From Paracoccus liaowanqingii (GTDB lineage Bacteria > Pseudomonadota > Alphaproteobacteria > Rhodobacterales > Rhodobacteraceae), in assembly GCF_004683865.2 (NCBI RefSeq), contig NZ_CP038439.1, positions 1,156,501 to 1,220,500 of the forward strand: a DNA stretch of 64,000 bases. Reading direction: 5' to 3'. Of the stretch, positions 1 through 64,000 are shown in pieces. The notes below the pieces were generated by a model, which did no database searches, was not told the DNA's origin, and saw nothing but the letters and a program-made list of their open reading frames with translations. Within the stretch, counting starts at the first letter, position 1, and each line of letters begins with the position of its first letter. Position numbers and translations under genes: made by a program.

Positions 1-1826
1 CGCGCCTGCGCGACCTGGAAGCCGAAGAGCAGTGGTTGGGCCACCAGAGGGCCGGACAGGCGATCTGCCAGATCGGGCGCATGCATCAGCCCGACCAGAT
101 CGTCGATGCCCATCCCGGCCATCGCGCCCGCCACCTCGTCGAAGGCCGCGCGGAAGGCCGGGTCGTGGCGATACTCGGCGACGCCCATGCCCGGCACCTG
201 CGCCCCGTTGCCCGGAAAGGCCAGCACGCCGCGCACCTGTCCCCCGCCCGCGACGCCGCGCAGCAGGCTGTCGCCGTCACTGTGCGACAATCCCCCCGAC
301 ATGGCATCGCGCAGCGGCAGGGCCAGCCGATGCGGCAGCGCCATCCGTGCGGCGGCGGCGGCACAGAGCGCGGCGCCCTCGGCCTCGGGGATGCCCTTCA
401 GACGCTCGGACCAGGCGGTCGCCAGCCGGTCCAGCGACGCTTGGGAAGCGGCGGACAGCAGCAGCCAAGGCGCCTTGGCCGGGCGGGGCAGGGCGACCGG
501 GTGCAGGCGCGGGGGCGGGGGCGCCGCCTCGGCCAGGATCGCCGCGACATTGGTGCCGCCGAAGCCGAAGGAGTTCAGCCCGGCCACCAGCCGCCCCGGC
601 CCAAGCGGCAGCAGCGCGGTGTTGACGCGCAGGTTCAGGCCGTCGAAGTCGATGGCCGGATTGGGCGCGGTGAAATGCAGCGAGGCGGGCAGGGCGCGAT
701 GCTGCATCGCCAGCAGCACCTTGGCCAGGCCGACCAGCCCCGCCGCAGGCTCGGCATGGCCGAAATTGGTCTTGGCCGAGCCGATGGGCAGCGGCATCCG
801 GCGCAGCTGCCCGATGGCCTGGCCGATGGCCCGCGCCTCGACCGGGTCGCCGACCTGGGTGCCGGTGCCATGCGCCTCGTAGAAGGACAGGTCGTCGGGA
901 TCGCAGCCGCTGCGCTCCAGCACCTCGTCCAGCAGGCTTTCCTGGCGCAGGGCCGAGGGCACCGTCAGCTGCGAGGCCGCCCCGTCGGTGTTCACCCCCG
1001 TCGCCAGCAGCCGTGCCCGGCGCCGCGCCATCATCCGCTCGGCCACGTCGGGATGCTGCAGGACCAGCGCCACGCAGGCCTCGGACCGGACATAGCCGTC
1101 CGCCCCGGCATCGAAGGTGCGGCAGAGGCCGGTGGGCGACATCATCCGCGCCTGCGAGAAGCCCACGAAACCTCCCGGCGTCATCAGCACATGCACGCCG
1201 CCGACGATGGCGGTGTCGACCTGGCCCGTCCGGATCGCCTCGGACGCCTGATGCAGCGCGAAGAGCGACGAGGCGCAGGCGGCATCCAGCACGTAGCTGG
1301 GCCCGCCGAAATCGAAGACCGAGGACACGCGGTTGGCGATGATGCACAGCGTGTTGCCAAGCGAGAAGCTGGACCCGGACCGCGCGGTATCGGAATAATA
1401 GGGCCAGAGGTTCTCGACCAGCGAGGCGCCGACGAAGACCCCGGTGCGCGGGCCCGCCAGATCGCGGGGCGACAGGCCGGCATCCTCGATGGCCTCCCAC
1501 ACGGTCTGCAGCATCAGCCGCTGCTGGGGATCGGTGTCGACGGCCTCGCGCGGGGTGATGCCGAAGAAGCCCGCGTCGAACCGGAACACATCGTCCAGCT
1601 GGCCCGAGGCCAGCGAATAGGTCTTGCCCCGGCGGTTCTGGAACGGGTCGGCGTAAAGGTCGGGGTCGAACAGGCCCGTGCGCAACTGACCGATGGTGCA
1701 GCGCCCGTCCCGCAGCACTTGCCACATCCGGTCCCGTCCCCGGGCGCCGGGAACCCGGCAGCCGATCCCGCTGATGACCGGACCGTCGGAAGGGGAGGAG
1801 AACGCCTGCGGCGGGGTCTTGGGCAT
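1..1826 (-). CDS. Type I polyketide synthase, KS and start of AT domain (partial)
   Basis: This gene runs off the left edge, so only the N-terminal ~608 residues are visible. A full ketosynthase domain occupies about residues 15-440. The nucleophile lies in DAACASS (Cys near residue 184), and the two catalytic histidines lie in EAHGTGTQVGDP and KTNFGHAEPAAG. The linker is followed by FPGNGAQVPGMG, the opening motif of an acyltransferase domain whose GHSxG lies outside the window. Such enzymes condense malonyl-type extender units onto an acyl chain. The ATG at 1826 is the first plausible start before the KS fold; there is no strong ribosome binding site, so the start is uncertain. The gene lies 52 bp downstream of a GNAT-like gene on the same strand, so they may be co-transcribed. 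The product and the remaining modules cannot be known from this window. Confidence 0.85.
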   Translation of the reverse strand, partial: MPKTPPQAFSSPSDGPVISGIGCRVPGARGRDRMWQVLRDGRCTIGQLRTGLFDPDLYADPFQNRRGKTYSLASGQLDDVFRFDAGFFGITPREAVDTDPQQRLMLQTVWEAIEDAGLSPRDLAGPRTGVFVGASLVENLWPYYSDTARSGSSFSLGNTLCIIANRVSSVFDFGGPSYVLDAACASSLFALHQASEAIRTGQVDTAIVGGVHVLMTPGGFVGFSQARMMSPTGLCRTFDAGADGYVRSEACVALVLQHPDVAERMMARRRARLLATGVNTDGAASQLTVPSALRQESLLDEVLERSGCDPDDLSFYEAHGTGTQVGDPVEARAIGQAIGQLRRMPLPIGSAKTNFGHAEPAAGLVGLAKVLLAMQHRALPASLHFTAPNPAIDFDGLNLRVNTALLPLGPGRLVAGLNSFGFGGTNVAAILAEAAPPPPRLHPVALPRPAKAPWLLLSAASQASLDRLATAWSERLKGIPEAEGAALCAAAAARMALPHRLALPLRDAMSGGLSHSDGDSLLRGVAGGGQVRGVLAFPGNGAQVPGMGVAEYRHDPAFRAAFDEVAGAMAGMGIDDLVGLMHAPDLADRLSGPLVAQPLLFGFQVAQA

Positions 1827-1878
1827 GGGGTCGATGGGTTCCGGAACTGGACGTGACGTGCAGAAGGCGCGGGCGCGC

Positions 1879-2397
1879 CTAGAGCCGCATGAAGTAGTTC
1901 CCGCCCAGATGCGTCGCCCCGTTCGACCGCAGCACGAGGTCGGTCTCCTCCATCGCAATTCCGGACACGACGTTGAACATGATGCCCTTGGACCCGCGCG
2001 GGGCCGACCAGCCGCGCACCGCCAGCATGATCCGCTGCCAGACATAGCTGCCGATCTCGGTCGAGCGGATGTCGCTGCGGACATAGACCGTGTGCATGAT
2101 CGTCACCCAGGTCTTGCGGCTGCCCAGCAGGGGCGAGAAGTAGAAATAGGCGAAAGCCACCGGCTCTCCCTCGTATTCGATATAGACCGAGCCGTGGAAG
2201 CCGGTCTCGGCCTTCAGGTCGCTGACGACCTTTTCCAGCTGCGGCTGGTCGAAGGGCATGTCGGAAAACATGCTTTCCTTGTGCAGCTGGCGGGCCAGGG
2301 GCAGGATCTTGTCCAGGTCGATGGCGTCCTTGCCGAACTGGACCGAGATCTTGCGCAGGGTGGATGCGGGAAGGGTTGTTTCGATGCTCATGTCCAA
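1879..2397 (-). CDS. GNAT-fold N-acetyltransferase-like protein
   Basis: A 172-residue protein with an alternating beta/alpha pattern typical of GNAT acyltransferases. Residues ~65-85 give GSVYIEYEGEPVAFAYFYF (paired central strands), and ~95-140 carry a strand-helix segment followed by a C-terminal VLRSNGATHLGGNYF strand. I do not see a textbook Q/RxxGxG/A acetyl-CoA loop, so the family call rests on the overall pattern and is tentative. The start could be residue 1 or Met3. It lies between a secreted RTX/Hint protein (60 bp upstream) and a polyketide synthase (52 bp downstream), all on the minus strand. This suggests one transcription unit in which it might acylate or tailor a product, which is inference only. 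Confidence 0.55.
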   Translation of the reverse strand: MDMSIETTLPASTLRKISVQFGKDAIDLDKILPLARQLHKESMFSDMPFDQPQLEKVVSDLKAETGFHGSVYIEYEGEPVAFAYFYFSPLLGSRKTWVTIMHTVYVRSDIRSTEIGSYVWQRIMLAVRGWSAPRGSKGIMFNVVSGIAMEETDLVLRSNGATHLGGNYFMRL

Positions 2398-2457
2398 AAT
2401 TTAGCCCACCTTGCCTGTGCAGCAAAGTGGGCCTTTCCATAGGGTTATATGAAAATT

Positions 2458-3795
2458 TTACGCGTAGAGCGGCTGAGCGTTCTTGGCGTGGCGGGCGGCC
2501 AGCGTCCGGCTTTCGCGGCCCTTCAGGAAGGGCAGGGCCGAGGCGGCCGGCTGGTCTGCATCGACCAGGTCGTCGAGGTTCGGGAAGATCGTCCGGATCT
2601 CGCGCAGCTGGTCCTCGTTCAGGAAGCTGATCGCCTGGCGGCCCGGATAGAGGCTTTCGGCCTCGATCCCCTCGACCGACAGGATCTCGTGCTCTTCCAG
2701 CATGACATGGACATACTGCACGCTGCGGACGTCGCCGTCGACATCGATGCCGTTTACGCCGACCAGCTGCTTGATCGAGACCAGAACCTCTGCACTGCCG
2801 AACATGCGCTCGGCGATGGTCGAGCGGACCACGACGCGGTGCTGGGGCGAGAAGCTGACATCGCGGGTGGGCAGGCCGTTGCCGAAGGCGCCGGCGGGAA
2901 CGCGGATCGGCAGCAGCTTGGGATTGCCCGCCAGGTCGATCGAGTCGAGCGTGCGCTTGCCGATCCACTGGACGGGGCGGTTGCCCTTGCGGGTCGTGAC
3001 CAGATCGCCCTCGCGCAGGGTCTCGATGGCGACCTTGCCGGCGGGCGTGTCGACCAAAGTGCCCGCGGTGAAGCAGATGACCTGGATATCCTCGAAGTTC
3101 TTGAACTTGACGTGCGTTCCAATGTCGAACACCACGGTGCCGTTCAGGACCGTGGGATAGCTGCTGACGATGTTCGCGACGTCCTCGTTCGTGAAGATGT
3201 TGGTGTGCAGATCCCCGACGCCGTTCCCGTCGGTGTCGATCCAGACGCTGCCGCTGCTGAGGGTCAGGGTCCACGGCCCCTGCAGGTTCAGGGTGTCGAA
3301 GCCGTCGCCCCCGTCGATGACCATGGGATGGCTGGGATCCTTCTGCGCCATCTCGGCGTCGCTCAGGGTCACATCCCGGGTGATGTCGCCCAGGCTGACG
3401 GCGTCCTGTCCGCTGCCCATGTCGACCGAGTTGCCGCCGGAGTGATCCAGCACCAGGCGGTCATTCCCCGCGCCCATGTCGATGTTGTCGAAGGCGCTGC
3501 GGAACAGGTCGACGGTATCGTCGCCCTTGCCCATGGAGATGTCGTCGAAGGCGACCCGGACGCCGACATGCTCGTCCGTCCAGTTCATGTTCTCGCCGGT
3601 CAGGGAGTCGTTGCCGTCCCTCATGTTGACGTCGAAGAAGGCGCGGTCGTGACCGACCGCGATCCCGTCCACGGTGGTGTTGGCATCCTTCGTGATCGTG
3701 AACCGGTTCGGATCGCGCAGCGGCACACCGTTGGCGTCGGTGCCGTTGCTGACAGTCACGTTGTTGTTGCTGTTGTTTCCGTCAATGTCCGCCAT
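2458..3795 (-). CDS. RTX-like protein with C-terminal Hint domain
   Basis: A 445-residue acidic, glycine- and aspartate-rich protein. Residues ~50-190 contain calcium-binding style repeats (DGNDSLTGEN, GKGDDTVDLF, GAGNDRLVLD, GSGQDAVSLG, GGDGFDTLNL) like those of hemolysin-type secreted proteins. From about residue 243, CFTAGTLVDTPAGKVAIETL starts a Hint (hedgehog/intein) domain, with SPQHRVVV as the conserved histidine block. In intein relatives the first Cys drives N-S acyl shift and self-cleavage; here nothing resembling an extein follows, so release or processing after secretion is the likely role. No signal peptide is seen, in keeping with type I secretion. A good ribosome site (GAGGAG) lies 8 bases before the ATG. 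Such Hint proteins are common in Rhodobacterales, usually with unknown targets. Confidence 0.8.
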   Translation of the reverse strand: MADIDGNNSNNNVTVSNGTDANGVPLRDPNRFTITKDANTTVDGIAVGHDRAFFDVNMRDGNDSLTGENMNWTDEHVGVRVAFDDISMGKGDDTVDLFRSAFDNIDMGAGNDRLVLDHSGGNSVDMGSGQDAVSLGDITRDVTLSDAEMAQKDPSHPMVIDGGDGFDTLNLQGPWTLTLSSGSVWIDTDGNGVGDLHTNIFTNEDVANIVSSYPTVLNGTVVFDIGTHVKFKNFEDIQVICFTAGTLVDTPAGKVAIETLREGDLVTTRKGNRPVQWIGKRTLDSIDLAGNPKLLPIRVPAGAFGNGLPTRDVSFSPQHRVVVRSTIAERMFGSAEVLVSIKQLVGVNGIDVDGDVRSVQYVHVMLEEHEILSVEGIEAESLYPGRQAISFLNEDQLREIRTIFPNLDDLVDADQPAASALPFLKGRESRTLAARHAKNAQPLYA

Positions 3796-4332
3796 CGCGG
3801 TACTCCTCGAAATAAGTTGTGCGCATGGGCCGTTCTTTAACAGGTGTTAGGGAGAATGGGCCCATATTGTCAATCGTTAGTTAACGAATGGCCAATGCCG
3901 GTTCATCCTTTCGTCACACGCGCGATCATCCAAGAGGGACATTATAAATTAAGTAAAAACAATAATTTATTTTAGTTTTGTACTTGGTTTGGTGTTTTGA
4001 ACTTGCTCCCAGGGAAGGTCAGGAGTGCTGATGGTCTCAATTAATAGGCAGAAACCCTGCCATATTTTTACAAACTAAACTGTATGTTTTACACCTTGTG
4101 CAAGTCCGCCCGCCGAACTTTTGCGGCGGGAGGTCGGGAAAACCCGACCCGGAAGGGGCAGGGCGCATGCCGGGGGAATCAGGGCGTCGGGGGTGCCGTC
4201 AGGGTTGAGACGGCAATCCGCCCCGCAAGGTCGCGATGCCTGCGCGGACAGACCGGCGAACGCGGCACAGACCCGCAGACCCGCGGGTCTGCGGGTCTGT
4301 GCCGCGGGTCGGTATTCTTGGATGAAAGGTCG
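3796..4332. other. Intergenic region with AT-rich segment and palindrome
   Basis: The region between the RTX/Hint gene and trpS has no convincing gene. About 3880-4085 is markedly AT-rich for this genome (runs such as aagtaaaaacaataattta) and probably contains the promoter of the RTX/Hint gene. The rest, toward trpS, is GC-rich and holds the 46-bp palindrome listed separately. A long plus-strand open frame starting at 4084 is a shadow of trpS and murJ. Confidence 0.6.
4261..4306. repeat. 46-bp perfect palindrome downstream of trpS
   Basis: Every base from 4261 to 4306 pairs with its partner around the centre CCGCGG (4281-4286). Each arm contains the doubled unit GACCCGCAGACCCGC. It lies 27 bp past the trpS stop codon, so it may act as a transcription terminator or mRNA 3' stabiliser. 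No T-tract follows on either strand, so it is not a standard intrinsic terminator. Confidence 0.7.
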
Positions 4333-5367
4333 TCAGGCGCGGGTGCGCAGCAGGCCCATGATGTCCTTGGTGCGTTCCAGGATCGGGGTCGCCACAGCCG
4401 CCGCGCGGTCGGCGCCGTCCGCCAGAACCGCGTCGATCTGGGCGGGGTCGTCCATGAACTCGGCCATGCGGCGGGTGATGGGCGACAGGGCCGCGACCGC
4501 GACCTCGGCCAGGGCGGGCTTGAAGGCGCCGAAGCCCTGGCCTTCGAACCGAGCCAGCACCTGGTCGGGCGTCTCGTCCGTCAGGGCGGCATAGATGTTG
4601 ACCAGGTTGCGCGCGTCGGGGCGGTCCTTGAGGCCGTCCATCTGGCCAGGCAGGGGCTCGGCATCGGTGCGGGCCTTGCGGATCTTCTGCGCGATCGCGT
4701 CGGCATCGTCGGTCAGGTTGATGCGGCTGGCATCCGAGGGGTCGGATTTCGACATCTTCCTGGACCCGTCGCGCAGGGACATGACGCGGGTGGCCACGCC
4801 CTCGATCAGCGGCTCGGTGATCGGGAAATGCGTGACGCCATAGTCGTGGTTGAACTTGGCGGCGATGTCGCGGGTCAGTTCCAGATGCTGCTTCTGATCC
4901 TCGCCCACCGGCACGGCGGTCGCCTGATAGGTCAGGATGTCGGCGGCCATCAGGGCCGGATAGGCCAGCAGGCCCAGGCTGGCATTCTCGCTGTTCTTGC
5001 CCGCCTTGTCCTTGAACTGGGTCATCCGGTACATCCAGCCGACGCGGGCGACGGTGTTGAACAGCCATGCCATTTCGGCATGGGCGCTGACCTGGGACTG
5101 GTTGAACAGGATCGACTGCGCCGGATCGACGCCCGCCGCCATGAAGGCCGCCGCCGCCTCGCGGATGCGCCCGCGCAGGACCGCCGGGTCCTGCCAGACG
5201 GTGATCGCATGCAGGTCGACGATGCAGTAGACCGTCTCGGCCTCGCCGCCCTGCAATGCCGCGAAACGCTTCAGCGCGCCCAGATAATTGCCGAGCGTCA
5301 GACCGCCCGAAGGCTGGATCCCCGAGAAGATGCGCGGGCGGAACGGGGCATTGATCGGATCGGACAT
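4333..5367 (-). CDS. trpS: Tryptophanyl-tRNA synthetase
   Basis: A 344-residue class I aminoacyl-tRNA synthetase that charges tRNA-Trp with tryptophan in the cytoplasm. The N-terminal signature [17 protein letters not shown] contains the HIGH-equivalent, and [13 protein letters not shown] near residue 200 is the KMSKS loop. The length matches the bacterial family (330-350 residues). The start chosen is the ATG at 5367 ([16 protein letters not shown]), the first Met just before the conserved N-terminus; the open frame continues upstream but in sequence that codes for the divergent rhomboid. It is transcribed away from the rhomboid gene, with a 100-bp gap, and is followed by the large palindrome. 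Confidence 0.97.
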
Positions 5368-5467
5368 GAGCGGCCTGCCTTGGAATTTTCTGGCCCGTGG
5401 CTTAGCGGGTGGGGGCACCCTTCGCAACCGTCCCCGAACCTGAACCCGAACCCGAACAGGAAATCCC

Positions 5468-6169
5468 ATGCGCTCCGGCCTGACCGAATCCCCGCTGAAC
5501 CCGCTGCCGCCCGTGATCTGGCTGCTGGCCCTGCCCGCGATCGCGTCCGAGGCGCTGTTCGCCCTGGGCACGGCGGGCTTCATCGGCGGCGCCGAGGGGG
5601 TGGGGATGCGGCTGTCCGCGATCCGCCTGACCGCCTTTCCGCCCGAGCTGGCGCAGCGGGTCTGGACCCTGGGGGCGCTGGACCTGGACCAGCTGTACCG
5701 GGCCTTCAGCTTCAGCTTCGTGCATGTGTCGCTGATGCATGCGCTGTTCGTGGTGGTGTTCACGCTGGCGCTCGGCAACATGATCGCGCACAGCTTCCGC
5801 CCCTGGGCGCTGCTGGCGCTGTTCTTCGGATCGGCCCTGGGGGGCGCGCTGATCTATGCGGCGATCGTGCCGTGGTTGGGGGTGCGGGCCGCGCCGCTGA
5901 TCGGCGGCTATCCGGCGGTCTACGGCTTCGTGGGCGCCTTCACCTTCCTTCTGTGGACGCGGCTGGCGGCGCAGAACGCCAACCGGACGCGGGCCTTCGT
6001 GCTGATCGGCATCCTTCTGTCCTTCCAACTGGTCTTCGGGCTGGTCTTCGGCGGCACCGGCCCGGGCTGGATCGCCGAGATCGCGGGCTTTGCCTGCGGC
6101 TTCGCGCTGTCCTTTCTGCTGGTCGACGGGGGCGCCCGGCGGGCCCTGGCGCAGATCCGGCAGCGCTAG
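5468..6169 (+). CDS. Rhomboid-family membrane protein, probably catalytically inactive
   Basis: A 233-residue polytopic membrane protein with about six transmembrane segments. The rhomboid HxxxxH...N segment is visible as [19 protein letters not shown]. In an active rhomboid protease the nucleophile sits in GxSG in the fourth core helix and the base is His in the sixth. The matching segments here read [13 protein letters not shown] and [11 protein letters not shown], with no serine in the first and Glu where His is expected in the second. I infer a pseudo-protease that may bind membrane clients without cutting them. The start ATG follows an AGGAAATCCC spacer. Its 3' end overlaps the end of murJ by four bases on the opposite strand. 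Confidence 0.8.
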
Positions 6170-7695
6170 CCGCGCCGGACCGCCGCCTTCAGCTCCGACG
6201 GGCGATAGCCGCCGATGACGAAGGCCAGCGCGAAATAGATCGCCGCCCCGCCGAAGACCAGGATCGCCAGACCCAGCCCGCGCCCGGTGCCCGCAGCCTC
6301 CAGCCCCGCGCGCATCGCCCAGAGCGCGCCGGCCATCAGGACCGAGGCCGCCAGGATGCGCGGGAAGGCGCGGCGCAGGCGGGCATCGGCGCGCGCCGCC
6401 TGGCCCATCGACCGGGTGCCCCACCACAGCTGCGCGACCATGATCCAGGCGGCGATGGTGGTCCCCAAGGCCGCGGCCAGGAAGCCCAGCCACGGCATCA
6501 GCCCGAAGGCCGCCACCGCGTTCACAAGCATCGCGAACAGCGCGAAGCGGAAGGGGGTGCGCGTGTCCTCGCGGGCGAAGTACAAGGGCTGCAGGATCTT
6601 CTGCAGCACGAAGGCCGGCAGGCCGAGCGCATAGACCGTCAGCGCCGCCGCCGTCTGCTGCGTGTCGAAGGCCGTGAAGGCGCCCCGCTCGAACAGGGTA
6701 CTGACCATCGGCTGAGCGATCACCACGATGGCGAAGGCGGCGGGCAGGGTCAGAAACAGCCCGAACTCGGTCGCGCGCGAATAGGCCGACTGTCCGCCCG
6801 CGTGATCCTCGGCCCGGATGCGGCGGGCGAGTTCCGGCAGCAGCACCACGGCCACGGCGGCGCCCACCACGCCAAGCGGCAGCTGATAGAGGCGGTCGGA
6901 ATAGGAGAGCCAGGCGATCGCCCCCTCGAAGCGCGATCCGACCTGGCGGCCCACCAGCAGGTTGATCTGCACCACGCCGCCCGCGAAGGCCGCGGGCAGG
7001 GCCACGGCCACCAGGCGGCGCATGTCGGGGGTCAGGCGCGGGCGGCGGGGCCAGAAGGTGTAGCCCGTGCGCCGGGCGTCCCACCAGACCAGCCCCAGCT
7101 GCGCGATGCCGGTGACGGGTGTGGCCCAGGCCAGCGTCAGGCCCAGATCCCAGCCCTGCCAGCGCCCCAGCATCATCGCCGCGATGAACAGAAGGTTCAG
7201 CAGCACCGGCGCGGCGGCGGCCACCGTGAAGCGGCCATGCGCGTTCAGCACGCCCGAGATCATCGAGGCCATCGAGATCAGCAGGATATAGGGAAAGGTG
7301 ATCCGCCCGTAGGTCACCGCCAGATCGAAGCGTTCGTCGCCCGCAAAGCCCGAGGCCATCAGCCAGACCAGCCCCGGCATGAAGATCATCGCCACCGCCG
7401 ACAGTGCCAGCACGGTCAGGAACAGTCCCGAGAAGGCCTCGCGCGCGAAGCGCTGCGCGTCCTCGGCATCCTGCAGCTTCTTGGAGAACATCGGGATGAA
7501 GGCGGTGTTGAACGCCCCTTCCGCGAAGAAGCGGCGGAACATGTTGGGCAGGGACAAGGCGATCAGGAAGGCCTCGGCCACCGCCCCCGTGCCCAGCCAG
7601 GCCGCCATCAGGATGTCGCGCACGAAGCCCGAGGCCCGCGAGATCAGCGTCCAGAGTCCCACCGAGAGGAACCCCCGCACAAGTCCGGATTTCAT
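6166..7695 (-). CDS. murJ: Lipid II flippase
   Basis: A 509-residue MurJ/MviN protein of the MOP exporter superfamily, with 13-14 transmembrane helices. It flips lipid II from the inner to the outer leaflet of the cytoplasmic membrane for peptidoglycan synthesis. The N-terminal RASGFVRDILMAAWLGTG segment and the NMFRRFFAEGAFNTAFIP segment are typical of the family. Its ATG overlaps the glnD stop codon (ATGA), so the two are likely translationally coupled in an lpoA-like-glnD-murJ operon. Confidence 0.95.
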   Translation of the reverse strand: MKSGLVRGFLSVGLWTLISRASGFVRDILMAAWLGTGAVAEAFLIALSLPNMFRRFFAEGAFNTAFIPMFSKKLQDAEDAQRFAREAFSGLFLTVLALSAVAMIFMPGLVWLMASGFAGDERFDLAVTYGRITFPYILLISMASMISGVLNAHGRFTVAAAAPVLLNLLFIAAMMLGRWQGWDLGLTLAWATPVTGIAQLGLVWWDARRTGYTFWPRRPRLTPDMRRLVAVALPAAFAGGVVQINLLVGRQVGSRFEGAIAWLSYSDRLYQLPLGVVGAAVAVVLLPELARRIRAEDHAGGQSAYSRATEFGLFLTLPAAFAIVVIAQPMVSTLFERGAFTAFDTQQTAAALTVYALGLPAFVLQKILQPLYFAREDTRTPFRFALFAMLVNAVAAFGLMPWLGFLAAALGTTIAAWIMVAQLWWGTRSMGQAARADARLRRAFPRILAASVLMAGALWAMRAGLEAAGTGRGLGLAILVFGGAAIYFALAFVIGGYRPSELKAAVRRG

Positions 7696-10454
7696 GCCTG
7701 CTCTGCCTCGGCCCGCTTGACGCCCTCGGCGATCGCCGCACGCAGCTTCTTTTCCAGCATGTCGCGCTTGGACAGGCTGTGCAGCTTCAGCCCGAACATG
7801 TCCTTGACGTAGAAGCTGTCGACGACCTGCGCGCCATAGGTGGCGATCACGGCGCTGACGATCTGGATGTGGTTCGCGGCCATGGTCCGGGTCAGGTCAT
7901 AGAGCAGGCCGGGGCGGTCGCGGGTGTCCACCTCGATGATGGTATAGATGTCGCTGCCCTCGTTGTCGAAGATGATGTGGGTCGGGAACTTGAACTCGCG
8001 GTTGCGCTTCTTGGGCTTGTCGCGGCTGGCAAAGGCCTCGCGGGCGACGATCTCGCCGGCCAGCGTGCGCAGGATGGTCTGGCGCAGCTTGGGCAACCTG
8101 TCCTCGGCGAAGGGATGGCCCTCGGCGTCCTGCACCCAGAAGACCGCCGTCGCATAGCCGTCGCGCGTCGTGTAGGTGCGCGCGTCCACCACGTTCGCCC
8201 CGGTCAGCGTCAGCGCGCCGGCCAGCCGCGAGAAGATGCCCGGATGGTCCGACAGCACGAAGGCCGTGCGGGTCGCGTCGCGGTCGGGATCGGCGCGCAG
8301 GTCGATGCGGATCTCGTCGGGGCCGATGCCCTTCAGCAATTCGGCGAAGACCGCCTGCGTCTGCGTGGGCAGGCCCGGCCAGTAGGCGTCGTAATGGCGG
8401 CCCAGTTCGGCGCGGATGGCGCGGGCCTCCCATCCCTTGGCGATCAGCATGTGGCGCAGGGACCGCTTCGCCTCGGCATGGCGGCGGTCGCGGTTCAGCT
8501 CTTCCAGGCCGTTTTCCAGGGCGGCGGCGGTCTCGCGGTGCAGCTGGCGCAGCAGCGCGGCCTTCCAGTTGTTCCAGGTGCCCGGACCCACGCCGCGGAT
8601 GTCGCAGACGGTCAGCACCAGCAGCATGTCCAGCCGCTTGCGGGTCTTCACCGCCTTGGCGAAGTCGCGCAGCGTGCGGGGATCGGAAATGTCGCGCTTC
8701 TGCGCCACGTCCGACATCAGCAGGTGATGGCGCACCAGCCATTCCACCGTGTCGATGTCGTCCTGCGCGAAGCCGAAGCGCGTGGCGATCCGCCGGGCGA
8801 TGCGCGCCCCCAGGATCGAGTGATCCTCGGGCCGGCCCTTGCCGATGTCATGGAGCAGCGTCGCCAGATAGAGGACTCGGCGGTTCACCCCGGATTCGAT
8901 GATCCCGCTGGACAAAGGCAGGTCGGCCGGATGCTCACCGCGCTCGATCTCGGCCAGGGCGGCGACGCATTGGATCGAATGCTCGTCGACCGTGTAATGG
9001 TGGTACAGGTTGAACTGCATCATCGCCACGACCGGCTCGAATTCCGGGATGAAGGCGGCCAGCACGCCCAGCTCGTTCATGCGGCGCAGGGCGCGTTCGG
9101 GATTGCCGTGGCGCAGCAGCAGATCCATGAAGATGCGGATCGCCTCGGGGTCGGACTGCACCGAGGCGTCGACCAGATGCAGGTTCGCCGCCACCAGCCG
9201 CATCGCGTCGGGATGGATCAGGATCGAGTTGCGCAGCGCTTCCTCGAACAGACGCAGGATGTTCAGCGGATCGGACAGGAACTGCGCCTCGTCGGCATAG
9301 GACAGCCGGCCCTGCTGGTCGACGAAGCCCGCGCGCATCTTGCGGCGCCTGCGGAAGATGCGGCCCAGGAAGGGGGCCGCGCGGACATGGCGGGTTTCCA
9401 GCTCGGTCAGGAAGACGCGGGTCAGCTCGCCCACGCGGGTCGCGTGGCGGAAATAGTCCTGCATGAAGTATTCGACCGCCCGGCGCGCGGTGGTGTCGGC
9501 ATAGCCCATGCGCCGCGCCACCTCGACCTGCATGTCGAAGGACAGCACGTCCACGGGCCGCCCCGCGATCAGGTGCAGGTGGCTGCGCACGGCCCAGAGG
9601 AAATCCTCGGCCTGCCAGAAGGACAGATGCTCCTCGCGCGAGAAGACGCCCAGGTCGACCAGCTCGACGGCACGGTCGACCTTGTGGATGTACTTGGCGA
9701 TCCAGTACAGCGTCTGCAGGTCGCGCAGGCCCCCCTTGCCCTCCTTGACGTTGGGCTCCAGCACATAGCGCTGGCCGCCTTGGCGCGTGTGGCGGGCGGC
9801 GCGCTCGTCCAGCTTGGCCTCGACGAATTCGGGGATGGTGCGCTCGAACAGCTCGGTCCACAGGCGGTGGCGCAGCTCCTCGGCCAAGGGGGCGTGGCCG
9901 GTCACCAGGCGATGTTCCACCAACGAGGTGCGGATGGTCATGTCGGCGGCGCCCAAGCGCAGGCAGTCGTCCACGCTGCGGATCGAATGGCCGATCTTCA
10001 GCTTGAGGTCCCACATCATGTACAGCATCGATTCGACGACGCTTTCCGCCCATGCGGTGATCTTCCAGGGCGTCAGGAACAGCAGGTCCACATCCGAGGC
10101 GGGCGCCATCTCGGCCCGGCCATAGCCGCCCACGGCCAGCACGGCCAGGCGCTCGGTCTCGGATTGCGACTGCTGGGGATGCAGGCGGGTGGTGGCGACA
10201 TGGTGGATGGCTGTCACCAGCGCGTCGGTTAGCCCCGAGATGGCGCGCACGGTCTCGCGCGCGGCCCGGGGATGGGTGGCGAAGGCCGCCTCGATGGCGG
10301 CCATGCCCTCGTGCCGGGCCAGGCCCAGGAAGGCGACCGCGCGGGCGCGCAGCTCCTTGGGGTCGTGGCAATCCTCCAGCTGCCGGTCCAGATGGTCCAG
10401 CAGCCGGGCGGGATCGAGGTCGGGCCGGATCAGCGAGGGGGCGGTCGGGGTCAT
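7692..10454 (-). CDS. glnD: [Protein-PII] uridylyltransferase / uridylyl-removing enzyme
   Basis: A 920-residue bifunctional nitrogen sensor that uridylylates PII proteins when glutamine is low and removes UMP when it is high. Domains in order are a nucleotidyltransferase with AVGGYGRAEMAPASDVDLLF (about residue 110), an HD hydrolase with LATLLHDIGKGRPEDHS (about residue 515), and two C-terminal ACT domains (FVLSDHPGIFSRLAGAL and VDTRDRPGLLYDLTRTM) that bind glutamine. Length and order match the family. The stop codon overlaps the murJ start, and the gene follows the lpoA-like gene by 22 bp. Confidence 0.97.
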   Translation of the reverse strand: MTPTAPSLIRPDLDPARLLDHLDRQLEDCHDPKELRARAVAFLGLARHEGMAAIEAAFATHPRAARETVRAISGLTDALVTAIHHVATTRLHPQQSQSETERLAVLAVGGYGRAEMAPASDVDLLFLTPWKITAWAESVVESMLYMMWDLKLKIGHSIRSVDDCLRLGAADMTIRTSLVEHRLVTGHAPLAEELRHRLWTELFERTIPEFVEAKLDERAARHTRQGGQRYVLEPNVKEGKGGLRDLQTLYWIAKYIHKVDRAVELVDLGVFSREEHLSFWQAEDFLWAVRSHLHLIAGRPVDVLSFDMQVEVARRMGYADTTARRAVEYFMQDYFRHATRVGELTRVFLTELETRHVRAAPFLGRIFRRRRKMRAGFVDQQGRLSYADEAQFLSDPLNILRLFEEALRNSILIHPDAMRLVAANLHLVDASVQSDPEAIRIFMDLLLRHGNPERALRRMNELGVLAAFIPEFEPVVAMMQFNLYHHYTVDEHSIQCVAALAEIERGEHPADLPLSSGIIESGVNRRVLYLATLLHDIGKGRPEDHSILGARIARRIATRFGFAQDDIDTVEWLVRHHLLMSDVAQKRDISDPRTLRDFAKAVKTRKRLDMLLVLTVCDIRGVGPGTWNNWKAALLRQLHRETAAALENGLEELNRDRRHAEAKRSLRHMLIAKGWEARAIRAELGRHYDAYWPGLPTQTQAVFAELLKGIGPDEIRIDLRADPDRDATRTAFVLSDHPGIFSRLAGALTLTGANVVDARTYTTRDGYATAVFWVQDAEGHPFAEDRLPKLRQTILRTLAGEIVAREAFASRDKPKKRNREFKFPTHIIFDNEGSDIYTIIEVDTRDRPGLLYDLTRTMAANHIQIVSAVIATYGAQVVDSFYVKDMFGLKLHSLSKRDMLEKKLRAAIAEGVKRAEAEQA

Positions 10455-10476
10455 CTGGCCCTGCGGTCCGTCGGTG

Positions 10477-11712
10477 TCAGGAGCCCAGGCCGCGCGCGGT
10501 GCGCGGGGCGGGGTCCAGCACGACCAGCTGGTTGCCGCGGATCGTGCCCACCGCCAGCCCGCGCTGGATCGTGCCGTCGCGCTGCAGGCGGAAGATACCG
10601 CCGACGCCGGTGAAGCCCGCGCGCTGCGTCAGGCCCGAGGTGGTCAGCGCGTTGCGCCGCCCATCGCGGGACAGCGAGGCGATGGCCGCGACCCCGTCAT
10701 AGGCCAGCGAGGCCAGCTGATGGGGCGCCTCGCCATGGGCCTGGGCATAGCGGGCCTCGAACTGGCGCTGCATGCCTTGGTCGGGCAGGGCGAACCAGCC
10801 CTCGGCCAGCTGCGGCAGGCCGAGGCGCGCGCCCGGCTGGTCCCACCGCGTCAGGCCCATCATCTGGATGCCCGGAGAGCGCACGCCCGCCGCGGCCAGC
10901 TGCTGGGTCAGGTAGGGTAGGACGGCTTGGTTGTTGGCGGTCATGAAGACCGCGTCGACCTGGCCCGATTGTGCCGCGTCGGTGATCTGCGGGGTCACCG
11001 CGTCGATCCCGCTGATCGAGACCGGGTGATTGACGCGCCCGGCCATGCGGGCACCGTTGCGGGCGATGGCGGTCTCGATCGCGCGGCCACCCAGCTGGCC
11101 CGCGACGTCGTCCTCGGCCACGACCAGGACGTTGCGCTTGCCCTGGGTCATGCCATAGCCCACCAGCCGGTCGGCGATAGTCTCGAAGCTGTTGCCCAGG
11201 ATGAAGACGTTGCCGCCCGCGATCTGGGCGTTGTTGGAGAATGTCAGCACGTTGATGTTGCGCGGCATCATGGCGTTGCCCACCGCATTGGCGCCTTCCG
11301 CGAAGAGCGGTCCCAGGATGATCTGCGCGCCCGCATCGGCCGCCGCATTGGCCTGCGCCACGGCGCTTTCGGTCGAGGCGCCGCTGTCGTAGATGCGCAG
11401 GTCGATGGACGCGCCCTGCGCATCCCCCGCCGCCATCCGCGCGGCGTTCTTGAGGCTGCGTGCCAGCCACTCCAAATCCTGGGACCCGGTGCCGGCGGGG
11501 GCCAGCAGGGCCACGCGCACCGGCTCGGACGGGTCGATCAGGGGGCCGATCTCGGGGCCGCTGGCCTGCTGGCTGCTGCCCACGGGGTCGCAGGCGGCCA
11601 GGAACAGGGCCGAGACGACCGCGGCGGTCCGGGCCAGGACGTGGCGCAGACCCGTGGGCAGACCCGTGGCAGGCCGGCCCGAGGAAGGCCGGGTTGTGGC
11701 GGAGGCTGACAT
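10477..11712 (-). CDS. LpoA-like penicillin-binding protein activator lipoprotein
   Basis: A 411-residue lipoprotein: an N-terminal helix ends in the lipobox ALFLAACDP, so Cys is lipidated. The mature part is a periplasmic binding protein fold (VRVALLAPAGTGSQDLEWLA, IILGPLFAEGANAVGNAMM) like the C-terminal domain of LpoA/YraM, the outer-membrane activator of PBP1A. It lacks the N-terminal TPR domain of the enterobacterial protein, as is usual in alphaproteobacteria. It is divergent from rsmI and yraN, preserving the known yraL-yraM-yraN neighbourhood. A good ribosome site (CAGGGAAG) precedes the ATG. A role in amino-acid uptake is a weaker alternative. Confidence 0.8.
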   Translation of the reverse strand: MSASATTRPSSGRPATGLPTGLRHVLARTAAVVSALFLAACDPVGSSQQASGPEIGPLIDPSEPVRVALLAPAGTGSQDLEWLARSLKNAARMAAGDAQGASIDLRIYDSGASTESAVAQANAAADAGAQIILGPLFAEGANAVGNAMMPRNINVLTFSNNAQIAGGNVFILGNSFETIADRLVGYGMTQGKRNVLVVAEDDVAGQLGGRAIETAIARNGARMAGRVNHPVSISGIDAVTPQITDAAQSGQVDAVFMTANNQAVLPYLTQQLAAAGVRSPGIQMMGLTRWDQPGARLGLPQLAEGWFALPDQGMQRQFEARYAQAHGEAPHQLASLAYDGVAAIASLSRDGRRNALTTSGLTQRAGFTGVGGIFRLQRDGTIQRGLAVGTIRGNQLVVLDPAPRTARGLGS

Positions 11713-11824
11713 GTGAAACTTCCCTGCTGTGTGATACGACGCACGTGGTTGCCGGCAAGCCTATGGCCTGCGCCCGCGATTGGCAATCAGCGCCGGGCCC
11801 CGACCGGCGCCGAACGGAGGCAGG

Positions 11825-12733
11825 ATGACCGACCGCCACGACCGACCCGATGCCGAGCCGCCCCGCCGCCTGACTGCCCATGTCGAGGCCGCGCGGCTGG
11901 AGCCCGGCCTCTATCTTGTCGCCACCCCGATCGGGGCGGCGCGCGACATCACGCTGCGGGCGCTGGACGTGCTCAACAGCGCCGACCAGCTGGCGGCCGA
12001 GGACACGCGCGTGCTGCGCCACCTGATGGACATCCACGGCATTCCCCTGCGCGGGCGCCGCATACTGGCCTATCACGACCACAACGGCGACCGCGCCCGC
12101 CCGGCGCTGCTGGCCGCGCTGGCGGAAGGGGGCAGCGTCGCCTATTGCTCGGATGCGGGCACGCCGCTGGTGGCCGATCCCGGCTACCGGCTGGCGCTGG
12201 ACGCGGCTTCGGCCGGGGCGCGGGTCCATGCGCTGCCGGGCCCCTCGGCCGCGCTGGCCGCGCTGAGCCTGGCGGGCCTGCCAAGCGACCGGTTCCTTTT
12301 CCTGGGCTTTCCCCCACCCACCAAGGCCGCGCGCCTGACCTGGCTGCGGCGCTGGCTGGCGGTCGATTCGACGCTGATCCTGTTCGAAAGCCCGAGGCGC
12401 GTTAACCGAACGTTAGATGACCTGTGCGAGATTGATCCGAATCGCATTACGGTGGTGGCGCGGGAACTGACGAAGAAGTTCGAGGAGGTGATCCGGGGCA
12501 CGGCCGCCGATCTGGCCGCGGATCCCCGCATGGCCACGCTGAAGGGCGAGGTGGTGATGGTGCTCGACCGCCCCTCGGCGGTCGAGGTGGACGAGGATCG
12601 GCTGGACCGGGTGCTGCTGGAGCATCTGCGCACGATGTCGGTCAAGGACGCCGCCCGCGCGGCGGCAGAGGACCTGGGCCTGCCCAAGCGCGACGTCTAT
12701 CAGCGCGCCCTGGGATTGGCGGATGACAGCTAG
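11825..12733 (+). CDS. rsmI: 16S rRNA 2'-O-ribose C1402 methyltransferase
   Basis: A 302-residue SAM-dependent tetrapyrrole-methylase-fold enzyme that 2'-O-methylates C1402 in the decoding centre of 16S rRNA. Signatures are GLYLVATPIGAARDITLRAL at the N-terminus, LAAEDTRVLRHLM, the YCSDAGTPLVADPGYRL cofactor segment and GPSAALAALSLAGLPSDRF. The ATG at 11825 is chosen because GGAGGCAGG sits just upstream; an in-frame start 45 bp earlier lacks this. It overlaps none of the yraN coding region once the latter's second Met is used. Confidence 0.95.
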   Translation: MTDRHDRPDAEPPRRLTAHVEAARLEPGLYLVATPIGAARDITLRALDVLNSADQLAAEDTRVLRHLMDIHGIPLRGRRILAYHDHNGDRARPALLAALAEGGSVAYCSDAGTPLVADPGYRLALDAASAGARVHALPGPSAALAALSLAGLPSDRFLFLGFPPPTKAARLTWLRRWLAVDSTLILFESPRRVNRTLDDLCEIDPNRITVVARELTKKFEEVIRGTAADLAADPRMATLKGEVVMVLDRPSAVEVDEDRLDRVLLEHLRTMSVKDAARAAAEDLGLPKRDVYQRALGLADDS

Positions 12734-12764
12734 AGGGGACCGGTGGCGGTCCGATGGAGGGACA

Positions 12765-13202
12765 ATGGCACAAGTCGCGGACCGGAACGTTCTGACCCCC
12801 TGGGCGCGTCCTTCGCCCGTCGTCCCCGCGCCCAGCCCGGCCCGCCAACGGCGCGGTCGGCGCGCGGCCCTGTCCGGGCTGATGGCCGAGGACAATGTGC
12901 TGCGCCTCTACCAGCGGCGGGGCGCCCGCCTGCTGGCCAGCCGCTGGCGGGGCCGCGCGGGCGAGATCGACATGATCCTGCAGGAGGGGGAGGATCTGGT
13001 CTTCGTCGAGGTGAAGTCCTCCGCCACCCATGCGGCGGCCGCCGAAAGGCTGCGGCCCGCCCAGATGCGCCGGATCACCCAGGCCGCCTGCGAATATTGC
13101 GATGTCCACGGCCTGAGGCTGGTGTCGATGCGCTTCGACGCCGCGCTTGTCGATGCCATGGGGCGGGTCGATCTGATCGAGAACGCCTTCGGCGAGGTCT
13201 GA
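12765..13202 (+). CDS. UPF0102 (YraN) endonuclease-like protein
   Basis: A 145-residue protein of the YraN/UPF0102 family, which has a PD-(D/E)XK (Holliday junction resolvase-like) fold. The motif GAEIDM-like segment here reads [23 protein letters not shown], giving E/D...ExK. The biological role of the family is still unclear. The start at 12765 (MAQVADRN) is chosen because TGGAGGGACA precedes it; an upstream in-frame ATG at 12723 would overlap rsmI. It sits between rsmI and gshB, a common arrangement in Rhodobacterales. Confidence 0.85.
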
Positions 13203-13264
13203 GCCCTCAGGCTTGCATCCCCCTCCCGCACGGGCCACAACGGGCCCAAATTCAGGAGTGCGGG

Positions 13265-14215
13265 ATGAGCCTTTACGTCGCCTTGCAGATGGACCCGATC
13301 GAGCATGTCTCGATCGACGCCGACAGCACCTTCCGCATCGGCCTGGAGGCCGAGGCCCGCGGGCATCGCCTGTTCCAGTACACGGTCGACCAGCTGCGTT
13401 ATGACGAGGGGCGCGTCATCGCGCGCGGCAGGCCGGTCAGCCTGCGCCGCAAGCATGGCGATCACGTGACCTTCGGGGACTGGGCCGAGGTCGAGGTCGG
13501 TGATTTCGACGTGGTCTGGCTGCGTCAGGATCCACCCTTCGACATGGGCTATGTCACCTCGACCCATCTTCTGGACCGGGTGCATCCGGGCACCCTGGTC
13601 GTGAACGATCCGTTCTGGGTCCGGAACTGTCCCGAAAAGCTGATCGTCCTCGATTTTCCGGACCTGACGCCGCCGACGATGATCGCCCGCGATCCCGCCG
13701 CCTTCAAGGCATTCCGGGCGCGGCATGGCGAGATCATCGTCAAGCCGCTCTATGGCAATGGCGGAGCCGGGGTGTTCCACCTGCGGCCCGGCGATCCCAA
13801 CCTCTCGGCGCTGCTCGAGACCTTCGCGGGGATCAATCGCGAACCGATGATCGCACAGAAATACCTGCCCGCCGTCGTCAAGGGCGACAAGCGGATCATC
13901 CTGGTGGACGGCGACCCGGTGGGCGCCATCAACCGCGTCCCGCAGGAGGGCGAGGCCCGGTCCAACATGCATGTGGGCGGGCGGGCCGAGAAGGTCGGCC
14001 TGACCGAGCGCGAGCACGAGATCTGCGCCCGGCTGCGACCCGTCCTGCGCGAGAAGGGGCTGATCTTCACCGGCATCGACGTGATCGACGGCTGGCTGAC
14101 CGAGATCAACGTCACCTCGCCCACCGGCATCCAGGAACTGGAGCGCTTTGACGGCATCAATGCCGCCGAGGCGCTGTGGCAGGCGATCGAACGGCGGGTG
14201 GCCGAGAAGGGCTGA
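13265..14215 (+). CDS. gshB: Glutathione synthetase
   Basis: A 316-residue ATP-grasp ligase that joins gamma-glutamylcysteine and glycine to form glutathione in the cytoplasm. Visible are the N-terminal [34 protein letters not shown] for substrate binding, the ATP-grasp loop [14 protein letters not shown], and the C-terminal [18 protein letters not shown]. The length matches E. coli GshB (315). The start follows CAGGAGTGCGGG, a good ribosome site. The open frame extends far upstream but that portion is a shadow of yraN. Confidence 0.97.
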
Positions 14216-14628
14216 CGCTTTAGGTCGCAGGCGGGGGCGCAAGCTTCGAACCGGTAGGAGGCGAGGTCTGCACCCTGGCCCCAGGGCCGGCGCATTCGGA
14301 ATTGGGCTGGACTGATGACTTGAACGCTGTGCGTTGGGTGCTACCGGGTTGTCTGCAGACCTCGATGTCGGTCCGTTTCTCCTCCGCGTCCTCGCCTGAC
14401 CACCCGTGGCACCGTCATCAAGCAGCAGGTGCCGACCCTGTAGCCTCTGCCGGACAACGACGGCGGCTGCTTGCATCGCAGCTCGCTCCATCATGCTAGG
14501 CTGCCTTGGCCGAGGTCCGTGCCTGAGATCATCTTATGCAATGGGCTTCCGTCCGGCGTCCGGCAGGGCGTTTCCCCTGCACGACCAGTTTCCACCCTCT
14601 GCGGATCCCCCGCCCGTCCCCTGCCGCC
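14216..14628. other. Convergent intergenic region gshB/comM
   Basis: No protein gene is supported in these 413 bp between the ends of gshB and comM. The several short open frames on both strands lack ribosome sites and recognisable content. The region is GC-rich and contains nested inverted repeats at 14261-14367, described separately as a possible RNA. Confidence 0.6.
14261..14367. ncRNA. Possible structured RNA (unidentified)
   Basis: An 11-bp perfect inverted repeat (CGAGGTCTGCA at 14261-14271 and its complement at 14357-14367) closes a loop of 85 bases. Inside are two smaller hairpins, CCCTGGCCCCAGGG and AACGCTGTGCGTT. Nested stems in a non-coding gap suggest a folded RNA of about 107 nt. 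I could not match it to SRP RNA, RNase P RNA, tmRNA or with confidence to 6S RNA. The strand is not decided. Confidence 0.25.
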
Positions 14629-16143
14629 TCACCCGCCCGTCACGAAGGGCAGGCGATAGCTGATGGCTTCGGCCAAGTGCCGGGTCAGGACCCGGTCGGA
14701 ATGGTCCAGATCGGCGATCGTCCGGGCGCTGCGCAGGATGCGGTGATAGCCGCGGGCGGTCAGGCCCAGCCTCTCCGAGGCCTTCAGGATCAGCGCGCGC
14801 CCCTCGGCATCCGGGGCGGCGACGCGGTCCAGAAGCGGCCCCGAGGCCTCGGCATTGACCCGCACGCCGGGATGGTCGCGATAGCGCCGCGCCTGCACCT
14901 GCCGCGCCGCGGCCACGCGGGCGGCGACCGTCGCGGTGCTGTCGCCCGAGGGGGGCAGGTCCATGTCCTGCAGGCTGACACCCGGCACCTCCAGCCGCAG
15001 GTCGAAGCGGTCCATCAACGGCCCCGAGATCCGGCCCAGATAGCTGTCGCCGCAGGCGGGCGCGCGCGAACAGGCCCGCGCCGGATCGGCCAGATGCCCG
15101 CAGCGGCAGGGATTGGCCGCCGCCACCAGCAGGAAGCGGCAGGGATAGCGGACATGGGCATTGGCGCGCGACACCACGACCTCGCCGGTCTCGATGGGCT
15201 GGCGCATCGTCTCCAGCACCTGGCGCGGGAATTCCGGCAGCTCGTCCAGGAACAGCACGCCGTGATGGGCCAGGCTCATCTGCCCGGGCCGGGCCTTGGG
15301 ACCGCCGCCGACGATGGCGGGGGACGAGGCGGTGTGGTGGGGGTCCTGGAAGGGCGCGCGGCGCGAGATGGCACCGTCGGTCAGCAGGCCCGCGACCGAG
15401 TGGATCATCGAGGTCTCGAGCGCCTCGCGCGCCGACAGGGGCGGCATCAGGCCGGGCAGGCGGGTGGCCAGCATGGACTTGCCCGCGCCGGGCGGGCCGA
15501 TCATCAGCAGGTGGTGACGCCCCGCGGCGGCGATCTCGAGCGCGCGCTTGGCGCGTTCCTGGCCCTTCACGTCGGTCAGGCACAGGCTGTCCGGGGCATC
15601 CAGCAGCGCCCCGGGCCGGGCGGGGGGCAGGGGCTGGCGGTCGGTCAGGTGGTCGATGACCGCGCGCAGCGTGTCGGCGCCGAAGACCGCGATCTGGTCG
15701 ATCCAGGCCGCCTCGGGTCCGCAGGCGCGGGGGCAGATGAGCGCGCGCTCCTCCTCGGAGGCGGCCAGGGCGGCGGGAAGGGCGCCCGCGACCGCGACCA
15801 GCCGCCCGTCCAGCGCCAGCTCTCCCAGGGCGACGTGGCGGGCCAGTTCCTCGGCGGGCAGGATCTCCAGCGCGCCCAGCACCGCCAGCGCGATGGGCAG
15901 GTCGAAATGCGAGCCCTCCTTGGGCAGGTCGGCGGGTGACAGGTTCACGGTGAGGCGCTTGTTCGGCAGGGCGATGGCCAGCGCGCCGAAGGCCGCGCGG
16001 ACCCGCTCGCGCGCCTCGCTGACCGCCTTGTCGGGCAGGCCCACGATGGAAAAGCCGGGCAACCCGGCGGCCACGGCGCATTGCACCTCGACCAGGCGCG
16101 CCTCGACCCCCTCGAAGGCCACAGAATAGGCGATGGCGACCAT
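14629..16143 (-). CDS. comM: ComM/YifB-family Mg-chelatase-like AAA+ ATPase
   Basis: A 504-residue AAA+ protein of the ComM/YifB family, hexameric helicases that promote branch migration during natural transformation in some bacteria. The N-terminal ChlI-like domain is followed by the Walker A motif MIGPPGAGKSMLATRLPG (about residue 215), Walker B GVLFLDELPEF (about 295) and a Cys cluster CRCGHLADPARACSRAPAC (about 350) that is normal for the family. The C-terminal helical Mg-chelatase domain closes with RILRSARTIADLD. It is transcribed toward gshB. Whether this organism is naturally competent is not shown. Confidence 0.92.
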   Translation of the reverse strand: MVAIAYSVAFEGVEARLVEVQCAVAAGLPGFSIVGLPDKAVSEARERVRAAFGALAIALPNKRLTVNLSPADLPKEGSHFDLPIALAVLGALEILPAEELARHVALGELALDGRLVAVAGALPAALAASEEERALICPRACGPEAAWIDQIAVFGADTLRAVIDHLTDRQPLPPARPGALLDAPDSLCLTDVKGQERAKRALEIAAAGRHHLLMIGPPGAGKSMLATRLPGLMPPLSAREALETSMIHSVAGLLTDGAISRRAPFQDPHHTASSPAIVGGGPKARPGQMSLAHHGVLFLDELPEFPRQVLETMRQPIETGEVVVSRANAHVRYPCRFLLVAAANPCRCGHLADPARACSRAPACGDSYLGRISGPLMDRFDLRLEVPGVSLQDMDLPPSGDSTATVAARVAAARQVQARRYRDHPGVRVNAEASGPLLDRVAAPDAEGRALILKASERLGLTARGYHRILRSARTIADLDHSDRVLTRHLAEAISYRLPFVTGG

Positions 16144-16267
16144 GGCTGCCCCTGTTGCTGTCGCAAAGGGTTAACGCTCGGCGGGTTAAGAAGTGGTTAA
16201 CCGGCGGGGTTTCCTTGCGGCAGGGCCCTGCGGCCGCTATCTGGAACGCAGGACCGATGGGGGCAGG

Positions 16268-17452
16268 ATGCAGGGCAGGCGGATATTGCTGATCGTGGGG
16301 GGCGGGATCGCCGCCTACAAGACCTCGCAGTTGGTGCGGCTGATCCGGGGCGTCGGGGCGGCGGTCACGCCGGTGCTGACGACCTCTGGTGCCCAGTTCG
16401 TCACCCCCATGACCCTGTCCGTGCTGGCCGGAGAGCCGGTTCACGACACCCTGTGGGATCAGGGCGCCGAGGCCGAGATCGGCCATATCCAGCTGTCGCG
16501 TCAGGCCGATCTGGTCGTCGTGGCCCCCGCCACCGCCGATCTGATGGCCAAGATGGCGGGGGGGCTGGCCAACGATCTGGCCTCGACCCTGCTGCTGGCG
16601 ACCGACAAGCGCGTGCTGATCGCGCCCGCGATGAACGTGCGCATGTGGGATCACCCCGCCACGCGGCGCAATCTGGCCACCCTGCAGGGCGACGGGGTGC
16701 TGACCGTCGGCCCGGACGTGGGCGACATGGCCTGCGGCGAATATGGCGCGGGCCGCATGGCCGAGCCCGAGGCGATCCTGGCCGCGATCCGCGCGGCGCT
16801 GGAACCGGGAGCCTTAGCGGGGCGACATGTGATCGTGACCTCGGGCCCGACGCATGAGCCGATCGATCCGGTGCGCTATCTGGCCAACCGCTCCTCGGGC
16901 GCGCAGGGGACGGCGATCGCGGCCGCGTTGCGCGATCTGGGCGCGCGGGTCAGCTTCGTGACCGGGCCTGCGACCGTGCCTGTGCCTGCGGGCGTGCAGG
17001 TGATCCGGGTCGAGACCGCGCAGCAGATGCGCCAGGCGGTCGAGGCGGCGCTGCCTGCGGACGCGGCGGTCATGGCGGCGGCGGTGGCCGACTGGCGCGT
17101 GATGAACGGCAGCGATCAGAAGATGAAGAAGACCGGCGATCTGCCCAGCCTGCAGATGGCCGAGAACCCCGATATCCTCGCCTGGCTGTCCCGCGCCCCG
17201 CAGCGTCCGCGCCTTGTGGTGGGCTTTGCGGCCGAGACGCAGGACGTCACCGCCCATGCCACCGCCAAGCGCATCCGCAAGGGCTGCGACTGGATCGTGG
17301 CCAACGATGTCAGCCCCGCCGCCGGCATCATGGGCGGGACCGAGAACGCGGTGACGCTGATCACCGACCACGGCGCCGAGGACTGGCCGCGCATGGGCAA
17401 GGATGCCGTGGCCGCCCGGCTGGCCGCCCGCATCGCGAGGGAACTGGCATGA
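16268..17452 (+). CDS. coaBC: Phosphopantothenoylcysteine decarboxylase / synthase
   Basis: A 394-residue bifunctional Dfp protein of coenzyme A synthesis. The N-terminal CoaC flavoprotein domain (residues 1-180) shows ILLIVGGGIAAYKTSQLVR, the PASANT-like APATADLMAKMAGGLANDL and the catalytic APAMNVRMWDHPA. The CoaB ligase domain (190-394) shows TSGPTHEPIDPVRYLANRSSG and AAVADWRV with a KMKK segment. The start at 16268 follows GGGGGCAGG. Its stop overlaps the next gene's start by four bases (ATGA), linking it to the suf operon. Confidence 0.96.
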   Translation: MQGRRILLIVGGGIAAYKTSQLVRLIRGVGAAVTPVLTTSGAQFVTPMTLSVLAGEPVHDTLWDQGAEAEIGHIQLSRQADLVVVAPATADLMAKMAGGLANDLASTLLLATDKRVLIAPAMNVRMWDHPATRRNLATLQGDGVLTVGPDVGDMACGEYGAGRMAEPEAILAAIRAALEPGALAGRHVIVTSGPTHEPIDPVRYLANRSSGAQGTAIAAALRDLGARVSFVTGPATVPVPAGVQVIRVETAQQMRQAVEAALPADAAVMAAAVADWRVMNGSDQKMKKTGDLPSLQMAENPDILAWLSRAPQRPRLVVGFAAETQDVTAHATAKRIRKGCDWIVANDVSPAAGIMGGTENAVTLITDHGAEDWPRMGKDAVAARLAARIARELA

Positions 17453-18519
17453 GAACCTATCTGGACTGGAACGCCACCACGCCGCTGCGCCCCGAGGTCA
17501 AGGAGGCGATCATCGAGGCGCTGGAGTTGTCGGGCAATCCCTCGTCGGTCCATGCCGAGGGGCGGGCGGCCAAGATGGCGCTGGAACGCGCGCGCGAGCA
17601 GATCGCGGCGGCCCTGGGGGCCGAGGGGGCCGATCTGGTCTTCACCTCGGGCACGACCGAGGCCGCGTCGATGGTGCTGGGGCAGGGGGGATACCTGTGC
17701 GCGCCGACCGAGCACAGCGCGATCAAGGTCTGGTGCGATCCGGTCCTGCCGGTGGACCAGAACGGCATCGTGACGGTGACCGACCCCGCGCGCACCAGCC
17801 TGCAGCTGGCCAACAACGAGACGGGCGTGATGCAGGACCTGCCGCAGGGGCTGCACAGCAGCGACCTGACGCAGGCCTTCGGCAAGGTGCCCTTCGCCTT
17901 CAATTGGCTGGGCCTGACGGCGGGCTTCGTCAGCGCGCACAAGCTGGGCGGGCCCAAGGGCATCGGCGCGCTGGTCCTGAAGAAGGGCACCGAGATCCCC
18001 GCGCTGATCCGGGGCGGCGGGCAGGAACAGGGCCGCCGCGCAGGCACCGAGAACCTGATCGGCATCCTGGCCTTCGCCGCCGCCGCCGCGGCCGCGCAGC
18101 GCGACCTGGAGGCCGGGATCTGGGATCAGGTCGCCGAGCGCCGCGACGCGCTGGAGGCGCGGCTCTGCGACATTGCGCCCGAGGCGGTGATCGCCGGAAA
18201 GGGGGCGCGGCGCTTGCCGAACACGACCTGCCTTCTTACATCGGGATGGAAGGGCGAAACCCAGGTCATGCAGATGGATCTGGCCGGATTTGCGATCTCG
18301 GCAGGCTCGGCCTGTTCGTCGGGCAAGGTCCGGGCCAGTGGCGCTTTGCAGGCCATGGGGTTCGACGATCAGCTTTCGCAATCGGCGATCCGGATCTCGA
18401 TAAGCCCGACTTTGGGCGACGATCAGATCAACCGATTTGCGGATGCCTGGGAAAAGGCGTATTCACGCTGGCGCGACAGGACTGGTCCGGCGATACGGCC
18501 GACCACCGAGGAAGGATAG
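17449..18519 (+). CDS. Cysteine desulfurase (IscS/NifS-type) at head of suf cluster
   Basis: A 356-residue PLP-dependent aminotransferase-fold enzyme that removes sulfur from cysteine for iron-sulfur cluster assembly. YLDWNATTPLRPE is the N-terminal signature, SAHKLGGPKGIGAL holds the PLP lysine, and GSACSSGKVRASGAL holds the persulfide Cys. The order of motifs is that of the IscS/NifS class I group rather than SufS, which is present separately at the cluster's other end. The ATG overlaps the coaBC stop, and sufB begins 3 bp after its stop, so it is clearly in the operon. It is short for IscS (about 400 residues), and the segment with the substrate histidine region (TQAFGKVPFAFNWLGL) is unusual, so activity may differ. 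Confidence 0.88.
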   Translation: MRTYLDWNATTPLRPEVKEAIIEALELSGNPSSVHAEGRAAKMALERAREQIAAALGAEGADLVFTSGTTEAASMVLGQGGYLCAPTEHSAIKVWCDPVLPVDQNGIVTVTDPARTSLQLANNETGVMQDLPQGLHSSDLTQAFGKVPFAFNWLGLTAGFVSAHKLGGPKGIGALVLKKGTEIPALIRGGGQEQGRRAGTENLIGILAFAAAAAAAQRDLEAGIWDQVAERRDALEARLCDIAPEAVIAGKGARRLPNTTCLLTSGWKGETQVMQMDLAGFAISAGSACSSGKVRASGALQAMGFDDQLSQSAIRISISPTLGDDQINRFADAWEKAYSRWRDRTGPAIRPTTEEG

Positions 18520-18522
18520 ACG

Positions 18523-20043
<1,521 letters not shown>

Positions 20044-20050
20044 TCCCCTT

Positions 20051-20074
20051 CGGCCGGGCCCCTGTGCCCGGCCG
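20051..20074 (+). terminator. Intercistronic hairpin between sufB and sufC
   Basis: A perfect 8-bp stem (CGGCCGGG / CCCGGCCG) with an 8-base loop sits 7 bp after the sufB stop. No T-run follows, so it is more likely an mRNA-stabilising or partial-attenuation hairpin than a full terminator. It could set sufB and sufC expression ratios. Confidence 0.45.
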
Positions 20075-20122
20075 CATACCCTTCACGGCGCCCCTGCGGC
20101 GCTTTCGCCGTTTGAGGATATT

Positions 20123-20877
<755 letters not shown>

Positions 20878-20878
<1 letters not shown>

Positions 20879-22212
20879 TGCCCGATCTGGCTGTCAAACC
20901 CATCGACGAGGTGACCCCGCAGGTCAGCGGCACGCCCAAGGCGGCGGGTACGCTGGACGCACGTGTGGCCGCGCTCGACCTGCCGCGCGACGGCTTTGCC
21001 ATGGCGGCGCGGATCGATGCCTTGGCGCGGCTGCGCGCCATGGGCCTGCCCGCCCCCCGCGACGAATACTGGCGCTATACCGATCCGCGACCGTTCAATG
21101 CCCCCGAGGCGCAGGCCCTGCCCATCGTCGGCGGCCCGGAATCGCCCCTGTTCGCATCGCGCGACAAGCTGACGCTGGTCTTCGTGGACGGTGTCTTCGA
21201 CGCCGCCGCCTCGGACGATCCGGCGCTGGACGGGGTCGAGATCACCGTGCTGGCGGATGCGGGTGCAGGCCACTGGGCCGAGGATCTGTACGGCACGCTG
21301 GAGGCTGCGGGCCAGTTCCCGGTCCGCCGTCCCTTCGCGGTGCTCAACACCGCCGCCGCCCGCGACGGGCTGCTGATCCGCGTGACCGGCACGCCCTCCA
21401 AGCCCGTGCATGTGCTGCACCGGCGCGGGACGGATGCGGCGGATGCGGTCTGGCACCATGTCATCCGCGTCGAGGCGGGCGCCGAGCTGACGCTGCTGGA
21501 AAGCGGGACGGTCGGCGCGCGCTCCAACGGCGTGATCGAGGCGGATCTGGCGCCGGGCGCCAAGCTGCACCACATCGCCGCCAAGCGCGCCAACGATCCC
21601 AAGGTCGGCCTGTCGCACCTGTTCGCCCGCGTCCAGGACGAGGCGTCGCTGAAAAGCTTCACCCTTGCCGTGAACGGGCGCCAGATGCGCCACGAGGCGG
21701 TCATCGACATGGTCGGCGACGATGCCGTGGCGCATATCGCGGCGGCGGTGATGGGCGACGGCCATGTCGGGCCGTTCCACCACGACGACACGGTCTTCAT
21801 CACCCATGCGGGGCTGCGCGGCGAAAGCCGCCAGGTCTTCAAGAAGGTGCTGCGCAACGGTGCGACCGGCGTGTTCCAAGGCAAGATCCTGGTCAAGCAG
21901 GGCGCGCAGAAGACCGACGGCTACCAGATCAGCCAGGCGCTGCTGCTGGACGAGGCCAGCCAGTTCCTGGCCAAGCCCGAGCTGGAGATCTATGCCGACG
22001 ACGTGAAATGCTCGCACGGCTCGACCACCGGGGCGATCGACGACGAGGCGCTGTTCTACCTGCGCTCTCGCGGGGTGCCGCGCGACCGGGCCATCGTGTT
22101 CCTGGTGCTGTCCTTCCTGGCCGACGCGCTGCAGGAGGTCGAGGATGAAAGCCTGCGGGACGAGATCAACGAACGGCTGGACGCGTGGCTGACCGACCAA
22201 CCGCTGAACTAG
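20878..22212 (+). CDS. sufD: Fe-S cluster assembly protein SufD
   Basis: A 444-residue SufD that partners SufB and SufC in the cytosolic SufBC2D complex, needed for iron acquisition. The N-terminal ARLRAMGLPAPRDEYWRYTDP motif and the C-terminal beta-helix signature YADDVKCSHGSTTGAIDDEA are typical; the conserved CSHGST contains the histidine that pairs with SufB Cys. The ATG at 20878 shares a base with the sufC stop, showing translational coupling. Confidence 0.97.
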
Positions 22213-22229
22213 GCCGCCCGCGCGGCGGC

Positions 22230-22703
22230 ATGGTGCTGCGCGTGCTGGAAAGCTGGTGGGCGCCGCGCCGGGTGGTGCGGGGCCTGTCGGGGATGCCCGA
22301 CCGGGTGCTGCTGGTCGTGCTGATGCTGGCCATGCTGATCACGCTGATCGGGCAGGCGCCGGGGCTAGCCCGGGCGGCGCAGCTGGACCCCTCGGTCCCG
22401 CTGGACGCCCGGATCGCCGGGGCGGCGATGGGCACGATCTTCATGATACCGCTGCTGGCCTATGGGGTGGCGGGGCTGACCGGACTGCTGTCGCGGCTGA
22501 CCCCATGGCGGCTGGACCCGCGCCACGCCCGGCTGGCGCTGTTCTGGGCGCTGCTGGCGGCCTCTCCGGCGACGCTGCTGGCCGGGATGGTGGCGGGGCT
22601 GATCGGTCCCTCCGCCGCACTGACCCTGACCCGCACCGTGGCGGGCCTGGGATTTTTCATCATCTGGGGCGCCGGGATCGCGGCGTTGGCAAGACGCACA
22701 TGA
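22230..22703 (+). CDS. Small membrane protein of Yip1-like type
   Basis: A 157-residue protein with four or five predicted transmembrane helices, starting with LRVLESWWAPRRVVRGLSGM, a short amphipathic head as in bacterial Yip1-domain proteins. Role unknown; this gene and the next are a conserved insertion in suf operons of Rhodobacterales as far as I recall. I chose the ATG at 22230 because an in-frame GTG at 22185 would lie inside sufD. Its stop overlaps the next gene's start (ATGA). Confidence 0.7.
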   Translation: MVLRVLESWWAPRRVVRGLSGMPDRVLLVVLMLAMLITLIGQAPGLARAAQLDPSVPLDARIAGAAMGTIFMIPLLAYGVAGLTGLLSRLTPWRLDPRHARLALFWALLAASPATLLAGMVAGLIGPSAALTLTRTVAGLGFFIIWGAGIAALARRT

Positions 22704-23293
22704 CCTTTGACGATTTCAAGGCGCTGGTCGGACAGACCCTGCGCGACCCCCAGGCCGCTGCCGCCCTGCTGATCGGGCAGGGATGGCCGATGCAGCTGCG
22801 CTGGATGGCACTGGCGCTGGCCGTGTCGCTGTCGGGCCTGCTGGCCTATGTCTCGACGCTGATCTTTTCCGTGCCCGAGGGCGAGGCCGCGACGGTCTTC
22901 ACCATCAGCGAGCAGCCGCTGGTCCTGGCCGGGCTGCAGTTGGTGGCGATCGTCTTGGGCGCCGGGCTGATGACCGGCATCGGGCGCATGTTCGGCGGCA
23001 CCGGCCGTTTCGAGGACGCGCTGCTGCTGACCGTCTGGATCGAGGTCATGCTGCTGATCGTGCAGGTGATCCAGATCGTGCTGTCGCTGGTGCTACCGGC
23101 CGCGGCGGGCATCCTGGGGATCCTGGCCATCGCGATGTTCCTGTGGCTGACGGTCCAGTTCACCAAGGCGCTGCACGGCTTCACCAGCGGGCCCAAGGTG
23201 CTTCTGGTGATGTTCGGCACGCTGCTGGTGATGGGTTTCGTGCTGTCCTTCCTCATGGCCGCGATGGGCCTCATGCCGGAGATGCCGCAATGA
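22700..23293 (+). CDS. Yip1 domain membrane protein
   Basis: A 197-residue membrane protein beginning MTFDDFKALVGQTLRDPQAA, then about five hydrophobic helices (ALALAVSLSGLLAYVSTLIF; GLQLVAIVLGAGLMTGIGRM; VWIEVMLLIVQVIQIVLSLV; and two more). The FKALVGQTLRDP head and GGxGRFEDALLL loop fit bacterial Yip1-domain proteins. It overlaps both neighbours by four bases (ATGA at each end), so it is translated as part of the suf operon. Function in cluster assembly is not established; a role in membrane delivery or iron transport is speculation. Confidence 0.75.
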   Translation: MTFDDFKALVGQTLRDPQAAAALLIGQGWPMQLRWMALALAVSLSGLLAYVSTLIFSVPEGEAATVFTISEQPLVLAGLQLVAIVLGAGLMTGIGRMFGGTGRFEDALLLTVWIEVMLLIVQVIQIVLSLVLPAAAGILGILAIAMFLWLTVQFTKALHGFTSGPKVLLVMFGTLLVMGFVLSFLMAAMGLMPEMPQ

Positions 23294-24501
23294 GCTTTGA
23301 CGTTCAGGCCGTCCGCGCCGACTTTCCGATCCTGTCCCGGCAGGTGAACGGCAAGCCCCTCGTCTATCTGGACAATGGCGCCAGCGCGCAGAAGCCCCGC
23401 GTGGTGATCGACGCGATCAGCCGCGCCTATGAGGGCGAATATGCCAATGTCCACCGGGGCCTGCATTACCTGTCGAACCTGGCCACCGATAATTACGAAC
23501 GGGTCCGCGCCACCATCGCGCGCTTCCTGAACGCCCCGCGCGAGGACGAGGTGATCTTCACCTCCGGCTCGACCGAGGCGCTGAACATGGTCAGCTATGG
23601 CTGGGCCGCCCCGCGCCTGCAGGCGGGCGACGAGATCCTGCTGTCGGTCATGGAACATCATGCCAACATCGTGCCGTGGCATTTCCTGCGCGAGCGGCAG
23701 GGCGTGGTGCTGAACTGGGTCGAGCCGGACCCCGATGGCAGCCTGCCCGCCGAAAAGGTGCTGGCCGCGATCACCCCGCGCACCAAGATGATCGCCGTCA
23801 CCCACATGTCCAACGTCACCGGCACCGTGGTCGACATCGCCGCGATCCGCGCGGGCACCGACCTGCCGCTGGTCGTCGACGGATCGCAGGCGGCGGTGCA
23901 CATGCGGGTGGACCTGTCGACGCTCGGTGCGGATTTCTACTGCATCACCGGGCACAAGCTGTATGGCCCCTCGGGGTCGGGCGCGATCTGGATCAAGGCC
24001 GACCGTCAGGCCGAGATGCGCCCCTTCATGGGCGGCGGCGACATGATCCGCACCGTGGGGCGCGACGTCATCACCTATGCCGACCCGCCGCTGCGCTTCG
24101 AGGCGGGCACGCCGGGCATCGTGAACCAGATCGGCCTGGGCGCCGCGCTGGACTACATGATGGAGCTGGGGATGGACAATATCGCCGCGCACGAGCGCGC
24201 CTTGCGCGACTATGCCCGCGACCGGTTGCGCAGCCTCAACTGGCTGCAGATCCACGGCGATGCGGCGGACAAGGGCGCGATCTTCTCGATGACGATGGAG
24301 GGGGCGCATGCGCATGACATCTCGACCATCCTCGACAAGAAGGGGATCGCGGTGCGCGCGGGCAGCCATTGCGCGATGCCGCTGATGGAGTTCATGGGCG
24401 TCTCTGCCAGCGCCCGCGCCAGCTTCGGGATGTACAACACGCAGGCAGAAGTGGACGCGCTGGTCGAAGGATTGACCTTCTGCCGCGAGCTTTTCGCCTG
24501 A
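23290..24501 (+). CDS. sufS: SufS-type cysteine desulfurase/selenocysteine lyase
   Basis: A 403-residue class II cysteine desulfurase that supplies sulfur to the Suf system. The N-terminal VYLDNGASAQKPRVVIDA, the PLP lysine segment YCITGHKLYGPSGSGAIW, and the catalytic Cys in RAGSHCAMPLMEFMGV are all present. The C-terminus SARASFGMYNTQAEVDALVEGL is standard. Its start overlaps the Yip1 gene stop. Having both an IscS-like and a SufS-type desulfurase in one operon is common in alphaproteobacteria. Confidence 0.97.
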   Translation: MSFDVQAVRADFPILSRQVNGKPLVYLDNGASAQKPRVVIDAISRAYEGEYANVHRGLHYLSNLATDNYERVRATIARFLNAPREDEVIFTSGSTEALNMVSYGWAAPRLQAGDEILLSVMEHHANIVPWHFLRERQGVVLNWVEPDPDGSLPAEKVLAAITPRTKMIAVTHMSNVTGTVVDIAAIRAGTDLPLVVDGSQAAVHMRVDLSTLGADFYCITGHKLYGPSGSGAIWIKADRQAEMRPFMGGGDMIRTVGRDVITYADPPLRFEAGTPGIVNQIGLGAALDYMMELGMDNIAAHERALRDYARDRLRSLNWLQIHGDAADKGAIFSMTMEGAHAHDISTILDKKGIAVRAGSHCAMPLMEFMGVSASARASFGMYNTQAEVDALVEGLTFCRELFA

Positions 24502-24603
24502 ATCTTGCAAAGATTCGGCAGGGTCTCGAAGAACCCCCGATAAATCTTGCCCGATCCCGGGAATGTCTGCATTTCTGACCCATCGTCAGCAATGGGGGCA
24601 GCA

Positions 24604-25821
24604 ATGGCCGAGGTTCTGGTTCTGGGTGCGGGAATGGTGGGCGTCTCGACGGCCTTGGCGCTGCAGGCGCGCGGCCATGACGTCACCATCGTGGAACGCG
24701 GCACGCCCGGGCGCGAGACCAGCTATGGCAATGCGGGCCTGATCCAGACCGAGGCGGTCGAGCCCTATGCCATGCCGCTGGCCCCCGGCGCGCTGCTGCA
24801 GATCGCCATGGGGCGCGGCTATGACGTGAAATGGACGCCGCAGGGCCTGCTGTCCCAGCTGGGCGCGGTCGCCACCTATGCGTGGAATTCTCGGCCTGCG
24901 GCGCACAAGCGCGCCTCGGTCACCTGGGGCAAGCTGATCCGGCAGTCGACCGACCGGCATGCGCCGCTGATCGCCGCTTCGGGCGCGGACAACATCATCC
25001 GCCGCAACGGCTATGTCGAGATCCACCGCACCCCCGCCCGCATGGACAAGGCCCGCAAGACGGCCGAGCGCTTCGCCACCGAATTCGGCGTGCAGGCGCG
25101 GCTGATGACCGGGGCCGAGCTGCGCGCGATGGAGCCGTCGATCCGGACCGAGGTCGAGGGCGCGACCCATTGGTCCGACAGCTGGAACTGCGCCGATCCG
25201 GGCGGTCTGGTCGCCAGCTATGCGGCGCTGTTCCAGAAGAACGGCGGGCGGATCGTGAACGGCGATGCGGGCGATCTGCACCGCAAGGGCGCGGCCTGGG
25301 TCGCCGACGAGGCCGAGGGCGAACATGCCGTCATCGCCCTCGGGCCATGGTCGCCGATGCTGACCGAGCGCTTCGGGCTGAAGGTGCCGATGGTCTTCAA
25401 GCGCGGCTATCACCGCCACTACCACATGGAGCTGCCGCCCCATCACCCGATCGCCGATTTCGGCAACTCGGTGGTGATGTCCCCCATGCGCCGGGGCTTG
25501 CGCATCGCCACCGCCGCCGAACTGACCCCTCATCCCCGCCTGTCGCCCCCGCAGCTGCGCCACGGCGAGAAGGCCGCGCGCGAGTTGTTCGACGTGGGCG
25601 CCCCGGTCGAGGCCGAACCCTGGACCGGCCGCCGCCCCTGCATGCCCGACATGCTGCCCGTGGTGGGGCGGATCCCCGACCAGCCGAACCTCTGGGGGCA
25701 TTTCGGGCATGGGCATCAGGGGTTCACCCTGGGCCCCGTCACCGCCGAGATCCTGGCCGACGAGCTGTCCGGCGGCGAGGGCTGGACCGAACTTCAGCCG
25801 TCGCGTCTGAAACGCGGTTGA
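24604..25821 (+). CDS. FAD-dependent oxidoreductase, D-amino-acid dehydrogenase-like
   Basis: A 405-residue DAO-family flavoprotein. [21 protein letters not shown] is the dinucleotide-binding GxGxxG loop, and [20 protein letters not shown] is the typical DadA continuation. The C-terminal [20 protein letters not shown] and [14 protein letters not shown] match DadA-like enzymes that oxidise D-amino acids or related amines and pass electrons to the respiratory chain. The substrate is not predictable. The ATG at 24604 follows GGGGGCAGCA; it lies 102 bp after sufS and is probably a separate unit. Confidence 0.85.
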
Positions 25822-25858
25822 AACCGGGCGCGGGCCGACACATCTTGGGGTGAGTTTC

Positions 25859-25873
25859 GAACGGATCGGGAAC
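25859..25873. promoter_or_regulatory. LexA box of uvrB
   Basis: GAAC-GGATCGG-GAAC is a perfect match to the alphaproteobacterial LexA operator (GAAC-N7-GAAC, the complement of GTTC-N7-GTTC). It ends three bases before the uvrB ATG at 25877, so bound LexA would block initiation. This also argues that the GTG at 25850, which would place the box inside the coding region, is not the real start. Confidence 0.8.
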
Positions 25874-25876
25874 CCC

Positions 25877-28059
<2,183 letters not shown>

Positions 28060-28063
<4 letters not shown>

Positions 28064-28341
28064 CCGCAGGCGACGCGGGTGATCCAGCCCTTGGCGTCGA
28101 GGAACATGGTCAGGCGCGCGGGATTGTAGTCGCGCGTCATGACGCCGTCGGGCCCGACCTCGCGCTTGCGCAGGTTCGGCGGCAGGAAGACCTCGCCCAC
28201 ATTGCGGCCGACCAGTGCCTGGTGCTGGGCCGGGCTGCATTGCGTGGCGGGGATGTCATAGGGATTGCCCGCGCAGGCCCCGAGGGCCAGCAGCAGGGGG
28301 GCTGCGATCATCGACATCCGGGCGACGGGCAGAAGGGTCAT
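28060..28341 (-). CDS. I78-family peptidase inhibitor lipoprotein
   Basis: A 93-residue small lipoprotein: [13 protein letters not shown] gives a lipobox with Cys as the first mature residue. The mature part shows the inhibitor I78 pattern ([17 protein letters not shown], then [19 protein letters not shown] and a C-terminal Cys), a potato-inhibitor-I-like fold that blocks serine proteases. The ATG at 28341 is chosen over one 24 bp upstream because it gives a normal lipoprotein signal. It is probably anchored in the envelope, guarding against secreted proteases. Confidence 0.8.
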
Positions 28342-28420
28342 GATCACGTCTCTCTCATATGACAAGGTCGGTCGTCAGTGCCAACCTGTCGGCACGGAAC
28401 TGGTTCCCGGAGACCCTTGC

Positions 28421-28759
28421 ATGAAACGATCAGGACAGAAAGCGCTGCTGGCGCTGGCGGCCCTCTGGCCCGCGATGGGCCACGCCTCCAGCGAAGAGGC
28501 ATGGGAGGCGCTGCGCGACCGGCTGATCAGCGAATGCCAGCTGATGGGAGAGGCTGCGGCCCCCGGCGCCGCGGTCACCGTCACGCCGAACGAGATCGGA
28601 TCCGAGGGGTTCGCGGTGGCCCTTGTGACCACGTGGGGCGAAGGGGCAGGGAGCCTGCCCGAGCTGGCGGTCTGCCTGATGGACAAGCGCAGCGGAGTGG
28701 TCGAGCTGTCGACGGCCTTCTTCGATCTGCCGGACCTGTCGCCCACCGCCCCGGACTAG
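28421..28759 (+). CDS. Exported hypothetical protein
   Basis: A 112-residue protein with a Sec signal peptide (KRSGQKALLALAALWPAMGHA, cut after GHA) and a small mature domain containing a pair of cysteines (SECQLMG and LAVCLMDK) that may form a disulfide in the periplasm. I do not recognise a family. A moderate ribosome site (CCGGAG) precedes the ATG. A strong convergent terminator lies just downstream. Confidence 0.6.
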   Translation: MKRSGQKALLALAALWPAMGHASSEEAWEALRDRLISECQLMGEAAAPGAAVTVTPNEIGSEGFAVALVTTWGEGAGSLPELAVCLMDKRSGVVELSTAFFDLPDLSPTAPD

Positions 28760-28761
28760 GG

Positions 28762-28794
28762 CAGGCGGCGCCCGGTGGGTCCGGGCGCCGCCTG
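28762..28794. terminator. Bidirectional terminator hairpin
   Basis: A perfect 14-bp GC stem (CAGGCGGCGCCCGG and its complement) with loop TGGGT lies between the converging ends of the exported protein gene and sodC. It has no long T-run but sits exactly where a shared terminator is expected. Confidence 0.65.
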
Positions 28795-28799
28795 TCGCC

Positions 28800-29366
28800 T
28801 CACTCGGCGGCGCTCAGCACGCCGCAGGCCAGACGGGGTCCGGCATGGCCGGCGGGCTGGCCCTGATAGTCGTCGGCATGAGCGTGAATGATGAAGCCGG
28901 TGCCGTCCTCGTCATCCAGCACCTCGGCGCTCAGGCCGGGGATGAAATGCTCGACCATCACCGCGCCGCTTTCGGGCACGTGCAGGTTCGGCATGTCGCC
29001 GATATGGGGGCCGTTCTCGGACAGCACGCCATGCTCCTCGCCGTCCAGCGCCAGATGGCCGCCGGCGGTCTCGTAGTCGGGGGCGTCGCAGGCGCCGGTC
29101 TGGTGCAGGTGCACGGCGACGATGCCCGGGGGCAGGTCGGTCAGGGCCAGCGTCACGACGCTGACGCCCGACGGGGTCGGCTGCACGGTGATCGAGCCGT
29201 GGTCCGTGCCCTCGGGGCCCTGGACGCTGGCCGAGAAGGCGCCGCCCAGGGTGCTCAGATCGGGCCCGGTGGCCTCGTGGCCCATGGGTTGGGCGTCCTG
29301 CGCGGCAACGGCGCCTGCGGACAGCAGCAGGGCGGTCAGGGCGGGGGCGATCATGCGTCTGGTCAT
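28800..29366 (-). CDS. sodC: Periplasmic Cu/Zn superoxide dismutase
   Basis: A 188-residue secreted SodC: signal peptide MIAPALTALLLSAGAVAAQ, then the Cu/Zn fold. Copper and zinc ligands are seen in VAVHLHQTGACDAP, AGGHLALDGEEHG, NGPHIGDMPNLHV and IIHAHADDYQGQPAGHAGPR, with the disulfide partner in LACGVL. It converts superoxide to peroxide outside the cytoplasm. The start at 29366 is supported by GGAGGACCTTCC just upstream on this strand. Confidence 0.95.
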   Translation of the reverse strand: MTRRMIAPALTALLLSAGAVAAQDAQPMGHEATGPDLSTLGGAFSASVQGPEGTDHGSITVQPTPSGVSVVTLALTDLPPGIVAVHLHQTGACDAPDYETAGGHLALDGEEHGVLSENGPHIGDMPNLHVPESGAVMVEHFIPGLSAEVLDDEDGTGFIIHAHADDYQGQPAGHAGPRLACGVLSAAE

Positions 29367-29487
29367 CGGAAGGTCCTCCTTTGGCGATGTCACGGGCAAC
29401 GCGGGGCCCCGCGCGATGTTCCGGGGGGCTTGATCCGGCAGGCGGGATTGGCGATATACGGAGACAGCTTTTCCCGAAGGACATCCC

Positions 29488-29799
29488 ATGATCGTGCGCA
29501 TCTATCAGCCCGCCCGCACCGCGATGCAGTCCGGCACCGCCAAGACCAAGGGATGGGTGCTGGAATTCCCGCCCGCGGACGCGCGCGAGATCGACCCGCT
29601 GATGGGCTGGACCAGCAGCGAGGACACGCAGAGCCAGGTCCGCCTGCGCTTCGACAGCCGCAAGCAGGCCGAGGATTACGCCCGCGACCACGGTCTGGAT
29701 TTCGTCGTGCAGGAACCGCACCGCCGCGCCGCCAATGTCCGCCCGCGCGGCTATGGCGAGAATTTCGCCACAGACCGCCGGGCCACCTGGACGCATTGA
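29488..29799 (+). CDS. NDUFS4-like NADH dehydrogenase accessory subunit
   Basis: A 103-residue ETC complex I subunit (NDUFS4 / AQDQ family), an accessory protein of alphaproteobacterial and mitochondrial complex I. The pattern [36 protein letters not shown] and [17 protein letters not shown] is diagnostic. It acts at the matrix-side arm of complex I. A ribosome site (CCGAAGGACATCCC) precedes the ATG. Confidence 0.92.
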
Positions 29800-29995
29800 G
29801 GCCCCGCGCGGTCCCCGAAAGCCCGGCGGACGGGCTGCGGGACAAAATGCCGCGCGCGACTGTCTGCCTGTCGAAAAGACGTGCAATCGGCGGTGAACCG
29901 ATCCACGATGGCCCCATGTTGACGGCGACGATCGGGGATCACTTCCCGGGACGCTGCCATCCCGCCCCGGTCGGAACCCAAGCGCGCAGGTACTG

Positions 29996-30877
29996 ATGAG
30001 ACGAGACGTCGACACCCTTCACCAGGACCTGCTGCAGACCCGATTGCAGGACATCTCGCGGGGCTTCGACGCCGTGTCCGACCCGCTTGGTCGGGCCATG
30101 CGCGACGCGGTCCTGTCCTCGGGCAAGCGCTTCCGGGGGATGCTGCTGCTGCTGGCCGCCGATGCCTCGGGCGGGGTGGGCGAGACGATGGTCGACGCCG
30201 CCTGCGCGATCGAGATGGTCCATGCCGCCTCGCTGGTCTTCGACGACATGCCCTGCATGGACGACGCCGCGCTGCGCCGGGGCCAGCCCGCGACCCATAT
30301 CGCCCATGGCGAAAGCCGGGCGCTGCTGGCCGGGATCGCGCTGATCACCGAGGCGATGGCGGTGCTGGCCACCGCGCGGGGCGCCGATGGCGCGACGCGG
30401 GCGCAGCTGGTGCGGATCCTGACGCGCGCGCTCGGGCCGCAGGGGCTGTGCGCGGGTCAGGACCTGGACCTGCATGCCGACAAGAGCGATGCGGGGATCG
30501 AGCGCGAGCAGGACCTGAAGACCGGCGTGCTGTTCGTGGCGGGGCTGGAGATGCTGGCCGTCGTCAAGGATTTCGACGCCGAGGACAAGGACCAGATGAT
30601 CGCCTTCGGCCGCCAGCTGGGCCGGGTGTTCCAGTCCTATGACGATCTGCTGGATGTGATCGGCGACAGCAAGGCCCTGGGCAAGGAGCCCGGCCGCGAT
30701 CAGGCCGCGCCTGGCCCCAAGCGCGGGCTGCTGGCGGTGGCCGATCTGCAGCAGGTGTCGCGCCATTACGCGGCCAGCCGGGCGCAGCTGGATGCGATGC
30801 TGCGCAGCAAGCGGCTGCAGGCACCCGAGATCGCGGCGCTGCTGGAACGCGTGCTGCCCTATCGCGCCAGCGCCTGA
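29996..30877 (+). CDS. crtE: Geranylgeranyl diphosphate synthase
   Basis: A 293-residue trans-prenyltransferase that builds GGPP, the C20 precursor of carotenoids. The first aspartate-rich motif is FDDMPCMDDAALRRG (about residue 82), the second is SYDDLLDVIGD (about residue 212), and SSGKRFRGMLLLLAAD is the usual N-terminal block. It faces the crtB gene with only 4 bp between their stops, as in known Paracoccus astaxanthin clusters where crtE is transcribed opposite to the rest. The 196-bp gap upstream presumably carries its promoter. Confidence 0.96.
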   Translation: MRRDVDTLHQDLLQTRLQDISRGFDAVSDPLGRAMRDAVLSSGKRFRGMLLLLAADASGGVGETMVDAACAIEMVHAASLVFDDMPCMDDAALRRGQPATHIAHGESRALLAGIALITEAMAVLATARGADGATRAQLVRILTRALGPQGLCAGQDLDLHADKSDAGIEREQDLKTGVLFVAGLEMLAVVKDFDAEDKDQMIAFGRQLGRVFQSYDDLLDVIGDSKALGKEPGRDQAAPGPKRGLLAVADLQQVSRHYAASRAQLDAMLRSKRLQAPEIAALLERVLPYRASA

Positions 30878-30881
30878 GCGG

Positions 30882-31793
30882 TCAGGCGCGCGGCCGGGTC
30901 CACAGCCCATCGCGCGAGACGGCAGGCCGCGACAGGCGCGAGCGGGCCACATCCCATCCCCCGGCGCTCAGCAGGCCCAGCTTGGTCAGCTTGGACGTGC
31001 TGATCCGCTGGCGATAGGCCGCAGGCCCGCCCTTGCGGATGCGATGGCCGATGGCGCGATAGATGCGCAGCGCCGCCGCGATGGACCAGGCGCAGCGCGG
31101 CGGCAGATGCGGCAGCCCCACCCGCGCCGAGGCGTAATAGCCGTCCGCCGCATCCAGAAGTCGCAGGATCACCGCGTAAAGCTGGGGCGAGGGCAGCGGG
31201 CCCTCGACGGTGGCCCCGGCCTCCTCCAGCCAGTCGCCGGGCAGGTAGCAGCGCCCGATGGCGGCGTCGTCGATCACGTCGCGGGCGATGTTGGTCAGCT
31301 GGAAGGCCAGCCCCAGATCGCAGGCTCGGTCCAGAACGGCGTCGTCGCGCACGCCCATGACGCGCGCCATCATCACGCCCACCACCCCCGCGACGTGATA
31401 GGAATAGTCCAGCACGTCATCGAGGCTGCGATAGTCGCGCGCCTCGACATCCATCGCGAAGCCCTCGATCAGGTCCAGCGGCCAGCGGTCGGGGAAATCG
31501 TGCCGCCGCGCCACCGCCCGCAGCGCCCCAAAGGGCGGGGTCACGGCCCCGTCGCCATGCAATGCGGCCAGCGTCATGGCGCGCAGGTCGTCCAGACGCG
31601 CCTGAGGGTCCTGCACCAGCTCGGGGCGGCTGCCCAAAGCCTGCCCGTCGATGACGTCATCGGTGTGGCGGCACCAGGCATACAGCATCACCGTATCCTC
31701 GCGGATGCCCGGCGGCATCAGCTTGGCGGCGGTGGCGAAGCTTTGCGAGCCTTGGGTGATGGCCGTCTGCGAGGTGGCGACCAGATCGCTCAT
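30882..31793 (-). CDS. crtB: Phytoene synthase
   Basis: A 303-residue squalene/phytoene synthase that joins two GGPP to form phytoene. Mg-binding motifs are YAWCRHTDDVIDG (about residue 42) and LTNIARDVIDDAAIGRCYLP (about residue 170). Length and motifs match CrtB from Paracoccus. The ATG overlaps the crtI stop by four bases, so it is coupled to crtI. Confidence 0.97.
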   Translation of the reverse strand: MSDLVATSQTAITQGSQSFATAAKLMPPGIREDTVMLYAWCRHTDDVIDGQALGSRPELVQDPQARLDDLRAMTLAALHGDGAVTPPFGALRAVARRHDFPDRWPLDLIEGFAMDVEARDYRSLDDVLDYSYHVAGVVGVMMARVMGVRDDAVLDRACDLGLAFQLTNIARDVIDDAAIGRCYLPGDWLEEAGATVEGPLPSPQLYAVILRLLDAADGYYASARVGLPHLPPRCAWSIAAALRIYRAIGHRIRKGGPAAYRQRISTSKLTKLGLLSAGGWDVARSRLSRPAVSRDGLWTRPRA

Positions 31794-33283
31794 GCGGTCT
31801 CCAGATCGGCCATGATCACCTGAGCCGTGGCCTTGGCGCTGCCGACCACGCCGGGGATGCCCGCGCCCGGATGGGTGCCCGCGCCCACCAGATAGAAGTT
31901 GCGGATCGTCTTGTCGCGGTTGTGCGGCCGGAACCAGGCCGATTGGGTCAGGATCGGCTCGATGGAAAAAGCGCTGCCGTGATGGGCGCCCAGTTCGCTG
32001 GCGAAGTCGGCCGGAGAAAAGATCCGCTGCACGGTCAGGTTGGCGCGCAGGTTGGGGATCAGCCGTTCCTCGAGGCTGGCCAAGATGCGGTCGGCATAGC
32101 GCGGCCCTTCGACCGACCAGTCGATGTCGGCGCGGCCCAGATGCGGCACCGGGGCCAGTACGTAATGCGTCGACATCCCCGGAGGCGCCATCTCCGGATC
32201 GGTCGTGCAGGGGGAATGCAGGTACAGCGAGAAATCCTCGGCCAGGTTCGGGCCCTTGAAGATTTCGTTCACCAGTTCCTTGTAGCGGGGGCCGAACAGG
32301 ATGGTGTGGTGGGCCAGGTCCTTCGGCGCCTCGCGCAGGCCGAAATGCAGCACAAACAGAGACATGGACCAGCGCTTGCGGTCCAGCGATTTCGCGCGGG
32401 ACTGACCGCGCGGGGTATGGCCCAGCAGATCGCGATAATTGTGCATGACATCGCCATTGCTGGCGACCATGTCGGAGTCGACCTGGCGTCCGTCGGCCAG
32501 CGTGACGCCGGTGGCGCGGCTGCCCGCGACCTCGATCCGGGCGACCTTGGCGTTCAGCATCACCTGTCCGCCCAAGCGTTCGAACAGCGCGACCATGCCG
32601 TTGATCAGCTGGTTGGTGCCGCCCTTGGCGAACCAGACGCCGCCGCGCCGTTCCAGCGCATGGATCAGCGCATAGATCGAGCTGGTCGAGAACGGATTCC
32701 CGCCGACCAGCAGGGTGTGATAGGAAAACGCCTGCCGCAGATGCGGGTCCTTGATGAAGGTCGAGACCTTGGCATGGACCGACTTGTACGCCTCCAGCCG
32801 CATCAGCGCGGGGGCGGCCTTCAGCATCTGGCCCAGCTTCAAGAAGGGCACCGTGCCCAGCTTGACGTAACCCTCCTGATAGACCTCTTCGGCATAGTCG
32901 CGGAACCGGCGATAGCCCTCCAGATCGTCGGGGTTGAACCGGGCGATCTGCTGTTCCAGCTGGTCGGATTCGTTGACATAGTCGAAGACCTTCCCGCCCG
33001 GCCACATCAGCCGGTAGAAGGGCGACACCGGCATCAGGGTCACGTCGCGCGCCATGTCCTGCCCCGACAGCGCCCACAGCTCCTTCAGCGCATCGGGGTC
33101 GGTGATGACGGTGGGGCCGGCGTCGAAGACATGGCCCTGATCGTGCCAGACATAGGCCCGCCCGCCGGGCTTGTCGCGCGCCTCGACCAGCGTGGTGGCG
33201 ATGCCCGCCGATTGCAGGCGGATGGCCAAGGCCAGCCCGCCGAATCCGGCGCCGATGACGATGGCGGTCTTGGTCTGGGTCAT
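31790..33283 (-). CDS. crtI: Phytoene desaturase
   Basis: A 497-residue FAD-dependent CrtI that introduces four double bonds into phytoene to make lycopene. The N-terminal VIGAGFGGLALAIRLQSAG binds FAD, GGRAYVWHDQGHVFDAGPTV follows, and the C-terminal VGAGTHPGAGIPGVVGSAKA is the family signature. Both ends overlap neighbours by four bases (ATGA), as expected for a tightly coupled operon. Confidence 0.97.
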   Translation of the reverse strand: MTQTKTAIVIGAGFGGLALAIRLQSAGIATTLVEARDKPGGRAYVWHDQGHVFDAGPTVITDPDALKELWALSGQDMARDVTLMPVSPFYRLMWPGGKVFDYVNESDQLEQQIARFNPDDLEGYRRFRDYAEEVYQEGYVKLGTVPFLKLGQMLKAAPALMRLEAYKSVHAKVSTFIKDPHLRQAFSYHTLLVGGNPFSTSSIYALIHALERRGGVWFAKGGTNQLINGMVALFERLGGQVMLNAKVARIEVAGSRATGVTLADGRQVDSDMVASNGDVMHNYRDLLGHTPRGQSRAKSLDRKRWSMSLFVLHFGLREAPKDLAHHTILFGPRYKELVNEIFKGPNLAEDFSLYLHSPCTTDPEMAPPGMSTHYVLAPVPHLGRADIDWSVEGPRYADRILASLEERLIPNLRANLTVQRIFSPADFASELGAHHGSAFSIEPILTQSAWFRPHNRDKTIRNFYLVGAGTHPGAGIPGVVGSAKATAQVIMADLETA

Positions 33284-34440
33284 GCGAATTCCTTGAGAAG
33301 CGGACGCTCGGGCAGGCAGCGGAAGGCCGTGCGCAGCGGAATGGGGGGCTTGCCGGTCACGATGCGCAACCGGTCGGCATTGGTCAGGGTGCTGGCATAG
33401 AACCGCTCGATCAGCCCTTCGGGCATGCGGTAGAAGCGCTGCAGCAGGGTATAACGCCGCTCGGGCGCGCAGCCGCGAAAAAGCATGCGGTTCAGAAGCC
33501 GCAGGAAGCGGTCCTGCCGCGCGCGGTCCAGCGCGAAGTCGCGTAGGGCGGGGCGCAGGCGGTCGGTCGTCAGGGGGCCGGGCAGGGCGGCCACCACATC
33601 GGCCACCCGCGCGGCATAGGGCAGGGAATAGCCGGTGACCGGGTGGAAGAACCCCGCCCGCAGCCCCACGGGCACCGCGCCCGAGGCGTGATCGTCCCAG
33701 AATCCCTGCGCGTCATGGGCCAGCGCGATGGGAAGGATGCCGCGTTCGCGCCGCATCTCGGTGCCGGTCCAGCCCTTGTCCCGGGCGTAGTCGTGCGAGG
33801 CCTGCGCCAGGGCCTCGTCATCCAGATCGCCGCCATCGGAATAGCGCGTGTCCTCGATCAGGATGCGCGTCGGCGAGAAGGGCAACAGGTAGATGAAGCG
33901 ATAGCCGTCCTGCTGCGTCACGGTCCCGTCCATGATCAGCGGGCGGGTGACGCCATGGGGGGCGTCCGTCTCGATCTCGATGCCGACGAATTTCTGGAAG
34001 CCCACGGCAAGATGGCGCGAGGGCTCGGCGCCCCGCGCGTCGATCACGCAGGCCGCCTCGATCCGGGTGCCGTCCGCCAGCGTGGCGCCCTTGGCGTCCA
34101 GCGCGGCGATGTCGCTGTTCCAGCGAACCTGAGCGACTGCCGCCTGCACCGCCGCCAGCAGCGCGGTATCCTCGAGCGAGCCATAGCCCGCCCGCATCCG
34201 CCGCGCATGCTTGGGAAAGCGGACCTGCTGGTCGGACCAGCTGGCCCGGCGCAGGGGCCGCAGCCGGGCCAGCCAGTCGGGCGACAGGTCGGTGTCGTGG
34301 CAGGACCAGGTATGCCGGTCGACCGGCCCCGCAGCGCGGTCCAGCAGCAGCACCTGCAGGTCGGGCCGGGCGGCGCGGACGGCCAGCGCGATCAGCCCGC
34401 CCGCAAGACCGGCGCCCGCCACCACAAGATCAGGGGTCAT
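33280..34440 (-). CDS. crtY: Lycopene beta-cyclase
   Basis: A 386-residue CrtY-type cyclase that closes beta-rings on both ends of lycopene to give beta-carotene. It shows the FAD loop LVVAGAGLAGGLIALAV, DRHTWSCHDTDLSP, the conserved FIYLLPFSPTRILIEDTRYS block, and the GLRAGFFHPVTGYSLPYA signature. The start at 34440 is chosen because it overlaps the crtZ stop and begins directly at the Rossmann strand. Confidence 0.96.
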   Translation of the reverse strand: MTPDLVVAGAGLAGGLIALAVRAARPDLQVLLLDRAAGPVDRHTWSCHDTDLSPDWLARLRPLRRASWSDQQVRFPKHARRMRAGYGSLEDTALLAAVQAAVAQVRWNSDIAALDAKGATLADGTRIEAACVIDARGAEPSRHLAVGFQKFVGIEIETDAPHGVTRPLIMDGTVTQQDGYRFIYLLPFSPTRILIEDTRYSDGGDLDDEALAQASHDYARDKGWTGTEMRRERGILPIALAHDAQGFWDDHASGAVPVGLRAGFFHPVTGYSLPYAARVADVVAALPGPLTTDRLRPALRDFALDRARQDRFLRLLNRMLFRGCAPERRYTLLQRFYRMPEGLIERFYASTLTNADRLRIVTGKPPIPLRTAFRCLPERPLLKEFA

Positions 34441-34940
34441 GCAGCGGGCCCGCGATTGCGGGGCTGGGTCTCGGCGCGCAGCACACCCGAGGTCTTGAGG
34501 TCCTGCTTCAGCTTGTCGACCGGCGGCGCATAGATGAAGCCGAAGCTGACGCATTTGTCCCGCCCCTCGACCGCGTGATGCAGCCGGTGGGCCTGATACA
34601 GCCGCCGGGCATAGCCGCGCCGGGGCACGTAACGGAAGGGCCAGCGCTGGTGGACCAGCCCGTCATGCAGCACGAAATAGATCAGCCCGTAGACGGTCAT
34701 GCCAAGCGCGATCCACCAGAGGACCGGCGCCCAGATCCAGCCCACGGTGAACAGGATCGTGGCGATCACCGCGAAGACCAGACCGTAGAGGTCGTTCTTC
34801 TCCAGCGCGTGGTCATGCTCTTCGTGGTGCGACTTGTGCCAGCCCCAGCCCAAGGGGCCGTGCATGATCCAGCGATGGACGGAATAGGCGGTCAGCTCCA
34901 TCACCAGGACGGTCGCCACGACGATCAGGAAGTTGGTCAT
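34437..34940 (-). CDS. crtZ: Beta-carotene 3-hydroxylase
   Basis: A 167-residue membrane di-iron hydroxylase that adds 3-hydroxyl groups to beta-ionone rings. Histidine clusters HRWIMH, HKSHHEEHDH, HDGLVHQRWP and HRLHH are all present and bind iron. The sequence is very close to what I remember of CrtZ from marine Paracoccus. It overlaps both crtW and crtY by four bases. Confidence 0.96.
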   Translation of the reverse strand: MTNFLIVVATVLVMELTAYSVHRWIMHGPLGWGWHKSHHEEHDHALEKNDLYGLVFAVIATILFTVGWIWAPVLWWIALGMTVYGLIYFVLHDGLVHQRWPFRYVPRRGYARRLYQAHRLHHAVEGRDKCVSFGFIYAPPVDKLKQDLKTSGVLRAETQPRNRGPAA

Positions 34941-35683
34941 GGGCGGGGGCCTTTCATGTCTGTGACGGTCTTGCGGGTGCTTGGCAGGCGCCACCACGGC
35001 ACCGTGGGATGCAGGTGATGCTCGTGGTGATAGCCGCCGAAATGGAAGCAGGTCAGCAGCGACAGCGGATCGCTGATGCGCGAGGACCGGGCGTTGTGGC
35101 GGTCGGGGAAGTGATCGTGCCCCGGACGGTGCGGCAGCCAGGTGCCGAAGACGAAGAGCTGCATGGACGCCAGGATCGAGGGCAGGGGCCAGAACACCAC
35201 ATACATCCAGCGGTCCCCCAGGATCAGCGCATAGGTGGTGACGATGACGGGCAGGATCAGCCCCTCGCGCCAGCCGAAATAGGTGCCGATGAAGCGGGCA
35301 TACCAGCGGACCGGTCCACCATGGTCGAAATCGGGATCGTCGTCGGTCCCGGCATGGCGGTGATGCGCCATGTGCTTGACGATCATCTTGCGCCACGAGA
35401 ACCCGGCATAGAGCCACAGCACCAGCGACCCGATCGCCGCATTGGCGCTCGGGCGCCCCGGCACGACGGCGCCGTGCATGGCATCATGGGCGATGATGAA
35501 CAGCCCCACCGACAGCCAAGTCAGCGCCAGAAAGTTCAGCGCCGCGATCACCGGATGGGCGGCGGCGTCCAGGAACCACAGCGCATGGACATGCAGCGCC
35601 AGCCAGGCCAGCACGATGCCGCCCGCCAAGGCCAGGTTGGTGGCGGTCAGAGTGTCGGGCCGGTGATGTGTCTGGTCGGTCAT
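34937..35683 (-). CDS. crtW: Beta-carotene ketolase
   Basis: A 248-residue membrane di-iron ketolase that adds 4-keto groups; with CrtZ it makes astaxanthin. Histidine motifs are HDAMHG, HMAHHRH and FGGYHHEHHLHP, and the WRKMIVKHMAHHRHAGTDDD stretch is classic for bacterial CrtW. It is the first crt-specific gene of the operon, 27 bp after idi. It is a few residues longer at the C-terminus (RKTVTDMKGPRP) than the Paracoccus form I remember. Confidence 0.97.
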   Translation of the reverse strand: MTDQTHHRPDTLTATNLALAGGIVLAWLALHVHALWFLDAAAHPVIAALNFLALTWLSVGLFIIAHDAMHGAVVPGRPSANAAIGSLVLWLYAGFSWRKMIVKHMAHHRHAGTDDDPDFDHGGPVRWYARFIGTYFGWREGLILPVIVTTYALILGDRWMYVVFWPLPSILASMQLFVFGTWLPHRPGHDHFPDRHNARSSRISDPLSLLTCFHFGGYHHEHHLHPTVPWWRLPSTRKTVTDMKGPRP

Positions 35684-35710
35684 CTTGCCTCTTTCGGCGT
35701 TGGCGTCAGG

Positions 35711-36793
35711 CTACGCCTCTCCGTCGTCCTTTTCCATCCCCGCCGCTTGCGACCATTGGCCGCCCGGCTGCATCTGCAAAAGGGGCGCCTGTCGCAGCGC
35801 GGCCAGATCGCCCGATCCGGTGCAGAACATCGCAATGCGCAGCTGGGTGATCACGTCCTGCAGGTGATCGACCAGCGCCTCGGTGCTGTCCCGGGCGGCG
35901 GGGAGGGCGCGCGCCGCCTGTCCCGCCAGATCGGCGCCAAGCCGGATGGCGCGCGCCACGTCCAGCCCGTGCCGCACCCCACCCGAGCCGATCAGCACCC
36001 CGCCCGGCCGCATCAGCGGCGCCACCCCCCGCAGCGCCGTCGCCGTGGGGATCCCCCAGTCATGGAAGGGCGCGGCTAGCGCCTGCAGCCGCTCCGGGCC
36101 CCGCTCGGCCTCGACCCGCGCCCAGCTGGTCCCGCCCGCGCCCGCGACATCCAGGATGGTGACGCCGGCCTCGATCAGCCGCCGGGCGAGAGGGGCAGAG
36201 AGGCCCGCGCCGACCTCCTTGACGCCCAGGGGGACGGGCAGGGCCGCCGCCAGCGCCGTGATGCGCGCCAGAAGGCCCGAGAAGTCGCGGTCGCCGCCCT
36301 CCTGGATCGCCTCCTGCAGCGGGTTCAGGTGCAGGATCAGCGCGTCGGCGCCGATCATGTCCACCGCCCGCTGCGCCTCGTCCAGCCCGAAGCCATAGTT
36401 CAGCTGCACCGCGCCGATATTGCCCAGGATCGGGATCTTCGGCGCGATCGCCCGCAGGCTGGCCCCCAGGCCCCCCGCGCCGCCCGCTTCGACCGCGATG
36501 CGCTGCGAGCCGACCGAGAGGGCCAGCCCCAGCTGCGCGCAGGCCTCGGCGATGTGGCGGTTGATGCGCTCGGCCTCGTCCGGCCCCCCGGTCATGGCCG
36601 AGACCAGCAGCGGCGCGGCCATGTCCCGTCCCAGAAAGCGCGTGCCGCAGTCGATGGCCGCCATGTCCAGCTCGGGCAGCGCTCGATGCTGGAAGCGGAC
36701 CCGGTCGAAGCCGCTGTCCAGCCCCTGCTGTTCGCCGCGTCCCTCGGCCACGATGCGCAGATGGTCCGACTTGCGGCGCGAGATCTCGGTCAT
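35711..36793 (-). CDS. fni: Type 2 isopentenyl-diphosphate delta-isomerase
   Basis: A 360-residue FMN-dependent IDI-2 that interconverts isopentenyl and dimethylallyl diphosphate, feeding crtE. Visible are RKSDHLRIV at the N-terminus, LLVSAMTGG, NIGAVQLNYG, GVKEVGAGLSAPLARRL and DVAGAGGTSWARVE, and the FMN phosphate loop LIGSGGVRHGLDVARAI. The ATG at 36793 is chosen because the family starts just there; the frame is open further upstream. Placement 27 bp before crtW suggests precursor supply is co-regulated with pigment synthesis. Confidence 0.95.
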   Translation of the reverse strand: MTEISRRKSDHLRIVAEGRGEQQGLDSGFDRVRFQHRALPELDMAAIDCGTRFLGRDMAAPLLVSAMTGGPDEAERINRHIAEACAQLGLALSVGSQRIAVEAGGAGGLGASLRAIAPKIPILGNIGAVQLNYGFGLDEAQRAVDMIGADALILHLNPLQEAIQEGGDRDFSGLLARITALAAALPVPLGVKEVGAGLSAPLARRLIEAGVTILDVAGAGGTSWARVEAERGPERLQALAAPFHDWGIPTATALRGVAPLMRPGGVLIGSGGVRHGLDVARAIRLGADLAGQAARALPAARDSTEALVDHLQDVITQLRIAMFCTGSGDLAALRQAPLLQMQPGGQWSQAAGMEKDDGEA

Positions 36794-37026
36794 GAGGGGC
36801 CATCCGTGCGTGAGCCTGGGTTTGCCCCGACCCTGTCCCGGTTCCGCCCCGGATGCCAGAGGGACGAACTGCCACAGGCGGTTTTCGACGCGGGGACGGG
36901 GCCAAGCCTCTGGCCGCCGGTCACAAAAGGCCCCGCCGCCGGGGTGGGTGGAGGCCGGGAAGGTCGCCCCGAAGTCCTCGGAAAAACCCCTTGCCCCCCT
37001 TCCGCGATGTCCATATAGGGGTCGGC

Positions 37027-37116
37027 GGAGATGTGGCCGAGTGGTCGAAGGCACGCCCCTGCTAAGGGCGCAGGCCCGAAAGGGTCTCGAGGGTTCGAAT
37101 CCCTTCGTCTCCGCCA
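37027..37116 (+). tRNA. tRNA-Ser (GCU anticodon)
   Basis: A 90-nt class II tRNA. The acceptor stem GGAGATG pairs with CGTCTCC (one G-U pair), followed by discriminator G and an encoded CCA. The anticodon loop CTGCTAA reads GCT (codons AGC/AGU), and there is a long variable arm (GCAGGCCCGAAAGGGTCTC) and T-loop GGTTCGAATCC. An integrase gene begins 109 bp downstream, so the 3' end is the probable attachment site of an island. Confidence 0.97.
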
Positions 37117-37225
37117 TTTTACTACAGCCAGTTTTTGTTATTTTATTGTATTTGCTGAGTTTATTAGGCGATGTGGGCGTCGTTGTCGAAATCTGCTATA
37201 CAATTTGCCATACAATCAGTGTTAC

Positions 37226-38545
37226 ATGCGCCTTGTAACTCAAGGGCAGACCATAGTGATTGCAACTCGCACCGGTTCGAAAAAAGGCGTTCTCCATCTG
37301 ACGCGAAGGGTCCCTAAGCGTTACGCTTCGGTGGAGCCGCGCAAGTTGGTGTCGTTCAGTCTGCACACGGATTCGATGTCGGCTGCCGTGGTCAAAGCCG
37401 CTGCTGTCTGGGACCAATTCATCGCCGGCTTGGAAGCGAAACTTGCAGGTGACACGACTGATGCCGAGCAGCGTTTTGCGGCCGCCCGTGATCTCGCTGA
37501 GGCCAAAGGTTTCCGTTTCTTGCGATCTGACAAGGTCGCGCAACTCCCATTGGAGCAATTGCGCGACCGCTTCGCCGCCATTTCCGGGTTCGATGAACAC
37601 TCCGAGAAACTCGACAAGCGCGAGGCGGCGGCCCTGCTCGGCGGCGTCGCCGAACCGCCCCTGACGATCACTCGGTGCCTGGAGCTTTATTGGACGCTTT
37701 CAAAAGACAAGAGATTGGGCAAGGCGCCCGATCAGGTTCGCAGGTGGGAGAACCCACGGAAGAAGGCTATCGGAAACCTCATCCAGGTGATCGGCGACAA
37801 GGCCATCCAAGAGATTACCGGCGATGACATGCTCGACTTTCGCAACTGGTGGCTGGAGAGGATTGAGGAGGAAGATCTTGCAGCCGCCAGTGCGAACAAG
37901 GACCTGATCCACCTTGGCGACGTCTTGAAGACTGTGAACAAGATGAAGCGCCTCGGCCTCGTGTTGCCTCTCACCGATCTCAAGCTGAAGGAAAGCGAAG
38001 CCAAGCGGCGGCCTCCTTTCTCACGCACGTGGATTACCGATAAGCTACTGGCCCCCGGAGCGCTGAACGGACTGAACGCCGAAGCGCGGGCAATCCTTCT
38101 CGCCATGATCAACACCGGCTGCCGGCCATCGGAACTGGCGGCGCTTACTGAAAACACCATCCACCTTGAGCACAACGTGCCCCATATCTCGATCGAGGCA
38201 GAGCTGCGTCAGGTCAAGACAAGCTATGCCCAGCGCAAGGTGCCGCTGCTTGGCGTGTCGCTGGAGGCGATGCGAGCCTTTCCCAGTGGCTTTCCGAGGT
38301 ATCGGGACAGCAGCGCCAGCCTGTCAGCCACGGTCAACAAGTTCCTGCGGGAGAACGGGCTGATGGAGAGCCCGGGGCATGTGCTGTATTCGCTGCGCCA
38401 TGCTTTCGAAGATCGCATGCTGGCGGCTGGTATCGATGACCGGATCAGACGGGATCTGTTCGGGCACCGTCTGACGCGGGAGCGGTATGGGGACGGGGCA
38501 AGCCTCGCGCAGAAACAGGAAATGCTTCAGGCCGCTGCCTTGTGA
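37226..38545 (+). CDS. Tyrosine-type site-specific integrase
   Basis: A 439-residue phage-type integrase. The N-terminal HLTRRVPKRYASVEPRK is the short SAM-like/DUF6538 type region seen in many alphaproteobacterial island integrases. The C-terminal catalytic domain shows INTGCRPSELAAL (first Arg), YSLRHAFEDRM (HxxR) and LFGHRLTRERYGDG (His and nucleophilic Tyr). The ATG at 37226 is chosen since the frame upstream runs through the tRNA. It lies just past tRNA-Ser and most likely inserted the island into the tRNA 3' end. Confidence 0.93.
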   Translation: MRLVTQGQTIVIATRTGSKKGVLHLTRRVPKRYASVEPRKLVSFSLHTDSMSAAVVKAAAVWDQFIAGLEAKLAGDTTDAEQRFAAARDLAEAKGFRFLRSDKVAQLPLEQLRDRFAAISGFDEHSEKLDKREAAALLGGVAEPPLTITRCLELYWTLSKDKRLGKAPDQVRRWENPRKKAIGNLIQVIGDKAIQEITGDDMLDFRNWWLERIEEEDLAAASANKDLIHLGDVLKTVNKMKRLGLVLPLTDLKLKESEAKRRPPFSRTWITDKLLAPGALNGLNAEARAILLAMINTGCRPSELAALTENTIHLEHNVPHISIEAELRQVKTSYAQRKVPLLGVSLEAMRAFPSGFPRYRDSSASLSATVNKFLRENGLMESPGHVLYSLRHAFEDRMLAAGIDDRIRRDLFGHRLTRERYGDGASLAQKQEMLQAAAL

Positions 38546-38715
38546 GAGGCCAAGATGGCTCGAGCGCGCTCGAGGGTGGTTTTCTTGTCATCCATTCGCG
38601 CGAGTTCTTTTTCGATCCGCTCGAAGATAGGCAAGTAGATAGGGTCATCCACCACGAGGGCCGCCGCCACGCGATGCATCTTTTGAAGCGTTTCAAAGGT
38701 GACGGGCAGGGTCAT
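38527..38715 (-). CDS. Small hypothetical protein
   Basis: A 62-residue helical, soluble protein (motifs VTFETLQKMHRVAAALVVDD and IFERIEKELARMDDKKTTLE). Its 3' end overlaps the integrase 3' end by 19 bp in convergent orientation. Similar short genes often sit beside island integrases and might act as excision or regulatory factors, but I see no helix-turn-helix. A 7-bp inverted repeat (CTGTTAC...GTAACAG, 38734-38771) lies upstream and could be an operator. Confidence 0.5.
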   Translation of the reverse strand: MTLPVTFETLQKMHRVAAALVVDDPIYLPIFERIEKELARMDDKKTTLERARAILASHKAAA

Positions 38716-39188
38716 GGTGGGCTCGGACGTTTGCTGTTACTATCTGGTTATAGTCGCCGAACAGGTAACAGTCGCCTGGACACCCTTTTCAGTTCGACCG
38801 GTTTGCAGTTGCGCCTAACGGCCACCGACGACGATCGTGACGGTCGATAGACAATAGATGCCTGCACCCGAAAGGCTGCCCGGGGGACGTCGCAAGCCTC
38901 GTCGAGACACCGTCTCCGGCGGTGCGAAGCACGTGGATGCTGATCGCTCTTAACCCTTCTTGCGCGAACTCGTGCGTCGAAAGCAGGGTGGGTGACCATT
39001 GCGGGTGACATGGGCCTTTGACGGGCATTCCAAGCCTTCTCAGGCACAACGTCGCGACATAGTTCGTTGGCTTTCCCTAGAGATACGGCTTAATTTGCGG
39101 CGGGTTCTGACTGGGGCGGGCATCTGTTCGCCTGCATTGCTGGAGGCTGCCGGTCTGCACAGCCCCCCCGTCAATGGTTAGACCGAAC
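38716..39188. other. Intergenic stretch without a supported gene
   Basis: Short open frames occur on both strands but none has a ribosome site or recognisable content. The only structure is the CTGTTAC/GTAACAG inverted repeat (38734-38740 and 38765-38771) near the small gene's start. Confidence 0.5.
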
Positions 39189-39587
39189 CTACTTGCCGAA
39201 AATGGCGCGCAAAGCGGTCCGCGACCGGGCCGTCAATTTCGGATCGGTCTGGCCCGAGGCATCGCGAATCTCCTCGAGCCAAGCCCGCTCGTTCAAGGTT
39301 GTCGCGGTTCCGAAGACTTCGAGGACGGCAACTGATGCGGTCGGGCCGATTGCCTGTTCCAGGGTGAGACGCATCAGGAACGCTGGGTCTGTCTCAAGTG
39401 CCCGCGCTAGGGCAGGAACACGGTCGAGCGGAATTTTTGTCGATCCATTTTTGATCATTGTGATCAAGTTTGGGGTCATGAAGCCTGCCTCATGGGCAAT
39501 CTCCTTCTGCTTCTTCCGATGGCGAAGCAACTCGGTCTGCCGGCGCACGAAGAGTGCGGCAGGGGTGTTCTCGTAGGGATTGGGCAT
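39189..39587 (-). CDS. XRE-family helix-turn-helix regulator
   Basis: A 132-residue DNA-binding protein. Residues 22-70 form a Cro/C1-type helix-turn-helix: RKKQKEIAHEAGFMTPNLI, then MIKNGSTKIPLDRVPALARAL. The C-terminal half is helical and may dimerise. It is divergent from the array of nine tiny membrane-protein genes starting at 39801, so it is a good candidate for their repressor. It resembles phage or plasmid immunity regulators. Confidence 0.8.
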   Translation of the reverse strand: MPNPYENTPAALFVRRQTELLRHRKKQKEIAHEAGFMTPNLITMIKNGSTKIPLDRVPALARALETDPAFLMRLTLEQAIGPTASVAVLEVFGTATTLNERAWLEEIRDASGQTDPKLTARSRTALRAIFGK

Positions 39588-39800
39588 GGTCGTCTCTTTC
39601 GTCTGTTGCGATCTGAGACGAATCTATGCGGCTATTTCAGCAACTACGCTTGGGAACAGCAGGTCGCCTGCCGGGAAGTGCGAAGTCGTAGAAGAGACGC
39701 GAAGAGGCGATGGAGATGCTTCGGGACCCCGCAGGCATTCCCCGACCGGACCCTCCACTCCCGACCAAAATCGAACCCACGTTTGTCGCATAAGGAGCGA

Positions 39801-40001
39801 ATGAAGGCTCTCGGAACCTCTAGTTCCGCCATGGGGTTCATTACGTTGAGTATCGGCGGGCTCGGGCCAGCGATTGAAGAGGTGAACAAAAGCGAAGTGT
39901 CCGGCGGTCCTATAGCACTCTGGCTTTTCACCGGCATGGGTTTGGGCGTGGTTCAACAAGTGATACTGTGGAACCTGAAAAGGGAGAAACGCGATGTATG
40001 A
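39801..40001 (+). CDS. Small membrane protein 1 of tiny-ORF array
   Basis: A 66-residue protein with a Ser/Gly-rich head (TSSSAMGFITLSIGGLGPAI) and one clear transmembrane helix (IALWLFTGMGLGVVQQVILW) followed by a basic tail. The ribosome site AAGGAGCGA is the best in the array, so this is probably the first gene. Its stop overlaps the next start. No family recognised. Confidence 0.6.
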   Translation: MKALGTSSSAMGFITLSIGGLGPAIEEVNKSEVSGGPIALWLFTGMGLGVVQQVILWNLKREKRDV

Positions 40002-40080
40002 CGATCCTACCACGATAGCGATGTTCGGCGGATTGGCTGTGGCGATTGTGGCCTACGCCGTCTATCTGATCCGGTCCTGA
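39994..40080 (+). CDS. 28-residue membrane peptide (array gene 2)
   Basis: A 28-residue peptide, MYDDPTTIAMFGGLAVAIVA and then a short tail ending LIRS, that is essentially one transmembrane helix with an acidic head. It overlaps the end of gene 1 by eight bases and is followed 3 bp later by gene 3. Too short for homology calls; the support is position, overlap and a clean membrane helix. Confidence 0.5.
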   Translation: MYDDPTTIAMFGGLAVAIVAYAVYLIRS

Positions 40081-40083
40081 GTT

Positions 40084-40212
40084 ATGACCATGCCTGTGGA
40101 ATATGGCTACACCCTGATTGCAGTCATCTTTGGAGCTTTTGTGCTGGCTCTGAACTGGTGGGATGATCGCCAGTTTGAGCGGAAGCATGGCAAGCCGGAC
40201 AAGGGCAAGTAG
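40084..40212 (+). CDS. 42-residue membrane protein (array gene 3)
   Basis: A 42-residue protein with one transmembrane helix (YTLIAVIFGAFVLALNWW) and a charged tail. The pattern EYG...FGAF..ALNWWDDR..RKH reappears in array gene 6, so the two are paralogues. Its stop codon overlaps the GTG start of gene 4. Confidence 0.55.
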   Translation: MTMPVEYGYTLIAVIFGAFVLALNWWDDRQFERKHGKPDKGK

Positions 40213-40445
40213 TGGACCCTGCAATAACAGTCCCGTTGATCGTGGTGGCCTCCGGCGCTCTGGACGGTGGGATACGCTCGCCGACGCCCGACGAAAACCT
40301 TTTCATGGCGCTGGCGTTGATCACCTTCGCCGGGGGCACAATGTTCGTTTTCTGGGCGCTTTCAAGCGAGAGCAAGGTGGCACAGGGCTTTTGCCGCATG
40401 GTGGACAAGGTCAATGATCTTCTGACATTCGGGAGGAACAGGTGA
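40212..40445 (+). CDS. 77-residue membrane protein (array gene 4)
   Basis: A 77-residue protein with GTG start (TAGTG overlap with gene 3) and two hydrophobic stretches. The short motif GALDGGIRSPTPDENL resembles GVFDGETRTDPLTANDL in gene 5, suggesting duplication and divergence. The tail (VAQGFCRMVDKVNDLLTF) is amphipathic. Its stop overlaps gene 5. Confidence 0.55.
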   Translation: MDPAITVPLIVVASGALDGGIRSPTPDENLFMALALITFAGGTMFVFWALSSESKVAQGFCRMVDKVNDLLTFGRNR

Positions 40446-40612
40446 TGGACCAATCAACGATGATGGTTACCATGCTGACTTGGGGCGTGTTTGACGGAGA
40501 GACCAGAACCGACCCCTTGACGGCGAACGATCTTGTTGGCCTCCTGGCCCTGGTCGGCGTTGGAGCGGCAGCGTTCGGGATCTTCAAGCTGGTCGATTGG
40601 CTTGACCCATGA
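40445..40612 (+). CDS. 55-residue membrane protein (array gene 5)
   Basis: A 55-residue protein starting at ATG 40445 (TGATG overlap with gene 4). GVFDGETRTDPLTANDL precedes a single transmembrane helix (VGLLALVGVGAAAFGIFKLV). It shares the DGxxRxxP...NL motif with gene 4. It ends in an ATGA overlap with gene 6. Confidence 0.55.
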   Translation: MDQSTMMVTMLTWGVFDGETRTDPLTANDLVGLLALVGVGAAAFGIFKLVDWLDP

Positions 40613-40767
40613 ACATCCCCGGCGAATACGGCCCCGCAATCTTTGGTGGCGCTTTCCTGATCTTTGGCCTTGCTTTGAATTGGTGGAGTGACCGTGGCAT
40701 CCGCAAGCACAACGAGCGGGTCCGAAAAGAGCGAAATGAGAGGGCAAAATGGCAGACCCCGCTGTGA
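40609..40767 (+). CDS. 52-residue membrane protein (array gene 6)
   Basis: A 52-residue paralogue of gene 3: IPGEYGPAIFGGAFLIFGLA then LNWWSDRGIRKH, with a longer basic tail (VRKERNERAKWQ). One transmembrane helix, N-terminus probably outside and the positive tail inside. It overlaps gene 5 by four bases and gene 7 by nineteen. Confidence 0.55.
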   Translation: MNIPGEYGPAIFGGAFLIFGLALNWWSDRGIRKHNERVRKERNERAKWQTPL

Positions 40768-41012
40768 TGATCCTCTTCGGCGCAATGGGCGTCGTGCTCT
40801 TGGGTCTGATCGGGTGGTTTTGCTGGTCAGAGGGCATACCCCTCCGCACCGTCGCCATCGTTTCGGCCATCATTGGGGCGATCTACGGATTCGTCTACTA
40901 TGCCGAGACCGTTATCAGGGACCCGGAAATCTGGGCCATGTTCGTGGGCCTGCTTCTTCTCATCCTCGGAATGGGTTACGGCATGTGGCTCATACGGCGG
41001 GGCAAGCCATGA
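40749..41012 (+). CDS. 87-residue three-helix membrane protein (array gene 7)
   Basis: An 87-residue protein with three predicted transmembrane helices (VMILFGAMGVVLLGLIGWFC; VAIVSAIIGAIYGFVYYA; IWAMFVGLLLLILGMGYGMW). It is the largest and most hydrophobic member of the array and resembles small holin-like proteins in size and shape, but I see no specific holin signature. It ends in an ATGA overlap with gene 8. Confidence 0.6.
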   Translation: MADPAVMILFGAMGVVLLGLIGWFCWSEGIPLRTVAIVSAIIGAIYGFVYYAETVIRDPEIWAMFVGLLLLILGMGYGMWLIRRGKP

Positions 41013-41203
41013 GCCTACCCAACACAGAGCTCGACCGCCGACGGGCAGAATTGAACAGGGTCATCGCTCAGGAGCGCAAACGCGTGACTGAGGAGCTGGA
41101 CATGAGGCGTCAGGGCACAGTGACCCCATGGTCAACGATCATACTTGCCCTTGCGGCAGGCGCTGGCCTGATGGCGATATTTCAGCAGGTGTTTCCAGCA
41201 TGA
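41009..41203 (+). CDS. 64-residue tail-anchored helical protein (array gene 8)
   Basis: A 64-residue protein with an N-terminal charged coiled-coil helix (NTELDRRRAELNRVIAQERK) and a C-terminal transmembrane helix (TPWSTIILALAAGAGLMAIF). The layout suggests a tail-anchored adaptor on the cytoplasmic face. It overlaps genes 7 and 9 by four bases each (ATGA). Confidence 0.55.
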   Translation: MSLPNTELDRRRAELNRVIAQERKRVTEELDMRRQGTVTPWSTIILALAAGAGLMAIFQQVFPA

Positions 41204-41385
41204 GCGACAAAGTCACCAACGAGATGATCCTGGAGATCATAAAGCAGATGCAAGCCCGTTTCGACGAGATCGAAGCAATCCTGGCGGAAGCTCGGAAAGA
41301 CCAACGCAGCTTCAACGAGGAGATGGCGCGTCTTCGTGAGCAGCAGGAGCTTCGGAGGCAGAACCGCACACATTCTAACCCCTGA
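41200..41385 (+). CDS. 61-residue coiled-coil protein (array gene 9)
   Basis: A 61-residue, highly charged coiled-coil (ILEIIKQMQARFDEIEAILA then RSFNEEMARLREQQELRRQN) with no membrane segment. It probably partners gene 8, whose cytoplasmic helix it resembles. Short proteins of this type recur in alphaproteobacterial mobile DNA next to integrases, function unknown. Confidence 0.6.
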   Translation: MSDKVTNEMILEIIKQMQARFDEIEAILAEARKDQRSFNEEMARLREQQELRRQNRTHSNP

Positions 41386-42200
41386 CTTATAGGCTCTTGA
41401 AGGACGCAACTGATCCGGTCAATGCGGTAGGGCCGCTTCCCTTAACGTGTGCCTGCGCAGACGATCCGGGAGGCGGCGTGCCGGGGTGGGTGATCTGCCG
41501 CAGCGCGGGTCCTTCGTCCAGCCGGCGAGCAGCATTGAACCTAAAGGCCGGTGGTGCCAACCCTCCGGTTCACCTTGGCGTTCTTCCCGGACACCTAATC
41601 GCCATTGCCTGCGCCGCACTCGCCCGCGCTTGCTTAGGTAATCTCTCCTATAGGGCATCATTATCACTTTTAGGGGCAACCAGTCACTGATTGACGATGC
41701 TGTTTTTTGGACTGGCGAAGTCTTGGCAAGTCGCAGAAAGAGCGAAGTCCTAGGAAATCACGACTCCAGTAATGATGGTGCGTCGGGACCCTACCAAACT
41801 TTCTGAGCGGACCCACCGCTATTGTTAACGAACGCCATTCAAATACCGTGTCGTCTCGTTTTGGCGAGTTTCGGTGACGTAAAACTAACTTCAGGTAACA
41901 TTTACAGCCAAAATTGTAACGTTTAGGGAACTAAGCTCTCCTGAGAGGAAGCAATAGAGAACTCATTCCGCGACGAAATTCCCAGCAAATACGGTCATTG
42001 GCATGGCCTATGAGCGAATATGCACCATTCACAGATGCGGTTCTAATTCTGCTGAGTTTACGCGACAATCCAAATTCTGATCCGACAATCGAAGGGCGGT
42101 GCTCCAGCATCGAAGTGCCCAATATGGACCATTGGCGGAGATTTGCCTTCTTTCGTTGCTCAGCAGCAGTTTTCGTTCAGAGAGAGCGGTAGGAATTTAA
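41386..42200. other. Stretch without supported genes
   Basis: After the tiny-ORF array there is about 800 bp with no convincing gene. 41400-41700 is GC-rich and looks like eroded coding DNA with stops in every frame; 41700-42190 is more AT-rich. Short frames at 41998-42192 (plus) and 41931-42122 (minus) lack ribosome sites. Confidence 0.45.
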
Positions 42201-42323
42201 ATGGTGAGCAAGACGGAACAAGGACTGTCGCCGAAGGACTTCGTCATGCTTGCGAGCGCATTAACGAGCGGGTTGCCTAGCAGGCATAATGTGCCTGGAG
42301 ATGAGCTGCACTATGAGATTTGA
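42201..42323 (+). CDS. Possible 40-residue protein
   Basis: ATG at 42201 follows TAGGAATTTAA, a plausible ribosome site at good spacing. The 40-residue product (EQGLSPKDFVMLASALTSGL and a short acidic tail) is helical and soluble. No homologue is recognised, and chance is possible. Confidence 0.3.
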   Translation: MVSKTEQGLSPKDFVMLASALTSGLPSRHNVPGDELHYEI

Positions 42324-42849
42324 GGAGCTCGTGGGCAAACGTCCGCACTGGAGGAGGTAGGGCGGCAGACCCTTTCTTACACGTTGCGACCCCCGCACCA
42401 GATCCTCCGCCCGGATTTGCGTGTCGAACCTGAAAACATGCCCTGCGCAACACTATGCAGCTACGGCGTCGGCCTGGCGGACGCGACGCAAGAAACTATA
42501 TAGGCTGCCATTCTTACCTGCCTAGCGCAGCATCCGCCCCGGTGGGCCACCTCAGCGAAAGCGCATTCACAGAGAGTGCCATCGGCGCCTTTCCAGAGCA
42601 GAATGCGGATCTGGCCAGTCGGTTGCTGCCCGAACCGAACGCGCTCTGCAAAGTGTAGCTTGGCACAAGCCTGTAGAGCAGACGGGGTCAGTTTCGCACC
42701 TGAGGCGCCGCTGAGAGCCATTCTGAGAGGCCGCAGGGCTGCTTGAAGGTGTAGAGGGTGGCCGACCTACCTCAAAAAGCAAGACTGGCTTCTAAAGTGC
42801 CTCCCAGAGCCTCTAAAGAAAAAATACCGGGCCGGACCATATCCACAGT

Positions 42850-42927
42850 CTAACCCGTCTCCCCTCTATACGTGTATATTCAATACTCACTAACTGTATA
42901 CCTATGATTAGAGGGGAGACGGATTAG
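42850..42927. repeat. Long inverted repeat with AT-rich loop (IR1)
   Basis: Arms at 42850-42868 and 42909-42927 are 19 bp and match at 18 positions (core GTCTCCCCTCTA / TAGAGGGGAGAC). The 40-bp centre is AT-rich and contains gtgtatattcaatactcac. The layout (C-rich arm, AT-rich loop, G-rich arm) is shared with the repeat at 45196-45301 and could be a replication origin hairpin, a recombination site or a large operator. Confidence 0.6.
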
Positions 42928-42985
42928 ACAAAAATGTCTAGGCGACCCTCATCGACACTATCCCGGCCTCGCTGTTTTCGACCTC

Positions 42986-43022
42986 AAAAGGCTCACGCTG
43001 GTTTCTCCGGCTGAGCTTTTTT
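42986..43022 (+). terminator. Probable intrinsic terminator
   Basis: AAAAGGCTCA pairs with TGAGCTTTTTT across a 16-base loop, giving a short GC stem flanked by an A-run and a T-run of six. It would end transcription moving rightward out of the empty region, just before the phage remnants. Confidence 0.4.
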
Positions 43023-43050
43023 CGTTCTGGCGTGATCTTCAGTTGTTCGG

Positions 43051-43139
43051 ACGACTGCTACTGGGTGGGCCGTTATATGCCGGGTTTTAAGGACATCTAC
43101 CGCTCCGGAGATATCCCCGAGGTTGACCCACAAGGATGA
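43051..43139 (+). pseudogene. C-terminal fragment of a phage-type protein
   Basis: An open segment reads CYWVGRYMPGFKDIYRSGDI and then PEVDPQG before a stop at 43137-43139. It lacks any start and runs straight up to the degenerate tail-protein gene, so it looks like the last ~25 residues of an upstream phage structural gene. The family is not certain. Confidence 0.35.
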
Positions 43140-43709
43140 GGTGACCCTGCATCATGGCGAAATTGCCGTGGTGCTGCGCCCAACCTTGCGGGCAGCCATG
43201 ACGCTGGAACAGCTGGCCCGCCATGCTGCAAAAGATCGAAGAGTTCGACACGGCGACAATCCGAGCCATCCCGCGGGCTGCTGCGACGGATAGGAGCTCG
43301 CTGGAGGCCCTTGTAAGGGCTACCCCCTGGCCGGGATGGCAAAGGCCGTCCTGCCGGCCCTGGAAGCCCTGCTGGCGCTGTTCCTGGCACTAGGCGATGA
43401 CCAGGACGATAGATCCACGACCCGCTCCCTTGCCCGCCCCTGGAAAGACGCCTAATCCAAGTTCTTCAAGATCAGCACGGGCTGGCTGTCCTGGACGCCT
43501 GCGACCACCTGAGCCGCCACCCTGCTCGAGATCGAGCTGGCGCAACGCGCAACCTCGACCGCCTCGCGGCCCTGCACGGCGGCAGCGAAGACGACACCGG
43601 TCAGGCCGACCACGCCTACAGCCCCGAGCGCCAGCGCGAAATCGACGCCCTCGGCCATGACCCCGCCTCTGACCGGGCAGCCGCGCACCAACGGAAAGCC
43701 CTCATGTGA
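43133..43709 (+). pseudogene. Frameshifted phage tail assembly-type gene
   Basis: Three consecutive frames together read like one protein. They are DEVTLHHGEIAVVLRPTLRA through LEQL, then LQKIEEFDTATIRAIPRAAA through LEALVRA, then PLAGMAKAVLPALEALLALF through ARPWKDA. After an in-frame stop the sequence LAALHGGSEDDTGQADHAY, then SPERQREIDALGHDPA ends it at 43707-43709. The content resembles the tail-assembly chaperone gene in Rhodobacterales prophages and gene transfer agents, as I remember it. At least two frameshifts and a stop show that it is dead. Confidence 0.6.
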
Positions 43710-43972
43710 TGCCGAACGATCCCTTCCATGGCTGCGCCGCCTCGGCCGGCTCGCCCTATAACCATACCCTGACCATCACCCCGAGCAACAGCAACGACCT
43801 GCCGGTGATCCCCTCGGCCATCCTGGTCCAGGCTGTCCAGCCTGCCTATGCTTTTGCGGAGGGCAAGGGCGCGCCAAGCGACGACCCGGCCGGCGAGTGG
43901 AGCCGTTATCCGTATGACCTGGAAAAAATCGCCAGCCGACAAGTTTTGCAAATTTCATTGCACTGGAGATAG
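43709..43972 (+). pseudogene. Truncated phage spike-base-like protein
   Basis: The start ATG overlaps the preceding stop (TGATG). The first 40 residues (MPNDPFHGCAASAGSPYNHT then LTITPSNSNDLPVIPSAILV) follow the N-terminal pattern of the RCAP_Rcc01079 spike base protein of Rhodobacterales phages. After about residue 41 the match stops and the rest (PAYAFAEGKGAPSDDPAGEW) looks unrelated. It is therefore a 3'-truncated relic. The next 130 bp are empty. Confidence 0.45.
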
Positions 43973-44109
43973 CGAACGGAGGCCGGATCGAAGTCGCGGT
44001 GCCGTCCCTCTATCATTTGTCAAAGGCCGAGCCGCTTGCGATTGCCATTCACCCGCGCCGCATCCTGCGCACTGGCACGGCCTTTCGCACTTTGATGCTT
44101 CCGTGGTTA

Positions 44110-44240
44110 GTCAGGAGGCCCCGCCCGCCCATACTTGTGTCTGCGGTCGCGGGGTGCCGCCGCGCCGGGGTGTTCACGGTCATGCTTGGCATCACCGTGT
44201 CCGCCACGATCCGCGCCTTCACCTCATCCGGCCATTTCTA
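44110..44240 (-). pseudogene. IS66-family TnpA (OrfA) remnant
   Basis: On the minus strand, after a stop, the reading KWPDEVKARIVADTVMPSMT then VNTPARRHPATADTSMG is close to the N-terminal helix-turn-helix of IS66 accessory protein TnpA (pattern WSDEVKARIVAES...VNxVARRHGV). It has a stop just before it and loses similarity after 40 residues. No intact IS66 TnpB or TnpC is nearby. Confidence 0.5.
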
Positions 44241-44404
44241 GTGCCGACGGCCGCGGCCGCCAGATGGGCAAAGCTGCCATGCAGACTCCGTGGAGAAACT
44301 CCGTCCCAACAATCAACGCAATCCAGTGAACCGATCGGGATGCCGCGCTGAAGGTAGGGGCACCGTAGCTTCAGACTGTCGGCCAAGGCCCGCCCACGAT
44401 CGCT

Positions 44405-44496
44405 TGGAACGGCTGTCCATCATCGCATGGAATTGCTGCCCGCCTTCATCTGGAATGGATGCCCATCATCCCGTGAAACACGCACCCATAGCCTTC
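44405..44496. repeat. Four-unit 23-bp tandem repeat
   Basis: Units start at 44405, 44428, 44451 and 44474, each exactly 23 bp, with consensus TGGAAYGGMTGYCCATCATC and three variable bases. The last unit is most diverged. Regularly spaced repeats of this size occur as multiple terminal repeats at the ends of IS21-family elements, where the transposase binds. No istA or istB gene is present, so this may be a solo end. Confidence 0.55.
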
Positions 44497-44763
44497 AGTC
44501 AGGCGCTAAATTTCTCCGTAGTGCCGCTTGCCTGCAACGGAGGCTTTAAGTCGTTGCAGGGGGGGGGCGCGTAGGAGATGCCCTTCATGTGAAGCGAGGT
44601 CCACAATTCGGTCCGGTCCCAAGGCGCGGGGGCCCGCTTATTGACTACTTTTTGCAAAAGCTTTTTCTGTCCAAGTAGACAACTGGAAGTTGCACGATAG
44701 TCAGGTAAAGTCTGGGTATGAACGGGGATGAAAAAGAATTGCCCGAGCGTATAGGAGCCGAAA

Positions 44764-45009
44764 GTGGATAGGATTACACTTACCAGTGCCGAGGGACTAA
44801 CTTTTGATTTCAGCTGCGAATTAGCAAGTGGTGATGCTTTCGACCGTTATATCGCTTTAGAAGCGACGTTCAAGGGAATGCTGATGCAATTTCTTGAGGA
44901 AAATTTTGGACCTGAGATATTCGACATGGAACTAGAAACATTACCCGATGAAGATGAGACGGGAGATGTTTTATATTATGCTAACGACAATGCACGCCCT
45001 AGAAAGTAA
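44764..45009 (+). CDS. Acidic hypothetical protein
   Basis: An 81-residue acidic protein (ELASGDAFDRYIALEATFKG; PEIFDMELETLPDEDETGDV) with AT-rich codon use unlike neighbouring core genes. It starts with GTG at 44764 after ATAGGAGCCGAAA, a good ribosome site. A 17-codon open frame (44718-44771) overlaps its start and may act as a leader peptide. No family recognised. Confidence 0.55.
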   Translation: MDRITLTSAEGLTFDFSCELASGDAFDRYIALEATFKGMLMQFLEENFGPEIFDMELETLPDEDETGDVLYYANDNARPRK

Positions 45010-45460
45010 TTCGTCAGACTACCCGCTGGGACAAACTACGCAATGAATAGAATCATACCAAACAAAGCTGGAACGAGCCGGATAGTTTGATCCTTCACGT
45101 TGCTATGGGAAGGCGGTGAAGCCACCGGACCTAGCCGCGGTGATTTGATCCTTTACAGCGGCATGCGCTTCACAGATCGGGCCGGAGAAGTTCATGTGTC
45201 ACGCTTTGTCGTCCCAATTCCCCCCCCTCTGATAATAGTTTGTAGTAAAAAGACCTAGTGATTCTCTAGAGGGGGGAATTCGGATGAGCAAAACGTGACA
45301 CCTCGGCCTAGACCTTATAGGTGAACTCATCACCTATAGGAAACAAAACACCTATCAGCCTTCCGGTGGCCTCCCGGTCGGGTCGAGGCGGCTGGAAATT
45401 GAACACCAGCCCCGCGCGGCTGGAGATAGCTTGGCTAACTATTACTTCTTGGATTTGGGG
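45010..45460. other. Non-coding region with nested inverted repeats
   Basis: No gene is supported. The section contains the IR2 structure (45196-45301) and, just after it, a small hairpin TATAGGTGA...TCACCTATA (about 45317-45341) with a further CACCTATC copy near 45350, resembling iterons. The preceding segment has two copies of TTTGATCCTT (45087-45096 and 45145-45154) around similar surrounding words. Confidence 0.45.
45196..45301. repeat. Nested inverted repeat with AT-rich centre (IR2)
   Basis: Outer arms GTGTCACG (45196-45203) and CGTGACAC (45294-45301) are perfect complements. Inside are the C-rich AATTCCCCCCCCTCT (45216-45230) and its G-rich partner AGAGGGGGGAATT (45268-45280), flanking an AT-rich centre of about 37 bp. 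The design matches IR1 near 42.9 kb. It stands upstream of an orphan basic protein gene and could be its origin or operator. Confidence 0.6.
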
Positions 45461-46114
45461 ATGAAAATGGACAACTCAGATAACACGCCTCCGGATAAGG
45501 AATTCACTGAACTCTTGCCAGCGTCACCTATTTCCATACAGGATGATTTGGTGATCCGCCCCGGCCAGTCTGACATTGGCGTCAAATGGTCTTTGCTACG
45601 TTTCAATAAAACAAATCCTGATTTGGCCGCTTTGGTCTATCGGGCAAAACTCATTCATTATCTAAATCGCTATCATATGGATGTCAGTTGGAGAGATATT
45701 ATTACTCCTCTCCAGCAGGAAGTAATGGATCAAGGGCGGCAGTGTTCAGGGCGGCGCAAGTATGCCAAAGAGAAAGGCAGTCCGGTTCGTTCATACCGTC
45801 GGGACTTGAATCAAACCGATGATGAAAGGCGTGCAGAGGATGCTGCACGCAAAAGACAGAGTCGAGCGGCGCAAGTTCTCCAGCCATCCATGCGAAAGAC
45901 TGACCTGTCCACAATGAGCGTCGAAGAACAGGCTAGCCATCGGAGGCAAAAAGCCCGAGAGCGCAAACAGAAACAGCGAGAGAAGGATCGATTATTGGCT
46001 CGCATGACTCCCGAAGAGGCTATGCAGCACGAATGTGACATAGTGGAGGCGGAAAAGGCTAAACTTTTGGAAATAATAATTGCGCTGAGAAACGAGTCAG
46101 AGACTAATACGTAG
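45461..46114 (+). CDS. Hypothetical basic coiled-coil protein
   Basis: A 217-residue protein with an acidic head (DNSDNTPPDKEFTELLPASP), a middle domain (IGVKWSLLRFNKTNPDLAAL), and a strongly basic helical C-terminal half rich in Arg, Lys and Glu (SHRRQKARERKQKQREKDRL). The tail suggests DNA or RNA binding. It is AT-richer than core genes. The ATG at 45461 is chosen; a second Met is two codons later. It lies after the IR2 repeat. No family recognised; a replication or regulation role is only inferred from place. Confidence 0.55.
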   Translation: MKMDNSDNTPPDKEFTELLPASPISIQDDLVIRPGQSDIGVKWSLLRFNKTNPDLAALVYRAKLIHYLNRYHMDVSWRDIITPLQQEVMDQGRQCSGRRKYAKEKGSPVRSYRRDLNQTDDERRAEDAARKRQSRAAQVLQPSMRKTDLSTMSVEEQASHRRQKARERKQKQREKDRLLARMTPEEAMQHECDIVEAEKAKLLEIIIALRNESETNT

Positions 46115-46301
46115 GACCATCTGGATAAGCGTGTAGCTCACTTTTCGCATAGATCAGAATCTATAAATCTGTATCGCGAACCAGAGACCGTTCTAGCTCG
46201 ATGCTGCGGTTTGCTCTCGGCGGTGTAGTCAGGCTGCTCACTGCCTATAATGGCACTGGGCGATTGATCCATCTTTTTGTGAATGATGATTATCGCCGTG
46301 C

Positions 46302-48344
46302 TTACTTCCACATGGCTCTCATGCTGGCGCCGACGTCGATGGGAGCAGGGGCTGGGCGGGTCTCACCTGCTACGGCAGCGGGGGACCAGTTCACCGCCTC
46401 GAACCGGTCGAGGATGTGGCTTGGGATGAACCGGGTCCGCATCGCATAGACATGACGGTCGCCATTTCGGGTCTGCTGGGTGACGAAGAAGCGCAGCGGC
46501 AGGCCGAGGGTCAGGTGATCCTTGGCGCGTGTCATCGCGACGTAGAGCAGGCGACGTTCCTCCTCCAGCTCATGCGTGCTGCCGCTGCCGAGGTCGGAGG
46601 GGATGCAACCATCGACGGCGTTCAGGATATGCACCGACCGCCACTCCTGCCCCTTGGCTGAATGGATCGTGGAGAGGATCAGGTAATCCTCGTCCTTCAG
46701 CGGCATGCCGGCCTGATCGCTGGTGGCGTTGGGCGGGTCGAGCGTCAGCTCGGTCAGGAAGGCCTCGGCGGAGAGATAGCCTGTTGCGATCTGCTCCAGC
46801 TGCAGCAGGTCGGCGCGGCGGGCCTCGGCATCCTCGTGGATGCGGTCCAGATGCGGGTCATACCAGGCGCGGGCAAGGCCGATGGCGGCGGGCCAGATGG
46901 CGTTCGTGGTCATCGCGGTCACAAAATCCGGCCAACCGGCTCCCGCTCGGGGCGGCGGCGCGACATCGCCCCAGGCCGCGCGGGGATCGGCGGCCAGTTC
47001 CAGCGCATCGAGGATCCGTCCGGCTGCGGTTGGCCCGATGCCGGGGATCAGCTGCAGCACCCGGAACCCAGCCACCCGGTCGCGAGAATTGCGGGCCAGC
47101 CGCAGCACCGACAGCAGGTCCTTCACATGGGCGCTGTCGAGGAACTTCAGCCCGCCGAACTTGACATAGGGGACGTTTCGGCGGGTTAGCTCGGCCTCGA
47201 TCTGGGCGGCGTGGCTGGAGGTGCGGAACAGCACCGCCTGATCCTTGAGGCGCATGCCGCTCTCCCGATCCTCCAGAATGCGGTCGACCATGTAGCGGGC
47301 CTGCAGCGCTTCGGTCACCACCGTGACCAGACGTGGCTTGTCGTCGCTGGCACGTTCGGACCACAGGTCCTTGGTGTAACGCTCGGATGCCTCCGCGATC
47401 ACCGCATTGGCCGCGGCGAGGATCGGCTGGGTGGAGCGATAATTCCGCTCCAGCGCGATCACCTCGGCCCGAGGCGCGAAGCTGTCGGGGAAGTCGAGGA
47501 TGTTCCGGACATCCGCCGCCCGGAAGGCATAGATAGACTGCGCATCGTCGCCCACCACGGTCAGCCCGTGCCCGTCGGGCTTCAGCGCAGTCAGGATGCG
47601 CGCCTGCAGGCGGTTGGTGTCCTGATATTCGTCGATCAGCACATGGTCCCATGTCGCGGCGATATGGGCAGCAAAATCTGGGGCGTCCATGACCTGCGCC
47701 CAGGCCAGCAGAAGGTCGTCGTAATCCAGCACGTTCTGCGCCTGCTTGGCGGTCACATAGGCAACGAAGAGCTGCTTCAGCGGGTCGGCCCAGGCCGCGC
47801 ACCACGGGAAATGGACGCGCAACACCTCGGCCAGTGGCGCGCCCGAGTTCACCGTGCGGGAATAGATCGCAATGCAGGTGCCCTTGGTGGGAAAGCGGCT
47901 GTCGGTCCTGGACAGGCCCAGCCCGTGACGGCAGAGGTTCATCAGATCTGCGCTGTCTTCCCGGTCATGGATCGAAAAGTCGGGGTGCAGCCCGATGGCC
48001 GGGGCGTGCTCGCGCAGGAGGCGGGCGCCGAGGGCGTGGAAGGTGCCGGACCAGCACAGCGCCTCGGCGACGACGGGGCTGCCCATGGCGGCGGTGGTGA
48101 TGCGTTCGACCCGACGGGTCAGCTCGGACGCGGCGCGGCGAGAGAAGGTCATCAGCAGGATGCGATGCGGATCGGCACCCTTGACCAGCAGATGCGCCAC
48201 CCGGTGCGCCAGCATGGTAGTCTTGCCCGACCCAGCGCCTGCGATGACCAGCAGTGGCGGGTGCAGGGCAGGGCCGTCGGTGCCGAACACCACTGCCGCG
48301 CGCTGCTGATCGTTCAGCTTGTCGAGATAGGTCGATACCGCCAT
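46302..48344 (-). CDS. UvrD/PcrA-type ATP-dependent DNA helicase
   Basis: A 680-residue superfamily 1A helicase. Walker A is LLVIAGAGSGKTTMLAHRVA (about residue 38), the next motifs are ILLMTFSRRAASELTRRV and HVLIDEYQDTNRLQARIL (Walker B with DEYQDT), then VVGDDAQSIYAFRAADVRN, ALERNYRSTQPILAAANAVI and STIHSAKGQEWRSVHIL, and LYVAMTRAKDHLTL. It unwinds 3'-5' DNA. The same strand and distance (248 bp) to dnaE2 suggest involvement in repair of damaged DNA. A near-consensus LexA site lies 42 bp upstream of the ATG. Confidence 0.93.
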   Translation of the reverse strand: MAVSTYLDKLNDQQRAAVVFGTDGPALHPPLLVIAGAGSGKTTMLAHRVAHLLVKGADPHRILLMTFSRRAASELTRRVERITTAAMGSPVVAEALCWSGTFHALGARLLREHAPAIGLHPDFSIHDREDSADLMNLCRHGLGLSRTDSRFPTKGTCIAIYSRTVNSGAPLAEVLRVHFPWCAAWADPLKQLFVAYVTAKQAQNVLDYDDLLLAWAQVMDAPDFAAHIAATWDHVLIDEYQDTNRLQARILTALKPDGHGLTVVGDDAQSIYAFRAADVRNILDFPDSFAPRAEVIALERNYRSTQPILAAANAVIAEASERYTKDLWSERASDDKPRLVTVVTEALQARYMVDRILEDRESGMRLKDQAVLFRTSSHAAQIEAELTRRNVPYVKFGGLKFLDSAHVKDLLSVLRLARNSRDRVAGFRVLQLIPGIGPTAAGRILDALELAADPRAAWGDVAPPPRAGAGWPDFVTAMTTNAIWPAAIGLARAWYDPHLDRIHEDAEARRADLLQLEQIATGYLSAEAFLTELTLDPPNATSDQAGMPLKDEDYLILSTIHSAKGQEWRSVHILNAVDGCIPSDLGSGSTHELEEERRLLYVAMTRAKDHLTLGLPLRFFVTQQTRNGDRHVYAMRTRFIPSHILDRFEAVNWSPAAVAGETRPAPAPIDVGASMRAMWK

Positions 48345-48385
48345 GTCATGTCCCGTTTCTCTGCCCTGATAGTCTAGCGGTGTCG

Positions 48386-48400
48386 GAACATAATGGAAAC
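48386..48400. promoter_or_regulatory. Possible LexA box upstream of helicase gene
   Basis: GAAC-ATAATGG-AAAC differs from the alphaproteobacterial LexA operator by one base in one half-site. It lies 42 bp upstream of the helicase start. It overlaps a plausible promoter on the minus strand (TTCCAT ... TAGACT, 16-bp spacing). Confidence 0.35.
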
Positions 48401-48592
48401 ATCCTGATCCGGGGGCCCAAGGGGCCTGCCAAAGGGGGCGTCTGGCTATTCCTGCGGGCTGGGCCCGACAGCAGGTTGATGAGCCCCACTATCCTCCTTC
48501 CCGCATGGCCGTGTTTTGCTCTGACGACGGGTGACGCTTCCTTCTGATTCACTGACGATCGAGTCGGTCATCAGAAGCGCAATGTCGGCGTC

Positions 48593-51500
48593 TTACTTGA
48601 AATCCCTGGTCTTCACCCTGACCGCGTCGATGCGGAGGTCCGGGATATGGATGTCCCGGGGCTGTGACCTTTGAGGTGCCGTTTTCTGGCCAGCCGTGGC
48701 CCGCGGATCCGGCGCAGGTTCACCCCGATAGAACTCATCGCCGCGACCGTGGGGCAGGGGGAAGGCCTCGCCGCGCTGGCCGATGCTGGCCAGTTCCGCC
48801 GAAAGATCGGTGAGACGGTAGATGACCAGATGCACCACGTCGCCGTCGCGCTGGATGCGCCCCGTTGCTGCGATCATTCCGGCCGACAGGATGATCCGGC
48901 GGTGGGCCTCGAAGACCTTGGGCCAGATGACGAGATTGGCAATGCCGGTCTCGTCCTCCAGGGTGATGAACATGGTGCCTTTGGCGGAGCCAGGGCGCTG
49001 ACGGACGAGGACAAGGCCGGCTATCCCGGTCCAGCGGCGGTTCGGGGCGGCCATGGCCTCGGCGCAGGTGCGGATGCGGTTCTTCGTCAGGCCGGCGCGC
49101 AGAAAGGCCACCGGGTGACGGCGCAGGGACAGGCCGGTATGGCTGTAATCCTCGACCACCTCGCGCCCGGCAGCCATCGGGCGCAGGGAGACGGTTGGCT
49201 CGACATGGGGCAGGGGTGGTATGGCGGCACTCCGGCTGCGATCCTCTTGTGCAGCACCGTGGTGCGCTCTGGGCTTGTCATCATACCTCGCCGGTGAAGG
49301 CGCATCCTGCTCCACCGCCGCGAACAGCGGCAGATCGTCGTTGCGCAGACCCTTGATCGCCCAGATCGCCTCGCGCCGCGCGAGGCCGAAGGCGGGCAGA
49401 AACCCGTCGGCCTCGGCGATGCGGGTCAGCGCGGCCATCGGCGCCCCCGCGCGGCGGCAGAGATCGGAAACGCTGGCGAAGGGCCGGACGGCGCGGGCGG
49501 CCAGGATGGTATCTGCGTGGGCTTCCGCCAGCCCCTTGACCATGCGCAGCCCAAGGCGGACGGCAAAGCGATCCTCGCCGGGGTCGCCCACCGGCTCTAG
49601 CGTGCAGTCCCAGTCCGACGTCGCAATGCAGATGGGTCGAACCTCGACCCCATGATCGCGGGCATCGCGGACGATCTGCGCGGGGGCATAGAACCCCATC
49701 GGCTGGCTGTTCAGCAGCGCCGCGCAGAAGGCGTCGGGGTGCCAGCATTTGAGCCAGGCCGAAGCATAGGCGATCAGCGCGAAGCTGGCGGCGTGGCTTT
49801 CGGGAAAGCCGTAGCTGCCGAAGCCCTCCAGCTGGCGAAAGGTGCGCTCGGCGTAGTCGCGGTCATAGCCGCGCTCGACCATGCCCTCGACCAGCTTGTC
49901 GCGGAACCTGGAGACCCCGCCGGTGAACTTGAAGGTGGCCATGGATTTGCGGAGCATGTCCGCCTCGCCGGGGGTGAAGCCCGCGCATTCGATGGCCACG
50001 CGCATGGCCTGTTCCTGGAACAGCGGCACGCCCAGGGTCTTGCCCAGCACCTTCTCCAGCTCCGGGGTGGGGTAATGGACCGGCTCCAGCCCTGCCCGGC
50101 GGCGCAGATAGGGATGGACCATGTCGCCTTGGATCGGGCCGGGGCGGACGATGGCCACCTGCACCACCAGATCGTAATAGGTGCGCGGCTTCAGGCGCGG
50201 CAGCATCGACATCTGCGCCCGGCTCTCGATCTGGAAGGTGCCGAGGGTGTCGGCCTTGCGGATCATCGCATAGGTGCGCGGATCCTCGGCCGGGATGCTG
50301 GCCAGATCGTAGCGGATGCCCTTGTGGACGGCGATCAGGTCCAGCCCTCGGCGCATGCAGGTCAGCATGCCGAGCGCCAAGATGTCGACCTTCATGAACT
50401 TCAGCGCATCGATGTCGTCCTTGTCCCATTCAATGATCTGCCGATCGGCCATGGCGGCGGGCTCGATGGGGACCAGATCGTCGAGACGGTCATGGGTCAG
50501 CACGAAGCCGCCCGGGTGCTGCGACAGGTGCCGGGGCGCGCCGCGCAGCTGCGCGGCCAGATCCAGCAGCAGCCGCAACCGGCGGTCGCCGGGGTTCAGG
50601 CCCAGCTCGCGGAGCTGGTCGTCGGTGATGCCCTCCTCGCCCCAGGACCAGATCTGCCCGGAGATGGCGCGGATCAGATCCTCGGGCAGGCCCAGGGCCT
50701 TGCCGACGTCGCGCAGCGCGCCCTTGGAGCGGTAGCGGATGACCACGGCGGTCAGCGCGGCATGGCTGCGGCCATAGGTGCGGTAGACCCACTGGATCAC
50801 CTCCTCGCGGCGCTCATGCTCGAAGTCCACGTCGATGTCGGGGGGCTCGCGACGTTCCTCGCTGATGAAGCGCTCGAACAGCAGGTCGTTGCGGCCCGGG
50901 TCGATGGAAGTGATGCCCAGCACGTAGCAGACCGCCGAGTTCGCCGCCGAGCCGCGGCCCTGACAGAGGATGCCCCTGGAGCGGGCAAAGCGGACGATGC
51001 TGTTCACGGTCAGAAAGTAGGGGGCGTAGTCCAGCCGGGCGATGAGGCGCAGCTCGTGGCCCAGGCTGGCGGTCACCTCAGCCGGGATGCCCTCGGGGTA
51101 GCGCGCGGCCGCCCCCTCCCAGGTCAGGGCTTCCAGCGTCTCCTGGGGCGTCAGGGCCGGGTCGTCGCGTTCCTCGGGATACTGATAGCGCAGCTCGTCC
51201 AGCGAGAAGCGGCAGCGGTCGGCGATCTGCCGGGTCCGGGCTAGGGCCTCGGGGTAGCGGGGGAACAGACGCGCCATCTCGGACGGGGCCTTCAGATAGC
51301 GATCGGCGTGGCGCTCGCGGCGAAAGCCCAGGGCGTCGACGGTGGTGGTGTGGCGGATGGCGGTGACCACATCCTGCAGGATGCGGCGGTCAGGGACGTG
51401 GAACAGCACATCATTGGTGATCACCGTGGCCACGCCCAGCCCGGCGGCGAGGGCCGACAGCTCGTAGAGGCGCAGCTGGTCGTTGGGGCGGCGGCGCAGG

Positions 51501-51952
51501 GTCAGGGCCAGATGTGCCCGGTCGCCGAATGTGTCCCGCAGACGGCGCAGGCGCAGGGCGCAGGTGTCGTCCGCCGTATCGGGGATCAGGATGGCCAGCA
51601 GCCCCTCGGCATGGGCCTGCAGATCGGCCCAGTCCAGATGGCATGCCCCCTTGCCCGCCCGGGCCTTGCCGATGGACAGCAGCCGGCAGAGCCGCGACCA
51701 GGCCGGACGGTCGGTGGGATAGACCAGCACCGACATGCCGCAGCGCAGATCCAGCCGGCAGCCGACGATCAACCGCACGCCGGTCTCCTTGGCCGCCTCA
51801 TGTGCGCGCACGATCCCGGCGAGGCTGTTCCTGTCGGTGACCGCCATGGCCTTGATCCCCAGAAGCGCAGCGGTGGCGAACAGCTCCTCGGCCGAGGACG
51901 CCCCGCGCAGGAACGAGAACTGCGAGGTGACCTGCAGCTCGGCATAGCTCAT
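48593..51952 (-). CDS. dnaE2: Error-prone DNA polymerase DnaE2 (ImuC)
   Basis: A 1119-residue C-family DNA polymerase that does translesion synthesis with ImuA and ImuB. The N-terminal PHP domain begins [20 protein letters not shown]. Catalytic aspartates lie in the [19 protein letters not shown] block, preceded by [18 protein letters not shown]. The OB domain and C-terminal signature [13 protein letters not shown] RVKTRDFK close it. The start at 51952 overlaps the imuB stop (ATGA). DnaE2 lacks proofreading, so its expression causes SOS mutagenesis. The three genes form one LexA-controlled operon, here carried by the island. Confidence 0.96.
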
Positions 51953-53469
51953 CCGAACACCCCGTGGATGAACCAGCGATGCGAGCCGGTGGTCGCATCC
52001 TCGCCGTCGCCGGCGCGGAAGATCCAGAAGCGCTGCCCGGCCTCGTCCTCGATGCGGAAGTAGTCCCGCACCGCCCGGGCCTCGGCATCGCGCTTCCACC
52101 ATTCGCCGAAGATCCGCTCGGGCCCGTCGGCGCGGCGGACCCGGTGGCGGATGCCGCGCCAGGAGATCCAGTTCGGCGGATGGTCGGGCAGTAGCGCCAG
52201 GGTGTCGATGGGCTCGGGGCGGGGCAGCAGGCGCGAGGGGCGGGGCCAGTGCCCCGGCCAGCCCAGGCCCTGATCCGGCGACAGCGCCGCGATCCGCGCC
52301 ACCGAGCGTTCCGGTATGTCGCTGGCCACCGGGCTGAGGCGATAGACGGCACGGTGCCCGACGCGGTTGGCCAGCATGTCCACCAGATCCGAGATGTCCG
52401 GCGGGGCCTGCTCCAAAAGGCTGCTGGCCTGCCGGGGCACCAGCGGCTCGGCGAGGGTGGCGGTCAGGGTGATGATCTCGATCCCGAAGCCCGGGTCGAT
52501 GCCGGGGATCTTGTCGCAGAGCAGCCGGGTCAGTCGCTTGGGGTCGCGTTGGGCCACGGCCAGTCCCACGCGGACCGTCTCGATCCGGTTGTCGACCCGC
52601 CAGCACAGCAGGTCCAGCCGCCGGGCGCCTTCGGACCTCGCCTCCAGCGCGGCGCAGAGATCCACGACCAGCTTGCCGATGTAGCGGGCGATGGTCTCGG
52701 CGGCGGCGATGGGTTCGGCGAAGCTGCGGCGCACTTCCACCAGGCCCGCGGGGCGCAGGGGATCGATGGGCTCGGCCACCTCGCCCAAAGCCTGATCCAG
52801 CCTTCGACACAGCTCCGGGCCGAAGCGCAGGGTCAGCGGCGCGCGGGGGGTCTCCATCAGGTCGCCGATGGTGGCGAAGCCCAGATCCCGCAGCCCGGCC
52901 ACGGTGGCATGCGGCAGCCGCAGGGCCGCCAGGGGCAGCGGGGCCAGCACTGCGGCCGTGGCGCCGGGCAGGGCGATGCAGGCTGTGCTCTCGCGGTGGT
53001 GACGGGCCAGCGCATGGGCCGCGCCCCAGGTGTCGGCGATAGCAAGGCGTGCGGTGATGCCCGACAGGGTCAGGCGCCCCAGCAGCATCTCCAGCAGCGC
53101 CTCCTCGCCGCCATGCAGTTGATCGGCGCCGGTGACGTCGATCACCACCCCATCGGGCGGATCGACCACCACGATCGGCGCGATGCGCTGCAGCAGCCAC
53201 AGGCCAAGCCGCTCCAGCGCCTCCAGATCGGCGCGCGGATCGGCGGGCTCGACGCGCAGATCCGGGACCAGCGCCTGCGCCTTGCTCACCGGCATGCCGA
53301 TGCGCAGGCCCTGTCCCATGGCCGCCTCGCAGGCGGCGGTGACCACTCGGCGGTTGCCGACCCGTCCTACCAGGATCAGCGGGGCCTCAGCCGAGGGCGT
53401 GCTGTCTGCCTGCCGCTGCCGCCGATCGATCGGCCACATCGGCAGGCAGACCGAGATGACCCGTGCCAT
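51949..53469 (-). CDS. imuB: Y-family polymerase-like protein ImuB
   Basis: A 506-residue protein related to Y-family polymerases. Its N-terminal [19 protein letters not shown] and the palm segment [20 protein letters not shown] are typical of ImuB, a non-catalytic hub that bridges DnaE2, ImuA and the beta clamp. The C-terminal half is helical with a [20 protein letters not shown] segment. It overlaps imuA by 83 bp and dnaE2 by 4 bp. I do not see an intact catalytic acidic triad, consistent with a scaffold role. Confidence 0.93.
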
Positions 53470-54145
53470 CGCAACCCTCCAGCTCGAGATCGAAGGACTC
53501 GCCCGCCCGCGCCCGGATCAGCTCGATCAGCCAGCGGGGCCGGCCGACGCCCGGGACGGGCAGGGGGGCCGAGGGCAGCACCGAGACCCGCCAGCGGGTC
53601 ATCGCCGCCGTGGGCTGCCCGAAATCGCTGGCATCCGCCTGCCGACGCCAGCGCCGGAGCGCGATGCCGGTGGTCCCCGAGGCCTTGGCCGCCAGATGCA
53701 GCCGCCGCGAGGCGGTCATCGACAGCTTGGCCACATCCGCCACCACCGCACCCAAGCCCCCGTGCCGCAGCCCTTCCTCCATGCAGGCCAGCACAGCGGT
53801 GTCGTCTCCCGCCTCGACATAGATCACCCGGTCCGGTGACAGGCCCGCCTGCTCCAGCCCCGGGGCGAACAGATCGGCCTGGGTCACGCACCACAGCACC
53901 ACCCCCGGCAGGCGGGCGGCAATACCGGCGGCGAAGCAGGCCGCCGCCGCGCCATCCACTGCCCCGCCACCACCGCCCGCCACTTCGTGCAGGCAGCCCC
54001 TCGCCAGCCCGCCCTGCGGCATCCGGCGGTCGAGCATGTCCACGCCGAAGGGCAACACCTCGCGCGCATGCATCTCCTCACCCTCGAGATGGGCGATGCG
54101 GGCGCGCAGGGCGGCGACGGTGGGGCGGGAAACGGCATCGGGCAT
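53387..54145 (-). CDS. imuA: SOS mutagenesis protein ImuA
   Basis: A 252-residue RecA-like ImuA, the first gene of the imuA-imuB-dnaE2 mutasome. VLPFGVDMLDRRMPQGGLAR is the conserved N-terminal segment, and LHEVAGGGGGAVDGAAAACF sits where RecA has its P-loop but lacks the GKT lysine-threonine, as usual in ImuA. A perfect LexA box ends 43 bp upstream of the ATG. It is divergent from a disrupted SRAP gene. Confidence 0.92.
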   Translation of the reverse strand: MPDAVSRPTVAALRARIAHLEGEEMHAREVLPFGVDMLDRRMPQGGLARGCLHEVAGGGGGAVDGAAAACFAAGIAARLPGVVLWCVTQADLFAPGLEQAGLSPDRVIYVEAGDDTAVLACMEEGLRHGGLGAVVADVAKLSMTASRRLHLAAKASGTTGIALRRWRRQADASDFGQPTAAMTRWRVSVLPSAPLPVPGVGRPRWLIELIRARAGESFDLELEGCDGTGHLGLPADVADRSAAAAGRQHALG

Positions 54146-54187
54146 GGTGGGGCAGGGGGCCTTTCATCTCAAAGTTGCGGAATCGTA

Positions 54188-54202
54188 GTTCCTGTTTTGT
54201 TC
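54188..54202. promoter_or_regulatory. LexA box of imuA (and of divergent SRAP gene)
   Basis: GTTC-CTGTTTT-GTTC is a perfect alphaproteobacterial LexA operator. It lies 43 bp upstream of imuA and 95 bp upstream of the reconstructed SRAP start, so one site could control both directions. Confidence 0.85.
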
Positions 54203-54299
54203 TTATTGCGGCAATGTGTCAACCGGGGAAGGCCATCGTGATCCGGGAGAGTGCGGGCACACCGAGTTCAGCTATGCTGAACTGAAGGAAGAGGAGATG

Positions 54300-55683
54300 T
54301 GGGTCGTGTGCTGGTGTGGACGGCTTCTTAACCCACCGGCTTAATGACGTCGCTGTCAAAAGCCAGTTGAGAGGAGAGATCCGATGAAGACCATACCCAT
54401 CCGTATCGGCATGGACACGTCGAAGTCCGTCTTCCAGTTGCACGGAGTTGACGCCAACGAAAATACTGTTGTTCGACGTCAGCTTCGGCGCGCCGAGATG
54501 ATCCGCTACTTTGAGAAGCTGCCCCCTGCGCTGGTCGCGATCGAATCCTGCGGCAGCTCGCATCATTGGGCGCGCGTTCTCTCGTCGTTCGGTCATGACG
54601 TCAAGCTGATACCGCCGCAATATGTGAAGCCTTACGTGAAGCGTGGGAAAAACGATGCGGCCGACGCCGAAGCCCTTTGCGAAGCGGTAACACGGCCGAA
54701 CATGAGGTTTGTTCCGATCAAGTCGACGGAGCAACAGGCGGCATGCATGCTGATGACCGTTCGGGAACGTCTGGTCAGCGTCAAGTCGCAGCTTTCCAAC
54801 GCCTTTCGGAGCTATGCTGCTGAATTTGGCATCGTCGGGCCGGCAGGGCGGCAGAACGTTAATGCATTGATCAAGCGGGTTCTCGAGGATGACACCCTCC
54901 CAGAGCTGGCGCGGGATCTTTTCCGTTTTCAGGCGAAAGAATACGCAGCGGTCGAAGCACGCCTTGAGGAGATCGAAACCAGACTGATGGCGTGGCATCG
55001 GGACGATGATGTCAGTCGGCGACTTGCAACGATCCCTGGTATCGGCCCCATAGGATCGGCCATGCTGAGCATGAAGGCCCCGCCCGCCAAGAGTTTTCGA
55101 TCAGGTCGCGACTTCGCTGCCTGGATCGGTCTGACACCAAGGGACCATTCGACGGGTGGGCGAATGCGTCATGGTGGCATCACCAAGGCTGGCGACGCCG
55201 GGTTGCGATCAGTGCTGGTTGTCGGTGCCACGGCGTTGCTCAGGCATATCAGGGCGGGCCGACACAAGCCGACACCTTGGCTCGCGGCGCTCCTCGAGCG
55301 CAAGCCGCCGAAGCTAGTCGCCGTCGCACTGGCCAACAAATTCGCGCGTATTGCCTGGCGCCTGATGGTGTCGGGTGGAATTTATAGTCGACCACCTGAC
55401 AGGATGGCGGCATAATCCGAGATAGGGCTGTCGCGGGCGGGTGCCCGGCAGATAGTCTTGCCAGACTTGCAGGACGCAGGAGATGGAAAAACCAATCGGT
55501 CGATACGCGCGTGATTCCGAAGATTACACTGGCATCGACGATGCCGCCTGTGTGCTTGGAGCGGGCGTAGCGAACACCATCTGGGCCAGCGAGCTAACCT
55601 CGCACAAACAGGCCGGACATCTGATAGCAAGCGATTTGGTTAGAAGTCTGCTACAATCCTGACAAGTGGGGGCCGTCCACATC
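54300..55683 (+). mobile_element. IS110-family element (IS1111-like)
   Basis: About 1384 bp. A single transposase gene occupies 54384-55415. A 10-bp inverted repeat TGTGGACGGC (54315-54324) and its complement (55672-55681) lie slightly inside the ends, as in the IS1111 group. The left non-coding part is short (about 84 bp) and the right one long (about 268 bp), which fits a bridge RNA encoded downstream in this group. Boundaries were deduced from the SRAP gene it interrupts, with a possible 2-bp ambiguity (TG). Confidence 0.75.
54384..55415 (+). CDS. IS110-family transposase
   Basis: A 343-residue DEDD recombinase. The N-terminal RuvC-like domain shows RIGMDTSKSVFQLHGVD (first Asp), LVAIESCGSSHHWAR (Glu) and RGKNDAADAEALCEAV (Asp pair). 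The C-terminal Tnp20 domain shows LATIPGIGPIGSAMLSM (helix-hairpin-helix) and DHSTGGRMRHGGITKAGD with the serine nucleophile, and ends LANKFARIAWRLM. Full length and intact, so the element may still be mobile. The start follows TTGAGAGGAGAGATCCG. Confidence 0.95.
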   Translation: MKTIPIRIGMDTSKSVFQLHGVDANENTVVRRQLRRAEMIRYFEKLPPALVAIESCGSSHHWARVLSSFGHDVKLIPPQYVKPYVKRGKNDAADAEALCEAVTRPNMRFVPIKSTEQQAACMLMTVRERLVSVKSQLSNAFRSYAAEFGIVGPAGRQNVNALIKRVLEDDTLPELARDLFRFQAKEYAAVEARLEEIETRLMAWHRDDDVSRRLATIPGIGPIGSAMLSMKAPPAKSFRSGRDFAAWIGLTPRDHSTGGRMRHGGITKAGDAGLRSVLVVGATALLRHIRAGRHKPTPWLAALLERKPPKLVAVALANKFARIAWRLMVSGGIYSRPPDRMAA

Positions 55684-56334
55684 TGCAATTTATATAATCT
55701 GACCAGCAACCAGCAGGCGATCCGGGACTTCGTGCGGATCACCCATGACATTACCGGAAATCTGGAGCCCGGTCTTGACGTCTACCCCGACCGCCCGGCA
55801 CCCGTCATCCGGCAGACTAGCGAGGGGCGGGAACTGTCGCGGATGAAGTGGGGCATGCCCACCCCGCCGCAGTTCCTGAAGACCCCGGATGCCCCCGACA
55901 CCGGGGTTACCAACATCCGCAATACCGCCAGCCCTCATTGGCGCCGTTGGCTGGGCCCAGAGAACCGATGCATGATCCCTGCTACGGCTTTCTCGGAATA
56001 TGGCCAAACCCCGGATCCGGTAACTAGGCGCAAGCCGCTATGCTGGTTTGCGGTGGATGAGACACAACCGTTGTTCGTCTTCGCCGGGATCTGGACGACA
56101 TGGCACGGGACGCGCGGGTCGAACCGCACTCCACGGCCGGGGGAGCATCAGCTATTCGGGTTTTTGACGACCGAGCCGAATGCCGTTGTGAAGCCGGTCC
56201 ATCCCAAAGCCATGCCGGTTATCCTGACGACGCCGGAGGAGATCGACGTATGGCTTAACGCCGAATGGAAGGACGCCAAGGAGTTGCAAAGGCCGTTGGC
56301 AGATAAGGATCTGGTGCAACTAGCGAAAGGGTAA

Positions 56335-56598
56335 TCACTAAACAGATTTGGTTCAGGCGACCGAAGCAAAGGGCGGAGAGCCGACCTTTTCCGCATCTGC
56401 AGCCTGCTGCGATTAAAACTGGGGAGTGGACATGCCTACTGGACTAGTGCCGAGCACGGCCATGTCGGGCGGAGTGCAGACTCTCGCTGTGCAACTCATC
56501 GACGTCGAATCGCTTAGCTTGTGCTTCGAAGTAATCTTTCCGATTTCGAAGGGCCTAAGCTAAGGTTTGGACTCAAAAAATACAAAGCCACGAGCAGC
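56335..56598. other. Intergenic upstream of conflict-system gene
   Basis: This 264-bp gap has no gene. It would hold the promoter of the TPR gene. An in-frame GTG at 56521 could extend that gene by 26 residues, but the extension (SNLSDFEGPKLRFGLKKYKA) looks non-family. Confidence 0.45.
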
Positions 56599-59118
56599 AT
56601 GGTCAACGTCACAAGTGTAAATCTTCCCGCGCCGACCGACTGGCAGGCATTCGAGCGGCTGACGAGGGATCTGTTCGAAAGCGAATGGCAGACAGACGAC
56701 GCCCGCGCCAATGGCCGGTCGGGCCAAGAGCAGCATGGTGTCGATGTTTTCGGCACCGACCGGGTTCACAAAAAGTGGGTTGGCATCCAGTGCAAAGGCC
56801 GCTCCGGCGGAAGCTACGGGAAGGCGCTTAAAGAAAAAGATCTTCGTGAAGAAGTCGAGAAGGCCAAGGCTTTCCGACCCCCACTCGACAGGTTCATCCT
56901 CGCTACCACAGCCCCCAATGATGCGCGAATACAGGAAGTCGCGCGAGAGCTGAACGAGAAGAACCGCAAGGAGCTTCTCTTCGAAGTCGATGTTATGGGT
57001 TGGGACGAAATCAAAGCTGTTCTCAATCGCCATCCTCACGTCGCGGCGATTCATTGTTCGGGCGTATCAACGATCGCCGACCTCCAGATATCGGAAGCGA
57101 TGAATGACCTGCGCGGTGACATCTCCAGGGAGCTGACAGGGATCTCATCCGCCATCCTTGATTTCCAAAGGTCAGCCTCGGCAGCAATAGAGAGAGAACC
57201 GTCCGATGACGCACTCGGTCAGCGCATCACCGACGCCGCCGATCTTCTGAATGATAGCCCTGCGCAGTCGGCCATCTCCCGGCTCGAGAAGCTCTTGGAA
57301 ACCGAAGGCCGCGAAGCGAGCGCGCGAAATCGCTTTCGTCTGAAGGCCAATCTTGGATCCGCCCATTTTGCAAAGGGTGACAAGGATACAGCCATAGATT
57401 GGTATCGTCAGGCTCACGATGAGTATCCTGATACATCCGAAGCGCTATCCATACTGGCGGCTGCTGAGTCCATCGCAGGCAATCGTGAGAAGGCGGCTGA
57501 ACTGGCCGCCAGCGCCATGGCGATGCGAGAGCCACAACAGCGGGCAGCCGGAGTGTTCCTGGAGACGGCTCCCGCGGAAACGCCATGGCAAGAGCTTCAG
57601 GACCAGCTTCCGAAACAGTTTCAGCGGATCCCAGAGTTCCTTCTGGCACTCGCGGAGCACGCCCAGAAAGCGGGCCAGATCACGGATTGCCGACGGTTGA
57701 CCAAGGATGCGGTCAATAGAGATCCCGAGAACTGGCGCGTGCGCGCATATGCGGGCTACCTCAGGTTCCAGGAGTTAGCCGAGCGAGAAGACATCCGCAG
57801 CCTCAGGCTCATGCGGAAAAGCGACATCGAGATCGTCGAGGATGCGAGAGCACATTTTCTTCTTGCCTGGGACCTTCTGCAGGCAAGCGGATGGGCGCGA
57901 GAGGCCGAAACCTGCGTCATGAACGCCCTCTCGGCCTCCCTGATGCTTGGGGATGACGAGAAGGCCGAAGAGCTCATCGAAGAAGCATTCCGGAAACTGG
58001 GAGATGCGCCGCAACTACTCCGGTTCCGCGCTGCTTATCAGATGCACAAGGGTGAGAATTCCGCGGTTGCCGATGCGCTATCGAGGATTCCCGAAGGCGA
58101 TCGGGATCCGAATGACGAGCTCATGCTTCTCCAGGCGCGCATCAATGAAGATGATCCAGAAGCAGCCCTCGCACGTGCCGAAGTATTGTATCGAGAAGCG
58201 GAGGACGACAGTTTGCGTATTGCATTTGGCAACTGCCGTATCCTGGCGGCAGCACAGGTCAGCCCAGCTCTCTTTAAAGAAGTTGCCCATGACGTCATGA
58301 CCGAGCATCCAGACTCCACTCTGCTCTTGGCCTGCTTCGTGTTCAACTATCCCGGCGATCTCGACGATCCCACGGTCATCGATCGCCTTGCCGAGTTGTC
58401 AGGGCATGAAACCAACAGCTTCGCTCGTGTCGGTGCGGCCCATGCCCTTGCGAGGGTCGGGCGGAACTCGGACGCCGCGGACATATACATCGACCTCTGC
58501 AGTCCTGACACGGATACGCCCCAGCTCAGGATGGCACTTCAGACACTGGTGAACAGCCGCAGAACCCGCGAAGCCCGAGAACTCTACGGGAAAATCGACG
58601 CCGGGATCAAAGATACCCCGAGCATGCGCAGGATCGGCTCAGTCATCTTTCAATGCGCTGGAAACCTGACGGGTGCCAGGAAGGAACTCGAGCACGTGTT
58701 CAGAACGGGGGAAGAAACCCTGGAAGACCGAGCTCGCTGGATCGATATCTGTGAGCGTCAGCCGGATACCACGGCAATCGCTCAATACCTCGACACCGTG
58801 CCAGTGGATATTGCCGGCAATCCCCGGATGCGTATGCACTTCGCACACAAACTTGATCACTACACGGACGATTTTCACAAGGCTTTAGAGATTGGATACC
58901 GCGCGTTGCGCGACGGCTACGAAGACTCGCAAATACACCTTGGCTTCATGGTCGGGTTGATCCTGACCGGCCGGTCTGGGCGACATGTCGATTTCAACCG
59001 CGAAGTCGTCGAGGAGGATACGGTCGTTGTGGTCTCGCGAGATCACGCTGACCCGCTCACGAGGATCATCGAGACAGCCCCTGTCCCACGGGGCGGACCG
59101 CGACGAAATTTCCCCTGA
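56599..59118 (+). CDS. Restriction-nuclease-like/TPR protein, N-terminal part of a split TPR-GreAB-C-PIN effector
   Basis: An 839-residue protein. Residues ~10-165 are a PD-(D/E)XK nuclease-like domain: ERLTRDLFESEW (Glu19), EQHGVDVFG (Asp49) and WVGIQCKGRSG (Gln64, Lys66) give the E...D...QxK catalytic set of Mrr-type endonucleases. Residues ~190-780 are a long array of helical TPR repeats (e.g. ANLGSAHFAKGDKDTAIDWY). The end (about 795-829) starts a GreAB-C fold (REVVEEDTVVVVSRDHADPL), which continues in another frame. The ORF ends with ten frame-shifted residues (GPRRNFP) after 59090. I call this the front half of one gene; see the next feature. It stands alone downstream of the IS-broken SRAP gene. 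Confidence 0.75.
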   Translation: MVNVTSVNLPAPTDWQAFERLTRDLFESEWQTDDARANGRSGQEQHGVDVFGTDRVHKKWVGIQCKGRSGGSYGKALKEKDLREEVEKAKAFRPPLDRFILATTAPNDARIQEVARELNEKNRKELLFEVDVMGWDEIKAVLNRHPHVAAIHCSGVSTIADLQISEAMNDLRGDISRELTGISSAILDFQRSASAAIEREPSDDALGQRITDAADLLNDSPAQSAISRLEKLLETEGREASARNRFRLKANLGSAHFAKGDKDTAIDWYRQAHDEYPDTSEALSILAAAESIAGNREKAAELAASAMAMREPQQRAAGVFLETAPAETPWQELQDQLPKQFQRIPEFLLALAEHAQKAGQITDCRRLTKDAVNRDPENWRVRAYAGYLRFQELAEREDIRSLRLMRKSDIEIVEDARAHFLLAWDLLQASGWAREAETCVMNALSASLMLGDDEKAEELIEEAFRKLGDAPQLLRFRAAYQMHKGENSAVADALSRIPEGDRDPNDELMLLQARINEDDPEAALARAEVLYREAEDDSLRIAFGNCRILAAAQVSPALFKEVAHDVMTEHPDSTLLLACFVFNYPGDLDDPTVIDRLAELSGHETNSFARVGAAHALARVGRNSDAADIYIDLCSPDTDTPQLRMALQTLVNSRRTREARELYGKIDAGIKDTPSMRRIGSVIFQCAGNLTGARKELEHVFRTGEETLEDRARWIDICERQPDTTAIAQYLDTVPVDIAGNPRMRMHFAHKLDHYTDDFHKALEIGYRALRDGYEDSQIHLGFMVGLILTGRSGRHVDFNREVVEEDTVVVVSRDHADPLTRIIETAPVPRGGPRRNFP

Positions 59119-60592
59119 TGACCCATTGGCTCTTCGCCTGATGGGAAAGGCTGTGGGTGACAATCTCCCGATGGATTCCGCTGTCGGGAGGCTGAACGCC
59201 ACCGTCACAAAGATACTGTCCAAGTATGCCCATGCGTATCATCGGTCTCAAAAGGACTTCGAGCGCCTGTTTCCTGAAAGCAAGATATTCGGAGCGCTGC
59301 GGATCGATGAAAATGATCTGGAAGGCAGCTTTCGTCCCATCCTCGAAAGCGCCAAGAAGCGCACAGAGCAGGTCAAGCGCATCGAGGAGGCCTACGCTTC
59401 CGGGAAAGCCCCCATAGCTTTGTTGGCCTCCGCTGGTGGAGGCACGGTTTTCGATTTCTGGGATTTCCTTCGGCACCACGGCAGCATCAAGATCAAGATG
59501 GCCCTCGGTAATGCCGTCGAGAGGAAGGCGGCGACACAATCGGTTCTGGCTACGCCTGGCCTGATTATAGATGCCATCACCCTATACGGCGCCCAGACCC
59601 TCGGATTTGTAGGCAGCATTCTTCAAGCCTACCCAGATCTGCACATCACCCAGAGCAGCATCGATCTGCTTCACGAGGCCCACCAAGCCAGGGTGGATGC
59701 CATCGGAGGTGCGGGACACCGAGGTAGCCTTGTCGCGGACGATCACGGGACGCGCATAATCGAAATGTCCCAGGAAACCTCCGACCTCCTCATCTCGAAC
59801 CTCAGACAAACCCTCGAGATTGCAAGAGGCCTAGCGATCGCCATGCCGCAAGAAGGCACCACTCTTCATCCGGATTTTGAAGCTGTATTCAAAGATGTTG
59901 GCCCTTGTTTCGTAGATACGTTGGTAGTCGCCAAGGAGAGAGGTTGGACCTTGCTGGCGGATGATACTGCTCTCCGGCTGTTCGCCGGCATGGATGGTAT
60001 TTCATCGGCTTGGAGCCAGGTTGCGCTGCAGATCGCGCGCAATGCGGGCGCGCTTTCGCAGGATGCGTATTCTGATGCCCTCGGGGCAATGCTGGAGGGG
60101 AACTACCGCTACGTCAGCATCGACGGAGACACGACGCAGTTCGAATGGGAACGCAAGGATACGTCGCCATGGCTTAGCCAATTCCTTGATCATATCGCCC
60201 TACCGACAAACGACCCCTGGAGCATTGCTCAACTGATCGGGTCCACTCTCTTGGATCTCTGGGACGGTGAGGACAATGGTGCCCTTTGTGCCGCCTATGC
60301 CGCCTTCATGCTTGAAGCTCTCTCAGAGAGGTTAGGCGAAGATGGGGCGGTGAAGATGCTGGGTGACTCGGTAGCCGCGGCAATCTCAAGGGCGCAGCGA
60401 AACGCTCGCATGATCAAACTCCCCCCAATCCTGTCGAGAACTACCAGCCTCGCTTCCCCAAGTTTTCTGGCCCAGGAAATCAATCGCGACCATAAAGAAG
60501 CCGTCTTTAACACAATAGGTGACTGCGTGAAGTCAGCGCGGAAACCAGCTAAGCTTCCTTCAATTGATCTCATGGTTCATGGTGATGAATGA
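59087..60592 (+). CDS. GreAB-C and PIN domain part of the split conflict effector
   Basis: Open in another frame from 58985 and similar to the family from about 59087. DEISPDDPLALRLMGKAVGD then ILSKYAHAYHRS completes the GreA/GreB C-terminal domain begun in the preceding frame. LLASAGGGTVFDFWDFL is a linker/helix block, and a PIN nuclease follows: TPGLIIDAITLYGAQTLG, LHITQSSIDLLHEA and GWTLLADDTALRLFAG supply the acidic cluster. Without a frameshift the two parts would make one protein of about 1330 residues. No ribosome site or sensible start exists near the join, so this half is probably only made if the frame is corrected. Adjacent downstream genes are unrelated. Confidence 0.75.
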   Translation, partial: HGADRDEISPDDPLALRLMGKAVGDNLPMDSAVGRLNATVTKILSKYAHAYHRSQKDFERLFPESKIFGALRIDENDLEGSFRPILESAKKRTEQVKRIEEAYASGKAPIALLASAGGGTVFDFWDFLRHHGSIKIKMALGNAVERKAATQSVLATPGLIIDAITLYGAQTLGFVGSILQAYPDLHITQSSIDLLHEAHQARVDAIGGAGHRGSLVADDHGTRIIEMSQETSDLLISNLRQTLEIARGLAIAMPQEGTTLHPDFEAVFKDVGPCFVDTLVVAKERGWTLLADDTALRLFAGMDGISSAWSQVALQIARNAGALSQDAYSDALGAMLEGNYRYVSIDGDTTQFEWERKDTSPWLSQFLDHIALPTNDPWSIAQLIGSTLLDLWDGEDNGALCAAYAAFMLEALSERLGEDGAVKMLGDSVAAAISRAQRNARMIKLPPILSRTTSLASPSFLAQEINRDHKEAVFNTIGDCVKSARKPAKLPSIDLMVHGDE

Positions 60593-60811
60593 CGTTACAC
60601 GACACAAGGGTCTGCTTTCCGGAGCCGCGTTGCAGAAACCGGTGGGCCAGCGAATGACCGTTTCGGGCCGTTCGGTCCACTGGTGAAGCATTTGCTATTC
60701 ATTGCCCAGGCATTCGCCCAACCTGCGTTAACTATCGCTTACGTCATACATCGAATGGAGTTTGAGGCGATAAGCGGAGGCTTGGAAGCTCTCCGCCAAT
60801 GGAGGACCCCA

Positions 60812-61246
60812 ATGGAAACCATGATTCTGAATCGCGGACGTCTCATCGATCATCTGCATCTGGTGGTTGAGGACTATCCCGGCGCCTTGCGCTTCTACAG
60901 CGCGGTGCTTCAAGTGCTGGATGTGCCGATCGGCGGCTCAGGCGAGGACTATTTCTGGGCCGACGAGCTGTTCGTCTCGACCGTTGGAAGCGAGGCGGCG
61001 GCAGGCGTGCCCACTGGGCGGCACCATCTTGCATTTCAGGCAGCCAGTCGCGAGATTGTGGATGCCTTCCACGCGGCAGGAGTCGCCGCAGGGGGGTGCG
61101 ACAATGGCGCGCCCGGCTTACGGCCGTATCACCCGCAATACTACGGCGCCTTCCTCCTGGATCCTGCCGGAAACAACATCGAGGCGGTCTATCACGGCCC
61201 GGCTGCCCGAAGCGCGCCCTCGGTAACGGTCGAATTCGAGTCGTGA
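60812..61246 (+). CDS. VOC (glyoxalase/dioxygenase-fold) protein
   Basis: A 144-residue vicinal-oxygen-chelate protein. LIDHLHLVVEDYPGALRFYS is the first half-motif with its metal His, ADELFVSTVG and GRHHLAFQAASREIVDAFHA give the second ligand, and YGAFLLDPAGNNIEAVYHG supplies the Glu. Substrate is unknown. The ATG at 60812 follows TGGAGGACCCC. The preceding 200 bp show no gene. It may mark the return to ordinary chromosome. Confidence 0.85.
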   Translation: METMILNRGRLIDHLHLVVEDYPGALRFYSAVLQVLDVPIGGSGEDYFWADELFVSTVGSEAAAGVPTGRHHLAFQAASREIVDAFHAAGVAAGGCDNGAPGLRPYHPQYYGAFLLDPAGNNIEAVYHGPAARSAPSVTVEFES

Positions 61247-61621
61247 AAGGCCTGTCATCTTGCAGCAAATCCAATCCGAGCAGCTACCATCGGGAAATTG
61301 ACGACTGCGTGCTTACAAGGTGTCTGTCGGCTTTAGGTCGCCGAGACGGCTGACTTTACTTTTCCTGTCTGCCCCTTCTCTTGGTCCTTCGGCTGACCTG
61401 CTCCCATAGACGCTATCCTATGTCCACGGGACCACGCCTTGCTTTTACAGCTGTCCTATTTTTAGTCGACGCGCGAGTGTCGCCAGCCGCTGGCCGTCAG
61501 CATGAAATCAGCCCGTCTTTGCGCAACGGGACAAGTTTGCTTCGTCCTGTGCTAAGCCAAATGAATGGGATGCTCTACTCTTGCAGCATCTGCGGCCAAT
61601 CCCCATCGGAGGAAAGAAAGA
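61247..61621. other. Intergenic region before betaine-type binding protein
   Basis: This 375-bp gap holds no supported gene and is AT-richer near 61430-61480. It probably carries the promoter and operator for the choline/betaine binding protein. The strong ribosome site CGGAGGAAAGAAAG directly precedes the next ATG. Confidence 0.5.
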
Positions 61622-62560
61622 ATGAAGCGCACGATCGTTTTCGCAACTCTCGTCTCGGCCACGACGCTGTCACCTGTCCATGCAGCCGAGGCCGAGGCAT
61701 GCCGGGCCCCAAGCTTTTCGGACGTTGGTTGGACGGACATCACCGCGACGACCAGTGCCGCAGCAATTGTTCTGGAAGGGTTGGGATACACCCCTGAAAT
61801 TCAGATCCTGTCGGTGGCGGTGACGTTTGAATCGCTAAGACAAGGTGACACGGACATTTTCCTAGGCAACTGGATGCCGTTGCAGGAGCCGCAGCAGAAG
61901 CCCCTGGTCGATGCCGGCGATATCGAGGTGATCCGCCCCAATCTGGAAGGCGCATTGATCGGCTTTGCCGTGCCCAAGGTGACCTATGACGCGGGGCTGA
62001 AGACCTATGCCGATATAGCCGCATTTCAAGACCAGCTGGGCGGGCAGATCTATGGCATCGAGGCAGGCAGCAGTGCCAACACCACGATCCTGAAGATGAT
62101 TGAGGAGGACAGCTTTGGTTTGGGCGAGTTTGAGCTTGTCGAATCCAGTGAGCAGGGAATGCTGGCGCAGGTCCAACGTGCCATCGGGTCAGAGGACGCG
62201 ATCCTGTTCTTCGGCTGGCGGCCCCACCCGATGAACGTGCGCTATGAACTGGAATACCTGACCGACGGCGACGACATGTTCGGGCCCAACGATGGCGAGG
62301 CGACCGTGCTGACGAACACCCGCAAGGGTCTGTCCGCCGACTGTCCAAATCTAGGCGCTTTCCTGGCCAATCTGGCCTTCACAGTCGAGGCCGAGGATAT
62401 CATGATGTCCTATATCCTCGATGAGGGGTTGGAACCGCGCGATGCGGCAACGCGCTGGCTGACCGAGAACCCTGCCGTGCTGGACGGCTGGCTGGCAGAT
62501 GTAATGACCTTTGACGGCCAGCCGGGACTAGCTGCCGTGACGACCGCCCTAAATCTTTGA
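61622..62560 (+). CDS. Choline/betaine-type ABC transporter substrate-binding protein
   Basis: A 312-residue periplasmic protein of the OpuAC/ChoX family. The signal peptide is KRTIVFATLVSATTLSPVHA. The mature protein shows VGWTDITATTSAAAIVLEGL, the DIFLGNWMPL stretch with a binding-site Trp, and IEAGSSANTTILKMIEE and FFGWRPHPMNVRYELEYL. Such proteins form an aromatic box for quaternary amines such as choline, betaine or carnitine. No transporter permease or ATPase is nearby in the window. Its stop overlaps the GlxA gene end by 12 bp. Confidence 0.88.
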   Translation: MKRTIVFATLVSATTLSPVHAAEAEACRAPSFSDVGWTDITATTSAAAIVLEGLGYTPEIQILSVAVTFESLRQGDTDIFLGNWMPLQEPQQKPLVDAGDIEVIRPNLEGALIGFAVPKVTYDAGLKTYADIAAFQDQLGGQIYGIEAGSSANTTILKMIEEDSFGLGEFELVESSEQGMLAQVQRAIGSEDAILFFGWRPHPMNVRYELEYLTDGDDMFGPNDGEATVLTNTRKGLSADCPNLGAFLANLAFTVEAEDIMMSYILDEGLEPRDAATRWLTENPAVLDGWLADVMTFDGQPGLAAVTTALNL

Positions 62561-63517
62561 TCCGCGCCGGGCAGCCGTCGGCGGCTGCCCGAACCGCCGC
62601 CGGAAGGCGCGCGACAGCGAAGCGATAGATGAGAACCCCGTGCGCACGGCGATATCGGCCATGGGAAGATTTGTATCTACAACTAGCCTGCGGGCTAATT
62701 GTAGGCGTAAGGCCAGATAGTAGGCCGCCGGCGAGGTCTGGACCAGATCGCGGAAAAGACCTTCCAGGGTGCGGGTGGAACATCCTGTCCGGCCGGCGAT
62801 CTCACGGATCGACAGCGGGGTGTCGAGATGCTGTTCCATGAGGGCGACGACCGGTGCCAAGCGCCGGTCCAGATGGCTGTGGCGGCCAAGCGAGACAAGG
62901 GGCTGCGCGTCGGTCGGCAGATGCACCTCGTCATAGACATAGACGCTCGCGACATTCAAAGCCGAGCTTGTCCCCTGCCGCGCCCGGATCAAGGCCAGCA
63001 TGAAATCCAGCGCCGGGGCGGCACCTCCCGTGGTGAAGACCGGCCCGTCCACGACCCACCGGTCCGGGATCACGCGGATCTGTGGAAAGCGGGCTGCAAA
63101 ATCCTCCAGATCCTCCCAATGGGTCGTGGCGCGGCGCTGATCCAGCAGTCCGGCCATCGCCAGCACCCAGCTGCCAGCCTCGATGCCGCCGACCATGCGG
63201 GCGTGCCGTGCGGCCTGACGCAAGGTCGCCAACAGGGCGGGTGTGGCATGGTGCGCAACATTAAAAGCGGCGACTACGATCAGCAGGTCGCAGTCGCCCT
63301 GCGCGGCCAGCGGACCGTCGACCTGCAGGGCCAGCCCGCAGCTTGTGCAGACCGGCTGGCCGTCGATCGACACGACCCGCCAGCGATAGGGCTGCTGCCC
63401 TGAGATGCGGTTGGCCGCGCGCATCGGGTCCAGCGTTGCCGCCACACTCATCAGGGACGCGTCGGGCAGGATCAGGATCGTTGCCGTCAGGGGCTGGTCG
63501 GATTGCTGGAACACCAT
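62549..63517 (-). CDS. GlxA-family AraC-type regulator
   Basis: A 322-residue transcription regulator with an N-terminal DJ-1/PfpI-like domain (ILILPDASLMSVAATLDPMR, VGGIEAGSWVLAMAGLLD with Glu and Ala in place of the catalytic Cys) and a C-terminal double helix-turn-helix of AraC type (LSIREIAGRTGCSTRTLEGL; MADIAVRTGFSSIASLSRAF). Such regulators include CdhR and GbdR, which sense carnitine or betaine. Position between a betaine-type binding protein and a likely carnitine enzyme supports that. It lies 39 bp after the thioesterase-like gene. Confidence 0.88.
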   Translation of the reverse strand: MVFQQSDQPLTATILILPDASLMSVAATLDPMRAANRISGQQPYRWRVVSIDGQPVCTSCGLALQVDGPLAAQGDCDLLIVVAAFNVAHHATPALLATLRQAARHARMVGGIEAGSWVLAMAGLLDQRRATTHWEDLEDFAARFPQIRVIPDRWVVDGPVFTTGGAAPALDFMLALIRARQGTSSALNVASVYVYDEVHLPTDAQPLVSLGRHSHLDRRLAPVVALMEQHLDTPLSIREIAGRTGCSTRTLEGLFRDLVQTSPAAYYLALRLQLARRLVVDTNLPMADIAVRTGFSSIASLSRAFRRRFGQPPTAARRGSKI

Positions 63518-63556
63518 CCGCGCCTCAATCCGGCAGCATCTGGCCCGGCGCCGATC

Positions 63557-64000
63557 TCAAGGCCGCAGGCCGACGGACCTGCCCGCGCCCTCGGGTGCCG
63601 GTATTCCGGCATGGCGGGCCACCCAGTCCGACAAGCGCGCAGCGACCGCCGGATCCGGGTCCGAGGTGCGCCGGATGGTCAGGTCCGTGTGCAGCAGCAT
63701 CGTCTCGACCGTGGCGGCAAGAGTGTCATCGCGCCACAGGCGGTTGAACAGATGCAGCCGCTTGCCCGCACCCGCCAGCACCTGTGTGGTCACTGTCAGG
63801 CGATCGCCCGCCTGCACCTCGTCTAGATGCCGGATGTGGCTTTCGACCGTAAAGTAGCTCCGGCCCGACGCGATGTAGTCCGCATCGGCCCCAATCATTT
63901 GCATGAAGCGGTCGGTGGCCAGGGATGCCGTCTCCAGGTAATGCGTCTCGTTCATGTGGCCGTTATAGTCGGTCCAGCTGACGGGCACCTGCCGCATGGC
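63557..64000 (-). CDS. Thioesterase-domain protein, probably C-terminus of carnitine dehydrogenase fusion (partial)
   Basis: A 4HBT hotdog-fold domain of about 147 residues that starts at the window edge: VPVSWTDYNGHMNETHYLET holds the catalytic Asp, and SYFTVESHIRHLDEVQAGDR and GKRLHLFNRLWRDDTLAATV follow. Rhizobial L-carnitine dehydrogenases carry a betainyl-CoA thioesterase just like this at their C-terminus, so the reading frame may continue upstream out of the window. A Met at 63997 exists, but it would start abruptly at the domain. The linked GlxA regulator and betaine-type binding protein suit carnitine catabolism. A free thioesterase is the alternative. Confidence 0.7.
   Translation of the reverse strand, partial: AMRQVPVSWTDYNGHMNETHYLETASLATDRFMQMIGADADYIASGRSYFTVESHIRHLDEVQAGDRLTVTTQVLAGAGKRLHLFNRLWRDDTLAATVETMLLHTDLTIRRTSDPDPAVAARLSDWVARHAGIPAPEGAGRSVGLRP

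Follow-up and report, generated by a model that had tools for sequence, protein, structure and literature searches.

The window, a stretch of 64,000 nucleotides from Paracoccus liaowanqingii, holds a variable slot between a SRAP gene and an OpuAC gene (56320..61630), which contains a broken gene on the forward strand (56599..60592) together with a glyoxalase-family gene. The content of this slot is unmatched in a genome of the same genus (G1107), which is collinear with the window on both flanks of the slot, that of SRAP and that of OpuAC, and the comparison showed that only the slot and an IS110 element differ between the two. The first-pass annotation had placed the gene on a tRNA island, a placement that did not survive: the sole tRNA found in the window, a tRNA-Ser at 37027-37116 adjoined by an integrase at 37.1 kb, is 19.5 kb from the gene, no exact repeat of at least 13 nt of its 3' end was found elsewhere within the window, and the flanks of the slot are collinear with G1107. 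A tRNA-integrated island, which calls for an integrase and a flanking direct repeat of the tRNA end, was thus rejected for this gene. As a separate observation, at the locus of one orthologue (L041) a tRNA-Gln lies some 3.5-6 kb upstream of the gene together with an integrase match (0.00059) that is below the cut-off.

The broken gene occupies two reading frames of the forward strand. The first (56599..59118) begins with the ATG at 56599, whose Met is the same start Met as in three close orthologues (L039-L041), and encodes an REase head, a linker, TPR-like repeats and the N-terminal part of a GreAB-C domain before it runs into a stop after the frame change, while the second (58985..60592) encodes the rest of GreAB-C, a helical middle region, a PIN domain and a helical tail. 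The frame changes within 59060..59120 (+), where the window differs from all three intact orthologues by one single-base length difference inside GreAB-C. These orthologues come from three other genera, have heads 93-95% identical to that of the window and read through in one frame, and the locus is therefore one gene that is broken here, as had been proposed from the sequence alone, with the domain order of PD-(D/E)XK head, TPR, GreAB-C and PIN across both frames. The proposed size of about 1330 residues also agrees with an intact orthologue, which has 1329 aa from its ATG. Since L039 and L040 are nearly identical, the three orthologues count as about two independent ones.

The Ka/Ks ratio is 0.14-0.18 on both sides of the break, which points either to a recent event or to an error in the sequencing. 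With the frame intact in the three orthologues, it is the gene family that qualifies as a continuous gene, and the window copy is either a recently made pseudogene or the product of such an error; if the sequence is right, standard decoding of this copy cannot give the full-length protein. A programmed frameshift, in which the break would be used to make a head and TPR form in addition to the full-length form, was considered in view of a second broken copy, in Acetobacter persici (L057), whose break lies only about 11 profile positions from that of the window in a profile of 1318 positions, both being in GreAB-C. L057 however sits on a shotgun contig, one uninterrupted frame is open in each of 38 distinct full-length relatives, among them the three close orthologues, and no event is simpler than a single-base difference, so that we regard such a frameshift as very improbable.

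The head (approximately residues 1-166; 56599..57096, +) was modelled by AlphaFold from the window's own sequence, giving a helix at 15-29, strands at 50-54 and 59-66, a helix at 79-89, a strand at 98-103, a helix at 109-125 and a strand at 129-133. The residues named earlier as active-site candidates were correctly placed and their columns are mostly kept among 38 relatives: Glu19 (56653..56655, +) is Glu in 33 and Gln in 5, Asp49 (56743..56745, +) is Asp in all 38, and in the QxK motif Gln64-Cys65-Lys66 (56788..56796, +) Gln64 is kept in 38/38 and Lys66 in 36/38, with Arg in the other 2. The first five Foldseek rows for the head were Avs4, a Pyrococcus repair endonuclease (two chains), EcoO109I and AF1548, with probabilities of 0.96-1.00, even though no match for either the head or the orthologue model reached an E-value of 0.001 and lower rows for the head include non-nucleases such as CD38. 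Pfam Mrr_cat was below its cut-off in the window (E=0.0068), and Mrr_cat and Mrr_cat_2 each match 13 of 27 heads at E<=0.05. A search of the PDB by sequence with the head profile found no nuclease, only seven unconvincing matches (E 0.011-0.95), mostly to gp41 constructs, and PADLOC gave weak matches only, the best being PDC-S73 on the head (E=0.003). Taken together, the modelled PD-(D/E)XK core fold, the nuclease matches and the kept E..D..QxK residues support the prediction of a nuclease-like, Mrr-like PD-(D/E)XK domain, in line with the first reading. It had also been asked whether orthologues might always be without this N-terminal domain, and the head was found in one frame with the core at 19 of 25 head-query loci.

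The TPR-like helical repeats (approximately residues 200-790; 57196..58968, +) lie ahead of GreAB-C as proposed, with TPR_14 at residues 248-288 scoring 40.8 bits against a cut-off of 23.5 (E=1.9e-10). This region has a median pairwise identity of 0.221 over 703 pairs, the lowest of the six regions compared, in comparison to 0.386 for the head. The GreA/GreB C-terminal-like domain (58990..59215, +) is split by the frame change, its N-terminal part being in the first frame and its C-terminal part in the second. The window piece alone matched GreA_GreB below the cut-off (E=0.011), over profile positions 36-75 of 77, which is the part of the domain in that frame, and the place of GreAB-C between TPR and PIN is accordingly established at the family level: GreA_GreB matches 16 of 20 family cores (set A3) at E<=0.05, the best at 1.7e-7; in the PDB the family profile matches E. 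coli GreB best (2p4v, E=1.4e-5), with an alignment that runs across the loop ahead of the GK.VGD-like motif; the domain in relatives was also aligned with the genome's own GreA; and the first 12 Foldseek rows for the model of the orthologue are all GreA/GreB, Gfh1 or Rnk entries.

The Ser-Pro loop of Gre factors is a contact to beta-prime. At the place of what we take to be GreB Ser122, the family has His in 29/38 and Ser in 3/38, the position before it is D or E in 16/38, and the Pro of the loop is kept in 22/38, so that a GreB-like contact of these proteins is putative. The likeness to GreA, GreB and Gfh1 is in the C-terminal domain, from which most of the relatives differ by the His in place of the loop Ser, and whereas an N-terminal coiled coil precedes this domain in Gre factors, TPRs precede it here.

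The altered loop and the divergent TPR region also bear on an alternative in which the TPR solenoid would bind a conserved phage protein and free the head, with GreAB-C serving only for docking or oligomerisation and RNA polymerase not being sensed. Avs4 is a STAND defence protein with an N-terminal nuclease, and its structure solved bound to phage portal (8dgf) is the top Foldseek row for the head (E=1.1e-3, probability 1.00, 19% identity), a row which gives no indication of the part of Avs4 that was matched. The likeness to Avs4 is one of head fold: a STAND NTPase was sought in the window pieces and in seven relatives with no match, and the family has GreAB-C and PIN, the Gre domain having been kept in a form that can still be recognised. 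We consider this Avs-like mode of action somewhat unlikely.

The PIN nuclease domain (59564..59986, +; P0001 161-301) was identified by PF20698 (PIN-TPR-GreABC) with 61.8 bits against a cut-off of 27.8 (E=1.1e-16), and the same profile matched 20 of 20 members of A3 at E<=0.05. Its four acidic residues are all Asp in the window and are kept in 38/38 (59570..59572), 35/38 (59663..59665; Glu in 2 and Leu in 1), 37/38 (59915..59917; Glu in 1) and 36/38 (59963..59965; Glu in 2) relatives, all on the forward strand, so that every catalytic-position residue of head and PIN is kept in 33-38 of the 38. The PIN part of the orthologue's model matched 1v8p with a TM-score of 0.73 by target length, and the PIN tail of the first-pass annotation is supported. 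VapC-type PIN toxins share the fold and the four acidic residues, whereas the PIN of this family is one part of a fusion protein some 1330 aa long, with no common upstream partner seen. The C-terminal helical tail (59987..60592, +), seen in the model of L039, has no assigned role; its last 64 residues have pLDDT below 50, and mean pLDDT is only 70-72 for the L039 and window-sequence models.

A paper on TPR-GreAB-C-PIN proteins, reportedly by Kaur and co-workers, appeared in eLife in 2021. Section 7 and the Fig. 2K legend of that paper (PMC8195603) present them as conflict systems, with REase and HNH named among the N-terminal heads and EAD10 as the archetype head; the genes are described there as mostly standalone, and the mechanism given, with docking of the protein to RNA polymerase, is a prediction. 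With PF20698, TPR, family-level GreAB-C and a variable head, the gene belongs to these systems as described in that section, having the same core (TPR, GreA/B-C, PIN) and the same position of the variable N-terminal effector, while it differs in that the window copy is frame-broken and in that the REase head, and not the archetypal EAD10, dominates our sample. Among the 26 open frames found with the core as query, a sample mostly alphaproteobacterial but with copies spread across alphaproteobacteria and beyond, 21 carry REase (10 of these calls being rows of the head model themselves), 3 another head of one clade, 1 a phosphorylase and 1 an unknown head, showing that the N-terminal effector is variable. 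Two of the 26 (L080, L086) pass the PF20698 cut-off with no match to the core model, and their GreAB-C is presumed; L003, L021 and L039 were counted as one gene, and likewise L025, L048 and L077. The sets A3 and A4 and the 38 relatives include head-query loci, a bias that the 26-frame census alone avoids. The earlier view of a nuclease head joined to a PIN tail as the less common arrangement is contradicted both by this census and by the listing of REase in that section (PMC8195603). HTH_upstream_double_PIN proteins (PF24407), for example L055, share the REase head and carry a PIN that is related, but L055 is 2064 aa long with two PF20698 stretches and no GreA_GreB or TPR match. In NCBIfam no equivalog came near its cut-off, and no experimental test of the family was found in the literature searched.

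Intact relatives are carried by plasmids, by a mobile island and by a viral contig. Fifteen of 17 plasmid records, near-duplicates included, are predicted to be conjugative or mobilizable. In Heliomarina and Pseudooceanicola the gene is on a common dus-adjacent element with 0.992-1.0 identity over more than 10 kb, in comparison to 0.55-0.75 for the dus region itself, and the element also carries an integrase, AbiJ/Abi_C and RelE. One intact copy lies on a contig of IMG/VR that also encodes integrase, capsid and cement proteins; a search of phage records gave no match, and a scan of viral contigs with the PIN piece as query gave nine stretches, not one of which was confirmed. Of the 14 plasmid loci compared (the 17 hits without H8, H9 and H11), 5 have a neighbour named SIR2, Shedu, CBASS or AbiE no farther than 7 kb away, and the other 9 have no neighbour so named. 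A common HTH gene and ORF lie just upstream in the Sinorhizobium, Bosea and Ancylobacter loci; this pair was rejected as a general partner, as it was not seen at other loci when upstream same-strand frames were compared. The association with mobile elements, the viral-contig copy and the RelE-family gene on the dus-adjacent element would also suit an addiction or competition module that maintains its own plasmid or island and is not chiefly anti-phage, yet no common antitoxin-like partner was seen across loci in the upstream same-strand frames, and we judge such a module quite improbable.

The explanation that we favor, and hold to be probable, is that the gene is a TPR-GreAB-C-PIN gene with a PD-(D/E)XK head, namely a single-gene, horizontally moving and presumed anti-invader system that is broken in this strain. 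For the intact copies, we infer that the protein would sit inactive, held by the TPR solenoid, with GreAB-C docked close to the secondary channel of RNA polymerase. This complex might then be altered, either by transcription of the invader or through the binding of one of its proteins to the rapidly evolving TPRs, upon which PIN would cut RNA and the head would cut DNA, and invader or cell would be killed. A more specific version, which we consider unlikely, is a self-contained guard of RNA polymerase: the changed Gre loop, which in most relatives has His for Ser, would park the protein on the host polymerase without transcript-cleavage activity, and phage inhibitors of RNA polymerase would displace it or block its site, so that the TPR solenoid frees the DNA and RNA nucleases. 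If this were true, the gene would serve the phages that carry it in shutting out competing phages.

That these proteins are conflict systems, REase head included, had already been predicted in the section cited (PMC8195603), and what is added here is the dus-adjacent element, the plasmid mobility counts, the viral-contig copy and the Ser-to-His change of the Gre loop. For the window itself the importance is small, the copy being broken. For the family, intact relatives that have moved and the residues of both nuclease centres are now named, and the 2021 prediction of docking on RNA polymerase thus becomes testable with ordinary mutants.

The first-pass annotation had read one protein across two frames, and both frames proved real, lying on the + strand at 56599-59118 and 58985-60592; within its own genome, each piece of the gene matches one place only, on the 3.27-Mb contig. 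Pfam searches assigned PF20698 (PIN-TPR-GreABC) at E=1.1e-16 and TPR_14 at E=1.9e-10 to the gene, together with GreA_GreB (0.011) and Mrr_cat (0.0068), both under the curated cut-off. The three orthologues, from Heliomarina baculiformis (L039), Pseudooceanicola pacificus (L040) and Maritimibacter harenae (L041), read through in one frame and share 95%, 94% and 93% head identity with the window gene, respectively. DNA alignment with these orthologues showed one single-base length difference near 59080, while the remaining gaps are multiples of three. Against the three orthologues, the window gene gave Ka/Ks values of 0.139, 0.141 and 0.161 on the 5' side of the break and of 0.184, 0.182 and 0.165 on the 3' side, in comparison to 0.118 and 0.199 for L039 against L041 on these two sides. 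Since purifying selection is alike on both sides, the break is either recent or a sequencing error. A second broken copy was observed in a distant relative from Acetobacter persici (L057, 9499-9532), about 11 positions from the window break (59060-59120) in a 1318-position profile, both breaks being within GreAB-C.

The proposal that the N-terminal head is nuclease-like was supported by structural modeling. In a model of 215 residues built from the window sequence and 26 relatives (mean pLDDT 71.6), the predicted order of elements is that of a PD-(D/E)XK core, and the first five Foldseek rows were Avs4 (8dgf), a Pyrococcus repair endonuclease (2vld, two chains), EcoO109I (1wtd) and AF1548 (1y88), with probabilities of 0.96-1.00 and a best E of 1.1e-3, none of the 507 matches reaching E 0.001. 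Further down the list were Can2, Card1 and Cap4, mixed with unrelated entries such as CD38. Counted column by column over 38 distinct full-length proteins, D49 and Q64 are invariant (38/38 each), position 19 is E in 33 and Q in 5, and position 66 is K in 36 and R in 2.

For the core (TPR, GreAB-C and PIN), the best PDB match of a profile from 20 cores was E. coli GreB (1.4e-5), and seven of the eight matches were GreB, GreA, Rnk, Gfh1 or a GreA/Gfh1 chimera, the eighth being a molybdenum-cofactor protein. In a Foldseek search with a core model of L039 (mean pLDDT 70.0), the top 12 ranks are all Gre, Gfh1 or Rnk entries. The PIN protein 1v8p follows at ranks 13 and 14, with TM-scores of 0.73 and 0.72 when normalised by target length, and none of the 355 matches reaches E 0.001. 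The four PIN acid columns hold D in 38, 35, 37 and 36 of the 38 proteins, and the window gene keeps all four. At the Gre loop position that is Ser in Gre factors, located by GreB numbering, 29/38 family members carry H, and the window gene and its orthologues carry Asp.

The core piece matched 5 of 390 genomes of the order, including the own genome and one fragment, and PF20698 exceeded its cut-off in 10/398 genomes of the phylum sample and 2/385 of the class sample, the own genome being counted in both; among 14 control genomes there was one match (Methanocaldococcus jannaschii), none over the cut-off. Of 72,556 plasmid records, 17 gave a match, 9 of them predicted conjugative, 6 mobilizable and 2 neither, and phage records gave none. 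In one plasmid locus (L019) the gene is shortened and adjoins an IS21 element. The core-query census comprised 26 PIN-bearing open frames (3 from order genomes, 13 of the 14 retrieved plasmid loci, and 9 + 1 from the PF20698 sample scans), of which 21 have a REase head, 3 a second head type (L011, L014, L022), 1 a phosphorylase head (L015; PF01048, 2.3e-8) and 1 an unassigned head (L080); L080 and L086 are included in this census, yet do not match our own core model. The second-type N-termini show a Gly-rich hydrophobic, VPxxGG-like stretch and gave no convincing Pfam match, and the PF20698 protein of L080 (3544-6852) has a short N-terminus with a GSGDIVGGDK stretch. In a tree of 45 cores, the rows with the second head type group as a single clade (100/100) within the REase rows. 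The phosphorylase row, a long branch of unsure place, stands next to a REase row. This pattern agrees with the statement of PMC8195603 that heads are replaced while the core stays constant. Of 25 head-query loci, 19 hold head and core in one frame, the rest being two split (L047, L057), one double-PIN (L055) and three without core match (L042, L043, L061). The 2064-aa L055 protein (6962-13153) is a sister design: it shares the head and matches HTH_upstream_double_PIN, and PF20698 in two stretches, with no GreA_GreB or TPR match.

Comparison of L039 with L040 provided evidence of movement: identity is 0.55-0.75 in the dus region flanking the element, then 0.992-1.0 over the whole remainder of the locus (>10 kb, starting at about 4.0 kb), a stretch which in L039 holds Phage_integrase, AbiJ_NTD3+Abi_C, RelE and an exonuclease. 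Upstream of the L041 gene is a reverse transcriptase gene and, farther upstream, an integrase match under cut-off and a tRNA-Gln. An IMG/VR viral contig (L064), from either a phage or a prophage, carries an intact REase-TPR-GreAB-C-PIN gene (4059-8096) between an adjoining integrase (9e-25) and a capsid gene (9.5e-40), with a cement gene (4.6e-25) on the same contig. SIR2, Shedu, CBASS or AbiE is named within 7 kb of the gene in 5/14 plasmid loci (L007, L008, L010, L014, L017). In three Hyphomicrobiales plasmids (L017, L018, L020) an HTH gene and an ORF lie directly upstream, and the ORF stops 9 bases short of the gene.

A same-genus genome (G1107) is collinear with window 51786-54311, 55684-56319 and 61630-63998, where identity is 82-86%, and has no match to the slot 56320-61630. 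It lacks the IS110-family transposase (54384-55415) that lies between the imuA-like gene (53390-54145, which we take to be imuA) and the SRAP gene. The imuA-like gene has three copies in the genome of the window, on three contigs, 96-100% identical. The placement of the gene on a tRNA island was not supported. At 37027-38542 a tRNA-Ser is followed directly by a phage-type integrase frame, a feature separate from the gene, and no far end of that island was found within the 64-kb window.

PMC8195603 predicts that GreAB-C engages RNA polymerase, that PIN cuts the transcript and that the head is a back-up killer. PIN systems DS-3 and DS-5 are described in PMC13092281, further literature covered includes PMC7159879, PMC9503650 and PMC10853773, and family terms do not occur in PMC10907252. 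The window gene is a broken member of an already known kind, for which no experimental test was found in the literature searched, most subscription journals being outside its scope. The present analysis contributes residue counts, evidence for mobility, a fold match for the head and the observation that the Gre loop is remodelled, and none of these changes the kind of system.
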